A stretch of 64,000 nucleotides of DNA. Origin: Bordetella pseudohinzii. GTDB lineage: Bacteria; Pseudomonadota; Gammaproteobacteria; Burkholderiales; Burkholderiaceae_B. Positions 1 through 64,000 of this stretch are shown here, in pieces (positions within the stretch are counted from its first letter, which is position 1; every line of letters starts with the position of its first letter). The stretch is taken from assembly GCF_000657795.2 (NCBI RefSeq), contig NZ_JHEP02000008.1, positions 62,001 to 126,000 of the forward strand, read 5' to 3'. The notes under the pieces were generated by a model, which saw only the letters and a program-made list of their open reading frames with translations, searched no databases and had not been told where the DNA came from. A program made the position numbers and the translations under genes.

Positions 1-884
1 TCGCCTCGGCGGCCGCCCGGGCGCGCACCGAACAATACACCGCCCAGCTGGAGCAGCTGCGCGGCGAACTCGACGCCATCCAGGACAAGCTGACGCGCTA
101 TCAGCAGGAGACCGGCATTGTCGATACCCTGCAGGCGGGCGACGATATCGATGCCCGCCGGCTCAATGACATGGCCACCGCGATGCTGGCGCTGGAGTCC
201 CAGCTGGAGGCCGCGCGGGCCCGCAAGGCCACCACGGCCAGTCTGCTGGCCGGCGGCATGCGGCCGGAGGATCTGCCCGAGGTGGGCCTGATCGCGCCCA
301 TCAACGACTTGCGCAATGGTTTGACGGTGGTCGAGCACCAGCTGGGCCAGCTGCGCGGCGCGCTGGGGCCCAAGCATCCCAGCGTGGCCGGCCTGCTGGC
401 CCAGCGCGCGCAGATGCAGGCCGAGATCGCCCGCCAGGCCAAGGCGGCGGTGCAAGCGCAGGACAGCGAGGTGCAGCGCCTGGAGGCGCAGCGGGCAGCC
501 CTGCAGCGCGATATGGAGGCGCAGCGCGCCAAGGTGCTGGACCAGATGGCCAAGCGCGACCGCATTGCCGCCTACCGGCGCCAGTTCGCCGGCGTTGAGC
601 AGGTCTACCAGACCGCCCTGCAGAAATACGATGGCATCCTGATGGCCAGCAATATTTCCCTGCCCAGCCTGGCCGTGCTGCGCGCCGCCGAGTTGCCGGC
701 CTCGCCCTCGCGGCCCAAGGTGCGCAGCAGCCTGGTGCTGGGCCTGTTGGTCGGCATCCTGGCCGGCCTGGCCCTGGCGCTGCTGCTGGAACTGAGCCGC
801 CGCCGCATCCGCTGCCTGGATGACCTGGAGCGCAATACTGCCCTGCCTGTCCTGGGCCGCGTGGGCCGGATGGCCGCATCATGA
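1..884 (+). CDS. Polysaccharide chain-length determinant protein (Wzz/EpsF-like), 5' partial
   Basis: This is the C-terminal 293 residues of a Wzz-type inner-membrane protein; the frame is open from base 3 and the start lies outside the window. A long Ala/Gln/Glu/Arg-rich stretch predicts a periplasmic coiled coil. It is followed by a Pro-Ser-Arg-Pro motif and one membrane helix (LVLGLLVGILAGLALALLLE), then a short cytoplasmic tail, the usual end of this family. Such proteins set polymer length together with a cytoplasmic BY-type kinase. The next gene is that kinase-like partner and overlaps by 4 bases (ATGA), so the two are co-translated. Family assignment is firm; the exact subfamily (EpsF) is inferred from the neighbours. 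Confidence 0.85.
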   Translation, partial: ASAAARARTEQYTAQLEQLRGELDAIQDKLTRYQQETGIVDTLQAGDDIDARRLNDMATAMLALESQLEAARARKATTASLLAGGMRPEDLPEVGLIAPINDLRNGLTVVEHQLGQLRGALGPKHPSVAGLLAQRAQMQAEIARQAKAAVQAQDSEVQRLEAQRAALQRDMEAQRAKVLDQMAKRDRIAAYRRQFAGVEQVYQTALQKYDGILMASNISLPSLAVLRAAELPASPSRPKVRSSLVLGLLVGILAGLALALLLELSRRRIRCLDDLERNTALPVLGRVGRMAAS

Positions 885-1837
885 GCGATTCCACCATGCG
901 CCCCCTGTTCGACCGCCTGAACCAGCAAGCCGGCCAGGACGCCGCCGCGTCCGGCGACAAGATGGGCGAGCGTTTTGTGCGGCTGGGCCTGCTGACCGAG
1001 GAGCAGGTCGCGCGCGTGGTCCAGCTGCAGCAGGCCGAGCGCCTGCGCTTCGGGCAGGCGGCCGTCAAGCTGGGGTTTGTCTCCGAGGCGCGCGTGCAGT
1101 CGGTGCTGGCCGAACAATACCGCTACGACTATGCGTCGGCGCAGCACGCCGAGATCAAGCTGCCTATCGCGGCCATGCCATTTGGCCGCGAGGCCGAGGC
1201 CATCCGCCAGCTGCGGGCCGAGATCTCGATCCGCCTGGAGGATTTGCCGCGCATCGCCGTGGCGGTGGTGAGCCCGCAGGATGGCGAAGGGCGCAGCTAT
1301 CTGGCGGCCAGCCTGGCGGTTGCCTTCGCCCAGACCGGGCGGCGCACGCTGCTGGTCAATGCCAATCTGCGTGCCAGCGGGCAGCAGGACCTCCTGGGCG
1401 GCGGCGGCGGAGCGGGCCTGTCGTCCATCCTGGCCGGCCGCGCGGCGTCGGGCGAGAGCCGCGCGGTGGCGGGCTTTCCGGCCCTGGGCGTGCTCGATGC
1501 CGGGCCGCAGCCTCCCAATCCGGCCGAGCTGTTGCGCGAGCCGGCGCTGCGCCGGGTGCTGGAGGCCTATGCCGGACAGTACGAGATCTTTATCGTCGAT
1601 ACGCCGGCGGCGGCGCAGTCGCCGGATGCGCAGAGCATTGCGCGCCAGGTGGACGCCTGCCTGCTGGTGGCGCGCAAGGATGTGACCGCGCTGGGCGAAT
1701 TGACGCGCACGGCCGAGCAGCTGGAGACGGCTGGCGCGCGCGTGCTGGGCACGGTCTATAACGAATACGACCCCGAGCGGGGCCGCGGTTGGCGGGACTG
1801 GCTGCGCGCACTCGTGCCGGCGCGCCTGCGCCGCTGA
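881..1837 (+). CDS. EpsG-like BY-kinase family protein with MshEN-like N-terminus and altered Walker A'
   Basis: This 318-residue cytoplasmic partner of the chain-length protein has two parts. Residues 28-80 hold two successive Leu/Gly/Gln motifs that resemble the MshEN fold, which in other proteins binds cyclic di-GMP. Residues 125-318 are a MinD/BY-kinase P-loop domain. The Walker A region reads SPQDGEGRSY (131-140), with Arg where most kinases have Lys, as is usual in EpsG. Walker A', normally LLIDADLR, reads LLVNANLR, so both Asp are Asn (160 and 162). Walker B (IFIVDTP, Asp240) is intact. There is no C-terminal tyrosine cluster. It probably regulates polymerisation, but kinase activity is doubtful. 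Confidence 0.85.
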   Translation: MSDSTMRPLFDRLNQQAGQDAAASGDKMGERFVRLGLLTEEQVARVVQLQQAERLRFGQAAVKLGFVSEARVQSVLAEQYRYDYASAQHAEIKLPIAAMPFGREAEAIRQLRAEISIRLEDLPRIAVAVVSPQDGEGRSYLAASLAVAFAQTGRRTLLVNANLRASGQQDLLGGGGGAGLSSILAGRAASGESRAVAGFPALGVLDAGPQPPNPAELLREPALRRVLEAYAGQYEIFIVDTPAAAQSPDAQSIARQVDACLLVARKDVTALGELTRTAEQLETAGARVLGTVYNEYDPERGRGWRDWLRALVPARLRR

Positions 1838-1848
1838 GGGCCGGGGCC

Positions 1849-3198
1849 ATGGGCGCGCAGACCGTCCTTCCGGTCGCCGACGGACAGAGCCGCGGCAGCC
1901 GTTGGGCCGTATGGCTGCTGGTGGGCCTGAGCCTGCTGTTCGCCATCGTGCCGGATACGCTGTCGGTCGGCGAGCTGGGCCCGCAGGCCACGCATACGGT
2001 GATGCAGGGTTCGATGTTGCGCCAGGTGCAGTACGCCTCGCTCTTTCTGGGCGCGGCCATCGTCGCCTGGAGACATCTGCCCGTCGTGCTCGGGAATCTG
2101 CGCGCCAGCAATCTTTTTCTGCTGCTGCTGGTGGGGTATTGCCTGGCCAGCACGGCCTGGTCTCCCTATCCCGACATCACGCTCAAGCGCACCGTCATCT
2201 TCGCCGGCCTGGTCCTGATCGGCCTGGCGGTGGCGCCGCCCTTGAGCGGCCCGCGCCAGTTCCTGCGCGTGGTGCTGGGGACTTACTCCCTTGTGCTGGT
2301 GCTGTCCTTCTTCGTAGCGCTGCTGATGCCCAGCGTGGGCGTGGACGCCTTGCTGGGCAATGCCTGGCGCGGCATCACCTGGCAGAAGAACATGCTGGGC
2401 TCCATCGCAGGCTTCGCCGTGCTGCTCTGGCTGCGCGAGTGGGCGATGACGCCGCGCCTGCGGCGCCTGGCCAGCCTGGGGCTGTTGTTCAGCGCTTTCA
2501 TGCTGGTGATGAGCAAGAGCGCCACCGCCCTCCTGGTGACCGCGCTGGGCGCGGCGGTCTACCTGATTTCGCGCAAGCGTTTGTTTGGCGGGCGGCATAC
2601 CGGCCAGATCCTGGTGTTGGGCGCCCTGCTGTTGCTGCTGTATTTCCTGCTGGTGTTCTTCGTGGCGGCGGGCCGCATGCCGCGGATCGACGACGCGGTC
2701 GCGATGGTCACGGCCCTGTTCAACAAGAGCAGCGACCTGACCGGCCGGGGCGAGATCTGGGCCCTGGTGGATATCGCCATCGAGCGGCACAAGCTCCTGG
2801 GCATAGGCTATAGCGCCTTCTGGGTGGGCGAGGGCGGGCCGGCGCAGTACATCGGCGACCGGCTGGGCTGGCTGCCGGGGCAGGCGCACAACGGCTATCT
2901 CGACATCCTGCTCGACCTGGGGCAGGTGGGCATGGGCTTGTTCCTCGCATGCCTGGCCTGGCATGTGGCGAGCATCCTGCGGCTTTACCGGATAGACCGC
3001 GAGGATGCGGCCATGCACCTGGGTCTGTGCGTGACGATCATGATCAGCAATTTTTCGGAAAGCCAGATCCTGCGCGACACCAATTTCCAGAACATCATGT
3101 TCATCTATTCGTCGCTGGCCATCAGCGGCCGCCTGGCGATGGCGCGCGCGCGCGGCGCGGCCGCCGGGCCGCGGGTCGGCCGGGAGCGCCAGGCATGA
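1849..3198 (+). CDS. O-antigen ligase/polymerase-family membrane protein (Wzy-like)
   Basis: This 449-residue multi-spanning inner-membrane protein is very hydrophobic and has a large loop near residues 270-350 containing AHNGYLDILLDLG. That is the His-containing signature of the O-antigen ligase/Wzy family. In this locus it is the likely polymerase joining lipid-linked repeat units on the periplasmic side. The start at 1849 is preferred over an in-frame ATG at 1789, because 1849 has a GAGGG ribosome site 8 bases upstream while 1789 would overlap the kinase gene by 49 bases. It ends in an ATGA overlap with the glycosidase gene. A ligase role is possible but less likely beside Wzz and Wzx partners. 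Confidence 0.85.
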   Translation: MGAQTVLPVADGQSRGSRWAVWLLVGLSLLFAIVPDTLSVGELGPQATHTVMQGSMLRQVQYASLFLGAAIVAWRHLPVVLGNLRASNLFLLLLVGYCLASTAWSPYPDITLKRTVIFAGLVLIGLAVAPPLSGPRQFLRVVLGTYSLVLVLSFFVALLMPSVGVDALLGNAWRGITWQKNMLGSIAGFAVLLWLREWAMTPRLRRLASLGLLFSAFMLVMSKSATALLVTALGAAVYLISRKRLFGGRHTGQILVLGALLLLLYFLLVFFVAAGRMPRIDDAVAMVTALFNKSSDLTGRGEIWALVDIAIERHKLLGIGYSAFWVGEGGPAQYIGDRLGWLPGQAHNGYLDILLDLGQVGMGLFLACLAWHVASILRLYRIDREDAAMHLGLCVTIMISNFSESQILRDTNFQNIMFIYSSLAISGRLAMARARGAAAGPRVGRERQA

Positions 3199-5450
3199 GG
3201 CGCTGGGCGGCGCTGTGCTGCCTGGCCTGGCTGCTGGCGGCGCGCATGGCCTCGGCCGCGCCGGCCGATTGGTTCGTTTTCGCGATGAAGCCGGAGAATC
3301 TGGCCGGCGCGCCCGATGTGGCTTTCCTGAACCGGCCGCTGGACGCTGCGGCGCGCATAGTCGCGCGCGACGGGCATTTCTTTCGCGCAGGCGCCGACGG
3401 CCAGGTCGACGAGCGGGTGCGTTTCTTCGGCGTCAACCTGTCGTTCGGCGCCAATTTTCCCGATGCCGGCGAGGCGGCCCGCCTGGCGCGGCAACTGCGC
3501 AGGCTGGGCTTTAACGCCGTACGCTTGCATCACCTCGATTCGCTGCCCTCCGATCATCCCGAAGCGCCCATCAGCATCCTGACGCCCGGACCGTTTCCGA
3601 GCTTCAGCCCGCCGGCGGTGGCCAGGTTGCGCGGCCTGATCCGGGCGCTGGCCGCCGAGGGCATCTACGTCAACCTGAATCTGCACGTAGGCTATCGCTT
3701 CCGCCCCAGCGTGGACGGCTTGCCCGCGCTGGATGGCGGGGCCGAGATGCCGGCCTTGACCGCGCCCATCCATCTCTACGATCCGCGTCTGATCGCCATG
3801 CAGGAGGAGTACGCCCGCCAGCTGATCACGCGGCTGGGCTTGCGGGACAATCCCGCGCTGGCCATGGTGGAGATCAATAATGAGTCTTCGCTGCTGGCGG
3901 CCTGGCTGGGTCCGGATTGGCAGGCGGCGATTCCCTCGGCCTATGCGCCGCAGCTGCGCAAGCAATGGCGGGCCTGGCTGCTGGCGCGCCATGGTTCGCT
4001 GGAGCAGGCCTGCGCGGCCTGGGGCGGTTGCCCGGGCGGCGATGCGACCGAGTTTCCGCAGCCGGACGGCCAGCAGCCGGTTTATGAGAATGGCCTGGCT
4101 CAGCTGCGCGCGGGGATCGCCCGCCGGGTCCATGCCTGGTTGGGGCCCGGCAGGCCGGCCGAGGCGGATCCGCGCGAGCAGGATTTCCGGCGCTTCCTGG
4201 CGGCGACCGACCAGGCGTATTTCGAGCGCCTGCGCCGCGTCGTGCGCGACAGCGCCGGCGCGCCGGTGCCGGTGACCGGCACGCAGATGGGTTTTGGCGG
4301 CCTGATGAATTTCGATTCCCAGGCCACCATGGACTATCTCGATGAGCATTTCTATGTGGCGCATCCGGATATCCGGTCGGCCGACGACTGGCGCATCCCG
4401 GACCTGAACGCCAGCGGCAATGAGTTTGCCCGCCTGCTAGCCCTGTCCTTGCGGCGCGATCGCGAGAGGCCCTTCGTGGTGAGCGAGTTCAACCAGCCTT
4501 TTCCCAATCCCCGCGGGGCGGAGATCCTGCCGCTGATGAGCGCCGTGGCCGCCCTGCAGGATTGGGACGGGCTGTTCTACTTCGATTACAGCGACGCGCA
4601 GCGTCTGCCGCAATCGCCCTCGCGCTTTGCCTTGAGCGGCGATTGGGGGCGCATGGCCCTGGCCGGCCAGAGCGCGCGCCTGTTCCGCCAGCCGCTCGTG
4701 GAGGCGCTGCCCGGGCGCATCGACATCCCGGTGGGGCCGCGGCAGCGCCTGCGCCTGGGCGCCGACCGGCGCTTTGACGCGATCACGGTGGCGCTGGCCG
4801 AGGGCCTGGGCGTGCAGCCGCAATGGGCCTTGCAGGGCAGGGTGGCGGTGGACCTGTCGCCGGCGCCCGACGCCGCGCCGCGCGCGCCGGACGCCGCGCC
4901 CACCGCCGTGCTGAAGCAGGCGGACGGCCATGTCCTGATCCAGACGCCCTGCCTGTGGGCGGTCTTCGGCGCCGCGGGCGGCGCGTCCGTGGGCGGCGGG
5001 CCGGCCTGGATGCGCTTTGATGCCCCAGGGCCGGTCAGCGCCATGCTGACCTGCCTGGACGGACAGCCGCTGACGCGCTCGCGTCATCTGCTCTTGAGCC
5101 TGGGCAATGACACCACCGGCACGCAGCCCGGCGCGATGCCGCGGCGGCCCAAGCTGCGCATGCCTTACCGCGGCGGGGCCTCCGGCTTTACCCTGGAGCC
5201 TGATCCGGGGTCGGCGGGCGCGGACTATGCCACCCGGCCGCCGGCCTGGCTGCGCCGCATGCCGGCCACGCTGGGCCTGGCGGCCCGCGCCGGCCGGTTG
5301 ACGGTCTACCCGCTGGACGGCGCAGGCAGGCGCCAGGCGCCCTTGCCGGCCGCCGACGTGGTCCTGGGCGCCGACGGCGCGCGCGTGCGCGTGCAGGCCG
5401 GGGCCGCGCCCAGCCCCTGGTATGAACTGGTTTACGAGGACAAGCCATGA
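3195..5450 (+). CDS. Secreted clan GH-A glycoside hydrolase (cellulase-like)
   Basis: This 751-residue protein has an N-terminal Sec signal (MRRWAALCCLAWLLAARMAS, then AAPAD). A TIM-barrel glycosidase domain covers about residues 40-500, followed by a beta-rich C-terminal part. The acid/base site is seen in VEINNESS (Glu230) and the nucleophile in VVSEFNQP (Glu431), the NE...E arrangement of clan GH-A. A hydrolase embedded in a Wzx/Wzy locus usually acts in the periplasm to trim or release the polymer, like PslG in the Psl system. The start overlaps the polymerase stop (ATGA). The substrate is not predictable from sequence. Confidence 0.8.
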   Translation: MRRWAALCCLAWLLAARMASAAPADWFVFAMKPENLAGAPDVAFLNRPLDAAARIVARDGHFFRAGADGQVDERVRFFGVNLSFGANFPDAGEAARLARQLRRLGFNAVRLHHLDSLPSDHPEAPISILTPGPFPSFSPPAVARLRGLIRALAAEGIYVNLNLHVGYRFRPSVDGLPALDGGAEMPALTAPIHLYDPRLIAMQEEYARQLITRLGLRDNPALAMVEINNESSLLAAWLGPDWQAAIPSAYAPQLRKQWRAWLLARHGSLEQACAAWGGCPGGDATEFPQPDGQQPVYENGLAQLRAGIARRVHAWLGPGRPAEADPREQDFRRFLAATDQAYFERLRRVVRDSAGAPVPVTGTQMGFGGLMNFDSQATMDYLDEHFYVAHPDIRSADDWRIPDLNASGNEFARLLALSLRRDRERPFVVSEFNQPFPNPRGAEILPLMSAVAALQDWDGLFYFDYSDAQRLPQSPSRFALSGDWGRMALAGQSARLFRQPLVEALPGRIDIPVGPRQRLRLGADRRFDAITVALAEGLGVQPQWALQGRVAVDLSPAPDAAPRAPDAAPTAVLKQADGHVLIQTPCLWAVFGAAGGASVGGGPAWMRFDAPGPVSAMLTCLDGQPLTRSRHLLLSLGNDTTGTQPGAMPRRPKLRMPYRGGASGFTLEPDPGSAGADYATRPPAWLRRMPATLGLAARAGRLTVYPLDGAGRRQAPLPAADVVLGADGARVRVQAGAAPSPWYELVYEDKP

Positions 5451-6373
5451 GCGCCGGCCCGATCAGCGTCTGCATCGCCACCTACCGGCGCGCGCCGCTG
5501 CTGGACGCCCTCTTGGGCGACCTGGCGGCGCAGACGCTGGCGCCGGCCCAGGTGGTGGTGGTGGATAACGATGCCGAAGGCAGCGCCCGGGCCGTGGTCC
5601 AGGCGCATGAGCCGGCGCTGCGGGCGCTGGGCGTGCGGGTGGATTACGCCATCCAGCCCGAGAAGAATATTTCGCTGACCCGTAATCGCGCGGTCGCGCT
5701 GGCCCGCGGGCAGTGGCTGGCGATGATCGATGATGACGAACGGGCGCCGCCGCAATGGCTGGCCCTGCTGGCCCAGACGGCCGCGCGCTTCGACGCCGAC
5801 GCCGTCCAGGCGCCCGTGCTGGCGGAGTTGCCGGCCACGGCGCCGGCCTGGGTGCGCCGGGGGCGTTTTTATGACGGGCCGCGTTTCCGCACGGGCGAGG
5901 CCGTGCCGCGCAATGTCTTGCGCATCGGCAATTTCTTCATCCTGGCCGACTGGCTCAAGCGCCGTCCGCAGCCCTTCGATCCGGCCTATGGCCTGAGCGG
6001 CGGCGAAGATGGCGACACGCTGATGCGCCTGGCGGGCGAGGGCGCGCGCATCGTCTGGTGCGATGAGGCCCATGTGGCCGAGCCGGTGGCCGCGAGCCGG
6101 ATGACGGCGGCCTGGATCTTGAAACGCGCCCTGCGCGGCGGCCAGGACTTCGCCCTCCATTTCGAGGCCGGCCGGCTGGGCGGCCGGCCGGGCGCGGCGC
6201 GCCGCCTGCGCTTTTATGCGCGCGCGGCGGCGCAGATGGCCGCCGCCGGCCTGCTGGCGCTCTTGAGCTGGCCGCTGGGCCGCCATCATGCCGTCCATTG
6301 GCTGGGCCGCGCCTGCGCCAACTACGGAAAACTGTCCGTCCTGTGGGGCGGGCGCTATCACGAGTACGCCTGA
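5447..6373 (+). CDS. Family 2 glycosyltransferase
   Basis: This 308-residue GT-A transferase begins with the typical ISVCIATYRRAPLLDALL segment and VVVDND. It has an acidic metal/nucleotide motif (AMIDDDERAP, about residue 92) and a distal Gly-Glu-Asp acceptor motif (GLSGGEDGD). A weak hydrophobic stretch near the C-terminus (AAAGLLALLSWPLG) may anchor it to the membrane. It should add one sugar to the lipid-linked repeat unit on the cytoplasmic face. It overlaps the glycosidase stop by ATGA and is followed after 5 bases by a second transferase. Donor and linkage cannot be read from the sequence. Confidence 0.85.
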   Translation: MSAGPISVCIATYRRAPLLDALLGDLAAQTLAPAQVVVVDNDAEGSARAVVQAHEPALRALGVRVDYAIQPEKNISLTRNRAVALARGQWLAMIDDDERAPPQWLALLAQTAARFDADAVQAPVLAELPATAPAWVRRGRFYDGPRFRTGEAVPRNVLRIGNFFILADWLKRRPQPFDPAYGLSGGEDGDTLMRLAGEGARIVWCDEAHVAEPVAASRMTAAWILKRALRGGQDFALHFEAGRLGGRPGAARRLRFYARAAAQMAAAGLLALLSWPLGRHHAVHWLGRACANYGKLSVLWGGRYHEYA

Positions 6374-6378
6374 GCATC

Positions 6379-7569
6379 ATGGCCCTGATCCTGCATCTGC
6401 TGCTGTTCATCATCGCCTTGCCAGTCACGGCGGCGACCCTCTATCTGGGCCTGCTGACGCTGCTGTCGGCGCGCCTGCCGCGGCCCCAGCCCCGGCGGCG
6501 CGACATGCGTTTCGACATCCTGGTGCCGGCGCACAACGAGACGGCCGTGATCGAGCGCACGGTGCGCAGCCTGGCGGCCATCGATTGGCCGCGCGAGCAC
6601 TACCGCATTGTCGTCATCGCCGATAACTGCAGCGACGATACGGCGGCGCTGGCGCGAGCGGCCGGCGCCGAAGTGATCGAGCGCCACGATCCGGCGCAGC
6701 GCGGCAAGGGCTATGCGCTGGAGTTCGGCATCGCGCATAGCGCGGCCGACGGTTTTGCCCAAGCGGTGGCGGTGATCGACGCCGACACCGAGGTCACGCC
6801 CAATCTGCTGGCCACCTGCGCGGCGCGCATCGAGCAGGGGGCGGAGGTAATGCAGGTCCATTATGGCGTGCTCAACCCGGACGACTCCTGGCGCACGCGC
6901 ATCATCACCATCGCCTATGGCGCCTTCCATGCGGTGCGGGGCAGGGCGCGCGAGCGCCTGCATGCCTCCAACGGCCTGCGCGGCAATGGCATGTGCATGA
7001 CGCACGCCTTGCTGCGCGACGTGCCCTTCAATATCCATTCGATGACCGAGGATCTGGAGTACGGCATCGTGCTGGGCCTGGCCGGGCGCCGCGTTGTCTA
7101 TATCGACGAGGCCAGCGCCGACGCCGAACTGGTGGCTTCCGAGCGGGGCTCGCGCACCCAGCGCCAGCGCTGGGAAGGCGGACGCCTGGCCGTGCTCAAG
7201 GCCTATGTGGGCCGTCTGCTGCGCCAGGGCCTGAGCCGGCCGAGCTGGCTCTGCCTGGAGCTGGCCATCGATCTGCTGACCCTGCCGCTGGGCTATATCG
7301 TGCTGCAGACCGGCGGCTTGCTCGCGCTGGGCGGCCTGGCGGCCCTGGCGCTGCCGGACGCCGGGCTGGCAATCTGGCCGCTGCTGGCGCTGGGCCTGCT
7401 GGCCGTGCTGGCCTTGCATGTGCTGCGCGGCTGGCAGCTCTCGCCGCTGGGGCCGCGCGCCCTGCTGGACCTGCTGCGCGCGCCCTTCTTCGTGCTGTGG
7501 AAGCTGGTGGTGCTGTTGCGCAACCGGCGCAACCGGCACTGGATCAAGACCGACAGGGATTCCCGATGA
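6379..7569 (+). CDS. Membrane-bound family 2 glycosyltransferase (BcsA/ExoO-like)
   Basis: This 396-residue transferase has an N-terminal membrane helix, a GT2 domain and two or three C-terminal membrane helices. The D, DxD, ED and QxxRW set is visible: DNCSDD, VIDADTEV, MTEDLEYG and QRQRW. That arrangement is shared with processive-type transferases, but the protein is too short for a synthase with its own channel, so a repeat-unit transferase is more likely. The start at 6379 is the first ATG after the previous stop; the longer in-frame start at 6298 lies inside the previous gene. It overlaps the flippase gene by ATGA. Confidence 0.85.
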   Translation: MALILHLLLFIIALPVTAATLYLGLLTLLSARLPRPQPRRRDMRFDILVPAHNETAVIERTVRSLAAIDWPREHYRIVVIADNCSDDTAALARAAGAEVIERHDPAQRGKGYALEFGIAHSAADGFAQAVAVIDADTEVTPNLLATCAARIEQGAEVMQVHYGVLNPDDSWRTRIITIAYGAFHAVRGRARERLHASNGLRGNGMCMTHALLRDVPFNIHSMTEDLEYGIVLGLAGRRVVYIDEASADAELVASERGSRTQRQRWEGGRLAVLKAYVGRLLRQGLSRPSWLCLELAIDLLTLPLGYIVLQTGGLLALGGLAALALPDAGLAIWPLLALGLLAVLALHVLRGWQLSPLGPRALLDLLRAPFFVLWKLVVLLRNRRNRHWIKTDRDSR

Positions 7570-8846
7570 AGCGGCCCCCTGCATCGGCCTCGGGCCTGGC
7601 GCGCCTGTTCGGCAGCTCGATCGCCGACCAGGCCATGCTGTCGGCGGCCAATTTCGCCGTCGGCCTGATCCTGATCCGTTATGCGGCCGAAACCCAATAC
7701 GGCTATTACATCCTGGCCTTCAACACCATGATGTTGCTCACGACCTTGCAGGGGACCTTCATCGGCACGCCGATGGTGATCCGCCTGCCCGGGCTGGACG
7801 CGCCGCAGCGGCGCCTATGGATGGGCAGCCTGTTGCGCGACCAGAAGCGGCTGGGCCTGTGGGGCGGGCTGCTGGCCCTGGCCGTGATATCGGGCGGCTG
7901 GGCGGCGGGCCTGTTCGACGGCGCATCGGCCGCCGTGGCGGCCGCGGCCCTGGGCCTGGTGCTGGCGGCGCTGTATCGCGAGTATCTGCGCGGCATTCTG
8001 CTGATGTATCACCGTCCGCAGCAGGTGCTGGGCGCCGATGCCGTCTATGTGGCGGTGCTGCTGGCCGGCTGCGCGCTGGCCGTGCACGCGCCGGCGGCGG
8101 CCGTGGGCGCGCTGCTGGCGGGCATGGCCGCGGCGCTGGTCGGCGCGCGCCTGCTGCGCCGCGCGCTGGGCGGCGATATCGATGCCCAGGCCGCGCCGGG
8201 CCGCTTGCGCGAGATCGCGCGCATGGGCTTGTGGGCCGCTTCGGGCGGCGTGATCTATTGGCTGTTCAATCAGGGCTATCACTTCCTGACCGCCGCGACG
8301 CTGGACCTGGCGGCCGTGGCGGCTCTGGCGGCTTCGCGCCTGACGCTCATGCCCATCAATCTCCTGCTGTCCGGCATGCAGAAGCAGCTCACGCCCATGG
8401 CTTCGGGCTGGATGCACGCCATGGGCGCGCGGCGCACCTTGCGGCGGCTGATGCTGTTCTCGCTGGCCCTGGCGCTGTTCACGCTGCTCTACGGCGCCGT
8501 CCTCTGGCTGCTGCGCGACTGGATCTTCCTGGATCTGATGCGCAAGGATTTCCCGCAGCGCGATGCCTTGCTCCTGCTGTGGACGGGGCTGTTCGTGCTG
8601 ATGGTGATCCGCGAACCCATCATGATGGTGCCCTTGCTGCGCCAGCGCTTCCGCGCCCTGAGCGCCGGCACGCTGGTCTGCGCCCTGATCGCCCTGGCCA
8701 TCAGCTATGCCGGCATGCTCAAGTTCGGGCCGGTCGGCGCGGCCATCGGCATCGTGGCGGGCGAAGCCTGCTATGGGCTGGCCGTGGCCGTCATGGCCTG
8801 GCGCGAAGTGCGCCGTGACGATGATATGACCGGAGCGCGGGCATGA
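7566..8846 (+). CDS. Polysaccharide flippase (Wzx, MOP superfamily)
   Basis: This 426-residue protein is hydrophobic along its whole length, with about 12 predicted membrane helices. It opens with the N-terminal amphipathic segment and first helix typical of polysaccharide exporters (SIADQAMLSAANFAVGLILI). Its role would be to flip the undecaprenyl-diphosphate-linked repeat unit to the periplasm for the Wzy-like polymerase. The ATG at 7566 overlaps the previous stop (ATGA) and is chosen over a much longer frame that is only the shadow of the transferase gene. Position between transferases and acyltransferase supports the call. Confidence 0.85.
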   Translation: MKRPPASASGLARLFGSSIADQAMLSAANFAVGLILIRYAAETQYGYYILAFNTMMLLTTLQGTFIGTPMVIRLPGLDAPQRRLWMGSLLRDQKRLGLWGGLLALAVISGGWAAGLFDGASAAVAAAALGLVLAALYREYLRGILLMYHRPQQVLGADAVYVAVLLAGCALAVHAPAAAVGALLAGMAAALVGARLLRRALGGDIDAQAAPGRLREIARMGLWAASGGVIYWLFNQGYHFLTAATLDLAAVAALAASRLTLMPINLLLSGMQKQLTPMASGWMHAMGARRTLRRLMLFSLALALFTLLYGAVLWLLRDWIFLDLMRKDFPQRDALLLLWTGLFVLMVIREPIMMVPLLRQRFRALSAGTLVCALIALAISYAGMLKFGPVGAAIGIVAGEACYGLAVAVMAWREVRRDDDMTGARA

Positions 8847-8908
8847 GCCGGGCTTGCGTGCCTGCCGGCGCGCCGGCCCGCGGCCGCTTCTTCCCTGGAC
8901 GATGATTC

Positions 8909-9973
8909 ATGGACATTATTTCGATTCAGTATCTGCGCGGGATCGCGGCCATGATGGTGGTGGCGGTCCACCTGCATCCGCAGCTCGAGCGCATGGGATA
9001 CCAGGGCTATTGGCCGCACTGGCTGGCCGCGGGCGTGGACATCTTCTTTGTCCTGAGCGGCTTTCTGATGTGGATCACCACGCGCGATCGAAAGGTCGGC
9101 GTGCTGGAGTTCTACCGCCGCCGCGCCGTGCGCATCATTCCGCTGTACTGGCTGCTGACCTCGGTGGCCGTGGCGGTGATGCTGATCGCGCCGCAGCTGC
9201 TGCAGACCACGCGCTTCGGCCTGTCCCATGTGATCGCCTCGTATTTCTTCGTGATGGCGCCCAATCCGGCGGGGCTGATCGAACCCGTGCTGACCGTGGG
9301 CTGGACGCTCAACTACGAGATGCTGTATTACCTCATCTTTGGCCTGACGCTGGTGCTGCCCACCGCCTGGCGCTTCGCCGTGACGGCCCTCGTGCTCATC
9401 GGCATCAGCATGCTGGGCTGGTTCGTGGTGGGCCAGGACAGGCCCATCCTCCAGGTCTATACCTCGGACATCGTGTTGGAGTTCCTGCTGGGCATGAGCA
9501 TAGGCTGGTGGTTCTCGCGTCCGCATCAGGGCGGGTCGGCGGCCCTGGGCTGGCTGCTCGTTCTCGGCGGCTTTGCCGCCATCGCCCTGGCCTCGGTTTT
9601 CGCGCCGCAGGCCTCGCGTCCGCTGGCGCAAGGCCTGCCTTCGGCGGCCATCGTGATGGGGGCCATCCTGCTGGAGCGCTTCCAGGCCCTGCCGCGCTTC
9701 AAGCTGCTGCACACGCTGGGCGATGCCTCGTATTCGATTTATCTCTCGCATGCTTTTGTGCTGTCGGCCTTGAGCCAGGGCTGGCGCAAGCTGCACCTGG
9801 ACAGCCTGCCGGGCGGCCGGGTGGGATTCTGCCTGCTGGGCGTCGTGGCCTGCGCGGTGGCGGGTCTGGCGGTCTACTACCTGATGGAAAAACCGCTGAT
9901 CGGCCTGTTCAAAAAGCCGCGCGAGCAGGAGGCGTCCAAGGCCGCTACCCGCCGATCCGTAGCCGGTCTTTGA
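8909..9973 (+). CDS. Acyltransferase family 3 protein (exopolysaccharide O-acyltransferase)
   Basis: This 354-residue integral membrane acyltransferase shows the family hallmarks: IQYLRGIAAMMVVAVHLHP with the conserved His near the N-terminus, then GVDIFFVLSGFLM and FYRRRAVRIIPLYW. About ten hydrophobic segments follow. It likely transfers acetyl or another acyl group onto the exopolysaccharide repeat unit. It follows the flippase after 62 bases. Its last 29 bases overlap the 3' end of the transferase gene on the opposite strand, a tail-to-tail overlap, and both frames look genuine there. Confidence 0.85.
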   Translation: MDIISIQYLRGIAAMMVVAVHLHPQLERMGYQGYWPHWLAAGVDIFFVLSGFLMWITTRDRKVGVLEFYRRRAVRIIPLYWLLTSVAVAVMLIAPQLLQTTRFGLSHVIASYFFVMAPNPAGLIEPVLTVGWTLNYEMLYYLIFGLTLVLPTAWRFAVTALVLIGISMLGWFVVGQDRPILQVYTSDIVLEFLLGMSIGWWFSRPHQGGSAALGWLLVLGGFAAIALASVFAPQASRPLAQGLPSAAIVMGAILLERFQALPRFKLLHTLGDASYSIYLSHAFVLSALSQGWRKLHLDSLPGGRVGFCLLGVVACAVAGLAVYYLMEKPLIGLFKKPREQEASKAATRRSVAGL

Positions 9974-10991
9974 GCATGCGCAGCCAGCGCTTGTGGCGGC
10001 GCGTGGCCGCGCGCTGCGCGGACCAGTCGATCATGCTGTCGTGGACGTCATAGTGGCCGCGCTGGGCCTCGGGCAGTTCGCCCGACTCGACCGCGGCGAT
10101 CAGTTCCGGCAGCCGGCGATAGAACTCCGCGCCGCGATAGGGCGGATGCAGCGACCACAGGCCGGGCGCGGAGCCCAGCAGGTCGACGCGGTACAGCCCG
10201 CGCTGGCGCAGCACCTCGCCCAGGATGACCTCGGCCTCGCGCACCTGCGGCGGGTTGCCCAGCAGATGCGATTTCAGGCGCTGCAGCGCGCCGGGCGGCA
10301 ATAGCGGCAGATGGCCCAGCGTGGCGCGCAGCCGCTCCATGTCCAGCATGAAGATGCGCGTGCTGGCGCTCTGGAAACGATAGGCCGGGGCGCCGGCGAT
10401 TTCCGTGCGCTGGGGCTCGGGCTGGCCATGGCCGTAGACCGCCCCGTCGGCGCGCGGCGGCCCCGGAAAGGGGCCGGTCAGCAGGACGTTGGGATCTTGT
10501 TCGGTGTAGGCGATGGCTTCCTCGACCCAGCGCCGGCTGCCGCCGCCGAACAGCATGTCGCCGTCGAAGTGCACGATGTGGCGCGCCTGGCTGTGGTGCA
10601 TGCCATAGAAATAAGCATAAAAGGGCCCGCCGTCCCAGGCCTTGACCGGGATGTCGCCGGCGCCGAAAAAGGATCGCGCCACTTCGCGCCGCGCCTCGGG
10701 CGCATAGTCCACTTCGATCACGTCCAGCTTGGGCGTGTCGCGGCGCAGCTCGCGCGCCAGCGCCAGCAGCTTGGCGCGGTATTCATCGAAATGCGTGCCC
10801 CGGTAGCGTCCCGAACGGCTGCGATGGGTGTCGATGGTGACGAGGATGCGGTCCACCATGGGCGCCCAGGCGCGGATCTGGTGCGGCAGCAGCAGCGCCG
10901 CATGGGGATAGTCCATGGGGTACATGCTGATCTGGGCGGCGACGCGGTGGGGGTAGTGCACGGCGGGTTCTCCAGTGTGTGGCGTCATCAT
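9945..10991 (-). CDS. Putative GT-A-type glycosyltransferase in the exopolysaccharide locus
   Basis: This 348-residue cytoplasmic protein carries a probable metal-binding DxD (HIVHFDGDMLFGG, about residue 150) and an early ILVTID strand, which suggests a GT-A fold transferase. I do not recognise a named family. Its start overlaps the epimerase stop (ATGATGA); both 10991 and 10988 are possible. It is the last gene of a minus-strand unit starting at the export gene. The C-terminus is strongly basic (RRHKRWLRMLKDRLR), which may help membrane contact. It likely adds a sugar to the repeat unit. The assignment rests on the DxD and context only. Confidence 0.65.
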   Translation of the reverse strand: MMTPHTGEPAVHYPHRVAAQISMYPMDYPHAALLLPHQIRAWAPMVDRILVTIDTHRSRSGRYRGTHFDEYRAKLLALARELRRDTPKLDVIEVDYAPEARREVARSFFGAGDIPVKAWDGGPFYAYFYGMHHSQARHIVHFDGDMLFGGGSRRWVEEAIAYTEQDPNVLLTGPFPGPPRADGAVYGHGQPEPQRTEIAGAPAYRFQSASTRIFMLDMERLRATLGHLPLLPPGALQRLKSHLLGNPPQVREAEVILGEVLRQRGLYRVDLLGSAPGLWSLHPPYRGAEFYRRLPELIAAVESGELPEAQRGHYDVHDSMIDWSAQRAATRRHKRWLRMLKDRLRIGG

Positions 10992-11908
10992 GCGCGCTCC
11001 GCCGCGACGGTTGCCGCCAAGCCCTCTGACAAGGGTGTCCAGCGCAGGCCAAGCTCGCGTTCGGCGCGCTCGGCGCGCAGGCGGATGGGCTGGCGCCACA
11101 GGCGGGCCAGCGAAGGCGGGATGGGCGGCGGCAGGCGCAGGCGGCCCAAGCCGATCTCGGCGATTTTCAGGACCGGCGCCAGCAGATGGGTTTCGATCTT
11201 CAGGCGGCGCTCGCCGATGCGCTTGATCGGGACCGCGCCCAGCGCCCGGGCATAGGCCAGGAAGTAGCCGTTCCAGTCCGGGGCCTGGGCCATGGCGAGG
11301 TTGTAGACGCCGGCCGGCGCGCGCAGGCCGGCCAGCACGGCGGCCGCGACATCGTCGATATAGACCAGATTGCTGCAGCCGTCGCCGGCCGCGCCCAGGT
11401 CGCCGATGCGGCGGGCGCGCAGCAGGCGGGCGATGCGCAAGCTCCATTGCGGGCTTTGCGGGCCGTAGATGCAGCCCGGACGCAGCGTGAGCACGGTCGG
11501 GCGCGAGGACAGCAGGCGCTCGGTCTCGACCTTGGCGCCGGCATAGCCGTCCAGGCCCTGGGCCAGCGGATGTTCTTCGCCGATGTCGCCCTGCGCCGGG
11601 CCATAGACGGTCATCGAACTGAAGTGCACCAGGGGCATGGGCCTGGCGTCCAGGGCGCCGGCAAGCGCCCGGGCGCCGGCCGTCATGGTCTCGGCCGGGC
11701 CGGCCACGCAGTTGACGGCGGCATCGGCCTCGCCCAGCGCGCGCGCCACCGAGGCGGCGTCGGTGGCGTCGAGCACGATCTCGCGGCCCAGTCCGCCGGC
11801 GCGGCGCACGCCGGCCACCGGTTCGGCCCAATCGCTGGCGGCCAGCCGCGCCATCACGCGGCGGCCGACATAGCCGTTGGCGCCCAATACCAGGATGCGT
11901 TGCTTCAT
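10988..11908 (-). CDS. NAD-dependent epimerase/dehydratase family protein (extended SDR)
   Basis: This 306-residue extended SDR enzyme has a GANGYVG dinucleotide-binding motif at residues 9-15, the SSMTVYG strand with catalytic Ser/Thr, and YAGAK (YxxxK). VLTLRPGCIYGP follows. It should act on a nucleotide sugar or lipid-linked sugar as epimerase, dehydratase or reductase. The gene sits between a GMC oxidoreductase (4-base overlap at its start) and a transferase. This suggests an oxidation-then-reduction step that makes an unusual sugar. The exact reaction is not predictable. Confidence 0.85.
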   Translation of the reverse strand: MKQRILVLGANGYVGRRVMARLAASDWAEPVAGVRRAGGLGREIVLDATDAASVARALGEADAAVNCVAGPAETMTAGARALAGALDARPMPLVHFSSMTVYGPAQGDIGEEHPLAQGLDGYAGAKVETERLLSSRPTVLTLRPGCIYGPQSPQWSLRIARLLRARRIGDLGAAGDGCSNLVYIDDVAAAVLAGLRAPAGVYNLAMAQAPDWNGYFLAYARALGAVPIKRIGERRLKIETHLLAPVLKIAEIGLGRLRLPPPIPPSLARLWRQPIRLRAERAERELGLRWTPLSEGLAATVAAERA

Positions 11909-13593
11909 GTCGGGGAGGTCTCCTTGCGGGCGGCCGCGGCGGGCAGGCGAAGCTCGCGGCGCAGATGATCGGCCAGGCGCAGGGCCAGCGCCACGATGGT
12001 CAGGGTAGGGTTGGCCTGGCCGGAGGTCGGGAAGACCGCCGAGCTGGCGATGTAGAGGTTGGCGGCCTCGTGCACGCGGCAATCGGCGTTGACCACGCTG
12101 TCGCGCGGATCCCGGCCCATGCGGGCCGTGCCGATGTGGTGGCCGCCATAGGCGCCGTAGCGCGTCATTTCGGCTTCGACTTGCGCCGGGTCGTAGTCGA
12201 AGCGTCCCGCGCCGCTGGCCGCCAGCGCCTCGGCCAGGGCGGCCAGGGCGCGCTGCACCGTCTCGACATCGCGCCGCGTATAGCGCCAATCGATATGCAG
12301 GCGGGGCATGTCCAGGGCGTCCCGGCCGCTGCCCAGCGTGACCCGGCTCTCGGGGTTGGGCTCCTGTTCGGCATGGAAATCCAGGCTATAGCGGCGGTTG
12401 CGCGGGTGGACGATGATGGACGGAAATTTGCGCGCGGCCAGCCTGCGCTGGGTGAGCATATGCCACAGGAATCCCGCCGTGGCCGGCGCGCCCAGCAGCA
12501 CATTGCGCAGATGGCGCAGCCACAGGCCCGCCGAGCCCGGCGTGTCGCCATAGAGGCGCTTGGCGTATTCATAGGGCACGATGGGCCGGGCCAGGTAGAG
12601 CGCCGACAGGATGCCGCTGCCGTGCCCGGGATCCGGGATGCGCGGATGATGCAGGCGCGCGATGAAGTTGCCGGCATGCAGACGGCGCTGGGCTTCGGGC
12701 CGCAGGGCCAGGCGCCGGCGGCAATAGACGCCCTCGTCGCTGATGTCATAACCGTGCCAGACCGAGCTGGCGCCGGACAGGTCCACTTCGCCTATGGTGC
12801 CGGCGACATGGCACATATAGTAGCGGCCCACGACGTCATGGGCATTGCCCAGCCCGCGTCCGCTGGCCCCCGGGCTGGCCAGCAGCAGGCGCGCGGTCTC
12901 CAGGCCGCCTGTGGCCAGCACATAGTGGCGCGCCCGGACCGTGAAGGCCGAGCCGGCCAGGGTGCGCACCTGGGCCGGGCCCACGGGCGCGCCGGCCGGG
13001 CCGCTGTCGAGCCCGCATAGATTGGCGTGCTGGATGATGCGGATGGGCCCCTGGCGCAGCCGCTGCGCGTAGCGGCCGGCGAAATCGGTGGGCAGGCTGA
13101 AACGCTCCAGCGTATCGGTGGAGAAGGCCGCGCTCTCGAAGCCGCCTATCATGGGCCGCAGCGGATGGTGGAAGGCGGTCTGCACGGTATAGGCGAAGTC
13201 GCCGGCCTCGCACAGCTGGTTTGCCCGCGGATAATAGGGCAGCAGATCGTCCAGGCCGATGGGCCAGCCGCTGTGCGCGATGTAGTCGCGCGGCTCGAAG
13301 TCGATGGCGTCGAAGGGCATGCAGCGCCCGCCCCAGATGGTGCTCGAGCCGCCCATGCGGCGCTGCCGGTAGCGGTCCGGGCCGGGATGCATGCGCGCAT
13401 CGGCGACGGTGCCGGCATAGAGGTCCTGCGTGGCGCGCTCCTCTCGCGGGCCGCCGCTTTCGAGCAGCACGATGTCCAGGCCGCTGTCCATCAGGGCCAG
13501 GGCCAGCGTGATGCCGGCGGGGCCGCCGCCGGCGATGCACAGGTCGGCCGTCAGGGTCGTGCCCTCAGGAATGGTGCTGGCGTCCAGGATCAT
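11905..13593 (-). CDS. GMC-family FAD-dependent oxidoreductase
   Basis: This 562-residue flavoprotein shows the ADP-binding motif CIAGGGPAGITLALAL near residue 20, the flavin-contact segment GGSSTIWGGR and the C-terminal HHIGTARMG with the probable active-site His. A GQANPTLTIVALALRLADHL segment completes the family signature. GMC enzymes oxidise alcohols, including sugar hydroxyls. No signal peptide is seen, so it should act in the cytoplasm on a nucleotide- or lipid-linked sugar. It lies 42 bases after the SGNH gene and overlaps the epimerase by ATGA. An oxidoreductase of this type is not a standard part of Wzx/Wzy loci. Confidence 0.85.
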   Translation of the reverse strand: MILDASTIPEGTTLTADLCIAGGGPAGITLALALMDSGLDIVLLESGGPREERATQDLYAGTVADARMHPGPDRYRQRRMGGSSTIWGGRCMPFDAIDFEPRDYIAHSGWPIGLDDLLPYYPRANQLCEAGDFAYTVQTAFHHPLRPMIGGFESAAFSTDTLERFSLPTDFAGRYAQRLRQGPIRIIQHANLCGLDSGPAGAPVGPAQVRTLAGSAFTVRARHYVLATGGLETARLLLASPGASGRGLGNAHDVVGRYYMCHVAGTIGEVDLSGASSVWHGYDISDEGVYCRRRLALRPEAQRRLHAGNFIARLHHPRIPDPGHGSGILSALYLARPIVPYEYAKRLYGDTPGSAGLWLRHLRNVLLGAPATAGFLWHMLTQRRLAARKFPSIIVHPRNRRYSLDFHAEQEPNPESRVTLGSGRDALDMPRLHIDWRYTRRDVETVQRALAALAEALAASGAGRFDYDPAQVEAEMTRYGAYGGHHIGTARMGRDPRDSVVNADCRVHEAANLYIASSAVFPTSGQANPTLTIVALALRLADHLRRELRLPAAAARKETSPT

Positions 13594-13635
13594 GGTCGGG
13601 TTCCAGGCCCTTGCGGCAGCGCGCCGCGCGATTCA

Positions 13636-14397
13636 TCAGTACTGCACGCCGCTGCTGGCCGGCAGTTTCAGGGTTGCGCGCACATAGCGCGCAAAGGCCG
13701 CGTAGCCCGTGGTGGAAGGGTGAACGCCGTCGGCGAACATGCCCGGCGCGAGCTTGCGGTAATCGTTGCTGCCGCCGCTGGACCAATGCAGATAGTCCAC
13801 CACCCGCAGGCCGGAATATCGCGGCGCCAGGCCTTGCAGCAGCCAGTCGTTGAAGGCGCGCGCCTGCAGGATCATGGCGTCGCTCATGCCGAGGTAGGCG
13901 CCGATATTGTCCACGACCAGCGGGATGTTTTGCTCGGCGGCGGTCTGCGCGAAATACATGAAGTTGTCCTGCATGGTCTGCAAGGGCAGCATGCCCATGG
14001 CGATGTCGTTGATGCCGACATGCAGGTAGATCAGGCGCGGCCGCGTGCCGGCCGGCAGGGTGCGCGGGCCGCGTCCGTCGCCCGGATCGTCGTCTTCGGC
14101 CAGGGCGTCGCGGCGCCAGCGCGCCCGGACCTGGGTGGAGGTTTGCCCGCCGATGCCCTGGTTGAAATGAAATACGCCGGAATACTGCGCCAGCTCGTAG
14201 GAAAGCTGGCCCGGGCTGGAGGGGTAGTCGGGCACGAACTGGCCCTGGACGTTCAGGCGGCCCTTGCGCTGGATTTCGCCTTCGGCGATGGAGTCGCCGA
14301 TCAGCACGGCATAATCGGGCTCGGCGCGCGCCCAGGCGGGCAGCGCGGCGTAGCCCGGGGCCAGGAGCAGGGCCGAGAGCAGGGCGCGGCGCTTCAT
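13636..14397 (-). CDS. Periplasmic SGNH/GDSL hydrolase (probable polysaccharide esterase)
   Basis: This 253-residue protein has a signal peptide starting MKRRALLSALLLAPG. The four SGNH blocks are clear: IGDS (catalytic Ser), NQGIGG, VGINDIAM and the C-terminal DGVHP with Asp and His. The family includes O-acetyl esterases and acetyltransferases. Placed directly after the export gene (TGATG overlap) and in a locus with a family-3 acyltransferase, it probably edits acyl groups on the polymer in the periplasm. The double Arg could also allow Tat export, but the motif is incomplete. Confidence 0.85.
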   Translation of the reverse strand: MKRRALLSALLLAPGYAALPAWARAEPDYAVLIGDSIAEGEIQRKGRLNVQGQFVPDYPSSPGQLSYELAQYSGVFHFNQGIGGQTSTQVRARWRRDALAEDDDPGDGRGPRTLPAGTRPRLIYLHVGINDIAMGMLPLQTMQDNFMYFAQTAAEQNIPLVVDNIGAYLGMSDAMILQARAFNDWLLQGLAPRYSGLRVVDYLHWSSGGSNDYRKLAPGMFADGVHPSTTGYAAFARYVRATLKLPASSGVQY

Positions 14398-15497
14398 CAG
14401 AAAAAGCGTTCGTTGACGTGGATGACGTCGCCGGGCTGAACGGCGTCGGTGAGCGTGACGCGCTTGCCAGTGACGGCCCCGGTCAGCGCATCGCTGCGGT
14501 TGAGGTCGATGCGGCTGTCGGAGGCGCGCGGGGTGAGGCCGCCGGCCAGCGCCAGGGCGCGCATCACGTTCAGGCCGGGTTCTATCGGATAGGCGCCGGG
14601 CTTGCCGACTTCGCCGTAGACATAGAAGCGCGGCGCCTCGGGCACGAAGACCACATCGCCGGGCCGCAGCTCGGTGTCCTGCACCGTTTGCGAGGGCGAT
14701 TGCCGGTTGCCCACATAGAGGTTGATGCGGTCGTTGCCGCCGCCGGCGCGGCGCACCAGCGTGGCGACATCGGCGGCGCCGTTCGTGGCGCCGCCGGCCA
14801 TGGCCAGCAATTCCAGCACCGACAGCCGGCCTTCGATGGGGTAGCGGCCGGGCCGGGCGACCTGGCCCAGCACGGAGACGATGCGGCTGCGCAGGGTCAG
14901 CACCTCAATAGCGACCTGCGGGTCGGTCATATAGCCTTTGCTGCGCAAGCCCTGTTCGATGCGCCGGGCCAGGGTCGAAGGATTGAGGCCCGAGGCCGGA
15001 ACCTGGCCCAGCATGGGCACCACGACCCGTCCGTCGGCATCGACGGTGGCGCGCACTTGCCCGCCGCCCGTGCCCATGATGTTGATGCCCAGCGTGTCGC
15101 CAGGGCCGACGGCGCCTATCGCGCCGCCAATGGCCTGTTCCACGGCGCTGTCGGCCGGGGCGGCGACGGCCGGCGAAATGGGCAGGGTGTCGGGCAGGCG
15201 GTTGCCGGCCAGCTCGCCCTCGGTGCCCCGCCTGCCGCTGCCGATCTTGCCCGGCGGCGTGACGACCGGCGCGATGGGCGGCGCGGCATAGACGGCCGGC
15301 GCGGCCGAGGACGCCGGCGCGCCCATGGGCAGGGGAGCGGTATAGGCAGGGGATTCGACCGGCGCGTTGTAGCGCTGGAAATCCGCCGGGGCGCCGGCGG
15401 GCGCTGGAGAAACCGGGTCGGGGATGGGCAGGTCCTGCGCGCCCGCGGTTTGCGTGTAAATCACCAGCGCCGCCAGCATCGCTTTTCGCCACGTCAT
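14397..15497 (-). CDS. Polysaccharide export protein (OPX/Wza-EpsE family) without lipobox
   Basis: This 366-residue exporter has a short Sec signal ending TQTAGAQ, a Pro/Ala-rich linker (about 22-115), the poly-export domain (GPGDTLGINIMG onward) and two SLBB-type repeats (VLGQVARPGRYPIEG and VYGEVGKPGAYPIEP). It ends NERFF, with no C-terminal membrane helix. No Cys follows the signal, so it is not a Wza-type lipoprotein. OPX proteins of this short type usually work with a separate outer-membrane barrel, here probably the EpsL-like gene. The start at 15497 places the signal correctly; the in-frame ATG at 15578 adds an unlikely leader. It heads the minus-strand operon. Confidence 0.85.
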   Translation of the reverse strand: MTWRKAMLAALVIYTQTAGAQDLPIPDPVSPAPAGAPADFQRYNAPVESPAYTAPLPMGAPASSAAPAVYAAPPIAPVVTPPGKIGSGRRGTEGELAGNRLPDTLPISPAVAAPADSAVEQAIGGAIGAVGPGDTLGINIMGTGGGQVRATVDADGRVVVPMLGQVPASGLNPSTLARRIEQGLRSKGYMTDPQVAIEVLTLRSRIVSVLGQVARPGRYPIEGRLSVLELLAMAGGATNGAADVATLVRRAGGGNDRINLYVGNRQSPSQTVQDTELRPGDVVFVPEAPRFYVYGEVGKPGAYPIEPGLNVMRALALAGGLTPRASDSRIDLNRSDALTGAVTGKRVTLTDAVQPGDVIHVNERFF

Positions 15498-15639
15498 AAT
15501 CCGACCCGCCACGTTATTCTCCGATCCCTTGATAAAAGCTTGCGCGCGCGTGTAATAGTATCCCAGGCCGGGCGCCACACCGCAGGTATTTTAAATACAA
15601 TACGCGCGTGCCGGCTTGAATGACTGTGGTTTTCTCAAA

Positions 15640-15655
15640 TGCGAATGTGAGACCA
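15640..15655 (-). promoter_or_regulatory. Weak sigma-54-like promoter candidate for the export operon
   Basis: Read on the minus strand the sequence TGGTCTCACATTCGCA has GG and GC separated by ten bases, the invariant part of a -24/-12 promoter, plus T and A at consensus positions around the GC. The remaining bases fit poorly. It overlaps an inverted repeat (TCTCA at 15633-15637, TGAGA at 15648-15652) that could bind a regulator. It lies about 140 bases upstream of the export gene start. A chance match is quite possible. Confidence 0.25.
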
Positions 15656-15694
15656 TTATTTTTCAATTAACCGCCCTTCGTATCGAGATTACCC

Positions 15695-16525
15695 TTGCAT
15701 AGTCCCCAGCAAGTATCCGACCCCGGATTGCGCGCGGTTGAAAACGGCGCCGGGCCCGCGCTGCCCAGCGTGCGCCTGTTCGATCTGGACATCGCCGCCG
15801 TCTCTTTCGGACAGGCGGTCGAAGCGCTGGCGCAGGCCGCCGTGCGCCGCGACGGCCGGGCCCGCATCGTGGTGACGCCCAATGTCGATCACGTGGTGCG
15901 CCTGGATGCCGCGCCCGACTTCCGGGCCCGCTACGCACGGGCCGATTTTATTTTTGCCGACGGCATGCCGGTGGTCTGGGCCAGCCGCCTGCTCGGCCGG
16001 CCGCTGCCCGAGCGCATCACCGGCTCCGATCTCTTTGTCGCGCTGTGCCGCCGGGCCCAGCGCGAAGGCTGGCGCGTGATGCTGCTGGGCGGCATGCCGG
16101 GGTCGGAGCCCGCGCTGCATGCGCGTTTCGCGCAGTATTTCCCGGGGCTGGACATCGAGGTGGTCAGCCCGTCCATGGGCTTCGATCCGGTCGGGCCCGA
16201 AGGCCAGGCCTTCGCCGACCGGGTGCGCGAACGCCAACCCGATGTCGTCTTTCTGTGCGTGGGCATGCCCAAGCAGGAGAACTGGGCGCTGCACCATGCC
16301 CTGGCCTTGCCCGGCGGCATCCTGCTGTGCGTGGGGGCGGCGATGGAATTCGCCATCGGCCTGCAGCGCCGGGCTCCCCAGTGGATGCAGCGCGCCGGCC
16401 TGGAGTGGCTGTGGCGCCTGGCCAGCAATCCGCGCCGCCTCTGGCGCCGCTACCTGGTCGACGACCCGCGCTTCGCGGTGCTGTGCTGGCGTCAGTGGCG
16501 CAAGCGGTCCGGTTCGGCGCCGTGA
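15695..16525 (+). CDS. WecG/TagA/CpsF-family glycosyltransferase
   Basis: This 276-residue transferase (GT26) shows TPNVDHVVRLD, the RADFIFADGMPVVWASRLLG block, RITGSDLF and, near the end, VGMPKQENW and GAAMEFAIGLQRRAPQW. These are the family's substrate-site motifs. Members add sugars such as ManNAc, ManNAcA or glucuronic acid to a lipid-linked acceptor. Translation starts at TTG 15695; no ATG is available before the conserved part. It opens the plus-strand unit divergent from the export operon and overlaps the EpsL-like gene by GTGA. The donor sugar cannot be told. Confidence 0.85.
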   Translation: MHSPQQVSDPGLRAVENGAGPALPSVRLFDLDIAAVSFGQAVEALAQAAVRRDGRARIVVTPNVDHVVRLDAAPDFRARYARADFIFADGMPVVWASRLLGRPLPERITGSDLFVALCRRAQREGWRVMLLGGMPGSEPALHARFAQYFPGLDIEVVSPSMGFDPVGPEGQAFADRVRERQPDVVFLCVGMPKQENWALHHALALPGGILLCVGAAMEFAIGLQRRAPQWMQRAGLEWLWRLASNPRRLWRRYLVDDPRFAVLCWRQWRKRSGSAP

Positions 16526-17847
16526 CCGAGGGCGCGGCCATCCTGGCCCGCCGGCCCGGGGGCTGGACGGCGCGGCTGGCCGCGGCCGGCCTGGCCTGGC
16601 ATGCCGTCTGCGCCGCGGCCGCGCCCGGTCCGGCGGAATATGCCGTGCAGCTGGGCAGCTCTTTCCAGTACCAGAGCAATCCGGCGCGGCTGCCCGAGTC
16701 CATGGCCGGCGATATCCGCAGCGCGGGAGTCATGGTCAACGCGGCCGGCCTGGGGCTGCGCCTGCCGCTGCTGTCCGATGACACCCGGCTGGAGGCCGGC
16801 GGCACGCTAGCCGACGCCCGCTACACCCATGACCGCCAGCTGGATCACCAGCCCGGCAACCTGCTCTCGACCCTGCATTGGCGCGCCGGACCGCTGTTTG
16901 CCGGACGCTTCGATTACGGCTACCAGAAGCAGCTCAATTCCAATCTGTCGCGCACCTGGCCCGACCGCGACATGCAGGCGCGGGACAACAAGGCGGCCGA
17001 AATCGGGCTGCGCGTGAGCGAACGCCTGACGCTGCCGGCGTTCAGCGTTTTTCGCAATGGCACGCGCTATGACCAGGACATCAACAAGACGCTGTACGAC
17101 CGCAAGGAAGAGGGCTGGCAGCTGGCGGCGCGCTATGCGGGCTTTGGCCGATCCTATGCGCAGGCGGGGCTGCGCCGCGGCAACGTCGATTATTACGGCC
17201 GCACGCCGGACCTGGTGGCGACCATAGACGACCGCTACACGGACGACGAGATCTTCGCCGCCGCGCGCTGGGATTACAGCCCCAAGACGGTGCTGCAGGC
17301 CCGCGTCGGCCTGCTCAAGCGCAGCTATGAACATCTCGGCGACCGCGATACCCATCTGTTCACCTTCCAGGGGCGCGCCACCTGGGATTATTCGCCCAAG
17401 ACGCGCTTGGACCTGCAGCTCTGGCGCCGGCCCTACGCCTATGACGACGACCCCACGGTGCTGTATTCGGTGCAGACGGGCGGCCTGGCCTCGGTGACCT
17501 GGCGGCCCACCGTCAAGACCGCTTTGCAGCTGGGCGCGGAACTCACGCGCCAGCGCAACACGGCCTTTACCGGCGGCAGCGACCAGGTCTTGCAGATCCG
17601 CCGTTATGGCGCCCGGCTGCAGTGGCAGCAGCAAGACACGCTGCGCTGGATCCTGGATGTCTATCGCGACCGGCAATCCGGCGACTCGCCCGCCGACGCC
17701 TACAAGCAGACTTTCGTGCGCATCGGGCTGGAATACACCTTCGGCACCCGGGGCAAGGAGGACTTGCGCCGCCTGATGCAACCTACCGACTGCCAATGGC
17801 GCAGGCCGGAACTGGCCATGTGCGATCCCATGGGCGAGGAACCCTGA
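16522..17847 (+). CDS. EpsL-like outer-membrane beta-barrel protein
   Basis: This 441-residue protein starts at GTG 16522, overlapping the previous stop by GTGA. It has an N-terminal signal region (LAAAGLAWHAVCAAAA) and then alternating polar/aromatic strands ending in YTFGTRG, typical of an outer-membrane barrel of the exopolysaccharide EpsL group. Only 41 residues follow the last clear strand. It is a likely outer-membrane exit channel for the polymer, working with the lipobox-less export protein. The stop lies 4 bases from the convergent sugar-transferase gene. Barrel nature is well supported; its pairing with the exporter is inferred. Confidence 0.8.
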   Translation: MTEGAAILARRPGGWTARLAAAGLAWHAVCAAAAPGPAEYAVQLGSSFQYQSNPARLPESMAGDIRSAGVMVNAAGLGLRLPLLSDDTRLEAGGTLADARYTHDRQLDHQPGNLLSTLHWRAGPLFAGRFDYGYQKQLNSNLSRTWPDRDMQARDNKAAEIGLRVSERLTLPAFSVFRNGTRYDQDINKTLYDRKEEGWQLAARYAGFGRSYAQAGLRRGNVDYYGRTPDLVATIDDRYTDDEIFAAARWDYSPKTVLQARVGLLKRSYEHLGDRDTHLFTFQGRATWDYSPKTRLDLQLWRRPYAYDDDPTVLYSVQTGGLASVTWRPTVKTALQLGAELTRQRNTAFTGGSDQVLQIRRYGARLQWQQQDTLRWILDVYRDRQSGDSPADAYKQTFVRIGLEYTFGTRGKEDLRRLMQPTDCQWRRPELAMCDPMGEEP

Positions 17848-17851
17848 GCGC

Positions 17852-19270
17852 TCAATAGGCGTTGCGGTCCCAGAAGATCACCAGCCCGGTGCGCGCCAGG
17901 ATCTTCAGGTCCAGCATCAGCGACCAGTTGGCGATGTAATAGCGGTCGTAGCGCACGCGCTGGAGCATTTTTTCCGGTGTGTCGGTCTCGCCGCGCAGAC
18001 CATGGATCTGCGCCCAGCCGGTGATGCCGGGCTTGACGCTGTGGCGCAGCATATAGCCCTGGATCATGCGGCGATAGAGTTCGTTGTGCTCGGCGGCGTG
18101 CGGGCGCGGACCCACCAGGCTCATGGAGCCGCCCATCACATTGAAAAGCTGGGGCAGTTCGTCCAGCGAGCTTTTGCGCAGGAAGCGGCCGACGCGGGTC
18201 ACGCGCGGATCGTCCTGCCGGGCCTGGCGCAGCGTGCCGTCGGCCTCCTTGCCGGCATTGGCGCGCATGGAACGGAACTTATAGACCGTGATGGGCAGGC
18301 CGCGCTCGCCATAGCGCGACTGGCGGAAGATCACCGGGCCGGGCGAGTCCAGCTTGATGGCCAGCGCGATCAGCAGCATGAAGGGCGAGGCCGCCAGCAG
18401 CAGCAGCCCGCCGATCATGAGGTCCATGGCGCGCTTGAGGCTGCGCGACAGTCCTTGCATATGGCTTTCGTGCAGGGCCAGCAGCGCCACGCCGGCGATC
18501 TCGGCGCTGCTGGCGGTCAGCTCGCCCAGAAAGGGCGACTCGGGCATCAGGTAGATGGCGGCGGTGGAGTCGTACAGCCGGTTCATCAGGTCCATGAAGA
18601 CGGGATCGTTCTTCCTCTCATCCAGGGTGACGAACGCGATGCCGTAGTCGCCGGCGTCGATACGGGCCTGCGCGTCGGGGTAGCGGCCCAGATAGGGCGG
18701 CGGCTCGGCTTGGCCCGGGTGTCCGCAGACCGGTTGCTCGGCGTAATAGCCGGCGGTATGGATGCCAAGGATGGGCGAGCGCCGCAGGCGCATGGCCAGC
18801 TTGCACGCCTCCGGGCCCATGCCGAAGAAGACGGCCGTGCGGCGGCTGGAGGGGGAGTTGTTCAGGCGATAGGCCACGCGGCGCAGAACATAGAGGCCGA
18901 GCACCTGCAGCGGCAGGGCGACGGCCGCCCATTTGAGCAGCAGCAGGCGCAGGGATTCGGTGTCGGTGGCGCTGCCAGGCAGGAAAAACAGCGCGATCAA
19001 GGCCAGAAACAGCACCTGCAGCCAGCGCAGCGCGCCCCGGCCCAGCATCCAGGGCATGCTGCGCGCGCTGAGCAGCAGCGTGAAACGAGCGAAGACCGCG
19101 AAGGCGCCGGCGGCCAGGATGGCCGGTATCCATCCCTGGAAGATGGGCGACATCATGTCCAGGGACCGGGTCAGGAAGAAAAAGACACCGGCGTTGATCA
19201 GCGCGCAGATCAGGCCGCTCAGGGCCATGAAGGAGCGCTGAGGGTGGCTGGGCGTTGCGTGGGTGAGCAT
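17852..19270 (-). CDS. Undecaprenyl-phosphate sugar phosphotransferase (WcaJ/EpsB-like)
   Basis: This 472-residue initiating transferase has about four N-terminal membrane helices, a soluble domain resembling a CoA-binding/Rossmann region (about 150-260), another helix at about 280 and the bacterial sugar transferase domain. Diagnostic motifs are KFRSMR, SLDELPQLFNVMGGSMSLVG and RPHAAEHNELYR. It moves a sugar-1-phosphate, usually glucose or galactose, from UDP-sugar to undecaprenyl phosphate, the first step of repeat-unit synthesis. It sits 17 bases downstream of manC and is likely co-transcribed with it. The choice of sugar is inferred from the family. Confidence 0.9.
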   Translation of the reverse strand: MLTHATPSHPQRSFMALSGLICALINAGVFFFLTRSLDMMSPIFQGWIPAILAAGAFAVFARFTLLLSARSMPWMLGRGALRWLQVLFLALIALFFLPGSATDTESLRLLLLKWAAVALPLQVLGLYVLRRVAYRLNNSPSSRRTAVFFGMGPEACKLAMRLRRSPILGIHTAGYYAEQPVCGHPGQAEPPPYLGRYPDAQARIDAGDYGIAFVTLDERKNDPVFMDLMNRLYDSTAAIYLMPESPFLGELTASSAEIAGVALLALHESHMQGLSRSLKRAMDLMIGGLLLLAASPFMLLIALAIKLDSPGPVIFRQSRYGERGLPITVYKFRSMRANAGKEADGTLRQARQDDPRVTRVGRFLRKSSLDELPQLFNVMGGSMSLVGPRPHAAEHNELYRRMIQGYMLRHSVKPGITGWAQIHGLRGETDTPEKMLQRVRYDRYYIANWSLMLDLKILARTGLVIFWDRNAY

Positions 19271-19287
19271 GGGAACTGTGAGGGAAA

Positions 19288-20706
19288 TCAGCGGCCGTAG
19301 GCGTCATCAAACCGGACGATATCGTCCTCGCCCAGATACGGGCCCGACTGTACTTCGATGAGTTCCAGGTCTATCGAACCCGGATTCTCCAGGCGATGCT
19401 TGACGCCCAGTGGGATATAGGCGGATTGGTTTTCCGAGAGCAGGAAGACTTCGTCGCCGCGCGTGACGCGGGCCGTGCCGGTCACGACAATCCAGTGTTC
19501 GGCGCGGTGATGGTGCATCTGCAGCGACAGGCGGGCGCCCGGGGCCACGCGGATGCGCTTGACCTGGAAGCGCTCGCCGCCGTCGATGGCGTCATAGCTG
19601 CCCCAGGGGCGGTAGACCAGGCGATGGGCCGAGGCCTCGGCGCGCTTGCCGGCGTTGAGGCGGGCCACGATGCGCCGCACGTCCTGGACCTTGTCGCGGG
19701 CGGCCACCAGCACGGCGTCGGCGGTTTCGACGACCACCACGTCCTCCAGGCCCAGCAGCGCGAGCAGGCGATGGCTGGAATAGGCGTAGACATTGCGGCA
19801 GTCTTCGGCGATGACGTCGCCGCGCAGGGCATTGCCCTGGCGGTCCTGCGGCGCCAGCTGCCATAGCGAGGCGAAGGAGCCGATATCGCTCCAGCCGGCG
19901 TCCAGCGGCACCATGGCCACGCCCGGGTCGCGCTCCATGACGGCATAGTCGATGGAATCGGCGGGGCAGGCGGCGAAGGCGGCCTCGTCCAGGCGGATGA
20001 AATCGCCGTCATGGCGCAGTCTGGCCATGGCCTGGCGGCAGGCTGCCAGGATGTCGGGGCGGTGCGTCTGCAGCGCCTGCAGGTAGCGCGAGGCGCGGAA
20101 CAGGAACATGCCGCTATTCCAGAAATAGCGGCCGCTGGCCAGGTATTGCTCTGCCGTGGCGGCGTCGGGCTTTTCGACGAAGGCCTCGACATCGGCCACG
20201 CCCTGCCGGACCGCGCCGGCGCGGATATAGCCGTAGCCGGTCTCGGCGTAGGTGGGCTGGATGCCGAAAGTGACCAGGCGGCCATCCAGGGCGGCGGGCA
20301 GCGCCTGGCGCACGGCCTCCTGAAAACGCCCGGCGTCGGTCACGGCGTGGTCGGAGGGCAGCACCAGCAGGACGGGGTCGTCGCCCTCGGCCTGCGCCAG
20401 CAGGGCGGCCAGGGCGATGGCGGGGGCGGTATTGCGCCCGGCCGGCTCAAGCAGGATGGCCGGCTCGTGTTGGCCGATCTGGCGCAGCTGTTCGGCGACG
20501 ATGAAGCGGTGCTCTTCATTGGCGACGAAGATCGGCGCCTGGGCGTCCAGCCCCTTGACGCGCTCGCAGGTCGCTTGCAAGGGGGAAAGATCGCCCAGCA
20601 GGGGAAGAAACTGTTTGGGATAGCTGCCGCGCGAAAGCGGCCATAGACGGGTGCCCGTGCCACCCACGAGCAATACGGGGCGCAGCTTCGGCGTGGTACT
20701 CGGCAT
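19288..20706 (-). CDS. manC: Mannose-1-phosphate guanylyltransferase / mannose-6-phosphate isomerase
   Basis: This 472-residue bifunctional enzyme supplies GDP-mannose. The N-terminal nucleotidyltransferase carries GGTGTRLWPLSRGSYPKQFL and the FVEKP block. The C-terminal half carries the phosphomannose isomerase-type cupin (RPWGSYDAIDGGERFQVKRI onward, with LSLQMHHHRAEHW). Length and order match ManC/AlgA/XanB enzymes. The start is supported by an AAGGGA ribosome site. A TTGCAC inverted repeat lies about 65 bases upstream. It implies that mannose, or fucose or rhamnose made from GDP-mannose, is in the polymer. A separate phosphomannomutase is not in the window. Confidence 0.92.
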   Translation of the reverse strand: MPSTTPKLRPVLLVGGTGTRLWPLSRGSYPKQFLPLLGDLSPLQATCERVKGLDAQAPIFVANEEHRFIVAEQLRQIGQHEPAILLEPAGRNTAPAIALAALLAQAEGDDPVLLVLPSDHAVTDAGRFQEAVRQALPAALDGRLVTFGIQPTYAETGYGYIRAGAVRQGVADVEAFVEKPDAATAEQYLASGRYFWNSGMFLFRASRYLQALQTHRPDILAACRQAMARLRHDGDFIRLDEAAFAACPADSIDYAVMERDPGVAMVPLDAGWSDIGSFASLWQLAPQDRQGNALRGDVIAEDCRNVYAYSSHRLLALLGLEDVVVVETADAVLVAARDKVQDVRRIVARLNAGKRAEASAHRLVYRPWGSYDAIDGGERFQVKRIRVAPGARLSLQMHHHRAEHWIVVTGTARVTRGDEVFLLSENQSAYIPLGVKHRLENPGSIDLELIEVQSGPYLGEDDIVRFDDAYGR

Positions 20707-20768
20707 CTGGGGTCCCTTGCAATTGGCCGCGCAGTCTCTCTGGTGCCCGGGTTCTTGGGTACAAATAC

Positions 20769-20798
20769 TTGCACGGGTGCAAACTATATAGCGTGCAA
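20769..20798. promoter_or_regulatory. TTGCAC inverted repeat plus extra half-site upstream of manC
   Basis: The sequence TTGCACGGGTGCAA (20769-20782) is a perfect 6-bp inverted repeat with a 2-bp spacer. A further GTGCAA follows at 20793-20798, 16 bases in phase with the second arm. This spacing of half-sites on about one and a half helical turns is typical of a cooperatively bound operator. It lies between manC (leftward) and the cellulose operon (rightward) and just before the sigma-54-like site, so it could control either. The protein that binds is unknown. Confidence 0.5.
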
Positions 20799-20807
20799 GA
20801 CAAAATG

Positions 20808-20823
20808 TGGCGTCGACTTTGCA
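20808..20823 (+). promoter_or_regulatory. Sigma-54-type -24/-12 promoter candidate for the cellulose operon
   Basis: The sequence TGGCGTCGACTTTGCA matches the sigma-54 pattern (TGGCAC, five bases, TTGC) at the -24 TGGC and at the full -12 TTGCA, with exactly ten bases between GG and GC. Only the AC after TGGC differs (GT). It points rightward to bcsD and would start transcription near 20835, leaving a leader of about 500 bases. A sigma-54 enhancer-binding regulator would be required; none is encoded in the window. Confidence 0.5.
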
Positions 20824-21333
20824 AATCCTGAAGATCTATATGTTTTATTTTACTTCGTCGCTATACTAATATAATTGCTGCGGCAGAAAGCCATAATACG
20901 ATTTATTTTGCGATTATCGGAAATATAAGTCGGGATATAACAAATTATGCATAACCGGTTTGCGCCGGTATTAATGCAATACGGTCCCGCCTTGTCACAT
21001 CGTTCCGTGGCGCGGCTGCTGTTTAAGACGCAAGGTTATGCTCCAAGAATGCGGCCTAAAGTCCCGCAGCTCCGCCTTGCCAACTCGCGGATACAGGCTA
21101 TGCAGAGCCTGGAAATCACAAAGTATTGGCCCTTGCCCCGGCGATGTCGCCTCGGGCCCTCGGTAGTGATTCGCCCTGATGCTTGCCGCCGGCGACACGG
21201 TTTTCCCGTGCTTGCCCGGTTTGACGCATCCGTTTCCCCCTTGTCCCTACAGGTTTGTTTCCGCCGCGCGGCGCGTCATGACGCTGCCGCCGCCCGGCCG
21301 AACCCGCTTGCCTGCCTGTAATGAAGGATCAAT
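20824..21333 (+). promoter_or_regulatory. Long AT-rich to structured leader before bcsD
   Basis: No convincing gene is present in these 510 bases. The first 120 bases are strikingly AT-rich. The second half has three perfect short hairpins in a row: CAGGCT/AGCCTG (21094-21111), GGCGA/TCGCC (21140-21151) and CACGG/CCGTG (21196-21210). A TTGACG -35-like element at 21221 has no good -10. An AAGGATC ribosome site (21324-21330) precedes the GTG start of bcsD. The region probably serves as promoter zone plus regulated 5' UTR. Confidence 0.45.
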
Positions 21334-21789
21334 GTGCAAAGCGCCATCTTCTCCCATCTCGACGAACGACTCTGCGCCAGCCAATGGCGCGATGTGCTGT
21401 CCGCATTCGCGCAGGAACTGGTCCAGGACCTGACGGCGCAGCGCCTGCGCGCGCTGATGCGGCGCGCGGGCGAACAGTTCGCCGGCAGGCAGGCGCTGGC
21501 TCCGGCCGCGTCGGTCGCCGATATGCAGTCGGCCATCAACCAGGTCTGGCGTCCGCTGGATTGGGGCTGGGTGGAAATTTCAGAGGCCGAGGACCATCTG
21601 GCGCTGGCCCATTGCTGCGCGCCGCTGCGCGCGGCCTTCGGCGACAGCCATCTGGCCTGGAGCAGCGGATTTCTCGAGGGCGTCTATGAGTCATGGATGC
21701 GCCGCCTGGGCGCCGATGCGCAGTTGCGCATCACCGAGCAACAGGCGCCCGATGCGTTGGGGACGATTGTCTATCGATTGGGCCGTTGA
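21334..21789 (+). CDS. bcsD: Cellulose synthase subunit D
   Basis: This 151-residue protein matches BcsD in length and sequence character. It has an N-terminal helical region (LCASQWRDVLSAFAQEL), the central RPLDWGWVEISEAEDHLALAHCCAPL and a C-terminal FLEGVYESWMRRLGA segment. In acetic acid bacteria BcsD forms a periplasmic or cytosolic octameric ring that aligns glucan chains into crystalline ribbons. Translation starts at GTG 21334 after an AAGGA site. It is the first gene of the operon, 54 bases before bcsP. It places this operon with type I bcs systems. Confidence 0.85.
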   Translation: MQSAIFSHLDERLCASQWRDVLSAFAQELVQDLTAQRLRALMRRAGEQFAGRQALAPAASVADMQSAINQVWRPLDWGWVEISEAEDHLALAHCCAPLRAAFGDSHLAWSSGFLEGVYESWMRRLGADAQLRITEQQAPDALGTIVYRLGR

Positions 21790-21843
21790 GACAGGGAGAG
21801 GCCGCCGCGGGAGATGCGCCCGCGGCGCATTGGGGAGTCAGGG

Positions 21844-22467
21844 ATGCGCGACATCAGCGACATAAGCAGCCTGTACCGGGAGTTCGGGGGAGACCCGCGC
21901 AACTACCGTGAGATCGGCCAGGAAGGCCGGGCGGCGGCGGCCCGCGGGCGCTGGCCGCTGCTGGGCCGGATACGGCCCGGGGTGGCGGCCGTGCCGCCGG
22001 CCGTGGGCGGACCGGCGGATCGCCCGGCGCGCGTGGCGCAGTGGCCACCGGCCGCGGTCGCCACGCTGGTCTTGCCGCCGGCGGCCGGCTATCCGCCTGT
22101 CCGCGCCGGCGCGGCCATCGATGGCGAGCGGGCGCTGGCCCTGGTCAGGAGCGCGCGCGTGCAGCGTATCGCGCTCGATGCGCTCGTCCTGCCCGCCGCC
22201 GCGCCCGAAGCCGAATGGTTGCCGCCCATCGTGGCCGCGCCTGCCGGCCTGGCGGGCAACGCCGCCGCGGCGCCGCGCGTCGAGCCCGGCCTGGCCCCGG
22301 CCGAGCCGCTCGTGGACGCGCCGCCGCTCGCGCGGACCGAGCCGCCCGCGGCCTTGCCGCCCGTCATGCCCGCGCCCGACGCCCGCTCCGCGACGCCGCT
22401 GCAAAGCGTTTTCGCGCGCCTGGCCAAGGCGCCGGTCCCGCCCACATCCAACACGGCAAAAGAATGA
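21844..22467 (+). CDS. bcsP: Cellulose biosynthesis protein BcsP (BcsR-like N-terminus, Ala/Pro-rich tail)
   Basis: This 207-residue protein starts MRDISDISSLYREFGGD. It has a BcsR-like motif at residues 18-41 (YREIGQEGRAAAARGRWPLL), then about 165 residues of low-complexity Ala/Pro/Arg sequence. That is the layout described for BcsP in betaproteobacterial operons. BcsR partners BcsQ to control BcsA, so a similar role is expected. The ATG at 21844 has a GGAGTCAGGG ribosome site and is preferred over 21814. The stop overlaps bcsQ by ATGA. Low-complexity sequence makes the tail's function unreadable. Confidence 0.75.
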   Translation: MRDISDISSLYREFGGDPRNYREIGQEGRAAAARGRWPLLGRIRPGVAAVPPAVGGPADRPARVAQWPPAAVATLVLPPAAGYPPVRAGAAIDGERALALVRSARVQRIALDALVLPAAAPEAEWLPPIVAAPAGLAGNAAAAPRVEPGLAPAEPLVDAPPLARTEPPAALPPVMPAPDARSATPLQSVFARLAKAPVPPTSNTAKE

Positions 22468-23243
22468 AAACCATAGCCATCGTCTCCGCCAAGGGCGGGG
22501 TAGGAAAGACCAGCATCGCGGCCGCCCTGGGGCTGGCGCTCAGCCGCGCGGGACATCCCGCGCTGGTGCTGGACCTTGACCCGCAGAATGCGCTGCGCTT
22601 TCACCTGGGCGCCGACGCCGAGGCGGCCGAGTCCGGACTGGCGCGCGCCAGCCTGGCCGGCATGCGCTGGCGCGACGCGGCCGTGCAGGGCGAGGCCGGC
22701 CTGCATCTGCTGCCCTTCGGGCAACTGAAGGAAAGCGACCGCCTGGCCCTGGAGCAGCAGATGCTGCGGGACCCCGACTGGCTGGCGCGCCATCTGCGCG
22801 AGCTGGACCTGGCGCCGGGCACGCTGGCGCTGATCGACACGCCGCCGGGGCCTACGGTCTATGCGAGCCAGACCTTGCGCTGCGCCGACCTGGCGCTGGT
22901 CGTGACGCTGTCCGATGCGGCTTCCTATGCCACCTTGCCCCAGGCCGAGAGCCTGATCGCCCAGTATGCGCAAGGGCGCGAGGGCTATCTGGGCCATGCC
23001 TTCATCGTCAACCAGGTCGACAGCGCGTCGGCGCTGGCCAAGGACACCCTGCGCGTCATGCGCGGCGTCCTGGGCGAGCGGCTGGGCGGCGTGGTCCACC
23101 GCGACGCCGCGGTCAGCGAGGCGCTGGCCTTCGGCAAGACCGTGATCGACCACGCGCCGCACAGCCAGGCGTGCAGCGATATCCTGGCCAGCGCGCAATG
23201 GCTGCGGCGGCAACTGAGCGATGCCAAGAGGGAGCATCCATGA
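22464..23243 (+). CDS. bcsQ: ParA/MinD-like ATPase of cellulose biosynthesis
   Basis: This 259-residue SIMIBI ATPase has the deviant Walker A AKGGVGKTS at residues 9-17, Walker A' LVLDLDPQN and the switch motif LIDTPPGP. BcsQ is needed for cellulose secretion and, with BcsR-like proteins, helps locate and activate the synthase. The gene is joined by ATGA overlaps to bcsP before it and bcsA after it. Family membership is clear; the name follows from the operon. Confidence 0.88.
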   Translation: MKTIAIVSAKGGVGKTSIAAALGLALSRAGHPALVLDLDPQNALRFHLGADAEAAESGLARASLAGMRWRDAAVQGEAGLHLLPFGQLKESDRLALEQQMLRDPDWLARHLRELDLAPGTLALIDTPPGPTVYASQTLRCADLALVVTLSDAASYATLPQAESLIAQYAQGREGYLGHAFIVNQVDSASALAKDTLRVMRGVLGERLGGVVHRDAAVSEALAFGKTVIDHAPHSQACSDILASAQWLRRQLSDAKREHP

Positions 23244-25432
23244 AATCGTCGAGCCGAGAGACCGCGGCGCGCCATCCGCGTCTTGCGCGCCTGGGCAATG
23301 ATCTGCTGTCCTGGCGCATCTGGAAGATGGCTTGGGCGCGCGCCCTGTCGCTGGCGCTGGCCGGCGCGCTGTCGGTGCTGGCGGTCGCCGTGGAGATGGG
23401 GCTGTTCCAGCAGATGGTGTTCGCGGCCGTCTGCGTGGCCGTGACCCTGCTGCTGCATCGCGTGGGCGGCCGGCTGGCCACGCTGACCATGGTGATGCTC
23501 TCGGTCATCACCTCGCTGCGCTATATGTATTGGCGCATCACCGACACCATCGGTTTCGACAACGTGCTGGACGCTTTTTTCGGCTACGGGCTGCTGCTGG
23601 CGGAAGTCTACGCGCTGACGGTCATGCTGTTGAGCTATTTCCAGTCGGCCTGGCCCCTGCGGCGCAAGCCCGCGCCCCTGCCGGCCGACCGCGGCAGCTG
23701 GCCGACGGTGGATGTCTATGTGCCGACTTATAACGAGCCGCTGGAGGTGGTTCGCCAGTCGGTGCTGGCCGCGCAATCGCTGGATTGGCCGGCCGACAAG
23801 CTGCGCGTCTATGTGCTGGATGACGGTCGGCGGGCGGAGTTCCGCGACTTTTGCGAGCAGGCGGGCGTGGGCTATCTGACCCGCCCGGACAACCGGCATG
23901 CCAAGGCCGGCAATATCAATGCCGCCCTGGCGCGGACACAGGGCGAATTCGTGGCCGTGTTCGATTGCGATCACGTGCCGGTGCGCTCCTTCCTGCAGAT
24001 TTGCATGGGATGGTTCGTCAAGGACAAGCGGCTGGCGCTCTTGCAGACGCCGCACGTCTTTTTCTCGCCCGATCCTTTCGAGCGCAATCTGGGCACCTTC
24101 CGCAACGTGCCCAATGAGGGCGAGCTGTTCTATGGCGTGGTGCAGGATGGCAACGACCTGTGGAACGCGACTTTTTTCTGCGGTTCCTGCGCGGTGATAC
24201 GGCGCAGCGCGCTGGACGCGGTGGGAGGCGTGGCGACCGAGAGCGTGACCGAGGACGCCCTGACCGCGCTGAAGATGAACCGCCAGGGCTTCAACACCGC
24301 CTATCTGGCGGTCCCGCAGGCCGCCGGCCTGGCGACGGAAAACCTGTCGCGCCACATCGGCCAGCGCACGCGCTGGGCGCGGGGCATGGCGCAGATCATC
24401 CGCATCAACAACCCGCTGCTGGGCAAGGGCCTGAAGCTGGGGCAGCGGCTGTGCTATCTGAGCGCGATGCTGCACTTCTTCTTCGGTCTGCCGCGCGTGG
24501 TCTTCCTGACCGCCCCGCTGGCCTATCTGTTCTTCCATGCCAATGTATTCCAGGCGTCGGCCATCATGGTGGCGGCCTATGCCTTGCCGCACATCATCCT
24601 GTCCAGCCTGACCGGCTCGCGCATCCAGGGGCGTTTCCGCCATTCGTTCTGGAACGAGGTCTACGAATCCGTGCTGGCCTGGTACATCATGCGCCCGGCG
24701 CTGCTGACGCTGATCAGCCCCAGGACCGCGCAGTTCAATGTGACCGCCAAGGGCGGCATCATCAGCGAGGCTTATTTCGACTGGACGCTGGCGCGCCCCT
24801 ATGTGGTGCTGCTGGCGCTGAACCTGATCGGTTTCATTGTCGGCGCGGTCAGCCTGGCCGCCGGCTATGGGGGCGTGGACGCGCGCCTGACCATTGTCCT
24901 GAACCTGGCGTGGACGATCTACAACATCATCATGACCAGCGCCAGCGTGGCCGTGGCCGGCGAGGTCAGGCAGCTGCGCAGCACGCCGCGCGTGGCGATT
25001 TCGCTGCCGGCCATGCTGCTGCTGCCCGACGGGCGCACCGTGGCCTGCCGGACCAGCGATTATTCGCGGGGCGGCCTGGGGCTGGTGTTGCCGGCCGGCG
25101 TGGTGGTGCCCAATGGCATGCCGCTGAGTGTTTCCCTGTTCCTCAACGATGAAGAGGCCATGTTCCCGGCGCTGGTGACTTTCAGCCGGGGCGACCGGCT
25201 GGGCCTGAGTTTCCAGTCGCTGACGCTGGAGCAGGAGCGCGCGCTGGCGGAGATGACCTTCGGCCGCGCCGATACCTGGACCGCCCACTGGGGCAATAAC
25301 ACGCCGGACTCTCCGCTGGCCGCCCTGGGCCAGATCAGCACGATAGGGGTGCGGGGCTTCAGCTTGCTGCTGCGCCAGTTGCGCGACCGCAGCCTCGCGG
25401 CCGCGCGCCGGCCCATGCCTACAAAAAACTAG
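23240..25432 (+). CDS. bcsA: Cellulose synthase catalytic subunit with PilZ domain
   Basis: This 730-residue membrane synthase polymerises UDP-glucose to beta-1,4-glucan and threads it through its own channel. The GT2 core shows Asp194/195 (LDDGRR), DxD (FDCDH, 242-244), TED (Asp339) and QRTRW (375-379). Flanking membrane helices number about eight. The C-terminal PilZ domain retains both cyclic di-GMP motifs, RSTPR (580-584) and DYSRGG (607-612). So the enzyme should be directly switched on by cyclic di-GMP. It overlaps bcsQ by ATGA and is followed after 14 bases by the first bcsB. Confidence 0.95.
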   Translation: MKSSSRETAARHPRLARLGNDLLSWRIWKMAWARALSLALAGALSVLAVAVEMGLFQQMVFAAVCVAVTLLLHRVGGRLATLTMVMLSVITSLRYMYWRITDTIGFDNVLDAFFGYGLLLAEVYALTVMLLSYFQSAWPLRRKPAPLPADRGSWPTVDVYVPTYNEPLEVVRQSVLAAQSLDWPADKLRVYVLDDGRRAEFRDFCEQAGVGYLTRPDNRHAKAGNINAALARTQGEFVAVFDCDHVPVRSFLQICMGWFVKDKRLALLQTPHVFFSPDPFERNLGTFRNVPNEGELFYGVVQDGNDLWNATFFCGSCAVIRRSALDAVGGVATESVTEDALTALKMNRQGFNTAYLAVPQAAGLATENLSRHIGQRTRWARGMAQIIRINNPLLGKGLKLGQRLCYLSAMLHFFFGLPRVVFLTAPLAYLFFHANVFQASAIMVAAYALPHIILSSLTGSRIQGRFRHSFWNEVYESVLAWYIMRPALLTLISPRTAQFNVTAKGGIISEAYFDWTLARPYVVLLALNLIGFIVGAVSLAAGYGGVDARLTIVLNLAWTIYNIIMTSASVAVAGEVRQLRSTPRVAISLPAMLLLPDGRTVACRTSDYSRGGLGLVLPAGVVVPNGMPLSVSLFLNDEEAMFPALVTFSRGDRLGLSFQSLTLEQERALAEMTFGRADTWTAHWGNNTPDSPLAALGQISTIGVRGFSLLLRQLRDRSLAAARRPMPTKN

Positions 25433-25446
25433 AGGACGATAGACCG

Positions 25447-27744
25447 ATGACTTCCAGGCTTGATGCTTGGCCGCCCAGGCCTTGCCCGTCCCCCGGCTTG
25501 CCCGCCCCGCGGCGGGCCATGATGTTGGTCTTGCTGGCCCTGGCGCTGCCGGCCGCGGCCCAGCAGGAGGCCGCCGCGCCGCCCGCCGCCCAGACCCTGC
25601 CGCCCGGCGCTCAGGTGTATTCCCTGCCGCTGTCGCGCTTGAGCGGGCAGAGCGCGCTGCCGCTGCGCGGCGTGGACGGCATCAACGGGCTGGGCTTCTC
25701 GGCCCGCCGCGACCAGCGCATCATCGGCGCGCGCCTCAATCTCGATTACAGCTACTCGCCGTCGCTGCTGCCCGACCTGTCGCACTTGAAAGTGCTGCTC
25801 AATGGCGAGGTCGCCGGCAGCGTGGCGCTGCCCAAGGAAGCAGCCGCCACGCCCACGCGCAAGGCGGTCGAACTGCCCCTGCCGGCGCTGGCCGACTACA
25901 ACCGCCTGGACGTGCAGCTGATCGGCCATTACACGCTGGGCTGCGAGGATCCGGTGCACTCCAGTCTGTGGGCCGATGTCGCGGGCAGGAGCACCTTGGA
26001 CCTGACCGTCGTGCCGGTGGCGCTGCCCAATGACCTGGCGCTGCTGCCCGCGCCCTTCTTCGATAGCCGCGATATCCGTCCGCTGGCGCTGCCCGTCGTG
26101 CTGGGCCGCCAGCCCGATGCGGCGCGGCTGGAGAGCGCGGGCATCCTGACCTCGTGGTTCGGCGCCCTGGCCGGCTATCGCGGTGCGCGGTTCAGCGCCC
26201 GCCTCCAGGACCTGCCGGCTTCGGGCAATGCGGTGGTGCTGCTGCAGCCGGGCGATACCGTGGCCGGCGTGCAGGCGCCGGCCATCGATGGCCCCGCGGT
26301 GGCCATGATCACGCATCCCCAGGATCCTCACGGCAAGCTGCTGCTGGTCATGGGGCGCGACGCCAAGGAGCTGAAGCAGGCGGCCACCGCCGTGGCCCTG
26401 GGCAGCGAAACGCTGTCCGGCTCGCGGGCGCGCTTTACGCGCCTGACGCCGCCCCAGCCGCGCAAGCCTTTCGATGCGCCCAACTGGCTGCGCAGCGACC
26501 GTCCGGTGGCTTTCGGCGAACTGGTCGCCACGCGCGAGCTGAATGTGTCGGGCCACCGCCCGCCGCCCGTGCAGATCCCGCTGCGCCTGCCGCCGGGCCT
26601 GTTCGGCTGGCACAGCGACGGTGTGCCGGTCAACTTGATCTACCGCTATTCGCCGCGTCCTGGCGCCAAGCAGTCGGTCATGGAGATGACAGCCGGCGAC
26701 CAGCTGCTGCGCAGCTTTTCGCTGCATGAAGGCACGGGCGTTTTCAGCCGCCTCAATGGCATGCCGGCCTCGGAAGGGCAGGCCAGGGTGAGGGTGCCGA
26801 CCTATCTGCTGCCGCCGCTGAGCGCGCTGCAGTTCCGCTATGTGTACGAGTACGCCAAGCTGGGCGAATGCCAGAACAGCATCCTGGACAATGTGCGCAG
26901 CGCCATCGACCCGGGCTCGACCATCGATGTGTCGGGCCTGCCCAAGTACGCGCCCATGCCTGACCTGTCCTTGTTCGCCGACGCGGGCTTCCCCTTCACC
27001 CGCATGGCCGATCTTTCCGAGACGGCCGTGCTGATGCCGGAGGGCGCCGGCGCGGCCGTCTATGCCGCCTATCTGACGCTGCTGGGCGTGATGGGACAGG
27101 CCTCGGGCTATCCGGCCATCGGCGTGACCGTGGGCCAGGCCGCGCAGGCCGAAGCCCTGCGGGACAAGGACCTGCTGGTGCTGGCGTCGGGCGACAACCA
27201 GCCGCTGCTCAAACAATGGCAGGGCATGCTGCCCAGCGGTTTCGAGGGCAGGGAGCGGCGCTTCAGCCTGTCGGACTGGATAGACCAGCTGGCCGCGTGG
27301 CTGGGCCCGGATCCGCGCGACCGCAAGCGCCGCGCCGATCTCCAGCTCGATTACGCCGGCGGCGGCGTGCTGGCCACGCTGGCCGGCATGGAGTCGCCGC
27401 TGCGTTCGGGCCGCAGCGTGGTCGTGGTCTCGGGCGCCAGCGCCGAGGGCCTGGCCGCGGCCGTGCAGGCCCTGCAGGCCAATCGCGATAACGAAGGCCG
27501 GGCCGAGGATCCGCGCGACCGTATCGGCGGCAGCCTGACGGTGATCAACGAAAAGCAGGCCTACACCTTGCAGGACGAGCAAAGCTATTACGTGGGTTCG
27601 CTGCCCGCCTGGCTGGGCCTGCAATGGTTCTTCGCGCGCCATCCGCTCACGCTGGTGGGCGCCTTGCTGCTCAGCGCGCTCGTCATCGCCGTGTTGCTCT
27701 ACCTGTCGCTGCGCGCCCGCGCGCAACGCCGCCTGGGATCGTGA
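25447..27744 (+). CDS. bcsB: Cellulose synthase regulatory subunit BcsB, first copy
   Basis: This 765-residue periplasmic BcsB guides the nascent glucan from BcsA. A signal-like hydrophobic segment (MMLVLLALALPAAAQQ) follows 24 extra N-terminal residues; an alternative start at 25519 would give a normal signal. Conserved blocks include LPLRGVDGINGLGFS, HYTLGCEDPVHSSLWA (carbohydrate-binding domain) and FRYVYEYAKLGECQNSILDN. A C-terminal membrane anchor (ALLLSALVIAVLLYLSL) completes the protein. It is complete and intact, as is the second copy that follows after 2 bases. The two are homologous end to end. Confidence 0.9.
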   Translation: MTSRLDAWPPRPCPSPGLPAPRRAMMLVLLALALPAAAQQEAAAPPAAQTLPPGAQVYSLPLSRLSGQSALPLRGVDGINGLGFSARRDQRIIGARLNLDYSYSPSLLPDLSHLKVLLNGEVAGSVALPKEAAATPTRKAVELPLPALADYNRLDVQLIGHYTLGCEDPVHSSLWADVAGRSTLDLTVVPVALPNDLALLPAPFFDSRDIRPLALPVVLGRQPDAARLESAGILTSWFGALAGYRGARFSARLQDLPASGNAVVLLQPGDTVAGVQAPAIDGPAVAMITHPQDPHGKLLLVMGRDAKELKQAATAVALGSETLSGSRARFTRLTPPQPRKPFDAPNWLRSDRPVAFGELVATRELNVSGHRPPPVQIPLRLPPGLFGWHSDGVPVNLIYRYSPRPGAKQSVMEMTAGDQLLRSFSLHEGTGVFSRLNGMPASEGQARVRVPTYLLPPLSALQFRYVYEYAKLGECQNSILDNVRSAIDPGSTIDVSGLPKYAPMPDLSLFADAGFPFTRMADLSETAVLMPEGAGAAVYAAYLTLLGVMGQASGYPAIGVTVGQAAQAEALRDKDLLVLASGDNQPLLKQWQGMLPSGFEGRERRFSLSDWIDQLAAWLGPDPRDRKRRADLQLDYAGGGVLATLAGMESPLRSGRSVVVVSGASAEGLAAAVQALQANRDNEGRAEDPRDRIGGSLTVINEKQAYTLQDEQSYYVGSLPAWLGLQWFFARHPLTLVGALLLSALVIAVLLYLSLRARAQRRLGS

Positions 27745-27746
27745 TC

Positions 27747-30041
27747 ATGAAAAACAACCGCCTTTCGACCCAAATGCCGCAAGTCCGCTGGTCGGCGCGC
27801 GCGCTGTCGCGGCTGCCCATGCTGCTGCTGGCCAGTTGCTCGCTGCTGGCCCAGGCGGCCGAGACGCCGGCCCCGGCTCCCGAGCCGGCGTCTTTCAAGG
27901 CCGATCAGCGCTACACCTTCAAGCAGCTCGGCGCACAGTATCCGCTCAACCTGCGCGGCGTGGACGGCAGCAATACGCTGAACTTCAGCGTGCGCAACGA
28001 CCGGGTCGTGACCGGCGCGCGGGTGGACCTGCGCTATGCCTATTCGCCCGCGCTGCTGGCCGAGCTGTCGCACATCAATGTGCTGGTCAACGACGAGGTC
28101 GCCGCCACCATTCCGGTGCCGCGCGAAACGGCCGGCGGCAATCTGCGCCAGACCGTCGAGATCCCGCCGTATCTGATCACTGCCTATAACGACCTGCGCC
28201 TGCAGCTGATCGGCCACTACACGCTGGACTGCGAAGATCCGCTGCATTCCAGTCTGTGGGCCAATATCAGCAATCTGAGCTCGCTGGACCTGGCGACCGC
28301 GGCCCTGCCGCTGCCCAATGACCTGGCCAACCTGCCGCTGCCCTTTTTTGACCGGCGCGATATGCGCAAGCTGGTTCTGCCTTTTGTGTTCCAGGCCGAA
28401 CCCGACGCGGCCGTGCTGGAAGCCGCCGGCGCCCTGTCGTCGTGGTTCGGCGCGCTGGCCGGTTATCGCGGCGCCGAGTTTCCCGCCGCCGTCACGCAAC
28501 TGCCCGGGCGCGGCAACGCGGTGGTGTTCGCCATGGGCAGCGCCGTCCCCGGCCTGGGCCAGCCGCCGGTCAAGGGCCCCGCCCTGGCGGTTGTCGGCAA
28601 TCCCAACGACCCGGACGGCAAGCTGCTGCTGGTGATGGGCCGCGATGGCAAGGAGCTCAAGCAGGCCGCCGCCGCGCTGGCGCTGGGCAGCCAGACGCTG
28701 GCTGGCCCGTCGGCGGCCATCACCCGCCTGGCCGAGCTCAAGCCGCGCCAGCCCTACGACGCGCCGCGCTGGCTGCGCACCGACCGCCCGGTGCGTTTCG
28801 GCGACCTGATCGATCCCAAGCGCCTGAACGTCTCGGGCTTCAGCCCCGACGCCATTCGCATCGATGTGCGCGTGCCGCCCGATCTGTTCGGCTGGCAGGA
28901 AAAGAAAGTACCCATCGACCTGCGCTACCGCTATACCCCGCAGCCCACGTCGCTGAACTCCTCGCTGCTGTTCGGCGTGGGCGATGAGTTCGTCAAGTCC
29001 ATGCCCTTGTTCGCCCTGGAGCGCATCGAGGGCGGCGACAAGCTGCGCGCCGAGGTGCTGCCCGACGAGAGCCTGCCCATGCGCGCCCAGCTGGATGTGC
29101 CGCTGGAACTGCTGAAGGCGCGCGGGCAGCTGCAGTTCCGCTATCTGTACGACTACATCAAGCAGGGCGAGTGCCGCGACATCATCGTCGACAATGTGCG
29201 CGGCATGATCGAGCCCGAGTCGACCATCGACCTGAGCGGCTATCCGCATTTCATCCTGATGCCGGACCTGCGCGCCTTCGGCACCTCGGGTTTTCCTTTC
29301 ACGCGCCTGGCTGACCTGTCGGAGACGGCGGTGGTGCTGGATGAGCGCGCCGGCGCCGAAGTCTATTCGGCCTATCTGAATGTGCTGGGCCGCATGGGCG
29401 ACGCCACGGGGTATCCGGCCACGGGCGTGACCGTGATCCGTCCGCAGCAGCTCGACGCTCAGGCCGGCAAGGACCTGCTGGTGATCGCCGCCGGGGCCTC
29501 GCATCCCTTGCTCAAGCGCTGGGCCGCCAGCATCCCGGGCAGCTATGAGGCGGGCGCGCACTTCAGCCTGTCGGATCTGGTCTATCGCGTGACGGACTGG
29601 TTTCATGCCGACCCGCGCCTGGACCGGCGCGTCCCGCGCGCGGCCCTGAGTTATGCCGGCGAAGGCGTCAGCGCCATCGTGGCCGGCTTCGAGTCGCCGC
29701 TGGCCGCGCGCCGCAGCGTGGTGCTGCTGGCCAGCAGCCAGCCCGAGGGCCTGGCCGCGGCCGTGGCCGCGTTGCGCGGCGGCGAAGGCTATGACAAGGC
29801 CGTGCAGGGCAGCCTGTCGGTGATCCGGGGCAAGCAAGTCGATGCGCTGGCCGGCGACCAGACTTACACGCTGGGCAGCCTGCCGCTGCTCAAGCGCATC
29901 GATTGGTCGATCTCCTCGCTGCTGCCCGGCTACACCTTGCTGCGCCTGGCGGTGATGGGACTGGTCTGGCTGGCCGGCATCGCCGTGGCGCTGGCGCTGC
30001 TGCGCGTCCTGGTGCGCCGCCTGCGCAGGAAGACGCCGTGA
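27747..30041 (+). CDS. bcsB: Cellulose synthase regulatory subunit BcsB, second tandem copy
   Basis: This 764-residue BcsB paralogue starts MKNNRLSTQMPQ with a normal signal ending in LLAQAAE. It has the same domain order as the first copy: LNLRGVDGSNTLNFS, HYTLDCEDPLHSSLWA, FRYLYDYIKQGECRDIIVDN and a C-terminal membrane helix (LAVMGLVWLAGIAVALALL). Sequence divergence from the first copy is substantial but spread evenly, so this is an old duplication or separate recruitment. Both copies keep the residues expected of working subunits. It overlaps bcsZ as TGATG. Possible roles are a mixed BcsB ring or condition-specific partners for BcsA. Confidence 0.9.
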   Translation: MKNNRLSTQMPQVRWSARALSRLPMLLLASCSLLAQAAETPAPAPEPASFKADQRYTFKQLGAQYPLNLRGVDGSNTLNFSVRNDRVVTGARVDLRYAYSPALLAELSHINVLVNDEVAATIPVPRETAGGNLRQTVEIPPYLITAYNDLRLQLIGHYTLDCEDPLHSSLWANISNLSSLDLATAALPLPNDLANLPLPFFDRRDMRKLVLPFVFQAEPDAAVLEAAGALSSWFGALAGYRGAEFPAAVTQLPGRGNAVVFAMGSAVPGLGQPPVKGPALAVVGNPNDPDGKLLLVMGRDGKELKQAAAALALGSQTLAGPSAAITRLAELKPRQPYDAPRWLRTDRPVRFGDLIDPKRLNVSGFSPDAIRIDVRVPPDLFGWQEKKVPIDLRYRYTPQPTSLNSSLLFGVGDEFVKSMPLFALERIEGGDKLRAEVLPDESLPMRAQLDVPLELLKARGQLQFRYLYDYIKQGECRDIIVDNVRGMIEPESTIDLSGYPHFILMPDLRAFGTSGFPFTRLADLSETAVVLDERAGAEVYSAYLNVLGRMGDATGYPATGVTVIRPQQLDAQAGKDLLVIAAGASHPLLKRWAASIPGSYEAGAHFSLSDLVYRVTDWFHADPRLDRRVPRAALSYAGEGVSAIVAGFESPLAARRSVVLLASSQPEGLAAAVAALRGGEGYDKAVQGSLSVIRGKQVDALAGDQTYTLGSLPLLKRIDWSISSLLPGYTLLRLAVMGLVWLAGIAVALALLRVLVRRLRRKTP

Positions 30042-31252
30042 TGCCCAGACCCGCCCGCGCACGCGCTTCGGCCTGGCGCCCGCGCGCCCTGCTGGCGGCG
30101 CTTGCGCTCGGGCTGGCCGGCCGCGCGGCCGCCGCGCCCGTGTGCACGGCGGTCAGTTGGCCGGAATGGTCGGCCTTCGTGACGCATTTCGTGCAGGCCG
30201 ATGGGCGGGTCGTCGACGGCAGCACGCCGCGCCAGATGAGCACTTCGGAAGGACAGTCATATGCCATGTTCTTCGCCCTGGTGGCCAATGACCGCGAGAC
30301 CTTCGGGCGCCTGTGGCGCTGGAGCGTGGCCAACCTCGCCCGCGGCGATGCGGGCCGGCATTTGCCGGCCTGGTCCTGGGGCAGGCGCGATGACGGCGCC
30401 TGGGGCGTGCTGGATGCCAACTCGGCGTCCGATGCCGACCTATGGTTTGTCTATGCCTTGCTGGAGGCGGGGCGGCTGTGGCGCCAGCCCGCCTACACCC
30501 GCGATGCGCTGGCGCTGTTGGCCCAGGTCGAGGCCGGCGAGATCGCCGATCTGCCGGGGCTGGGCAGCATGCTGTTGCCCGCGCCCCAGGGCTTTGTCCA
30601 GCCCGGCTTGTGGCGGCTGAATCCAAGTTATCTGCCGCCGCCGGTGCTGCGGCGGCTGGCGCAGGCATCGGCGCAAGGGCCCTGGAACGCCGTCGCCGCC
30701 AATACGCTGCGGCTGATCCAGGCCACCGCGCCCAAGGGCTATGCGGCCGACTGGGTCGCCTACCGCGGCCGGCCGGCGCAGCCCGGATCCGCGGCGAGGG
30801 TGGGGCATTACGAGAACGATCCCGTGCAGGGCGCCAAAGGCAGCTACGACGCGATCCGCATCTATCTGTGGGCGGGCATTACGCCGCCTGACGATCCTGT
30901 CGCCCGGCCCTTGCTGGCGGCCCTGTCGGGCATGGCGACCTCGGTCGCGGCCGATGGCGCGCCGCCCGAGTCGGTCGATGTGGACAGCGGCCAGACGCGG
31001 GGCAGGGGGCCGTTCGGTTTTTCAGCGGCCTTGCTGCCCTACTTCGAGGCCCGGGGGCAGGACGACCTGCTGCAGGGGCAGTTGCGCCGCGTGCGGACGG
31101 CGTGGGCCGCCAGCCTGCAAGCCGCGGCCTCGCGGCAGCCGCCTTATTACGATTTTGTGCTCAGTCTGTTCGGCACCGGCTGGTTCGATCAGCGCTACCG
31201 GTTCGGCAAGACGGGCCGTGTGTCATTGGAGTGGGAGAAGAAATGTCCTTGA
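30041..31252 (+). CDS. bcsZ: Periplasmic endo-1,4-beta-glucanase, GH8
   Basis: This 403-residue GH8 cellulase has a signal peptide ending GLAGRAAAA. The catalytic acid lies in STSEGQSYAMFFALV (Glu70), and the Asp pair in NSASDADLWF (131 and 133) forms the substrate site. BcsZ trims glucan in the periplasm and is usual in bcs operons. The start at 30041 is the TGATG overlap with the second bcsB; the longer frame from 29903 is within that gene. It overlaps bcsC by 10 bases. Confidence 0.92.
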   Translation: MPRPARARASAWRPRALLAALALGLAGRAAAAPVCTAVSWPEWSAFVTHFVQADGRVVDGSTPRQMSTSEGQSYAMFFALVANDRETFGRLWRWSVANLARGDAGRHLPAWSWGRRDDGAWGVLDANSASDADLWFVYALLEAGRLWRQPAYTRDALALLAQVEAGEIADLPGLGSMLLPAPQGFVQPGLWRLNPSYLPPPVLRRLAQASAQGPWNAVAANTLRLIQATAPKGYAADWVAYRGRPAQPGSAARVGHYENDPVQGAKGSYDAIRIYLWAGITPPDDPVARPLLAALSGMATSVAADGAPPESVDVDSGQTRGRGPFGFSAALLPYFEARGQDDLLQGQLRRVRTAWAASLQAAASRQPPYYDFVLSLFGTGWFDQRYRFGKTGRVSLEWEKKCP

Positions 31253-34200
31253 ACCGCCATACGCTGGCCATCGGCGTGCTGGCCGCTCTGGCGCACCAGA
31301 GCGGCTGGGCCCAGCCGGCCGCCACCGCCTCGCTGCTGGAGCAGGGCCGTTATTGGCAGAACCAGGGCGATGCCAGGCGCGCCGCCCAGGCATGGGAAAA
31401 ACTCCTGCTGTCCGAACCGGCGCAGCAGGAGGCGCTGTATGGACTGGGGCTGTCGGCTGTGCGCGAGAAGCGCTTGAGCGATGCCCAGGGCTATCTGAAC
31501 CGGCTTCGGCAGCTCGACGCCGCCGGCTCCTTCACCCAACGTCTGCAGCAGGACATCGCGCTGGCCGGCGGCCCGGGCGCGGCCGACCTGGAGCGCGCGC
31601 GCATGCTGGCGGCCTCGGGCGAGATCGGCCAGGCCATGCAGGCCTATGACCGGGCCTTGCAGGGCCGCGAGCCGCAGGGCGATATCGCCCTGGAGTACTA
31701 CAGTTTCCTGGGCTATACGGACAAGGGGGTGGCGCCGGCCATCGGCGGCCTGCAGCGGCTGTCGCGCGAGATGCCGGGCAATCCCTATGTGCAGCTGGCC
31801 CTGGGCAAGCATCTGATCCGTGACGAGCGCCGCCGCGCCGAGGGCGTGCGCCTGCTGGGCCAGCTGGCGCAGCGCAAGGATGTCGGCGCCGACGCCACCG
31901 AGAGCTGGCGCGCCGGCCTGATATGGCTGGGCGCGCCCAGTGCCGCGGAAAAACCGCTGTTCGAGGCCTATCTGAAGGGCCATCCGGATGACAAGGAAGT
32001 GCGCGCCGTCTATGACAACCCGGCGGCCAGGCGCGGCGCGCCGGCCGTGGCCTGGCGCCAGGATCCCCGGCTGGCGCGCGGTTTCGCGGCCCTGAAGAAC
32101 CAGGACCTGCCCGCCGCCGAGGCGGCCTTCCAGGAAAAACTGCGCGCCGCGCCCAATGATCCCGACGCCCTGGGCGGCCTGGGCCTGGTGCGCATGCAGC
32201 AGGATCGCGGCGCCGAAGCCCAGGAGCTGTTGTCGCGCGCCGCGGCGCGGCCCGGCGCCGGACGCAATTGGAGCCGCGCCCTGGCCGGGGCGCGCTATTG
32301 GAACTTGCTGGACCAGGCCGAGGCCGCGCGCCAGCGCGGCGACAGCGACGGCGCGCGCCGCCTGCTGGAGCAGGCCATCCGCCTGGATGGCGGCGCGGCC
32401 GGCGCCTACAACGCCATGGGCCGTCTCTATGCGGGCGCGGGCGACATGGCCAATGCGGAGAAGACCTATCGCGCCGTGCTGGCCCGCCACAAGAATGACC
32501 CCGAGGCCGTGCGCGGGCTGGCCGATGTGCTGGCCCGGACCCATCGCGCCGACGAAGCCCGGCGCCTGGTCGCCGCGCTGCCGCCCGGCCAGGCGGGCGA
32601 TATCGGCCGGCTGCGGGCCTCCATCGCCGCCGGGCAGGCCCGCGAGGCCGACAAGCGCGGCGACACGGCCGGCGCCCGCCGCCTGCTGGAAGATGCGCGC
32701 GCCGCCGATTCGCGCAATCCCTGGGCCACGTATGAGCTGGCGCGGCTGATGCTGCGCCATGGCGAGGCGGCGCGCGGTCAACAGCTGATGGACGAGACTC
32801 TGCGCCTGCAGCCGGACGCCGCCGACGCACTCTACGCCAGCGCGCTGCTGGCTTCCGAGAGCGGCGATTGGGGCCGCGCCCATGACACGCTGGCGCGCAT
32901 TCCGGAGAGCCGGCGCACGCCCGACATGCAGGCATTCCAGCGCAATGTCTGGGTGCGCGAACAGGCGGCGCAGGCGGCGCGCCTGGCCCAGGCGGGCGAT
33001 ACGGCCCAGGCGCGCCAGCGCCTGGAGGGACTGGAGACCGCGGCCGCGGGCGATCCTCAGCTGCTGGGCGCCATCGCCCAGGCCTATGTGGACGCCGGCG
33101 ACACGCCGCGCGCGCTGGCCCTGATGCGGCCGCTGGCCGCGGGATCGCTTCCGGCCGGCCCCGATGTGCTCATTCCCTATGCCGGCGTGCTGCTCAAGAG
33201 CGGCGATGACCCGGGCACGGCCGCCGTGCTGCGCCAGGTGCAGAAGCTGCCCATGGATGCCGACCAATACCGCGGCTTCCAGGACCTGGTGAGTCTGTAT
33301 ACGGTGCGCCAGGCCGAGGCCATGCGCCAGCGCGGCGATCTGGTGGCCGCCTACGACATCCTGCAGCCGGTGCTCAAGCGCCGGCCCGACGACGCCTCGG
33401 CGCAGGGCGCGCTGGCGCGCATGTATGTCGCCGCCGGCGACCGCGACAAGGCGTTGGAGATCTATCGCGGCCTGCAGGCGCGCGATCCCGACAATGCCCA
33501 GCTGCAGATCGCGGTGGCCGGCATCGCCGCCGAAGCCGATGACTGGCGTTCGGCCGAGACGGCCATCGACCGCGCCTTGACGCTGGCGCCGCGCGATCCG
33601 GACGTGCTGGCCGGCGCGGCCCGTCTGTACCGCTCGCGAGGCAAGACGGCGCGCGCCGCCGATCTCTATCGCCAGGCCATCGCGGCGCAGGAGGCGCGCG
33701 GCGCCGCGCTGGCGCTGGCCGACAGCGGCGGCGCTCATGCCGACGGCAATCCCTTCGTGGGCCTGCCGGGCCAGCGGGCCCGGGCCACCGGCCAGTCCCA
33801 GGTGCTGGGCCAGGCGCTGGACGAGTCTTTGCCCGCGGCCTACCGTTCGGACGCCGATGCCGAGCCGGCTTCCGCGCGCGAAGAACCCTATGCCATCGCC
33901 GCCTCCGCGCCGCGGGATACGCGGGCGCTGGCGCCTTCCGCGGCGCCGCCGGGCGGCGCGGCGGCCGCCTATGCGGGCGGCATCGCCACGCGCACCGGGC
34001 CGGGCGCCGACAACCTGCCGCCGGCCGGCCATGCGGCCAAGGCCGATCCCGCGCCGCGCTCGCTCAGGCAGGAGCTTGACGAGGTCATGCAGGCGCGCAG
34101 CGCGGAAATCCGCGCCGGCGCTTTCGTGCGCTCCAACAATGGCGAATCCGGCATGAGCAAGCTGACCGAGGTCGATGCACCCGTCGAGGCGCTGATCCCG

Positions 34201-35256
34201 GCCGGCGACGGCAAGCTCTCGCTGCGCGCCACGCCGGTCAGCTTGACCGCCGGCAGCCTGGACAGCAGCTATTCGAGCAGCAGCCGCTTTGGCGGCGGGC
34301 CGGTGGCCGCCGCCGCCCAGGCGCAGGGCCGCGTGGGTTCGGCCGGCAGCCAGCGGGATCGCGGCGTGGGGCTGTCGGCCGGCTATGTGATGGACGGTCT
34401 GTCGGCCGACATCGGCGCCACGCCGCTGGGTTTCGAGTATTCCAATGTGGTGGGCGGCGTGCGGATCAACGGGCCCATCAGCCGCGCCGCCGGCACCTGG
34501 TACAGCCTGGACCTGTCGCGCCGCGCCGTGACCGATAGCCTGCTTTCCTTTGCCGGCACCCGCGACAATCGCAGCGGCCAGCGCTGGGGCGCGGTCACGG
34601 CCACCGGCCTGGAAGGCCAGATCGGTATGGACAACACGGATTATGGCGTCTATGCCTATGGCTCCTGGCGCGGCCTGGATGGCCACAATGTCGAGTCCAA
34701 CTCGCGCACCGAAGTGGGCACGGGCATTTACTGGCATCTGATGCGCGAGTCCAACCGCATGCTGACGGCCGGCCTGAACCTGGGCGCCATCTTCTACGAC
34801 AACAACCAGCGCTTTTTCACCTATGGCCACGGCGGCTACTTCAGCCCGCAGCAGTTCTACGCCCTGAGCGTGCCGGTCACCTGGGCGCAGCGCGATGGCC
34901 GCTTCACGTACAAGCTGCAAGGCGCGGTGGGTATCCGCCACTTCAAGGAAGACAGCGCGGATTACTTCCCGACCAACGGCGGCCTGCAGGCGGCGGCCAA
35001 TGCCGTCAACCAGGGCTTGTTCGGCACCCCGGCCGTCTACGACGGACAGTCGCGCACGGGCGTGGGCTACAACCTCGCGGCGGCGGCCGAATACCAGCTC
35101 ACGCCCAAACTGTTCCTGGGCGGCACGCTGGCCATGGACAACGCTTCCGACTATCGCCAGTACGCCGGCGGCCTGTATCTGCGCTATGCCTTCTATCCGC
35201 AGACACGCCCGCTGGAGCTGCCGGTCAATCCCTATCAGTCGCCCTATGCCCGCTAG
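31243..35256 (+). CDS. bcsC: Cellulose exporter: TPR scaffold and outer-membrane barrel
   Basis: This 1337-residue protein has a signal peptide ending HQSGWAQ. About 900 residues of TPR-type helical repeats follow, rich in LxxAxxxxP motifs, then a low-complexity linker (about 890-960). The C-terminal beta-barrel of about 330 residues begins near FEYSNVVGGVRINGP and ends LYLRYAF. BcsC carries the glucan across the periplasm and outer membrane. The start has a strong GGAG ribosome site and overlaps bcsZ by 10 bases. The length is somewhat above typical (about 1150-1300) because of the linker. Confidence 0.92.
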   Translation: MSLNRHTLAIGVLAALAHQSGWAQPAATASLLEQGRYWQNQGDARRAAQAWEKLLLSEPAQQEALYGLGLSAVREKRLSDAQGYLNRLRQLDAAGSFTQRLQQDIALAGGPGAADLERARMLAASGEIGQAMQAYDRALQGREPQGDIALEYYSFLGYTDKGVAPAIGGLQRLSREMPGNPYVQLALGKHLIRDERRRAEGVRLLGQLAQRKDVGADATESWRAGLIWLGAPSAAEKPLFEAYLKGHPDDKEVRAVYDNPAARRGAPAVAWRQDPRLARGFAALKNQDLPAAEAAFQEKLRAAPNDPDALGGLGLVRMQQDRGAEAQELLSRAAARPGAGRNWSRALAGARYWNLLDQAEAARQRGDSDGARRLLEQAIRLDGGAAGAYNAMGRLYAGAGDMANAEKTYRAVLARHKNDPEAVRGLADVLARTHRADEARRLVAALPPGQAGDIGRLRASIAAGQAREADKRGDTAGARRLLEDARAADSRNPWATYELARLMLRHGEAARGQQLMDETLRLQPDAADALYASALLASESGDWGRAHDTLARIPESRRTPDMQAFQRNVWVREQAAQAARLAQAGDTAQARQRLEGLETAAAGDPQLLGAIAQAYVDAGDTPRALALMRPLAAGSLPAGPDVLIPYAGVLLKSGDDPGTAAVLRQVQKLPMDADQYRGFQDLVSLYTVRQAEAMRQRGDLVAAYDILQPVLKRRPDDASAQGALARMYVAAGDRDKALEIYRGLQARDPDNAQLQIAVAGIAAEADDWRSAETAIDRALTLAPRDPDVLAGAARLYRSRGKTARAADLYRQAIAAQEARGAALALADSGGAHADGNPFVGLPGQRARATGQSQVLGQALDESLPAAYRSDADAEPASAREEPYAIAASAPRDTRALAPSAAPPGGAAAAYAGGIATRTGPGADNLPPAGHAAKADPAPRSLRQELDEVMQARSAEIRAGAFVRSNNGESGMSKLTEVDAPVEALIPAGDGKLSLRATPVSLTAGSLDSSYSSSSRFGGGPVAAAAQAQGRVGSAGSQRDRGVGLSAGYVMDGLSADIGATPLGFEYSNVVGGVRINGPISRAAGTWYSLDLSRRAVTDSLLSFAGTRDNRSGQRWGAVTATGLEGQIGMDNTDYGVYAYGSWRGLDGHNVESNSRTEVGTGIYWHLMRESNRMLTAGLNLGAIFYDNNQRFFTYGHGGYFSPQQFYALSVPVTWAQRDGRFTYKLQGAVGIRHFKEDSADYFPTNGGLQAAANAVNQGLFGTPAVYDGQSRTGVGYNLAAAAEYQLTPKLFLGGTLAMDNASDYRQYAGGLYLRYAFYPQTRPLELPVNPYQSPYAR

Positions 35257-35280
35257 CGCGTTCAATCAAGGAGTATCGCC

Positions 35281-35943
35281 ATGCTGACTTCCGTTTTTGC
35301 CGGTTTGAGCATCCTGCTCATCGGCGACAGCCATCTGGCCGCGCCCGGCTATCTGATCACGACCCTGCAGGACGATCTGGTCCAGCAGGGCGCCGTCGTG
35401 CGCAGCATCGGCGTGTGCGGCAGCAATGCCGGCGACTGGCTCAAGGCCACGCCCAGCACCTGCGGCGGCGCCGAGCGCCTGAACAGCGGCAAGATCGAAT
35501 TGAAAGGCAAGGCGGCCCGCACCACGCCGGTCACCGAGCTGATCGCGGCCACCAAACCCAACCTGGTGCTGATCGTGCTGGGCGACACCATGGCCGGCTA
35601 CACCAACCCCGCCTTTCCCAAGACCTGGGCCTGGCAGCAGACGACGGCGTTGACCCAGGCCATCGCCGGCAGCGGCGCGGCCTGCGCCTGGATCGGTCCG
35701 GGCTGGGGCACCGAAGGCGGCAAGTACAACAAGAATTTTGCGCGGGTCAAGCAGGTGTCGGCCTTTCTGGGCAGCAATGTCGCGCCCTGCGCGTATATCG
35801 ATTCGACGCAGTTCTCCACGCCGGGCCAATGGCCGACCACGGACGGCCAGCACTACACCAACACGGGCTACAAGGCCTGGGGCGATGCCATCGCCAAGCA
35901 GCTGGCCAGCCTGCCCCAGGTCAAGGCGCTGCGGAAACAATGA
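35281..35943 (+). CDS. wssF: WssF-like SGNH-fold protein of cellulose acetylation
   Basis: This 220-residue protein has an SGNH layout: IGDSHL (Ser, about residue 17), VCGSNAG (oxyanion Gly/Asn), VLGDTMAG and a C-terminal TTDGQHYTNTGY with the Asp/His pair. Position and size match WssF of the Pseudomonas wss operon, which precedes the AlgF/I/J-like genes and is proposed to handle acyl groups. The strong AAGGAG site fixes the start, and there the first strand is already the catalytic one, so no signal peptide is visible. Several Cys are present. Cellular location is therefore unclear. Homology to WssF is by position and fold, not alignment. Confidence 0.7.
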   Translation: MLTSVFAGLSILLIGDSHLAAPGYLITTLQDDLVQQGAVVRSIGVCGSNAGDWLKATPSTCGGAERLNSGKIELKGKAARTTPVTELIAATKPNLVLIVLGDTMAGYTNPAFPKTWAWQQTTALTQAIAGSGAACAWIGPGWGTEGGKYNKNFARVKQVSAFLGSNVAPCAYIDSTQFSTPGQWPTTDGQHYTNTGYKAWGDAIAKQLASLPQVKALRKQ

Positions 35944-35978
35944 CGCGCGGCCAACGCGCAGCACGGAAAGGACCAGGA

Positions 35979-36647
35979 ATGACTGCTTTTCTTTGGCGTG
36001 GCCTGGCCGGTCTGTCGATCGCCCTGTCTGCCACGGGCGCCGGCGCGGCGCAGATCCAACTCTATGAAACCGGGCCGGCGGAGGATGCTTCCTTCGTGCG
36101 CTTCGTCAATGGCGGCGGCGAGCCGATGGACGTCGGCGCCAAGGGCTCGCAGGCGCGCATCAAGCTGGATGCCGCCCATCCGGCTTCGGACTTCATGCCC
36201 GTGAAGGCGGGCGCCAAGATGCAGGGCATGCTGCAGGGCGCGGGCAAGACGCGCGAGGTCGAGGTGACGGTGCGGCCGGGCGAGTTCGCCTCGGTGGTCG
36301 GCCTGCCGGACAAGGAGGGGCTGCGCGCCGTCATCGTGCGCGAGCAGCCCGAGGACTTCAATGCGCTCAAGGTATCCGTCGGCTTCTACAACCTGGACCC
36401 GGCTTGCGGGCAGGCCAGCCTGTTGGCCGTGCCGCGCAATCTGGCCTTGTTCGAGAACGTCGCCGAGGGCGGCGTGGCGCGCCGCCTGGTCAACCCGGTG
36501 GCGCTGCGCGTGCAGGCCCGTTGCGGCGGGCAGGCAGTGGGCCCGGAGCTGGACCTGGGGGCGCTGCAGGCGGGGCAGCGCCATACCGTCCTGCTGCTGC
36601 CTTCGGGGCCGCGCCTGTTGCACGCGGTAGACCAGACCGCGCGCTAG
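35979..36647 (+). CDS. wssG: AlgF-like cellulose acetylation protein (WssG)
   Basis: This 222-residue protein has a signal peptide (SIALSATGAGAAQ). A mature part of two small beta-rich halves follows: IQLYETGPAEDASFVRFVNG, then LKVSVGFYNLDPACGQ. It resembles the alginate acetylation protein AlgF. Together with the MBOAT and AlgJ/X-like proteins it should pass acetyl groups to the polymer in the periplasm. The ATG at 35979 has an AAGGACCAGGA site. It is separated from the MBOAT gene by 67 bases. Confidence 0.75.
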   Translation: MTAFLWRGLAGLSIALSATGAGAAQIQLYETGPAEDASFVRFVNGGGEPMDVGAKGSQARIKLDAAHPASDFMPVKAGAKMQGMLQGAGKTREVEVTVRPGEFASVVGLPDKEGLRAVIVREQPEDFNALKVSVGFYNLDPACGQASLLAVPRNLALFENVAEGGVARRLVNPVALRVQARCGGQAVGPELDLGALQAGQRHTVLLLPSGPRLLHAVDQTAR

Positions 36648-36714
36648 GCCGCGCAGCCGGCGGGGAAGCCTCCCCGCCCGATAACAATCCCTCCGGCCGA
36701 CCCGGCCCTAGACC

Positions 36715-38124
36715 ATGGTTTTCGCGTCCCTCGAATTCCTGACGCTGTTCCTGCCGCTGTTCCTGGCCATCTATGCCTTGACGCCGCGGCGGGCGCGCAA
36801 CTTCGTGCTCCTGGCGGGCAGCTGGTTGTTCTACAGCTGGCTCAAGCCCATCTACCTGCTGCTGCTGGTGGGCGTGACCGTGGCGGCCTGGGCCGGCGGC
36901 CTGCTGCTGGAGCAAGTCCAGGCCGGCCATCGCCGCAAGGCGCTGCTGGTGCTGCTGTTGGCGGCCAATACGGCCACGCTGTGCTGGTACAAATACGCCA
37001 ACATCCTGGTGGCGACCTTCAATGACATCGCCGGCATGGCCGGCGCCCTGCCTCTGTCATGGGAGCGGGTCGCCTTGCCGGCCGGCCTGTCCTTCTTCGT
37101 GCTGCAGGCCATCTCCTACCTGGTCGACGTCTATCGCCGGGACGTGCGCGCAGAGCGCAACTTCATTGATTTCGCGGCCTACAAAGCCATGTTCGGGCAG
37201 CTGATCGCCGGCCCCATCATCCGCTGGGCCTGGGTGGAAAAAGAGATCGCCCACCGCAGCATGGACTGGCAGAACTTCTGCCTGGGCGCGCGCCGTTTCA
37301 TGGTGGGCATGAGCATGAAGGTGCTGGTGGCCGATACGCTGGCGCCGGTGGTCGACGCCGCCTTCGCCTTGCCCGCGCCGACGCTGGCCGATGCCTGGAT
37401 AGGCTGCGGCGCCTACACCCTGCAGCTGTTCTTCGACTTCGCCGGCTATAGCGCCATGGCCATCGGCCTGGGCCTGATGATGGGCTTTCACCTGCCGGAG
37501 AACTTCAACCATCCTTATCTGGCGCGCAGCATCCAGGACTTTTGGCGGCGCTGGCATCTGTCCTTGTCCAGCTGGATACGCGACTATCTCTACATTCCCA
37601 TGGGCGGCAGCCGCCTGGGCGTCTGGAAAACCTATCGCAACCTGCTGCTGACCATGGGCATCGCCGGGCTGTGGCATGGCGGCGAAAGCTGGAACTTCCT
37701 GCTCTGGGGGCTGGCCCACGGCCTGGCCCTGGCCTTGGCGCGCGCCTGGGGCGGCAGCGGCCTGCCCGCGCCGCCCGGCTGGCTGTCGCGGCTGGCGACG
37801 CTGCTGTTCGTGATGCTGGCCTGGACGATCTTCCGCGCCGCCGACTTCCATGCCGCCCTGGCCATGTATCGCGGCCAGTTCGGCCTGAACGGCATCGCCC
37901 TGGGCGACAGCCTGGCCTATGTGCTGCGGCCCACGCATGCGCTGGCCGCGGCGCTGGGCGTGGTCTGCGTCATTCTGCCCGCGCTGCGGCCCGGGTGGAC
38001 GCGCCGGCCGGCGGGCCGGCTGCGCGCGGCCTGCAGCGCGCTCTGGCCGGTGGCCGGTTTCTTGTTGGCCTATGCCCTGATCGCCGCGCGCGGCGCGGTG
38101 CCTTTCCTCTATTTCCAGTTCTGA
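36715..38124 (+). CDS. wssH: MBOAT O-acyltransferase, AlgI-like (WssH)
   Basis: This 469-residue MBOAT-family membrane protein has about eleven hydrophobic segments. The family core is explicit: WHLSLSSWIRDYLYIPMGGS, then GIAGLWHGGESWNFLLWGLA, containing the catalytic His. It moves acetyl groups from a cytoplasmic donor across the inner membrane for use on the exported glucan, as AlgI does for alginate. It lies 67 bases downstream of the AlgF-like gene and 4 bases before the AlgJ/X-like gene. Confidence 0.9.
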   Translation: MVFASLEFLTLFLPLFLAIYALTPRRARNFVLLAGSWLFYSWLKPIYLLLLVGVTVAAWAGGLLLEQVQAGHRRKALLVLLLAANTATLCWYKYANILVATFNDIAGMAGALPLSWERVALPAGLSFFVLQAISYLVDVYRRDVRAERNFIDFAAYKAMFGQLIAGPIIRWAWVEKEIAHRSMDWQNFCLGARRFMVGMSMKVLVADTLAPVVDAAFALPAPTLADAWIGCGAYTLQLFFDFAGYSAMAIGLGLMMGFHLPENFNHPYLARSIQDFWRRWHLSLSSWIRDYLYIPMGGSRLGVWKTYRNLLLTMGIAGLWHGGESWNFLLWGLAHGLALALARAWGGSGLPAPPGWLSRLATLLFVMLAWTIFRAADFHAALAMYRGQFGLNGIALGDSLAYVLRPTHALAAALGVVCVILPALRPGWTRRPAGRLRAACSALWPVAGFLLAYALIAARGAVPFLYFQF

Positions 38125-38128
38125 ACCG

Positions 38129-39271
38129 ATGAGCGCCCCTCACGATACGCCGGCCGCGCCTCCCGTCGTCCATGCCACGGCCGCCCATCGCCGCGCCAGC
38201 CGGCTCGCGGGCGTGGCGCTGATCCTGTTCATGGCCGGCGCGGCCCTGAGCAACGGCTGGTGGAGCCTGCGGCATGAGGTGCTGCCGCAAGACCGCTCGG
38301 TGGCGCGCCTGCTCGACGGCGGCGTGACGCATGATCTTTCGCTGCGCCTGGCCGACATGAGCTTCAGCACCGAAGCCGCCCGCCTGCAGCGCGGGTTGGG
38401 CTGGCTTACCCTGCGCGACCTGGGGCCGCGCGTGCGCCGCGGCTGCGCCGGTTGGCTTTTTTTGGGCGATGAGCTGCAGCCGCATCCCGGCGCCGACCAG
38501 AACCAGGCCGAGCGGGCCCGCATCGTGGCCGCCGTGCGCGGCGCGCTGGCCGCCCGCGGCATCGAACTGCTGGTGGCGGTGGTGCCGGACAAAAGCCGTA
38601 TCGAAGCCCAAGGCCTGTGCGGCCTGCATCGCCCGGCGTCCTTTCAGGACCGGCAATCGCGCTGGGTCGGCATCCTGCGCGCCCAGGGCGTGCGCGCCGT
38701 GGACCTGAGCGCGGCGCTGGGCGCGGTCGGGCAGGGCGCTTTCTATCGCAATGACACGCATTGGAACGAAGCCGGGGCGGGCGCCGCGGCGCGCGCCATT
38801 GCCGAACAAGTGCGCGCCAGCGGCGTGCCCTTGCAAGCGCCGCAGCGCTGGCGCGTGACGGCCGAGCCGCCGGCGCCCCGGCCCGGCGACCTGGTCAGGC
38901 TGGCTGGCGTGGACTGGTTGCCGCTGGCGCTGCAGCCCAGTCCGGAAATCGTCGCCTTGCACCGCTACACGCCCGAGGCCGCCGCCCCGGCCCAGGACGC
39001 CGACGACCTGTTCGGCGACAGCGCCCTGCCCACCCTGGCCCTGGTGGGCACCTCCTTCGCGCGCACCTCGGAATTCCTGCCCCAGCTGTCGCAGCAACTG
39101 GGCGTGGCCATCGGCAACTTCGCCCGCGACGGCGGCAAATTCGGCGGCGCCTTGCAGGCTTATTTCAAGAGCCCGGCCTGGAAACAAAGCCCGCCGCGCC
39201 TGCTGATCTGGGAAGTGGACGAGCGCGACCTGGGCACGCCGCTGACCGACGAGGACAGGATAAAGCCCTAG
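38129..39271 (+). CDS. wssI: AlgJ/AlgX-like SGNH acetyltransferase (WssI)
   Basis: This 380-residue protein has an N-terminal membrane anchor (LAGVALILFMAGAALSNGWW) and a periplasmic AlgX/J-type SGNH domain. The key motifs are VVPDKSR, RNDTHWNEAG (Asp and His) and LALVGTSFARTS (nucleophile Ser). It is the likely transferase that puts acetyl groups on cellulose. It closes the operon; the next gene is convergent, 39 bases on. No obvious terminator with a T-run is seen in between. Confidence 0.85.
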   Translation: MSAPHDTPAAPPVVHATAAHRRASRLAGVALILFMAGAALSNGWWSLRHEVLPQDRSVARLLDGGVTHDLSLRLADMSFSTEAARLQRGLGWLTLRDLGPRVRRGCAGWLFLGDELQPHPGADQNQAERARIVAAVRGALAARGIELLVAVVPDKSRIEAQGLCGLHRPASFQDRQSRWVGILRAQGVRAVDLSAALGAVGQGAFYRNDTHWNEAGAGAAARAIAEQVRASGVPLQAPQRWRVTAEPPAPRPGDLVRLAGVDWLPLALQPSPEIVALHRYTPEAAAPAQDADDLFGDSALPTLALVGTSFARTSEFLPQLSQQLGVAIGNFARDGGKFGGALQAYFKSPAWKQSPPRLLIWEVDERDLGTPLTDEDRIKP

Positions 39272-39310
39272 GCACGGGTATCAGACACCTGATCGTGGCC
39301 ATGCGGTCCC

Positions 39311-39760
39311 TCAGACCACCTTGACCATGAACACGCTGTGCGGGTCGGGCCGGTAGTCGCCGAAAGGCGGGCATTCGGTGTAGCCCTGGCGGCGGTAGAA
39401 GGCCAGGGCCTCGGCCTGGCGGGCGCCGGTTTCGAGGTGGATGCGGCGGATGCCGGCGTCGGCCGCGGCCGTTTGCAGGCGGGCCAGGAGCGCCTGGGCC
39501 ACGCCCTGCCCGCGCGCGGCCGGGCGCACATACATGCGCTTGAGTTCGGCGTAGCCGCTGTTGAGCTGGATGCCGCCGCAACCCAGGGCCTGGCCGGCCT
39601 CGTCGCGCGCCACCAGAAAGACGACGCCGGGGCTGCACAAGGCGTCGAGGTCCACGCCATGATGGCTTTCGGGCGGCGACAGCGGGATCTGGTAGGCGTC
39701 GAGTTCTGCGATGAGCGCGGCGACGTCGGGCGTGCGCGCGTTTTCGGGCGAGATATTCAT
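39311..39760 (-). CDS. GNAT-family N-acetyltransferase
   Basis: This 149-residue GNAT protein has the acetyl-CoA motif VRPAARGQGVAQALLARL, a preceding ELKRMYV strand and the C-terminal EALAFYRRQGYTECPPFGDY. Small stand-alone members acetylate metabolites, antibiotics or peptides; nothing here shows the substrate. The start at 39760 precedes the first good domain sequence; a longer frame from 39838 adds an unlikely Arg/Pro leader. It is transcribed alone, convergent with the cellulose operon. Confidence 0.85.
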   Translation of the reverse strand: MNISPENARTPDVAALIAELDAYQIPLSPPESHHGVDLDALCSPGVVFLVARDEAGQALGCGGIQLNSGYAELKRMYVRPAARGQGVAQALLARLQTAAADAGIRRIHLETGARQAEALAFYRRQGYTECPPFGDYRPDPHSVFMVKVV

Positions 39761-39997
39761 GTCGGAGCGTCGTGGACGGGCAAGCCGCCGATCCTCGCAC
39801 GGCGGCATGGGCCGGTCAATCCGCGCGGCCGGCAGCATCTAGGCGCCGCGGTCCTGGTCCAGGCGCCAGCCCCGATGAGGCGCGCGAACTGCCGGCTTTA
39901 CGCGGTTGGCGCCGGCGGCCGTCCTTGAGCGAGACGGTGGACGCCGCTAGCCCTTCGTCCTGGCGCCGGGACGGAGGGCCTGCGGTGTGGCGGGACC

Positions 39998-40306
39998 TCA
40001 GTCGGGCAGCTCCACCCAGACCTGGCCTTCGGCCATCTTGACCGGATAGACGGGCAGCGGCTCGCGCGCCGGCCCCTCGAGCACCTCGCCGGTCTTCACA
40101 TCGAAGACCGCCTGGTGCAAGGGGCATTCGATACAGCCGTCTTCAAGGTAGCCGTCCGTCATATAGGCATGCTGGTGCGTACAGATGTTGCCGGTGGCGA
40201 AGACGGCGTCGCCCACTTTGCACAAGGCGATATCGCGTCCGGCGATTTCGACGCCCAGCATGGTTTTGCCGTTCAGGTCGGCCGATGCGGCGGGATGCCA
40301 CGTCAT
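39998..40306 (-). CDS. Rieske [2Fe-2S] ferredoxin component of a ring-hydroxylating oxygenase
   Basis: This 102-residue ferredoxin carries CTH (Cys42/His44) and CPLH (Cys61/His64), the complete Rieske cluster, in a compact fold of the BphF/naphthalene dioxygenase ferredoxin type. It should carry electrons from the FAD ferredoxin reductase (at 49581) to the Rieske oxygenase (at 42519). It follows the LysR regulator on the same strand after 41 bases, so the electron carrier is transcribed apart from its oxygenase. A GGAGAA site supports the start at 40306. The 237 bases after it hold no gene and only weak hairpins. Confidence 0.9.
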   Translation of the reverse strand: MTWHPAASADLNGKTMLGVEIAGRDIALCKVGDAVFATGNICTHQHAYMTDGYLEDGCIECPLHQAVFDVKTGEVLEGPAREPLPVYPVKMAEGQVWVELPD

Positions 40307-40347
40307 GTTGCGGTTCTCCAGTGGTGTGTAGAAAAAAGTGTGGGAAA

Positions 40348-41337
40348 TCAGCGGGGTTCGGAGAGTTCGACGGCATAGATGCGGGCCTCGATGGGCTTGG
40401 CCGCCGTCACTTCCTGCATCACCCGGGCGAAAGCCTGTTCGGCGCGCGAGAGCTGCGCCTTGGGATTGCTGACCAGATAGACGTCGATGGGCGTTGGATG
40501 CTCGAAAGGCGGCAGTCGCCACAGCTGGCCATCGCGCACATCGCGCGCGGCCACGTGCAGGGGCAGGGCGCCCACGCCCATGCCGGCCAGGACCATGCGG
40601 CGCACTTCTTCCAGATGGTCCGATATGCCGCGGAAAGGCATGGCGAGCCTGGCCTGGCGGTACATGCCGTTGATGGTCTGCAGCACCTCCGAGTTGGCCA
40701 CCACCTTGAACGACACCGCATTGTGGCCGGCCAGATCGTCGAGCGTGAGGCCGCGCTTGCCGAACAGGGGATGGCGCGGGCCGCAGAACAGGCCGAAGTA
40801 CTCCTGGTAGAGGTGGAAGTACTCAAGCTCGGCCACCTTGCTGCAGGCCAGCGACACGCCGACGTTGATGGACCGGTTGAGCAGCGATTCGATGAGCGCC
40901 GAACTGGGCTGCAGGCAGATATCCAGCGTGACCTGCGGATAGCGCTCATGAAAGGCCGCCAGCGTGTCGTCGATGATGTCGCTGACGATGTGGCTGGCCA
41001 TGTGCAGCTGCAGCGTGCCGGCGATGGCCGAAGGGTCTTCGCCGATCAGGCCGGGGATGTTGCGGATGGTGTGGAAGATCTCGCGGCATTCGCGATGCAG
41101 CAGGGCGCCGGTTTCCGAGAGGCTGAAGCGGGTGGAGCTGCGCTGCACCAGCTGCGTGCCCATGGTCTCCTCCAGGCGCTTGAGCGCGGCGCTGACCGCG
41201 GGCTGGGTGCGCCCCAGGATGTCCGCCGCCGCCGAGATGCCCTGCGCCTCGGCGATCACCAGAAAAGTGCGCAACAGGTTCCAGTCCAGGCTGCGGGCCA
41301 GCGAGCTTTCGGTCAGGAGTTTGGAGACGGGTTGCAT
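40348..41337 (-). CDS. LysR-family transcriptional regulator
   Basis: This 329-residue regulator has the LysR helix-turn-helix (GISAAADILGRTQPAVSAAL) and a periplasmic-binding-type effector domain. It is divergent from the catabolic operon and most likely senses that pathway's substrate. A farther in-frame start at 41388 would run through the AT-rich operator region, so 41337 is preferred. Downstream on the same strand lies the Rieske ferredoxin. Three dyads between the divergent genes are its probable sites. Confidence 0.85.
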   Translation of the reverse strand: MQPVSKLLTESSLARSLDWNLLRTFLVIAEAQGISAAADILGRTQPAVSAALKRLEETMGTQLVQRSSTRFSLSETGALLHRECREIFHTIRNIPGLIGEDPSAIAGTLQLHMASHIVSDIIDDTLAAFHERYPQVTLDICLQPSSALIESLLNRSINVGVSLACSKVAELEYFHLYQEYFGLFCGPRHPLFGKRGLTLDDLAGHNAVSFKVVANSEVLQTINGMYRQARLAMPFRGISDHLEEVRRMVLAGMGVGALPLHVAARDVRDGQLWRLPPFEHPTPIDVYLVSNPKAQLSRAEQAFARVMQEVTAAKPIEARIYAVELSEPR

Positions 41338-41352
41338 CGGCGTTCTAGCTCT

Positions 41353-41394
41353 ATAAACTGTATTTATGATTGGATAATCAAAATCCATTTGATT
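41353..41394. promoter_or_regulatory. Overlapping dyads: probable LysR operator between divergent catabolic genes
   Basis: Three perfect inverted repeats sit side by side in the AT-rich divergent promoter region. They are ATAAA-n5-TTTAT (41353-41367), GATT-n4-AATC (41368-41379) and AATCAAA-n5-TTTGATT (41376-41394). The first and third have half-sites one helical turn apart, as LysR recognition and activation sites often do. The positions suit control of both the regulator (start 41337) and the operon (start 41453). Confidence 0.55.
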
Positions 41395-41452
41395 TATACG
41401 ACACGCTACCGGAACATGCGCATCGGGTCAACGATTCAATGGAAGCGCCGCG

Positions 41453-42496
41453 ATGCATGTGGTTTACGCCGATCAACAGCAGCAACATCAGCCCGAGCAT
41501 TTCATGGTGGCCGGCCGCGTGCGGCCCAATCCCGATGTCCCGGCGCGCCTGGCCGGCCTGCGCGAAGGCGTGGCGGCCATGGGCTATGCCATCCATGCGC
41601 CCGAGGACTTCGGCCTGCAATACCTGAGCCGCGTGCATACGGCTCGGTATCTGGATTTTCTTGAGCACGCGCATGCCTTGTGGTCGCGGCTGCCCAATGC
41701 CGGCCCCGAAGTCGTTCCCAATGCCCATCCCCGCCGGCCAGACGCGCCTTACCCGCAAGGCATCGTCGGGCGCGCGGGCTTTCATATGTACGACCTGGCC
41801 TGCGCGATCGGTCCGCACACCTGGCAGGCCATGCGGTGGGGCGCCAACAGCGCGGCCAGCGCCGCGCGCGGCGTGGCCCAGGGCCGGCTGGACGCGGCCT
41901 ATGCCCTGTGCCGCTCGCCGGGCCATCACGCCGGTCCTGAATACGCCGGCGGCTTCTGCTATCTGAACGGGACGGCGGTGGCCGCCGAAGTGCTGCGCGA
42001 GCGCTATGACCGCGTGGCCATCATCGACGTCGATGTGCATCACGGCAATGGCACGCAGGATATTTTCTATGCGCGCGGCGACGTTCTCACCATTTCGCTG
42101 CATGGCGACACCGCCGAGTTCTACCCCTTCTATTGGGGCAGCGCCGGGGAGCGCGGCCAGGGCGAAGGCGAGGGCGCCAATCTCAATATTCCGCTGGCGC
42201 GCGGCACGGCCGACGCCGCCTATCTGGCGCAGCTGTCGGCGGCGCTGGAGCGGGCCTCGCAATGGGGCGCCCAGGCCCTGGTGGTGGCCCTGGGCTTTGA
42301 CGGCTATGAGCGCGATCCGCTGGCCTGGCTGTCCATCAGCACCGAAGGCTTCGGGCGCATCGCTCAGGCGCTGGCCGGCCTGGGCCTGCCCACCGTGCTG
42401 GTTCAGGAGGGCGGCTATATGTGCGAAGACCTCGCCGCCAATCTGCGCAGTTTCATGACGAATTTTGAAGCCGCCCACCGTGTGGCGCGGGGTTGA
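41453..42496 (+). CDS. HDAC-superfamily zinc amidohydrolase (acetylpolyamine amidohydrolase-like)
   Basis: This 347-residue class II HDAC-fold enzyme has every zinc and catalytic residue: HH (158-159, SPGHHA), Asp194 and His196 in DVDVHHGNG, Asp283 in GFDGYERDPL and Tyr322 in QEGGYM. Bacterial members remove acyl groups from polyamines or other small amines or amides. As first gene of an aromatic-oxygenase operon it likely hydrolyses an N-acyl or amide bond of the substrate or of a ring-cleavage product. The ATG at 41453 has a GGAAG site. It is 22 bases before the oxygenase gene. Confidence 0.88.
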   Translation: MHVVYADQQQQHQPEHFMVAGRVRPNPDVPARLAGLREGVAAMGYAIHAPEDFGLQYLSRVHTARYLDFLEHAHALWSRLPNAGPEVVPNAHPRRPDAPYPQGIVGRAGFHMYDLACAIGPHTWQAMRWGANSAASAARGVAQGRLDAAYALCRSPGHHAGPEYAGGFCYLNGTAVAAEVLRERYDRVAIIDVDVHHGNGTQDIFYARGDVLTISLHGDTAEFYPFYWGSAGERGQGEGEGANLNIPLARGTADAAYLAQLSAALERASQWGAQALVVALGFDGYERDPLAWLSISTEGFGRIAQALAGLGLPTVLVQEGGYMCEDLAANLRSFMTNFEAAHRVARG

Positions 42497-42518
42497 CATC
42501 AATCAAGGGGTGAACACC

Positions 42519-43661
42519 ATGGCAGTCAAGGAAGTAGCGGTACGCATGTTCGACAAGACCTTCCGCGAGGTGACCCAGGCGTCGCATTCGCCGGGCTTCA
42601 TCTACAACGACCCGGACGTGCTGGCGCGCGAAGAGGAGGAGATCTTCCGCCGCGACTGGCTCTGCCTGGCGCGCGAGGACGAGCTGGCCAAGCCGGGCGA
42701 CTACATGGCCTTGCGCGTGCTGCGCGATCCGGTGCTGCTGTGCCGCGACGAGACCGGCACCGTGCGCGCCTACGCCAATATGTGCCTGCACCGGGGCGTG
42801 GAGATCGCCACCGGCAAGGGCAATGCCGAGGAGTTCACCTGTCCTTACCACGGCTGGCTCTACGGCCTGGATGGCGCGCTCAAGGGCGCTTCGTATATGC
42901 GCGACGCCGAGGATTTCGACCGCAAGAACTGCCGCCTGCCCGAACTGAGCGTGGGCCTGTGGGGCGGCTTCATCTTCGTGTCGCTGGCCAAGGAGCCCGT
43001 GCCCTTCGCCGACTTCATCCGCGACTTCGACGAGAAGTTCGGCTATATCCAGACTGGCCAGCTGAAGGTGGGCCTGCGCGTGGATGCCGAGCTCAAGTGC
43101 AACTGGAAGCTGATGGTGGAGAACTTCATCGACTTCTACCATGTGGGCGTGCTGCACAAGGATTCCATCGGCCGCTTCATGAAGACGGTGGACCTGCCCT
43201 ATGACCTGCGCGCCAACGGCCAGGTCTTCATCGACGAGTACGACGCCGGCACGCTGTCCAAGTCCGGGGACCTGACTTCGCGGCGCATCCCGGCGCTGGA
43301 AGGCAAGTCCGACCGCTATTCGGCCACCGGGCTGTTGAGCCCCAACCTGAATTTCTTCGTGCGCCCTGACTACATTTCGGTCTATACGAGCTGGCCCACC
43401 GGACCGGAGACCATGCGCCTGTCGGGCATGGTGCTGTGGATGCCCGAGACGGTGGACGGTCCGCAGCGCGACCGCGTGGTGGGCGAGTTCAAGGAAATGC
43501 TGGACAAGGTGCTGGCCGAGGACTTCTCCATGGTCGAGTCGCTGCAGAACGTCACGCGCGCGGCCTCCTTCGTGCCGGGTCGCATGTCGCGCCTGGAGAA
43601 GGGCGTGCAGCACTATATCAAGCACAATCTGGAGCGCCTGTTCGGCGCCGCCGAGGCCTGA
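42519..43661 (+). CDS. Rieske non-haem iron aromatic oxygenase, alpha subunit
   Basis: This 380-residue oxygenase has the Rieske motif CLH (Cys89/His91) and CPYH (Cys108/His111). The iron and bridging residues follow as Glu201-x3-Asp205-x2-His208-x4-His213 (ENFIDFYHVGVLH). It is an alpha-only oxygenase by length; no beta subunit gene is present. It should hydroxylate or demethylate an aromatic ring using the ferredoxin at 39998 and the reductase at 49581. The start at 42519 has a CAAGGGG site. Substrate is not predictable from sequence alone. Confidence 0.92.
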   Translation: MAVKEVAVRMFDKTFREVTQASHSPGFIYNDPDVLAREEEEIFRRDWLCLAREDELAKPGDYMALRVLRDPVLLCRDETGTVRAYANMCLHRGVEIATGKGNAEEFTCPYHGWLYGLDGALKGASYMRDAEDFDRKNCRLPELSVGLWGGFIFVSLAKEPVPFADFIRDFDEKFGYIQTGQLKVGLRVDAELKCNWKLMVENFIDFYHVGVLHKDSIGRFMKTVDLPYDLRANGQVFIDEYDAGTLSKSGDLTSRRIPALEGKSDRYSATGLLSPNLNFFVRPDYISVYTSWPTGPETMRLSGMVLWMPETVDGPQRDRVVGEFKEMLDKVLAEDFSMVESLQNVTRAASFVPGRMSRLEKGVQHYIKHNLERLFGAAEA

Positions 43662-44509
43662 TGATGAGCGGGCCCATCCAGTATTTCGCCGATGCCGGCG
43701 GCATCAATGTGCGCGTGCGCCAATGGGGCCAGGCCGGCCCCGCCGTGCTGTGCGTGCACGGCCTGGGCTCGCATGCCGAGATCTGGGACGAGCTGGGCGC
43801 GCGCCTGGCCGCCCAGGGCCGTGTCTGCCTGGCCATCGACCTGCCGGGCCATGGCCTGTCCTATAAGGGCCCGGATTTCGACTACCGCGCCGCCGGCCAC
43901 GCCGCCATGCTGGCCCGTCTGCTCGACAGCCTGGAACTGCGGGCCGTGGACGTCGTGGGTTCCTCGCTGGGGGGCCTGCATGCCGCGGCCTTCGCCACCA
44001 CGCATCCGGCGCGGGCGCGCAGCCTGGCGCTGATCGGCGCCGTGGGCCTGGCGCCGCTGGCGCCGCAGCGGCGCGAGTGGACCGCCGGCTATCTGTCGCG
44101 CATGGACCGCGACTCGGTGGCCGAACGGTTGCGCGTGGGGGTATACGACCCGGCCCTGGTCAGCGAAGCCTATATCGAGGAAACCTGGCGCATGAATAAT
44201 TCGGCCGGCGCGGCCGAGTCCTTCGCCGCCATCGGCCGCTACTACCGGGGATCCATCAACGACGATATGCAGACGGACAGGCTGGCCGCCCTGGGCGAGC
44301 GCCTGCCGCTGATGCTGATCTGGGGCGAGGACGACGTCACGGTCTCCTACGCCGATGCCCGCGAGGCGGCGACCCGCCTGCCGCGCGCCCGTTTCGAAGC
44401 CCTGCCGCGCACGCGGCACATCCCCCATGTCGAGCGGCCCGATGAGGTGGCCCGCTTGCTGTCGCAGCATCTTTCCGCCGTGTCAACGACCGTTCTGGAG
44501 TCCGCATGA
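43661..44509 (+). CDS. Alpha/beta hydrolase of the catabolic operon
   Basis: This 282-residue alpha/beta-hydrolase has the oxyanion segment CVHGLGSHAEIWD, the nucleophile elbow GSSLGG (Ser102), the acid in LIWGEDDVTV and the His in HIPHVERPDE. In aromatic operons such enzymes hydrolyse ring-cleavage products or esters or amides; N-formylmaleamate deformylase of nicotinate breakdown has the same fold. The start overlaps the oxygenase stop (TGATG; 43661 or 43664). It overlaps the receptor gene by ATGA. Confidence 0.85.
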   Translation: MMSGPIQYFADAGGINVRVRQWGQAGPAVLCVHGLGSHAEIWDELGARLAAQGRVCLAIDLPGHGLSYKGPDFDYRAAGHAAMLARLLDSLELRAVDVVGSSLGGLHAAAFATTHPARARSLALIGAVGLAPLAPQRREWTAGYLSRMDRDSVAERLRVGVYDPALVSEAYIEETWRMNNSAGAAESFAAIGRYYRGSINDDMQTDRLAALGERLPLMLIWGEDDVTVSYADAREAATRLPRARFEALPRTRHIPHVERPDEVARLLSQHLSAVSTTVLESA

Positions 44510-46074
44510 AGCAAGCCGATCTGTCTTCCTCGCTTACCCGCCGTGATCTCATCAAGGGCGCGGCCACCCTGGGCCTGGGCGCGGCCTGTGGCCTGATCCT
44601 GCCGTTCGGACAGGCCCAGGCGGCCGAAACGCCCGTCAAGGGCGGCCGCCTGAAGCTGGGCCTGGCCGGCGGGCAGACCACCAATACCCTGGATCCGGCG
44701 CGCGGCGGCTTTGGCTCGCCGGTCGAGCGCACCATCAACTACACCCTGTACAACACGCTGATCGAGATCACGGAAGACGGCCAGGCCATCCCCGAGATCG
44801 CCACGCGCTGGGACGTGGGCCCGGGCGCGCGCGAATGGATCTTCCATATCCGCGAGGGCGTGACTTTTCACAATGGCAAGCCGCTGACGGCCGACGACGT
44901 CGTGTTTTCCCTGCGCCGCCATACCGGCCCGGACACCAAGTCGGGCGCGGCCGGCCTGCTCAAGGAGATCACCTCGATCGAGAAGGCCGGGCCGATGCAG
45001 GTCAAGATCGTGCACGCGACCGGCAACGCCGACCTGCACTATCTGCTGTCCGACTACCACCTGAGCATCGTGCCGGACGGCCAGGCCACGATCGATGGCG
45101 TGGGCACCGGCCCCTACATCCTGCAGCAGTACGAGCCCGGCGTGCGCTTTCTGGCCAAGCGCAATCCCAACTACTGGAAGGAAGGCCGCGCCCACGTCGA
45201 CGAGATCGCCATCAGCGTGGTCAACGACGATGCCGCGCGCCTGGCCGCGCTGCAGTCGGGCGAAGTGCAGGTCGTCAACCGCCTGGATCCCAAGACGGTC
45301 AAGCTGCTTGAGCGCCTGCCCAGCCTGCGGGTCATCAACGCCAGCGGCAATGCCTTCTATGCCCTCAATATGCGTTCGGACCGGGGGCCTTTCGCCAATC
45401 CGGACCTGCGCCTGGCCATGAAGCACGCCATCAACCGCAAGCAGATGCTGGACCGCCTGCTCATGGGCTACGGCTCGCTGGGCAATGACCACGCGGTCGG
45501 CCGCTATATGCCTTTCTTTGACGCCACGCTGGCGCAGCGCGAGCAGGACCTGGACCGCGCGCGCTTTCACTACAAGAAGTCCGGCCATAGCGGGGCGATC
45601 GACCTGCGCACCTCGACGGCCGCCTTCTCCAGCGCCATCGACATGGCGGTGCTGCTGAAGATGGACGCAGAGAAGGCGGGCATGACCATCAACGTGGTGC
45701 GCGAGCCGCAGGATGGCTATTGGGAGACGGTGTGGCGCTCCAAGGATTTCATGATCACTTATTGGGCCGGCCGCGCCGTGCCGGACCAGATTTTCACCAC
45801 CGCCTATTTTTCCAAGGCCGCCTGGAACGACACGCACTGGTCCAATGCCCGCTTCGACACGCTGCTGCTGGCCGCGCGCACCGAGCTGGACCAGGCCAAG
45901 CGGGCGCAGATCTACGCGGAGATGCAGGCGCTGATGCGCGATGACGGCGGGCCCATCATCCCCTTGTTCAACAACTTCCTGGACGGCGCCAGCGCCAAGG
46001 TGCGCGGCAATCTGGGCGCGCCCAATATGGAGCTGGCCGGCTGCCGCATCGCCGAACGCTGCTGGCTGGCCTGA
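44506..46074 (+). CDS. ABC transporter substrate-binding protein, peptide/opine (family 5) type, Tat-exported
   Basis: This 522-residue periplasmic receptor has a Tat signal (LTRRDLIKG, twin Arg 12-13, cleavage likely at AQA/A near 39-40). The SBP-5 body contains PEIATRWDVGPG, VTFHNGKPLTADDVVFSLRR and a C-terminal FNNFLDG segment. Members bind peptides, opines, nickel, haem or glycosides. Here it should deliver the aromatic or N-acyl substrate to the permease pair that follows. Tat export may mean it binds a cofactor or folds quickly in the cytoplasm; the reason is unknown. Confidence 0.88.
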   Translation: MKQADLSSSLTRRDLIKGAATLGLGAACGLILPFGQAQAAETPVKGGRLKLGLAGGQTTNTLDPARGGFGSPVERTINYTLYNTLIEITEDGQAIPEIATRWDVGPGAREWIFHIREGVTFHNGKPLTADDVVFSLRRHTGPDTKSGAAGLLKEITSIEKAGPMQVKIVHATGNADLHYLLSDYHLSIVPDGQATIDGVGTGPYILQQYEPGVRFLAKRNPNYWKEGRAHVDEIAISVVNDDAARLAALQSGEVQVVNRLDPKTVKLLERLPSLRVINASGNAFYALNMRSDRGPFANPDLRLAMKHAINRKQMLDRLLMGYGSLGNDHAVGRYMPFFDATLAQREQDLDRARFHYKKSGHSGAIDLRTSTAAFSSAIDMAVLLKMDAEKAGMTINVVREPQDGYWETVWRSKDFMITYWAGRAVPDQIFTTAYFSKAAWNDTHWSNARFDTLLLAARTELDQAKRAQIYAEMQALMRDDGGPIIPLFNNFLDGASAKVRGNLGAPNMELAGCRIAERCWLA

Positions 46075-46129
46075 CGGCCTGGGCGCGTCCGGCGCGCCCA
46101 GGCACGTAATAACAAAGGGGGAAATCCGC

Positions 46130-47083
46130 ATGACCTTATTGCGATTGATCGGGCGCCGGCTGGTCTGGGCCCTGATCACTTTATGGCTGGTATCGGTGTT
46201 CATCTTCATGGCGGTCGAGCTCATGCCCGGCGACGCGGCCGAGGCGCTGCTGGGCAAGGACGCCACGCCGCAGGCCGTCGAGAACCTGCGCCGGGCCTTG
46301 CGCCTGGACGAGCCCGCCGCCACGCGCTATGTGGAGTGGCTGGGCGACATGGCGGCCGGCAATGCCGGCCAGTCGCTGGTGACGGGCATGCCCATCGCGC
46401 CCGTGTTGAGCGAGCGCCTGGGCAATACGCTTTTCCTGGCCGTCAGCGCGGCCGTGGTGGCCGTGCCGCTGGCGCTGGCCCTGGGCCTGTTGTCGGCGCT
46501 CAAGCAGGGCACGGCCGCCGACCGCGTCATCTCGGTGGTGTCGCTGGCCTCGATCTCCTTTCCGGAGTTCTTCATGGGCTATGTGCTGCTGCTGGTGTTC
46601 GGCCTGCAGCTGGGCTGGCTGCCGGTGCTGTCCACCGTCAACCCGGACATGGCCCTGGGCGAACGGGTGTTGCGCATTGTGCTGCCGGCCCTGACCCTGG
46701 TCTGCATGGTCATGGCCTACATGATGCGCATGACGCGCGCGGCCGTCATCAACGTGCTGTCCCATCCCTATATCGAGATGGCCCGGCTCAAGGGCTGCAG
46801 TCCAGGCCAGATCGTGCTGCGCCACGCTTTCATCAACGCGGTCGGGCCGATCATCAATGTGGTGGCCATCAGCCTGGCCTATCTGGTGGTGGGCGTGGTG
46901 GTGGTCGAGGTGATCTTCACCTATCCGGGCATGGGCCAATGGATGGTGGACGCCGTGTCCAAGCGCGACATCCAGGTGGTGCAGGTCTGCGGCCTGGTCT
47001 TCGGCGCCGCCTATATCGGCCTGAACCTGGTGGCCGATGTCACGGCCCTGGCTTTCAACCCCAAACTGAGGCACCCGCGATGA
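46130..47083 (+). CDS. ABC transporter permease, DppB/OppB type
   Basis: This 317-residue inner-membrane permease has six predicted helices, a periplasmic loop after helix 1 (MPGDAAEALLGKDA, LRLDEPAATRYVEWLGDMAAG) and the EAA-type loop YIEMARLKGCSPGQIVLRHAFINA. These fit the DppB group. It forms the channel together with the next gene. The start at 46130 has a strong AAAGGGGGAAA site, 55 bases after the receptor stop. It overlaps the second permease by ATGA. Confidence 0.9.
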   Translation: MTLLRLIGRRLVWALITLWLVSVFIFMAVELMPGDAAEALLGKDATPQAVENLRRALRLDEPAATRYVEWLGDMAAGNAGQSLVTGMPIAPVLSERLGNTLFLAVSAAVVAVPLALALGLLSALKQGTAADRVISVVSLASISFPEFFMGYVLLLVFGLQLGWLPVLSTVNPDMALGERVLRIVLPALTLVCMVMAYMMRMTRAAVINVLSHPYIEMARLKGCSPGQIVLRHAFINAVGPIINVVAISLAYLVVGVVVVEVIFTYPGMGQWMVDAVSKRDIQVVQVCGLVFGAAYIGLNLVADVTALAFNPKLRHPR

Positions 47084-47907
47084 CGGCGATGATGAATGTC
47101 CTGGCCGCCTGCCGGCGTTCGGAGGCGGTGACCCGCGTCGCCTTGCTGGTGCTGGCGCTGGTGGTGCTGGCCGTGGTCGCCGGACCCTGGCTCTGGCCGG
47201 TCGGCCCCGACGACATGGTGGGAGATCCCTGGAGCCCGATGAGCTGGGCGCATCCATTCGGCACTGACCAGCTGGGACGCGACATGCTGGCGCGCGTGAT
47301 CGAGGGCGGGCGCAACAGCCTGGCCCTGGCCGCGGTGATCGCCGCCGGCGCCTTCGCGCTGGGCACGGGGCTGGGCCTGGCGGCCGCCTTCTGCTCGGGC
47401 GCCGTGGACGCCGTGCTCTCGCGCGCGGTCGATCTGCTGATGTCGTTTCCGCCGCTGATCTTTGCCTTGCTGGTGATCTCGTTGCTGGGCAATTCCATTC
47501 CGGTCCTGATCGCCGTGTTGGTGCTGTTCGAGTGCCTGCGCATCTTCCGGCTCACCCGCTCGCTGGCCATGGATATCGCGGTGCAGGACTATGTGGTGGC
47601 CGCCAGGCTGCGGGGCGAAGGCCTGGGCTGGCTGCTGGGCCGCGAACTGCTGCCCAACGCCATGGGGCCGCTGGCCGCCGAACTGGCCATCCGTTTCATG
47701 TTCAGCCTGTTGTTCATCAGCTCGCTCAGTTTCCTGGGCCTGGGCGTGCCGCCGCCGGCCGCCGACTGGGGCGGGATGGTGCGCGACAACGCGCCGGCCA
47801 TCGGCTTTGGCCTGACCGCGCCGCTGTTTCCCGCGGGCATGATCGCCATCGTGGCGGTGTGTGTGAATTTGCTGGCGGACGCTTTGCTGCGCCGCAAGGA
47901 TGTTTGA
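47080..47907 (+). CDS. ABC transporter permease, DppC/OppC type
   Basis: This 275-residue permease has the DppC hallmarks: HPFGTDQLGRDMLARVIEGG after the first helix, then the EAA-type loop VVAARLRGEGLGWLLGRELLPN. The C-terminal FLGLGVPPPAADWGGMV segment is equally typical. It pairs with the preceding DppB-like permease. Its stop is 1 base before the preferred start of the ATPase gene, so translation is coupled. Confidence 0.9.
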   Translation: MTAMMNVLAACRRSEAVTRVALLVLALVVLAVVAGPWLWPVGPDDMVGDPWSPMSWAHPFGTDQLGRDMLARVIEGGRNSLALAAVIAAGAFALGTGLGLAAAFCSGAVDAVLSRAVDLLMSFPPLIFALLVISLLGNSIPVLIAVLVLFECLRIFRLTRSLAMDIAVQDYVVAARLRGEGLGWLLGRELLPNAMGPLAAELAIRFMFSLLFISSLSFLGLGVPPPAADWGGMVRDNAPAIGFGLTAPLFPAGMIAIVAVCVNLLADALLRRKDV

Positions 47908-47908
47908 G

Positions 47909-49567
47909 ATGACCTCGCCATTGATCGATATCCGGGATCTGCGCCTGGCCACCTCCGCCACGCCCTCGCGCGAACTGCTCAAGGGCCTGAGCCTGACCCT
48001 GCGCGCCGGAGAGGTGCTGGGCATTATCGGCGAGTCGGGCGCGGGCAAGTCCACCCTGGGCCTGGCGGCCCTGGGACATCTGCGCGCCGGCGTGCGCCAC
48101 ACGGGCGGCCAGGTGCTCTACCGTGGGCAGGACCTGCTGGCCATGCCCCTGGCCCGGCGCAATCAGCTGCTGGGCCGCAAGCTGACCTATGTCGCCCAGT
48201 CGGCATCGGCGGCCTTCAACCCCGCCTACACCCTGGGCCGGCAGATGACCGAAACCCTGGTGCGCGACGGCATGCCGCGCGAAGCGGCGCGCCAGCGCAT
48301 GGTGGCCTTGCTGCGCAAGCTGGACCTGCCCGACCCGGAAAACTTCGGCGAACGCTATCCGCACCAGGTCTCGGGCGGACAGCTGCAGCGCGCCATGACC
48401 GTGATGGCCATGGTTTCCGAGCCGGAAATGGTGGTCTTCGACGAGCCCACGACCGCGCTGGACGTGACCACCCAGCTGGAGGTGCTGGCCGCCATCAAGA
48501 AAGCCATACATGGCCAGCAGAGCGCGGCGCTCTATATCAGCCACGACCTGGCCGTGGTGTCGCAGATCTGCGACCGCATCATGGTCCTGCGCCATGGCGA
48601 GCTGGTGGAGGCGGGCACGGCGCGCCAGGTGGTCGATGCGCCGGCGCGCGAATATACGCGCGAGCTGCTGGCCGTGAGCCGGCATCGCGGCGCGCCCGAG
48701 CCGGTGAGCCAGGAGGACACCATCCTGACGGTGGACAAGCTGTCGCTCAGCTATGGGCCGGTACAGGTGCTGCACGAGGTCTCGCTGCGGCTGCGGCGCG
48801 GCACCACGCTGGCCGTGGTGGGCGAGTCCGGCAGCGGCAAGTCCACCCTGGCCAAGACCATCGTGGGCCTGGTGCCCGGGCCGCGGCAGACGCTGCGCTT
48901 TGACGGCCAGGCGCTGCCGGCGGCCTTGCGCGACCGCTCGCGCGACACCCTGCGGCGCATCCAGCTGGTGTTCCAGACGCCTGACACGGCATTGAACCCC
49001 AGGTTGACCATAGGCGAATCGCTGGGCCGGCCGGTGGCTTTCTACCATGGCTTGCCGGCCTCGGCCGTGGCGCGCCGCGTCGAAGAGCTGCTGGCGGAGA
49101 TCGAGCTGCCGGCCGAGGTGGCCCGCCGCTATCCGGGCGAGTTGTCCGGCGGGCAGAAGCAGCGCGTCTGCATCGCGCGCGCGCTGGCCGCGCAGCCCGA
49201 CGTCATCATCTGCGACGAGGTCACTTCGGCCCTGGACCCGCTGGTGGCGCAAGGCATTATTGCCCTGCTGGCCCGTTTGCAGCGCCAGCGCGGGGTATCG
49301 TACATCTTCATCACCCACGATCTGGGCACGGTGCAGAGCATCGCGCACGACATCGCGGTCATGCGCGGCGGCAAGGTGGTCGACTGCGGCAGGCGCGACG
49401 AGGTGCTGCCGCCGCGCCATCCCTATACCAGGCTGTTGTTCGGCGCCGAGCCCCGCACCGAGGCGGGCTGGCTCGAACAGGCGCTGCGCGGGCGTTCGCG
49501 CAGCGAAGCCGGACCTTCCGGCGAGTTGCAAAAGGCGGTGCCCGACGCACCCATGAGTATCGGCTGA
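47909..49567 (+). CDS. Fused dual ATPase of the ABC importer (DppD-DppF type)
   Basis: This 552-residue protein contains two complete nucleotide-binding domains. The first has GESGAGKST, VSGGQLQRAM and VFDEPTTALD (about 1-260). The second has GESGSGKST, LSGGQKQRV and ICDEVTSALDP (about 275-540). One polypeptide thus supplies both ATPase sites of the importer. In the second domain Walker B ends Asp-Glu-Val rather than Asp-Glu-Pro. The AAGGA site supports 47909 over the in-frame ATG at 47900. It lies 13 bases before the reductase gene. Confidence 0.92.
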   Translation: MTSPLIDIRDLRLATSATPSRELLKGLSLTLRAGEVLGIIGESGAGKSTLGLAALGHLRAGVRHTGGQVLYRGQDLLAMPLARRNQLLGRKLTYVAQSASAAFNPAYTLGRQMTETLVRDGMPREAARQRMVALLRKLDLPDPENFGERYPHQVSGGQLQRAMTVMAMVSEPEMVVFDEPTTALDVTTQLEVLAAIKKAIHGQQSAALYISHDLAVVSQICDRIMVLRHGELVEAGTARQVVDAPAREYTRELLAVSRHRGAPEPVSQEDTILTVDKLSLSYGPVQVLHEVSLRLRRGTTLAVVGESGSGKSTLAKTIVGLVPGPRQTLRFDGQALPAALRDRSRDTLRRIQLVFQTPDTALNPRLTIGESLGRPVAFYHGLPASAVARRVEELLAEIELPAEVARRYPGELSGGQKQRVCIARALAAQPDVIICDEVTSALDPLVAQGIIALLARLQRQRGVSYIFITHDLGTVQSIAHDIAVMRGGKVVDCGRRDEVLPPRHPYTRLLFGAEPRTEAGWLEQALRGRSRSEAGPSGELQKAVPDAPMSIG

Positions 49568-49580
49568 CAAGGAAGCATAA

Positions 49581-50801
49581 ATGACGGAAACCATCGTGAT
49601 CGCGGGCGCGGGACATGCCGCGGGCAAGGCGGTGCGGATCCTGCGCGAAGAGGGCCATACCGGCCGCATCGTGCTGGTGGGCGAGGAAACCCATCTGCCC
49701 TATGAGCGTCCGCCGTTGTCCAAGGAGTATCTGAACGGCGCGCGCACGCTGGAGCAGTGCGCGGTCAATCCGGCCGCCGCCTATGACGGCGTCGAACTTC
49801 TGCTGGGCCAGCGGGCGCTGGCGCTGGACCCCGTGGGCCATGTGCTGTCCACCACGGCCGGCATGCTGCGCTACGACAAGCTGCTCATCGCCACCGGCGC
49901 GCGGGCGCGCGCCTTTCCGGGCCTGCCGTCTCATCCGCGCGTGCATGTGCTGCGCGGCGCCGATGACGCGCTGCGCTTGCGCCAGGCGCTGGTGCCGGGC
50001 CGCCATATCCTGCTCATCGGCGGCGGCTTCATCGGCCTGGAGGTCGCCGCGACCGCGCGCGGCCTGGGCTGCGAAGTGACGGTGCTGGAGTCCGCCGATG
50101 TGCCGCTGGCGCGCGTGACCGGCCGGCAGGTGGGCCGCTATGTCGAGTCCGTGCACCGCGCCCATGGCGTGAAGCTGCAGACCGGCAGGGTGGTGACCGG
50201 GGTGCGGGCGCATGACGACGGTGTCGAGGTCAGCTGCCAGACCGGCGAGACCTGGCGCGCCGACACTCTGGTGGTGGGCATAGGCGTGGTGCCCAATGTG
50301 GAGCTGGCGCGCGAGGCCGGCATCGAGTGCGAGGACGGCATCGTGGTCGATGCTTGCGGCCGCAGCAGCGCGCCGGATGTCTACGCCACCGGCGATGTGA
50401 CCTCGCATCCCAATCGTCATTACGGCCGCCGCATCCGGCTCGAAACCTGGGAGAATGCCGAGAAGCAGACCGTGGCCGTGTGCCGCAGCATGTTGGGCCG
50501 CGAGACCGCCTATGACGAGATTCCCTGGATGTGGACCGATCAGTTCGGCATGAATCTCCAGGTCGTGGGCCTGCCGGGGCCGGTGGACCAGGCCGTGGTG
50601 CGCGGCGATCCGGCCAGCGGGCGCTTCATCAGCCTGTCGCTGCACCAGGGCTGCCTGACTTTCGCGGTGCTGGCCAATATGGGACGCGAGCGCCGCGCGC
50701 TGACCACGCTCATCGCCAACCGCACGCCGGTGTCGGTGGCCGACCTGGCGAATGACGCCATCAACCTGCGCGATCTGGCCCGCCAGACCGCGGCTGCCTG
50801 A
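49581..50801 (+). CDS. FAD-dependent ferredoxin reductase of the Rieske system
   Basis: This 406-residue reductase has an FAD motif (VIAGAGHAAGKAV), the PYERPPLSKEYL block, an NADH-binding motif (LLIGGGFIGLEVAATARGLG) and the final VYATGDV with DVTSHPN. This layout is that of ferredoxin reductases serving Rieske oxygenases (BphA4/rhodocoxin reductase type). It should pass electrons from NAD(P)H to the ferredoxin at 39998. An AAGGAAG site precedes the ATG. A flavin-reductase-like gene follows after 14 bases. Confidence 0.9.
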   Translation: MTETIVIAGAGHAAGKAVRILREEGHTGRIVLVGEETHLPYERPPLSKEYLNGARTLEQCAVNPAAAYDGVELLLGQRALALDPVGHVLSTTAGMLRYDKLLIATGARARAFPGLPSHPRVHVLRGADDALRLRQALVPGRHILLIGGGFIGLEVAATARGLGCEVTVLESADVPLARVTGRQVGRYVESVHRAHGVKLQTGRVVTGVRAHDDGVEVSCQTGETWRADTLVVGIGVVPNVELAREAGIECEDGIVVDACGRSSAPDVYATGDVTSHPNRHYGRRIRLETWENAEKQTVAVCRSMLGRETAYDEIPWMWTDQFGMNLQVVGLPGPVDQAVVRGDPASGRFISLSLHQGCLTFAVLANMGRERRALTTLIANRTPVSVADLANDAINLRDLARQTAAA

Positions 50802-50815
50802 ACGAGGAGCGCCTA

Positions 50816-51430
50816 GTGTTCTATCACTGCGACCGCAACGACCACGGTCTGCCCTACAACCCCTTCAAGGCCTGCGTCATTCCGCGCCCCATCGGCTGGG
50901 TGTCCACCCGCTCGGGCGCGGGCGTGCCCAATCTGAGCCCCTTCAGCTTTTTTTCCGCCGTCAATGAGCGCCCGCCCATGGTGGCCTTCTGCGCCAACGG
51001 CCGCCATGTGGCCGGCGGCGAAAAAGACTCCGTGCTCAATGCCCGCGAAACCGGCGAGTTCGTCGTCAATCTCGCGACCTATGCCTTGCGCGACGCCATC
51101 AACGCCTCGTCCGCCTCGGTCGAGCGCGATGTGGACGAGTTCGGCCTGGCCGGCGTGACCGCCGTGCCCGGCCGGCTGGTCAAGGCGCCGTGCGTCAAGG
51201 AGTCCCCCGTGCACTTGGAGTGCGCGGTGCACGACATCCTGGAGCTGCCCAGCAGCGAGGAGGGCTGGATCAGCCGCATGGTGATCGGCCGCGTGCTCGG
51301 CATCTACGTCGATGACGCCATGATCGAAGACGGGATGGTCAAGGCCGAGCGGCTGCAGGCCATCTCGCGGCTGGGCTATATGGACTACGCCGTCACGCGC
51401 GAAGTCTTCCAACTGAACCGGCCCGAATGA
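50816..51430 (+). CDS. Flavin reductase-like (DIM6/NTAB family) FMN-binding protein
   Basis: This 204-residue split-barrel FMN-binding protein has CVIPRPIGWVSTRS near the start, PNLSPFSFFSAVNERPPMVAF and a C-terminal RLGYMDYAVT. Such proteins are flavin reductases feeding a two-component monooxygenase, or FMN oxidoreductases on their own. No partner monooxygenase is in the window, so it may work alone or with the Rieske/ring-cleavage enzymes. It starts at GTG 50816 after a GAGGAGC site. Confidence 0.85.
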   Translation: MFYHCDRNDHGLPYNPFKACVIPRPIGWVSTRSGAGVPNLSPFSFFSAVNERPPMVAFCANGRHVAGGEKDSVLNARETGEFVVNLATYALRDAINASSASVERDVDEFGLAGVTAVPGRLVKAPCVKESPVHLECAVHDILELPSSEEGWISRMVIGRVLGIYVDDAMIEDGMVKAERLQAISRLGYMDYAVTREVFQLNRPE

Positions 51431-51450
51431 CGGGCGACAAGGGAGTTTCG

Positions 51451-52497
51451 ATGGGAGTGTCCGCCATCAAGGATCATCGTCTGTCCGCCGCGGCCCGGGT
51501 GCTGGTGAGCGAGCATTTCGCGGTGCAGGCCGGAGAATGCGTGCTGATATCGGCCGATACGCGCACCGATCCCGAGCTGCTCGATGCCGTCTTCGGCGCG
51601 GTGTGCCAGGCAGGGGCCACGCCCTTGCTGGCGACCTTGCCCAAGCTGCCTTTCCAGGGCGCGCTGGCCGATCCCTATCTGCCGCCGGCTTTCGCGGCCG
51701 CCGCCGCGCAGGCCGATGTGTGGCTGGATTTCAATTTTCCCTATATGGCCGGCTCCACGCCGCATGACGAGGCGATCAAGGCCGGCCGGGTGCGCTACGG
51801 CCTGCTGGCCCTGCCCGATGGGGCCAGCCTGGCGCGCGTCTACGGCGGGGTGGATTTCGGCGCGCTGATGGATTTCCAGGTGGCCTTGGCCGAATACCTG
51901 GACGCGCGCGCCGGCGCCGAGGCGCATTTCACCTGCCCGCTGGGCAGCGACGCCCGCTTCATCCTCCAGCCCGTCAAGCTCAAACGCCACCGCGTGGCCA
52001 ATGTGCCCGGCATCCATACGGTGCCGGGGGCTCAGAGCCTTTATCCCCAGCTCGACAGCGTGCGCGGGCGCATCGTGCTGCAGGCCCTCTTCGACGAGGT
52101 CTACCGGCCATTGCGCCGTCCCATCACGCTGGAGGTGGACGGCCGCATCCAGGGTTTTTCGGGCGCGGGCGCCGAAGACGCGCCGCGCCTGGAGCGGGCC
52201 CTGCGCCGCGCCGGCAATGGCCAGTACGGGTATTTCGTGCACTTCACGCTGGGCTTTCACCCGGCCGCCTGTTTTACCGGCACGAATTTCATCGAGGACA
52301 TCCGCCTGCCCGGCACCAACGCCATCGGCATGGGGCTGCCCTGGTGGGAGCCGGGCGGCGGCGAGAACCATCCCGACGGCGTGGTGTTCGACCAGACCCT
52401 GTCGGTCGATGGCGAGGTGCTGGTCAAGAACGGGGCCTTCCAGGGGCCGGCGGCGCTGCGCGCGCTGCACGAGCGCTTGCTGCCGCGCTTTTACTGA
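51451..52497 (+). CDS. M29-fold protein with a NicX-like metal site (possible ring-cleaving dioxygenase)
   Basis: This 348-residue protein is usually labelled an M29 aminopeptidase by fold, but the two-metal peptidase site is broken. The GEVF Glu reads GIHT, the second Glu is His264 (VHFTLGFHP), and the GTxH His is replaced in GTNAIGMG. The remaining His264, His307 and Asp309 (ENHPDG) match the 2-His-1-carboxylate iron site of 2,5-dihydroxypyridine dioxygenase NicX. It is thus a probable ring-cleaving enzyme. The start at 51451 has an AAGGGAG site 5 bases before; an in-frame ATG at 51427 is possible. Alignment was made from memory, not by software. Confidence 0.75.
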   Translation: MGVSAIKDHRLSAAARVLVSEHFAVQAGECVLISADTRTDPELLDAVFGAVCQAGATPLLATLPKLPFQGALADPYLPPAFAAAAAQADVWLDFNFPYMAGSTPHDEAIKAGRVRYGLLALPDGASLARVYGGVDFGALMDFQVALAEYLDARAGAEAHFTCPLGSDARFILQPVKLKRHRVANVPGIHTVPGAQSLYPQLDSVRGRIVLQALFDEVYRPLRRPITLEVDGRIQGFSGAGAEDAPRLERALRRAGNGQYGYFVHFTLGFHPAACFTGTNFIEDIRLPGTNAIGMGLPWWEPGGGENHPDGVVFDQTLSVDGEVLVKNGAFQGPAALRALHERLLPRFY

Positions 52498-53372
52498 GCG
52501 GCGCGTATGCCCTCGATCAGGGCCTGCACATAGCGCGGCGCGGGCTGGCGCAGGACAATGCTGCGCTCGCGCGGCGCCCAGGGCTCGTCCAGCGCCAGCA
52601 GCCTCAGTCCGGCCTGGTGGCGGCGCGCCGCCGAAGCGGGCAGGATGCCGATGCCCACGCCGGCCTCGACCATGCGGCAGAGGGCTTCAAAGCCGCCGAC
52701 CTGCACGCGCCACTGGGGCGCCAGCCCCGCCTCGGCGGCTTTCTGCTCCAGGAAGTGCAGCAAGGTGCTGCCGGTGTGCAGGCCGACCTGCGGATAGCCC
52801 AGGGCCGCGGCAAAGCGCACGGCGCTTCGTGCGGCCAGCGCATGCTCCTGCGCTACCGCCACCACCAGGCGGTCGGTCGAGAAGGGGATGCGCTGCAGGC
52901 CGCGGACGGCGACCGGCCCGGCGAGCACGCCCAGGTCGGCCGCGCCATCGCGCACGCCCTGGGCGATGTCCGGGTTGAGCTTTTCTTCCAGCGTCACGCT
53001 GATGGCGGGATGGCTGCGCAGGAAATCGCGCAGCACGGCCGGCATGAACTCGCTGACAGCCGTGGTGTTGGCGTAGATGCGCACATGGCCGGTGATCTCC
53101 TGGCGGTGGCGGTCCACCGCGCTTTGCAGCAGCGCGGCCTGGCGCATCATGCGCCGCGCGTGACGCAGCAGGGTAAGGCCGGCCGGCGTGAGGGTCACGC
53201 CGGTGGGTTCGCGGTACAGCAGGCGCAGGTCCAGCCGGGCTTCCAGCGCCTTGATGCGCAGGCTGGCGGCCGCCAGCGACAAATGCATGGCGCGGGCGGC
53301 CCGGGTGAGGCTTTTCTCCTCGGCCGCCAGGATGAACAGACGCAGATCGGCCAGATCGAAGCGCGGCGTCAT
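52491..53372 (-). CDS. LysR-family regulator at the end of the Bug-fumarase operon
   Basis: This 293-residue regulator has the LysR helix-turn-helix (KSLTRAARAMHLSLAAASLR) and effector domain. It begins 10 bases after the fumarase beta gene on the same strand, so it appears to be part of that operon. Its 3' end overlaps that of the NicX-like gene by 7 bases, tail to tail. It may control either flanking operon; the tight spacing favours the Bug-fumarase unit. Confidence 0.85.
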   Translation of the reverse strand: MTPRFDLADLRLFILAAEEKSLTRAARAMHLSLAAASLRIKALEARLDLRLLYREPTGVTLTPAGLTLLRHARRMMRQAALLQSAVDRHRQEITGHVRIYANTTAVSEFMPAVLRDFLRSHPAISVTLEEKLNPDIAQGVRDGAADLGVLAGPVAVRGLQRIPFSTDRLVVAVAQEHALAARSAVRFAAALGYPQVGLHTGSTLLHFLEQKAAEAGLAPQWRVQVGGFEALCRMVEAGVGIGILPASAARRHQAGLRLLALDEPWAPRERSIVLRQPAPRYVQALIEGIRAAQ

Positions 53373-53382
53373 GGCGGCGGCA

Positions 53383-53946
53383 TCAGCCGGCCAGCCGGGC
53401 CCGGTATTTGGCGACTTCCTCGTCATAGAGATCGCGCCCGTGCGCATCATTGGTGACCAGCAGCGGGAAGCCCTCGATCTCCAGGCGCTGGATGGCTTCG
53501 GTCTTCAAGTCTTCATAGGCCACCACGGTGGCGCGCTTGATGCAGGCGAACAGGGTGGCCGAGATGCCGCCGATGGCCGAGAAGCACACCGCCCCATTGC
53601 GCCGGCAGTTCTCGCGCAGCGCCGGGCCGCGGTTGCCCTTGCCGATGGCGGCCTTCACGCCGTGGTCAAAGAGCACGGTGGCATAGGGATCCATGCGGTA
53701 GGCCGAGGTGGGGGCGACCACGCCGATGGCGTGGCCGGGCATGGTGGGGCCCGGCCCGCCGTAGAACACCGTCTGGCCGCGCAGGTCCACCGGCAGCGGC
53801 AGGCCCTGGTCCAGCAGGTCGACCAGGCGTTTGTGGGCGGCGTCGCGCGCCATGTAGATGGTGCCGCTGAGCAGGACTTCGTCGCCGACATGCAATTGGC
53901 GGATGACCTCGTCGGTCAGCGGCGTGGAGAGCGTATGAGTGGCCAT
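53383..53946 (-). CDS. Class I fumarate hydratase / tartrate dehydratase, beta subunit
   Basis: This 187-residue protein is the C-terminal swivel domain of two-subunit class I fumarases (TtdB type). Motifs are GDEVLLSGTIYMARDAAHKR, VFYGGPGP, APTSAYRMDPY and GKGNRG. With the alpha subunit it forms a 4Fe-4S hydro-lyase that interconverts fumarate and malate or dehydrates tartrate. It starts at 53946, 10 bases after the alpha stop. Which acid is used cannot be decided from the sequence. Confidence 0.88.
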   Translation of the reverse strand: MATHTLSTPLTDEVIRQLHVGDEVLLSGTIYMARDAAHKRLVDLLDQGLPLPVDLRGQTVFYGGPGPTMPGHAIGVVAPTSAYRMDPYATVLFDHGVKAAIGKGNRGPALRENCRRNGAVCFSAIGGISATLFACIKRATVVAYEDLKTEAIQRLEIEGFPLLVTNDAHGRDLYDEEVAKYRARLAG

Positions 53947-53956
53947 GCGGGAGTCC

Positions 53957-54799
53957 TCAGAGGATGGCGGTCTTGCGGCGCGAGGCGTGGCATTGGATGT
54001 TGACGGCGACCGGAAGGGCGGTGATGTGGCAGGCATAGGTTTCCACCGCCACCCACAGCGCGGTGCTGGAGCCGCCGTAGCCTTGCGGGCCGATGCCGCT
54101 GCGGTTGATGGCCTCCAGCAGCTCGGTCTCCAGGGCGGCGATATGGGGCGCCTCGTGGTGCTGGCCGATATCGCGCAGAATGGCCTTCTTGGCGATCTCG
54201 GTCACCTTGTCGAAACTGCCGCCCAGGCCCACGCCCACGGTCAGCGGCGGGCAAGCCGCGCCACCGGCCGCTTCGATGGCATTGAGCACGAAACGCTTGA
54301 CGCCCTCGACGCCCTCGCCGGGCAGGAGGAATTTCATCGTGCTCCAGTTTTCGCTGCCGCCGCCCTTGGGCAGCACGGTGATGCGTATCTGCTCGCCGGG
54401 GACGATGTCGGTATGGATGACGGCGGGCGTGTTGTCATTGGTATTGACCCGCAGCAGCGGGTCGCCCACCACGGACTTGCGCAGATAGCCTTCGGCATAG
54501 CCTTTGCGCACCCCGGCGTGCACGGCCTGCTGGTAGTCGCCGCCGACGATGCGCACGTCCTGGCCGACATCGACATAGACGATGGCCAGGCCCGTGTCGT
54601 GGCAATAGGAGACATCGTTCTCGCGCGCGATGCGGTCATTGTCGATGAGCTTTACCAGCACGGACTTGCCCAGCGGCGAGATTTCCGTCTGGCGGGCGCG
54701 TTCAAAGGCCGCCAGCACATCGTCGGGCAGCTTGCGGCAGGCCTCGATGCAGAGGGTGGCGATACAGTCGGTGATCTGGTCGGTATGTATTTGGCGCAT
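53957..54799 (-). CDS. Class I fumarate hydratase / tartrate dehydratase, alpha subunit (4Fe-4S)
   Basis: This 280-residue catalytic subunit carries the three cluster Cys: Cys66 (SYCHDTG), Cys183 (AACPPL) and Cys270 (IQCHASR). Other family blocks are GGSENWSTMKFLLPGEG and GVGLGGSFDK. It lies 34 bases after the Bug receptor gene. The pairing with a receptor for carboxylates suggests uptake and use of a C4 acid such as tartrate, malate or fumarate. It could also finish the neighbouring ring-degradation pathway if that yields fumarate. Confidence 0.9.
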   Translation of the reverse strand: MRQIHTDQITDCIATLCIEACRKLPDDVLAAFERARQTEISPLGKSVLVKLIDNDRIARENDVSYCHDTGLAIVYVDVGQDVRIVGGDYQQAVHAGVRKGYAEGYLRKSVVGDPLLRVNTNDNTPAVIHTDIVPGEQIRITVLPKGGGSENWSTMKFLLPGEGVEGVKRFVLNAIEAAGGAACPPLTVGVGLGGSFDKVTEIAKKAILRDIGQHHEAPHIAALETELLEAINRSGIGPQGYGGSSTALWVAVETYACHITALPVAVNIQCHASRRKTAIL

Positions 54800-54833
54800 G
54801 GCGTATCGGGAAAGAAAAGGGCGGACGCGGGCC

Positions 54834-55796
54834 TCAGTCCAGCTTGACCTGGGCGTCGTTGACGATGCGCGACCATTTGGCGACTTCGCCGCCGAGATAG
54901 TCCTGGAATTGCTGGGCCGTCTTGGGCTTGGCCGGGGTCAGCGCCAGCGTCTGGAAGCGCTGCGCCACCTCGGGCGTGCGCAGGATCTCGTTGACCTGCG
55001 TGTTCAGGGTTTCGATGATGCGCGGGTCGGTGCCCTTGGGCGCCAGCAGGCCGAAGAAGGCGACGGTGCTGATGGCCGGATAACCCTGTTCATGCAGCGT
55101 GGGCAGATCGGGCAGGAAAGGACTGCGCTCATTGTCCAGCACGGCCAGGGCGCGCAGCTTGTTGGCCTTGATCTGCGGCAGGATGGCCGGCAGGGAATCG
55201 GAGGTGGCCGGGATCAGCCCGCCGATGACCTGGGTCTGGGCCTCGGCGCTGCCCTTGAAGGGGATGTGCACCATCTTGATGCCGGTCTCGCCGCTGAAGA
55301 CTTCCATCGTCAGATGCTGGGTCGAGCCATTGCCGGCCGAGGCATATGACAGGTCGCCCTTCTTGGCGGCCTCGACCAGCTGGGCGACCGACTTGATGCC
55401 GGATTGGGCGCCCACGGCCAGGATCTGGGGCGTGGCGGCGATGTCGGCCACGGCGGAGAAGTCTTCCAGCGGCTTGTAGGGCAGGCGCGAATACAGCGAG
55501 GGCGCGATCGCGAAGGGCCCGGTGCTGGTCAACAGCAGGGTGTAGCCGTCGTTCTGGGCGCGGGCCGCATAGCCGGTGCCCAGCGTGCCGCCGGCGCCGG
55601 CCTTGTTTTCGATGATGAAGGGCTGTCCCAGCTTCCGGGCCAGCTGTTCGCCAATGCTGCGGGCGATGATGTCGCCCGTCTGTCCGCCGGGGAAGGGCAC
55701 GATGATGGTGACCGGTTTTTCCGGATAGGCGGCCCAGGCCGAGGCCTGGGCGAGGAGGGCACAGCCCAGGGCCAGGTATTTGAAGCGTTGCAACAT
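54834..55796 (-). CDS. Bug-family (TctC-like) periplasmic solute receptor
   Basis: This 320-residue receptor has a signal peptide ending AQASAWAA, then YPEKPVTIIVPFPGGQTGDI and GTLGTGYAARAQNDGYTLL, the marks of the Bug family. These bind carboxylates and are greatly expanded in Bordetella relatives. TctA/TctB membrane partners are not in the window, so it relies on a distant transporter or serves as a sensor. It leads the operon with the fumarase subunits. Its promoter lies at the 33-bp palindrome. Confidence 0.9.
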   Translation of the reverse strand: MLQRFKYLALGCALLAQASAWAAYPEKPVTIIVPFPGGQTGDIIARSIGEQLARKLGQPFIIENKAGAGGTLGTGYAARAQNDGYTLLLTSTGPFAIAPSLYSRLPYKPLEDFSAVADIAATPQILAVGAQSGIKSVAQLVEAAKKGDLSYASAGNGSTQHLTMEVFSGETGIKMVHIPFKGSAEAQTQVIGGLIPATSDSLPAILPQIKANKLRALAVLDNERSPFLPDLPTLHEQGYPAISTVAFFGLLAPKGTDPRIIETLNTQVNEILRTPEVAQRFQTLALTPAKPKTAQQFQDYLGGEVAKWSRIVNDAQVKLD

Positions 55797-55833
55797 GAGG
55801 GGGTCTCCTCCCAGCGGCGCGCGTGCGCGTTTT

Positions 55834-55866
55834 AATAGTAGATACCATTTAATGGTACGTACTATT
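55834..55866. promoter_or_regulatory. 33-bp double palindrome, probable GntR/UTRA operator
   Basis: The site has a perfect inner inverted repeat TACCATT-T-AATGGTA (55843-55857) and a perfect outer one, AATAGTA (55834-55840) with TACTATT (55860-55866). Only the two bases between the arms on each side fail to pair. It lies 38 bases upstream of the Bug gene and 112 bases upstream of the GntR gene, in the only AT-rich part of the divergent region. It is well placed for repression of the Bug-fumarase operon and for autoregulation. Confidence 0.7.
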
Positions 55867-55977
55867 CTAAGGAGCGCCGGGCCGCTTCGTCAATCGGCAT
55901 GGCCGCGCGGCGCGGCCGGCGGCGGGGGACGGGCTCGGTACAATACGGCGGCCCGCGCCACCATCAAGAAGCCCATC

Positions 55978-56715
55978 ATGGATGTCCGTTACACCGAGCT
56001 TGCGAGCGTGCTGGTCAAACAGATCACCGAAGGCCCTTTGCGGGTCGGCGATCAACTGCCCAGCGAAGTCGCCCTGGCCGAAGAACATGGCGTCAGCCGC
56101 ACCACGATACGGTCGGCCCTGAACATCGTCGAAGGGCTGGGCCTGATCAGCCGCAAGCGCCGCGCCGGGACGGTGATCCTGTCCAAGGAAACCCGCAACC
56201 GCTACACCAAGTCGCTCCATAACATCGAGGACCTGGTCAACTACGCCAGCTATACCGAACGCACCATCATCGACATCTCCGATGCGGTGGCCGACGAGCG
56301 GCTGGCCGCCGCGCTGGAATGCCGCCCGGGCCAGAAATGGCTCAAGATCCGCATGCTGCGCACCGAGAAGACGCCCGAGCGCGCGCCGGTCTGCTGGACC
56401 GACGCCTATCTCGATCCCAAGGAGGGCCTGCCCATCCTGGACCAGATCCAGGACGGCACCGGCCTGCTGTGCACCTTGATCGAAAAAAACTCCGGCCGCG
56501 CCGTGCTGGACGTCAAGCAGGAGATCGCGGCGACCTCGCTATCCGAAGAAGTCGCGCCCTATCTGCGCGCCGCGCCGCATATGCCGGCCCTGGAGATCAC
56601 GCGCCAGTACCTGGACCAGGCCAAGCAGAAATTCCTCATCACGGTCAGCACCTATCCGGCCGACAAATTCCGCTTTACCTTCTGGATGCACCGCGCCAAG
56701 GCCACCGAGCTCTAG
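55978..56715 (+). CDS. GntR-family regulator with UTRA domain
   Basis: This 245-residue regulator has a GntR winged helix (PLRVGDQLPSEVALAEEHGV, then SRTTIRSALNIVEGLGLI) and an UTRA effector domain (IDISDAVADERLAAALECRP onward, ending FRFTFWMHRA). UTRA domains bind small carboxylates, sugars or amino acids. It is divergent from the Bug-fumarase operon and likely represses it through the palindrome between them. The start at 55978 was chosen because upstream codons lie in the promoter region. Confidence 0.88.
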   Translation: MDVRYTELASVLVKQITEGPLRVGDQLPSEVALAEEHGVSRTTIRSALNIVEGLGLISRKRRAGTVILSKETRNRYTKSLHNIEDLVNYASYTERTIIDISDAVADERLAAALECRPGQKWLKIRMLRTEKTPERAPVCWTDAYLDPKEGLPILDQIQDGTGLLCTLIEKNSGRAVLDVKQEIAATSLSEEVAPYLRAAPHMPALEITRQYLDQAKQKFLITVSTYPADKFRFTFWMHRAKATEL

Positions 56716-56749
56716 GCTTTCCATCACCTTTCCCGAGCGAGTCCTCACC

Positions 56750-57703
56750 ATGCCCATCCTGTCCCAGCCAGTCAGCGCGCCGGTCACGCGCAGCGCCTTT
56801 TTCCTGGTCGCCACGGTCAAGCCTGATGCGCGCAGCCGCGCCACGGTGCGCGAGTGCTGCGCCGATATCGCGGCTCTGGTGCGCTCGGTCGGCAAGCGCG
56901 TGCCGGACGGCCAGCTGTCCTGTGTGCTGGCCTTCGGCGCCCAGGCCTGGCCGCGCCTGTTCGGCGGCCCGGTGCCGGCCAGCCTGCATCCCTTCCGGGA
57001 ATTCGGCGAAGGCGAGCGCCGCGCCGTCGCCACGCCTGGCGATCTGCTGCTGCATGTGCGCGCCGACCGCCAGGACCTGGGCTTTGAACTGCTCACCCAG
57101 CTCATGACGCGCCTGCAAGCGGCGATCGACGTGGTGGACGAAGTCCAGGGTTTCCGCAATTTCGACATGCGCGCCATGATCGGCTTTGTCGACGGCACCG
57201 AAAATCCCGAGGGCGAGGCCGTGCCGCCCTTCACGCTGGTCGGCGATGAGGATCCCGATTTCCGCTGCGGCAGCTATGTGCTGGTCCAGAAGTACCTGCA
57301 CGACATGACGGCCTGGAACGCGCTCACGGTCGAGCAGCAGGAGCGCATCATCGGCCGCCGCAAGCTCTCGGACATCGAACTGGACGAGGAGAGCAAGCCC
57401 GACTGGTCGCACAGCGCGCTCACGACGCTGGAGGACGAGGCCGGCAACGAGGTCAAGATTCTGCGCGACAACATGCCTTTCGGCCGCCCCGGCCAGGGCG
57501 AATTCGGCACCTACTTCATCGGCTATGCGCGTTCGCCCCAGCCCATTGAACAGATGCTGGAGAATATGTTCGTCGGCAAGCCGCCGGGCAATTACGACCG
57601 CCTGCTGGACTTCTCGCGCGCGGTGACCGGCGGCCTGTTCTTCGCGCCCTCGGCCACCCTGCTCGAAGAACTGGCCGAACGCGCGCCCGCCGATCAGGAC
57701 TAG
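56750..57703 (+). CDS. DyP-type haem peroxidase
   Basis: This 317-residue peroxidase has the GFVDG motif (145-149, distal Asp148) followed by TENPEG, and a downstream DWSHSAL segment with the probable proximal His. DyP enzymes oxidise dyes and phenolics with hydrogen peroxide. No signal peptide is present, so it is cytoplasmic or carried by an encapsulin; no encapsulin gene is nearby. It follows the GntR gene by 34 bases and is convergent with the marC gene 16 bases away. Confidence 0.9.
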   Translation: MPILSQPVSAPVTRSAFFLVATVKPDARSRATVRECCADIAALVRSVGKRVPDGQLSCVLAFGAQAWPRLFGGPVPASLHPFREFGEGERRAVATPGDLLLHVRADRQDLGFELLTQLMTRLQAAIDVVDEVQGFRNFDMRAMIGFVDGTENPEGEAVPPFTLVGDEDPDFRCGSYVLVQKYLHDMTAWNALTVEQQERIIGRRKLSDIELDEESKPDWSHSALTTLEDEAGNEVKILRDNMPFGRPGQGEFGTYFIGYARSPQPIEQMLENMFVGKPPGNYDRLLDFSRAVTGGLFFAPSATLLEELAERAPADQD

Positions 57704-57719
57704 GGCGCCCGCGCGGCCG

Positions 57720-58424
57720 TCAAGCCGGCGGGCCGCCGTGGATCTGGCCCAGATAGGTGGTGATGATTTCCAGCACGCCGTTGATGACGAACTGCACGCC
57801 CATGCAGACCAGCAGAAAGCCCATGACGCGGGAGATGGCTTCCACGCCGTCATGGCCGATGATCTTGACGATGCGGCCGGCCCAGCGCAGGCAGACCCAG
57901 AACAGCAGGCCCAGCAAGAGGAAGACAATGGGCGGCGTCAGGTCGATGACCCAGCGGGCGTAGTGGTCGGCGGCGTCCAGGGTCGAGGTGGCGCTGATGA
58001 TCATGGCGATGGTGCCGGGGCCGGCCGTGCCGGGCATGGCCAGCGGCACGAAGGCGATATTGGGCGAGGCGCGCTGCGGGATGGCGTCGGCCGCCTTGTC
58101 GGCTTCCGGGATGTCTTCCAACGCGGTCTTGGGGAACAGCATGCTGAAGCCGATGGCCACCACGATCAGGCCGCCCGCGATCCGCAGCCCCGGGATGGAG
58201 ATGCCGAAGGTGCTCATGATCCAGGCGCCGGCGTAATAGGTCACCAGCATGATGCCCACGACATAGCAGGCCGCCTGGCCGATCTGCTTCTGGCGTTCGC
58301 GGTAGGGGATGTGCTGGCCCAGCGACAGCAGCAGGGACATGGATGTCAGGGGATTGGCCAGCGGCAGCATCAGCGTCAGGCCCAGGCCGGTCAGCTTGAT
58401 CAGGTCGAGAACGTCGTTGAGCAT
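57720..58424 (-). CDS. MarC/UPF0056-family membrane protein
   Basis: This 234-residue protein has six hydrophobic segments. MarC-family features are LLPLANPLTSMSLLLSLG near the start, a central charged loop, FVPLAMPGTAGPGTIAM and the C-terminal ISRVMGFLLVCMGVQFVING. Family function is not established. It lies 19 bases downstream of the GntR/FCD gene on the same strand and is probably co-transcribed with it. Confidence 0.88.
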   Translation of the reverse strand: MLNDVLDLIKLTGLGLTLMLPLANPLTSMSLLLSLGQHIPYRERQKQIGQAACYVVGIMLVTYYAGAWIMSTFGISIPGLRIAGGLIVVAIGFSMLFPKTALEDIPEADKAADAIPQRASPNIAFVPLAMPGTAGPGTIAMIISATSTLDAADHYARWVIDLTPPIVFLLLGLLFWVCLRWAGRIVKIIGHDGVEAISRVMGFLLVCMGVQFVINGVLEIITTYLGQIHGGPPA

Positions 58425-58443
58425 GGGGGCGGGTTTCCGGGGG

Positions 58444-59319
58444 TCAGGCGCGCAGCAGCGGCGCGATCGCTTCGATGTTGCGCAGCGTATGCTGCAGGTG
58501 TTCGCGCAAGGCCATGGCGGCCGCGGCGAGGTGCTGGGCCTCGATCAGGTCGAGGATATGCAGATGCTGCTCGCAATGGTCGCGGTAGCGCTTGCGGTCG
58601 CGCATGGAGCGGTACGACAGCAGTCGGCGCACCCGGTTCACGCGGCGGATGGCATCGACGAAAAAGACGTTGTGCGAGGCCTCGACCAGCGACTCGTGAA
58701 AATGCACCCCGCGCGCATGCAGCTGGTCGGCGGTGGCGGTCTCGATGCCGCCTTGCAGCAGCTGCAGCTCGGCCTGGCGGCAGCGAGCCAGCACGGCGGG
58801 ATCCAGCCGATAGCCGGGTTCGAGCAGGGCGGCGGGTTCCAGCGCCAGGCGCAGGCGGTAGGACTGCAGCAAGGCGTCGGGCGTGCGCATCATGGACGAG
58901 AACTCCCAGCCATAGCCCGGGCGGCGCGTGATCCAGCCTTCGGCCGCGATGCGGTCCAGCACGGCATTGAGCTGCGCCACCGTCAGCTGGTAGCGCTGGC
59001 GGAGCTGGGATTCGGTCACGGCCTCGGGCAGCGCGCCGTTGAGCAGGTCGTCGGCGATACGGAAATAGGCCTGGTCGCCCGGCTCCGGCGGCGCCGAGGC
59101 CTCGGCCTGACGCGCCGGCGCGGCGACGAAATAGCCGCGATTGGGCTGCCGGACCAAGAGACCCTGGCCGGCCAACCCCCGCAAGGCCTCGTTGACCGGC
59201 GTGCGCGAGACCCGCAGCCGGTCGGCCAGCCATTGCGCCGGCAGATGCGAGCCCGGCGCCAGACCCTCGGTCTGGATCAGGCCGATGATCTGCGCGGCAA
59301 GGGCGGTGTGCGGTTTCAT
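58444..59319 (-). CDS. GntR-family regulator with FCD-type domain
   Basis: This 291-residue regulator has a GntR winged helix (LAPGSHLPAQWLADRLRVSR) and a second helix-turn-helix-like segment (LRQRYQLTVAQLNAVLDRIA). The all-helical FCD ligand domain follows, with the metal-binding His residues (HFHESLVEASHN). It follows the aconitase gene by 58 bases and probably senses a carboxylate. GTG 59328 is an alternative start. An AT-rich palindrome before the aconitase gene could be its operator. Confidence 0.85.
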   Translation of the reverse strand: MKPHTALAAQIIGLIQTEGLAPGSHLPAQWLADRLRVSRTPVNEALRGLAGQGLLVRQPNRGYFVAAPARQAEASAPPEPGDQAYFRIADDLLNGALPEAVTESQLRQRYQLTVAQLNAVLDRIAAEGWITRRPGYGWEFSSMMRTPDALLQSYRLRLALEPAALLEPGYRLDPAVLARCRQAELQLLQGGIETATADQLHARGVHFHESLVEASHNVFFVDAIRRVNRVRRLLSYRSMRDRKRYRDHCEQHLHILDLIEAQHLAAAAMALREHLQHTLRNIEAIAPLLRA

Positions 59320-59377
59320 GCGTGCCACTTTAACCCGGATGGGCAGGGGCTAAACGGGATCGCCCGCCGTCCGGATT

Positions 59378-61960
59378 TCAGCCTCCCAGGTATTGCGCCA
59401 GGATGCCCGGTATCACGCCGCCGGCGCGCAGCAACTCGCATTCCAACCGGGTTTCCACGGCCGCCTGCGCCACGAGGGCGGTCGCGCCGCCGGCGGCGTG
59501 GCGCAGGCGCAGCGGCACGTCCGCGCGCGGCCTGATGTCGGCCGCGTCGATCTCGATGCGGTCGCCGGCCGCCAGGCCCGGCCACTGCGCCGGCAGGCGC
59601 AAGGGCAGGATGCCCATGCCGATGAGGTTGGAGCGGTGGATGCGCTCGAAGCTGGCGGCCAGCACGGCGCGTATGCCCAGCAGGCGCTGGCCCTTGGCCG
59701 CCCAGTCCCGCGACGATCCGGTGCCGTACCGTTCGCCAGCCACCAGCACCACGCTATGTCCGTCGTCCTGGTAGCGGGCGGCCGCTTCCCAGATCGGCAT
59801 GAGGCGGCCGCTGGGGATATGCAGGGTATGGGCCACCGGGGCTTGCCCGGCCAGCTGGTTGCCCAGGGTGCGGCTGTGGAAGGCGGCGCGCAGCATGACT
59901 TCCCAATTGCCGCGCCGAGAGGCGAAGACATTCAGATCACCGCGGTCTTCGCCGCGGGCCACCAGGAAGTCGGCCACCAGGCTGTCGGGCGGGATGGCGC
60001 TGGCTGGCGAGATATGGTCGGTCGTGACGTCGTCGCCCAGCGCCAGCAGCGGGTAGGCGGTATAGCGGCCCAGCAGGCTGCCGGCGTCGCGGGTGGCAAA
60101 CGGCGGGCGGCGCAGCATGGTGGACGCCGGGTCCCAGGCAAAGCGGGCGCCCTCGGGCGCGGGCAGGGCATGCCAATCGGGATTGGCCTGGGCCCGGCGG
60201 AAATCGCGCGCGAAGTCCTCGCGCGCCAGGCCGGCCCGCAGACAGGCCTGGATCTCGTCCTCATGCGGCCACAGCTCGGCCAGCATCACGGGCCGGCCTT
60301 GCGCGTCGTGGGCCACGGGGCCATGGACCAGGTCGCGCCGCGCATCGCCGGCCAGGGCGTAGGCGATCACCATGGGCGGCGACACCAGAAAGCCCAGCTC
60401 CAGGTCGGGGTGGACCCGGCCCGGGAAGTTGCGGTTGCCCGACAGGATGGCGACGGGCCGGATGGCGCCGGCGCGCGCGCCGGCATCGATGGCGGCGGGC
60501 AAGGGGCCGGCATTGCCGATGCAGGTGCTGCAGCCGAAGCCCACGATGTCAAAGCCCACGGCGCCCAGATCGTCCAGCAGGCCGGCGCGGCGCAGATAGC
60601 TGTAGGCCGCGGGCGAGCCGGGCGCCAGCGAGGTCTTGGTCCAGGGGGCGGCGCGCAGGCCGCGCGCGCGCGCCTTGCGCGCCAGCAGTCCCGCGGCCAT
60701 CAGCAGCGCCGGGTCGCTGGTGTTGGTGCAGCTGGTGATCGCGGCGATGGCCACGGGGTAGGCGGGCAATCCGGGCGCGCCGCTGTCCAAGGGCGGCAGC
60801 GTCGCGGGCACCTCGGCCAGCGCATGCCGGTCCTGCGGGCGGCGCGGGCCGGCCGCGCTCGCGGCCAGGCGGTCCAGGGCGATGCTCAGCGTGCGTGTAT
60901 AGCGCGGGCGCGCCTGGGGATCGAACCACAGGCCATTGCGCCGCAGATAGGACCGCGCCAGCGCCAGGCTGGCCTCGTCGCGGCCGGTCTGGCGCAGATA
61001 GTCCAGCGCCGCCTCGTCGGGCGGGAAATACGCCGTGGTCGCGCCGTACTCGGGCGCCATATTGGCCACCACCGCGCGGGCGCCGGCCGGCAGGGCGCTG
61101 ACGCCCGGGCCGAAAAATTCGACGAACTCGCCGGACACGCCGAGGGCGCGCAGGCGCTCGGTGACGGCCAGCGCCAGATCGGTCGCCAGCACGCCGGACG
61201 GCAAGGCGCCGGTCAGCTCCACGCCGATGACATCGGGGATGCGCAGCATGGTGGGCATGCCGAACATCACGGTCTGGGCTTCCAGCCCGCCCACGCCCCA
61301 ACCCAGCACGCCGATGCCATTGATCATGGGGGTGTGGCTATCGGTGCCCAGCATCATGTCCGGCACGGCCCAGCGCCGGCCCTCGCGCATTTCGGCCTGC
61401 ACCAGCGTGGCCAGCTGTTCCAGGTTGATGGTGTGCATGATGCCCGTGCCTGGCGGATGGATGCGCACGCCGCGCAGGGCCGACTGGGCCCAGCGCAGAA
61501 AGCGGTAGCGCTCGCCGTTGCGGCGGATCTCATGCCCGATGTTCAGGCGCGCGGCATCGGGCCGCGCATAGGCCTGCACGGCCAGCGAATGGTCGACCGA
61601 GACATCCACCGGCAGCACGGGATTGAGCCGCGCCGGGTCGACGCCGGCTTCGGCAAGCGCATCGCGCATGGCGGCGATATCGACCAGGGCCGGCGTGCTG
61701 GTGGTGTCATGCATCAGCACGCGGCCCGGCTGGAAGGCGATTTCGGCCAGGCTGCTGCCTGTATCCAGCCAGCCGTTCAGGGCGGCGATCGCCGCCTGCC
61801 TTTCCTCGCCGCGCATATGGCGCGCCACGTTTTCCAGCAGCAGGCGCAGCACCACGGGCAGGCGCGGCGAGGCCAGGGCGGGCAGATCGACGATGAGGTA
61901 GCGGTCGCTACCGACGGCCAGGGTGGCCGGGGCGAGAGGGGCGGCATCCATGTCGCGCAT
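59378..61960 (-). CDS. acnA: Aconitate hydratase, AcnA-like
   Basis: This 860-residue aconitase has the 4Fe-4S Cys in TSCTNTSDP (Cys411) and FGCSTCIGNAG (Cys477 and Cys480), and the swivel-domain GTGSSRDWAAKG near the C-terminus. The domain order is that of AcnA/IRP enzymes. It is shorter than typical AcnA (about 890-900), so it may be a second, pathway-specific paralogue. The N-terminus does not look like AcnD, and no 2-methylcitrate genes are near. No clear ribosome site precedes 61960 or the in-frame ATG at 61951. Confidence 0.9.
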   Translation of the reverse strand: MRDMDAAPLAPATLAVGSDRYLIVDLPALASPRLPVVLRLLLENVARHMRGEERQAAIAALNGWLDTGSSLAEIAFQPGRVLMHDTTSTPALVDIAAMRDALAEAGVDPARLNPVLPVDVSVDHSLAVQAYARPDAARLNIGHEIRRNGERYRFLRWAQSALRGVRIHPPGTGIMHTINLEQLATLVQAEMREGRRWAVPDMMLGTDSHTPMINGIGVLGWGVGGLEAQTVMFGMPTMLRIPDVIGVELTGALPSGVLATDLALAVTERLRALGVSGEFVEFFGPGVSALPAGARAVVANMAPEYGATTAYFPPDEAALDYLRQTGRDEASLALARSYLRRNGLWFDPQARPRYTRTLSIALDRLAASAAGPRRPQDRHALAEVPATLPPLDSGAPGLPAYPVAIAAITSCTNTSDPALLMAAGLLARKARARGLRAAPWTKTSLAPGSPAAYSYLRRAGLLDDLGAVGFDIVGFGCSTCIGNAGPLPAAIDAGARAGAIRPVAILSGNRNFPGRVHPDLELGFLVSPPMVIAYALAGDARRDLVHGPVAHDAQGRPVMLAELWPHEDEIQACLRAGLAREDFARDFRRAQANPDWHALPAPEGARFAWDPASTMLRRPPFATRDAGSLLGRYTAYPLLALGDDVTTDHISPASAIPPDSLVADFLVARGEDRGDLNVFASRRGNWEVMLRAAFHSRTLGNQLAGQAPVAHTLHIPSGRLMPIWEAAARYQDDGHSVVLVAGERYGTGSSRDWAAKGQRLLGIRAVLAASFERIHRSNLIGMGILPLRLPAQWPGLAAGDRIEIDAADIRPRADVPLRLRHAAGGATALVAQAAVETRLECELLRAGGVIPGILAQYLGG

Positions 61961-61961
61961 T

Positions 61962-61989
61962 ATTGCATTTTAAAAAATCAAAAAGCAAT
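61962..61989. promoter_or_regulatory. AT-rich imperfect palindrome before the aconitase gene
   Basis: ATTGC at 61962-61966 pairs with GCAAT at 61985-61989, and the next TTTT (61968-61971) pairs with AAAA (61980-61983), with single mismatches between. It sits directly upstream of the aconitase start and could be a site for the FCD regulator. Its AT-richness raises the odds of chance symmetry. Confidence 0.35.
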
Positions 61990-62034
61990 TTAATGGGGTG
62001 CACACCCGCCCGGCGGCGCAAGAGGGATATGCAT

Positions 62035-62064
62035 GCCGGCGGGATGCCAGGCCGGCGTTTTTTT
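62035..62064 (+). terminator. Terminator-like hairpin with T7 run in the divergent region
   Basis: GCCGGC (62035-62040) and GCCGGC (62051-62056) form a 6-bp GC stem with a 10-base loop. G and seven T follow (62058-62064). It has the form of an intrinsic terminator on the plus strand, yet no plus-strand gene ends upstream. It may end a short RNA or attenuate the autotransporter leader. Apart from this hairpin and the palindrome at 61962 I see nothing else definite in the 347 bases between 61960 and 62308. Confidence 0.4.
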
Positions 62065-62307
62065 CCGGTCTCGCACTGAAAAAGCCTCCGGATTAAACAC
62101 TCTTGCGCAGTTCGTCACGATGCGGATGTGCGCGCGCGGCAACGATTCGCGCCCCCAACGGTCAAACATTTAAAAGGGACAGATTTATAGGGTTTTCACT
62201 AGGTCGAATGGCGCTCACCATGAGGCCGTTGGCGCGACATTCTGGACAGTTCTACGGCAGCCCTCTATGCCCTCCGTCAGCAAGGTGTTAACGAGACGGG
62301 AGTGGTC

Positions 62308-64000
62308 ATGAGCAACATCAGAAGTCTTTCCCGGCCGGGTCAGCCGATCCGCCGCCCTATGCGCCGCGCCAAGTGGCGAGCCGCCCCGCTGGTGGTGGCG
62401 CTTGCCGCGGCGTTTGCCCTGCCGGCGCAGGCCCAGCCCATCGTCTATGGACCGGGACTGGTGGAACAGCCCATCAGGGTGGGTGGCGGCAGTGCCATCA
62501 TCGAGGGCGGCACCACCATCTCGCCGCAACCGCCCTATCCGGAGCACCACAGCGGCACCGGCGTGCAGGTTTACGGCGGCGGCGAGGCCACGCTCAAGGC
62601 CAATGAGGGCGCCATCTATATCAACGCGCATGGCCATTCGGCCGACGGCCTGTTCGTGGGCGAGGGCAAGATCACGGTCAATGGCGGCGGCACGTACATC
62701 AACGTCGTGACGGATGACACCGATGACAATATCAACGCGCGCGGCATCTATACCGCGGGCGACGCCGGCCGCTCGGAATTCGAAGGCACCGATGTTTTCG
62801 TGACCACCCAGGGCAGCAATTCCGATGGGCTGCGCTCCTATGGCCAGCAGGCCACGGTCAAGCTCAATAACGCCACCCTGACCACGTCGGGCGACCGTTC
62901 GCGCGGCGTCACGAGCTGGGGCGGCGCCGAGATCACGTTGGACAATACCGGCATCACCACCACGGGCTTGCAGTCGCACGGCGTGTGGCTGACAGCGGGC
63001 GGCGCCGACAAGGACACCCACCTGACCCTGAACAACGGCTCGATCACCACGAGCGGCTTTCAGGCCAATGGCGTCGAGGCCTATCCGGGCACCCATTTCA
63101 CGGCCAATAACACCTCGGTGCACACCACGGGCGACGCCTATGCGGTCAACATCGCTGGCGCCACATTCGACGGCTCCCAGGTGGACATCGTGGCCGAAGA
63201 CGCGCGCGCGCTGGTGGTGAGCGGCGCGACAAGCCAGGTGGACCTGGTCGATTCCTCCATCCATTCCACCAAGAATGGCACGCAGACCGTTTGGATCAGT
63301 GCCGGCGATGTCACCTTGAGCGGCACCCGCATCACGGCCGGCGGTAGCGATTCCATTCCGGTTTGGAGTACGGGCGGCCAGACCGCCCTGAACGGCAGCC
63401 TGCTGGAAACCACGCAGGACGGTTCGCGCGCCCTGCTGGTGCAGGGCGGGGCGGTCACGCTAGGCATGCACGAGGGCGCGGGCACGCTGGTGCATACCAC
63501 GGGCGCCAGAGCCAATGCGGTGGGGGTGCTCAATGGAGCCAGCTTCTCGGCGGACGGCGCCACGTTGCACACCGAGGGTGCGAGTTCCCACGCGCTGTTC
63601 ATCTACGGGGGCGACGAGGCGGCGCCCAATACCGTGGACCTCGCGCGCACGACCATGACGTCGCAGCAGGCCGACGGCCTGCGTTTCTACGGCGGGCATG
63701 GCGTGGTCAACCTGGATGCTTCTTCGGTCACCGGTGGGCAGAACGCCATCTGGGCGGCCCCCGACAATGCGGGGCCGGGCAATGGCACGGTCAATGCCAG
63801 CGGCTCGCTCATCACCGGCCGCGTGGGCGCCGAAAGCGGGAGCACGATCAATGTCAACCTGAAGGACGCCAGCCGCTGGAATGTCACCCTGGATTCCACC
63901 GTGGACGAACTGAGCAATGCCAACAGCCTGATCGACCTGCAGGCCGCCGGCGACGTGGCTTCGCGGCCCACCGATGCGAGCGCCTATCGCCAGCTCAATG
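62308..64000 (+). CDS. Autotransporter adhesin, pertactin-like passenger (3' partial)
   Basis: The frame is open from ATG 62308, with an ACGGGAG ribosome site, to the window end: 564 codons, no stop. A basic N-region and hydrophobic core ending LPAQAQ form the signal peptide. The rest is a repetitive beta-helix passenger rich in Gly, Thr, Ser, Asn and Asp, with recurring units such as TTSGDRSRGVTSWGGAEITL and SITTSGFQANGVEA. The translocator barrel must lie beyond the window. It is probably a surface adhesin. The later repeats (HTTGARANAVGVL, LHTEGASSHALFIYGG) keep the same phase, so the frame looks intact. Confidence 0.88.
   Translation, partial: MSNIRSLSRPGQPIRRPMRRAKWRAAPLVVALAAAFALPAQAQPIVYGPGLVEQPIRVGGGSAIIEGGTTISPQPPYPEHHSGTGVQVYGGGEATLKANEGAIYINAHGHSADGLFVGEGKITVNGGGTYINVVTDDTDDNINARGIYTAGDAGRSEFEGTDVFVTTQGSNSDGLRSYGQQATVKLNNATLTTSGDRSRGVTSWGGAEITLDNTGITTTGLQSHGVWLTAGGADKDTHLTLNNGSITTSGFQANGVEAYPGTHFTANNTSVHTTGDAYAVNIAGATFDGSQVDIVAEDARALVVSGATSQVDLVDSSIHSTKNGTQTVWISAGDVTLSGTRITAGGSDSIPVWSTGGQTALNGSLLETTQDGSRALLVQGGAVTLGMHEGAGTLVHTTGARANAVGVLNGASFSADGATLHTEGASSHALFIYGGDEAAPNTVDLARTTMTSQQADGLRFYGGHGVVNLDASSVTGGQNAIWAAPDNAGPGNGTVNASGSLITGRVGAESGSTINVNLKDASRWNVTLDSTVDELSNANSLIDLQAAGDVASRPTDASAYRQLN

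Follow-up and report, generated by a model that had tools for sequence, protein, structure and literature searches.

Two diverged BcsB proteins encoded in tandem in the cellulose operon of Bordetella pseudohinzii and its relatives, with a proposed division of labour

The window, a 64-kb stretch of Bordetella pseudohinzii DNA, carries on its + strand a cellulose operon whose order, read from open reading frames and profile matches, is bcsD-P-Q-A-B1-B2-Z-C-SGNH-algF-algI-algJ. Its genes, and the C-terminal features of the two bcsB copies (B1 and B2 below), are the following.

21334 to 21789, + strand: bcsD, GTG start (Pfam PF03500 Cellsynth_D, 75.5 bits)
21844 to 22467, + strand: bcsP (NCBIfam BcsP_of_Ic, 80.3 bits, cut-off 55; Pfam CBP_BcsR)
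22464 to 23243, + strand: bcsQ (Pfam CBP_BcsQ, 149.4 bits)
23240 to 25432, + strand: bcsA, cellulose synthase with a PilZ domain (Pfam GT2 and PilZ)
25447 to 27744, + strand: bcsB1, 765 aa, first-copy clade, proposed BcsA-docking BcsB (Pfam BcsB, 708.6 bits)
27580 to 27741, + strand: B1 tail anchor of the canonical type, interface helix plus transmembrane helix, ...HPLTLV...LLYLSLRARAQRRLGS
27747 to 30041, + strand: bcsB2 from its likely start, 764 aa, second-copy clade, proposed crown/BcsC-side BcsB (Pfam BcsB, 750.7 bits)
29859 to 30038, + strand: B2 C-terminal hydrophobic helix, a non-canonical anchor
30041 to 31252, + strand: bcsZ, GH8 cellulase (Pfam Glyco_hydro_8, 209 bits)
31249 to 35256, + strand: bcsC, TPR plus outer-membrane barrel (Pfam BCSC_C, 386.5 bits)
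35281 to 35943, + strand: SGNH-like gene of the acetylation block, a label read from its own sequence; recurs 3' of bcsC across family relatives
35940 to 36647, + strand: algF-like gene (Pfam AlgF, E 2.4e-5, 24.3 bits, below the cut-off of 34.4)
36715 to 38124, + strand: algI/wssH-like MBOAT O-acyltransferase gene (Pfam MBOAT, 80.2 bits)
38129 to 39271, + strand: algJ/algX/wssI-like acetyltransferase gene (Pfam ALGX, 263.9 bits)

The presence of bcsD (PF03500) and of a bcsP that scores above the BcsP_of_Ic cut-off marks the operon as type I (BcsP 'of Ic'). The bcsP product has a BcsR-like N-terminus and a tail rich in proline and alanine. The operon is also wss-like, with AlgF/AlgI/AlgJ-like genes 3' of bcsC, the MBOAT and ALGX matches lying above their cut-offs and the AlgF match below; the SGNH-like gene matched no family in Pfam or NCBIfam. 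From the wss-like genes, the cellulose product of the operon may be acetylated. On the - strand, positions 17852 to 20706 hold what we take from the translations to be a sugar-phosphate transferase-like and a mannose-1-phosphate guanylyltransferase-like gene, transcribed away from the cellulose operon. This pair is perhaps another polysaccharide cluster.

A previous sequence-only reading had described the two bcsB genes as tandem, full-length and divergent, and the description holds. Both Pfam BcsB (PF03170) matches span nearly the entire profile, at scores to be read against a cut-off of 21 bits, both copies exceed the cut-offs of the NCBIfam BcsB models, and B1 and B2 are 47% identical. The solved E. 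coli BcsB is matched by B2 at 2.6e-120 and by B1 at 5.2e-115. AlphaFold models of the two proteins (pLDDT 78.9 for B1, 81.9 for B2) both find chains of 9fmt, the E. coli crown subunit, as their best PDB matches in Foldseek, with TM scores by target of 0.84-0.90. The open frame of the second copy runs from 27624 to 30041 and its called start is too early; the start is likely the ATG at 27747, just 3' of the bcsB1 stop, which gives a signal-peptide-like N-terminus and leaves the bcsB1 stop and bcsB2 start two bases apart. An LASC near the N-terminus of B2 would make it a lipoprotein, a reading that we rejected as the cysteine is not conserved. The whole genome holds exactly two BcsB matches and no third. 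Among the named relatives compared, the closest is Bordetella hinzii (92% identity for B2, 93% for B1).

Tandem bcsB is an old, family-wide trait. BcsB was found in nine of 15 genomes sampled from the genus, and all nine have the side-by-side pair. In a draw of 151 genomes from the family, 54 had a BcsB match, of which five weak ones (<28 bits) were set aside; among the remaining 49 a hand count gave 20 with a side-by-side pair. Two further family genomes (G006 and G104) have the pair split by bcsD-P-Q. The tandem also occurs in an environmental relative, Castellaniella defragrans DSM 12141 (L052). Outside the family, draws of 349, 369 and 398 genomes from the order, class and phylum were searched with a match to at least 500 of the 606 profile positions required, and a hand count found no side-by-side pair in 98 BcsB-bearing genomes (36 from the order, 14 from the class and 48 from the phylum), although contig ends may hide some. 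In G980 two partial BcsB matches adjoin on one contig, a doubtful case. In one of the 20 family genomes with the pair (G001, locus L063) bcsB2 lies in two open frames, which may be a sequencing error or a broken gene. The tandem in Bordetella avium has already been reported, and was termed unique in the excerpted text (PMC7112194). A literature search, largely without subscription papers, found no other report of the tandem and no functional study of both copies; PMC9012009, which came up as a 'two bcsB' paper, proved to be a chance wording only.

When both copies are placed in trees with BcsB from relatives, as the sequence-only reading had suggested, the two positions separate by lineage. 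A tree of 125 BcsB groups 24/24 first copies in one clade (support 96) and 24/24 second copies in another (99), the latter also taking in third copies of two genomes (G024 and G059). A 57-row mixture-model tree supports the first-copy clade at 78 and the second-copy clade at 99, and a 30-row tree without the anchor at 81/95 and 96/97. Four loci that were too distant (L055, L056, L057 and L129) and a 259-aa piece of the G001 B2 were excluded from the trees, and the 57-row and 30-row trees also exclude G001, G044 and some near-copies. Because position and BcsB lineage agree in all 24 loci, the pair must be old. In a BcsA tree the tandem operons form one clade of 21 (support 99), and the two separated-pair operons fall outside it. 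The BcsC of tandem operons is not monophyletic (three changes, at least two of them forced by well-supported branches), so the genes of the operon may differ in history. B2 groups with the BcsB of single-copy acetylation-type operons (97/99). As to the origin of the pair, simple duplication in place finds no support: with the anchor left out, a single B1+B2 clade is rejected (p-AU 0.0035), to be read with caution as the fast B1 and long branches may mislead. A merger of plain and acetylation operons was set aside since B1 sits within the acetylation-type part of the BcsB trees. The G006/G104 layout (A-B1 / D-P-Q / B2-Z-C) is nested in the B2 clade and so is probably derived, not ancestral. Both plain and acetylation operon types are present in one genus, in G073, G135 and G116.

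The domains of the two proteins were compared in 22 genomes with both copies intact, using domain limits that we set on E. coli numbering. The paired counts exclude L063, for its split B2, and L033, whose B1 is cut by a contig end; L032, L035, L051, L052 and L054 were left out as duplicates of genomes already included. Carbohydrate-binding blocks had been claimed for both copies. They are indeed present in both, but those of B1 diverge about twice as fast as those of B2. Between-species variability is 0.52 in B1 vs 0.35 in B2 for CBD1 and 0.53 vs 0.37 for CBD2, and in the anchor it is 0.52 vs 0.64. Column bootstrapping over 16 thinned genomes gave B1/B2 ratios of 1.49 (1.34-1.69) for CBD1, 1.47 (1.34-1.64) for CBD2, 1.11 (1.03-1.20) for FD1, 1.24 (1.16-1.34) for FD2 and 0.83 (0.72-0.95) for the anchor. 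In the same 16 genomes the anchor is the most tilted against B2 of 645 sequence windows of its size. The anchor ratio is 0.44 in Bordetella/Achromobacter and 0.91 in the other genera. With ML substitutions per site on the BcsA topology, the B1/B2 ratios are 1.86 (CBD1), 1.07 (FD1), 2.19 (CBD2), 1.60 (FD2) and 0.56 (anchor), and B1 is also the faster copy when its periplasmic domains are taken together. B1 exceeds B2 in variability by less in FD1 than in FD2, a difference that 109 of 10000 permutations reached.

Domain profiles trained on other BcsB give the same picture. The training set had 41 rows, namely 24 single-copy BcsB known to lie outside the family, E. coli, and 16 named single-copy loci, mostly Comamonadaceae, that may belong to the family in this collection. 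The anchor profile scores B1 above B2 in 22/22 pairs (medians 60.6 vs 28.6 bits), and B2 scores above B1 in 22/22 both for CBD1 (185.8 vs 142.9 bits) and for CBD2 (216.9 vs 180.2 bits). FD1 is level, with medians of 180.1 bits for B1 and 179.9 for B2 and B1 higher in seven of the 22 pairs; for FD2, B1 is higher in three. When the 24 rows and E. coli were the sole training, anchor, CBD1 and CBD2 again gave 22/22 each, with B1 higher in six pairs for FD1 and five for FD2. Of four held-out loci, three come from new genomes, as the contig of L143 is that of L034; all four agree in sign with the 22 pairs for anchor, CBD1 and CBD2. In one of them (L142) the anchor contrast is slight, at 43.0 vs 40.5 bits, and FD2 favours B1 in two of the four, contrary to the expectation of a freer B1 FD2. 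Single-copy BcsB within the family retain both anchor and CBDs, with medians of 64.6, 160.4 and 196.7 bits for anchor, CBD1 and CBD2. In this crossing pattern B1 keeps the anchor and B2 keeps the CBDs, which excludes simple decay of one copy.

A C-terminal anchor had likewise been attributed to both copies, and a hydrophobic helix does close both proteins; of the two, B1 alone keeps the conserved anchor sequence, which B2 has lost. The B1 tail resembles that of single-copy BcsB and E. coli, with an interface helix, HP, a transmembrane helix and a basic RRL end, while the B2 tail is a different and variable hydrophobic helix. An LRxxAxxRL motif is present in 24/24 B1, 1/23 B2 and 42/79 single-copy rows including E. 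coli; it is thus not universal, and the profile is the better test. A third, B2-type BcsB that has no transmembrane segment and ends just past the interface helix was seen in G024 (L076:15968-18256) and G059 (L078:3432-5657), in each case flanked by bcsC on one side and by a second BcsC-like TPR gene, of about 875-896 aa, on the other. In G059, the genome covered by the barrel search, this second TPR protein has no BCSC_C barrel match. From their sequences, the third BcsB and the TPR protein together suggest a B-C module confined to the periplasm and encoded immediately 5' of the acetylation genes.

In all 20 tandem operons B1 follows bcsA and B2 precedes bcsZ-bcsC. The A-B1 and B2-Z-C blocks stay intact even where bcsD-P-Q divides the pair: the order is Q-A-B1 / D-P-Q-B2-Z-C in L080 (G006) and L081 (G104), where bcsQ occurs twice and bcsA once within 20 kb. 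In L067 and L141 (G044) an additional bcsZ-bcsC pair lies between the tandem operon and the acetylation genes. Very long frames (1462-1522 aa) with matches to both BcsA and BcsB occur in other members of the order or class (L115, L118, L136 and L137), which suggests natural BcsA-BcsB fusions. Distance correlations, compared in 1000 subsamples of 14 genomes, lean towards a link of B1 with BcsA and of B2 with BcsC. The BcsA TM1-3 region correlates with the B1 anchor at 0.49 vs 0.31 for the B2 anchor (B1 higher in 894/1000 subsamples), a link that is not anchor-specific because the region follows the entire periplasmic part of B1 as well (0.56). BcsC TPR1 correlates with CBD1 of B2 at 0.49 vs 0.22 for that of B1 (B2 higher in 997/1000 subsamples). 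Of the residues through which E. coli TPR1 makes contact, Gln34 is retained as Gln in 20 of 21 sequences, Arg53 is replaced by Lys in all 21, and neither Gln30 nor Leu37 is conserved among them. This partial retention makes a BcsC contact plausible, though not one identical to that of E. coli. A specific loss of BcsC-binding residues in B1 goes in the expected direction and was rejected as not significant, with 362 of 5000 random sets reaching the same excess over the remainder of CBD1.

According to the excerpts of PMC11470070 and PMC11379886, six identical BcsB in E. coli form a half-ring on one BcsA, copy 1 inserts its C-terminal anchor in a groove of BcsA TM1-3, neighbouring subunits are joined FD1(n) to FD2(n+1), and the last BcsB binds BcsC TPR1 through CBD1 and the CBD1-FD1 link. 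The lower excess of B1 variability in FD1 is what position 1 predicts under this joining. We favour, with some confidence, the view that an old pair of BcsB paralogues shares the work of the single E. coli BcsB, with B1 at the synthase end and B2 in the crown and on the BcsC side. B1 would be the subunit whose anchor completes the BcsA channel and whose FD1 joins the next subunit, leaving its CBDs and FD2 freer. B2 would supply the remainder of the glucan-guiding crown, its CBDs kept and its anchor freed, and would probably contact BcsC. By analogy with E. coli we infer that both copies reside in one complex in these positions, at a ratio that might be, for example, 1:5. The points that we count for this division of labour are the domain profiles, the ML ratios, the smaller excess in FD1 than FD2, gene order, co-divergence, the anchor-less third copies, the held-out loci and the roles of the positions in E. 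coli. The mixed ring of the sequence-only reading persists here as a more specific proposal, in which labour is divided according to position, drawn from reciprocal domain conservation, with the ring itself modelled on E. coli. Since the crown of E. coli is encoded by a type II operon and the window operon bears bcsD and bcsP, a crown is assumed here. More tentatively, at a little under even chances, we picture a hetero-oligomeric crown of one dedicated starter B1 and several B2 whose anchors need not touch the synthase; in the genus of G024 and G059 an anchor-less BcsB and the barrel-less BcsC-like TPR protein (barrel tested in G059) would then make a purely periplasmic module before the acetylation genes.

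Other explanations of the pair deserve weight. B1 might work in an ordinary 1:1 BcsA-BcsB synthase and B2 in a periplasmic scaffold of its own, for example with BcsC or BcsD, that forms no ring with B1. The type I enzyme of Gluconacetobacter hansenii is 1:1 BcsAB as stated in the excerpt of PMC11470070, and the window operon, with its bcsD and bcsP, shares the type I genes; the third copy of G024/G059 without a membrane helix, which in G059 precedes the TPR gene without a barrel match, also fits separate assemblies. However, the face by which a subunit at position 1 is expected to join, FD1, is conserved to about the same degree in both copies, and it is the remaining periplasmic domains of B1 that drift; we regard two separate assemblies as unlikely. 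It is quite improbable that the copies are interchangeable and merely raise the supply of BcsB for a many-to-one crown while one of them decays. Six BcsB per BcsA in E. coli, the faster evolution of B1 across its whole periplasmic part and the split B2 of G001 could be explained in this way, but the divergence is reciprocal, the anchor evolving more slowly in B1 and the CBDs more rapidly, and the pair is retained in 20 sampled family genomes and in all nine BcsB-bearing genomes of the genus.

The least probable explanation, in our view, is the one offered in the sequence-only reading, that plain and acetylated glucan are guided differently by the two copies. Of the 20 tandem genomes, 18 have an AlgI homologue next to the operon, and the grouping of B2 with BcsB of single-copy acetylation-type operons points the same way. 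Against this, two genomes (G056 and G025) retain both copies, and a search of each entire genome (rated 100% and 99% complete) with the AlgI and AlgJ of the window gave no match at E<=0.001; the G025 contig ends shortly past bcsC, and nothing related to the acetylation genes was found in 16.5 kb 3' of the G056 operon. Conversely, 12 loci with adjoining acetylation genes carry a single bcsB, and a plain/acetylated split does not predict the loss of the BcsA anchor in one copy. On these gene contents the plain/acetylated reading is disfavoured, and acetylation does not appear to be the reason for two copies.

The closest published parallel is the wss operon of B. avium 197N (Bundalovic-Torma 2020, PMC7112194), likewise an acetylated-cellulose operon of Bordetella with tandem BcsB/WssC (wssC). 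In its excerpted text the two copies are not compared, whereas here the tandem is family-wide, with one clade per copy and reciprocal domain loss, and is not tied to acetylation. The Pseudomonas fluorescens wss operon likewise joins cellulose genes to algF/I/J/X-like genes; the excerpt of PMC10302187 describes no bcsB duplication in it, and the window operon additionally has bcsD and bcsP. Both copies share the fold of the E. coli BcsB of the hexameric crown over nearly their whole length (9fmt, 6yg8, 7l2z; excerpts of PMC11470070 and PMC11379886), but there one gene serves all positions, and here two diverged genes each keep part of the signature. In the BcsAB of Rhodobacter sphaeroides and G. 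hansenii (1:1 in the PMC11470070 excerpt) the BcsB anchor pairs with BcsA, and B1 looks like a partner of this kind; that excerpt mentions no further BcsB with a degenerate anchor for them.

The tandem itself has published precedent; the reciprocal divergence of the two copies appears to be new. The statement in PMC7112194 that the duplication is unique to B. avium stands corrected, and tandem bcsB is not bound to acetylated cellulose. The complementary specialisation of B1 and B2 is well supported by the sequence comparisons, and we infer their joint assembly. In E. coli one gene fills every crown position, so a mutation strikes all of them and the roles of the positions are genetically inseparable. 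In this family evolution seems to have separated the positions, and single deletions and anchor swaps could assign synthesis, guidance and handover to BcsC. The natural split between B1 and B2 could thereby show why one BcsA needs several BcsB.
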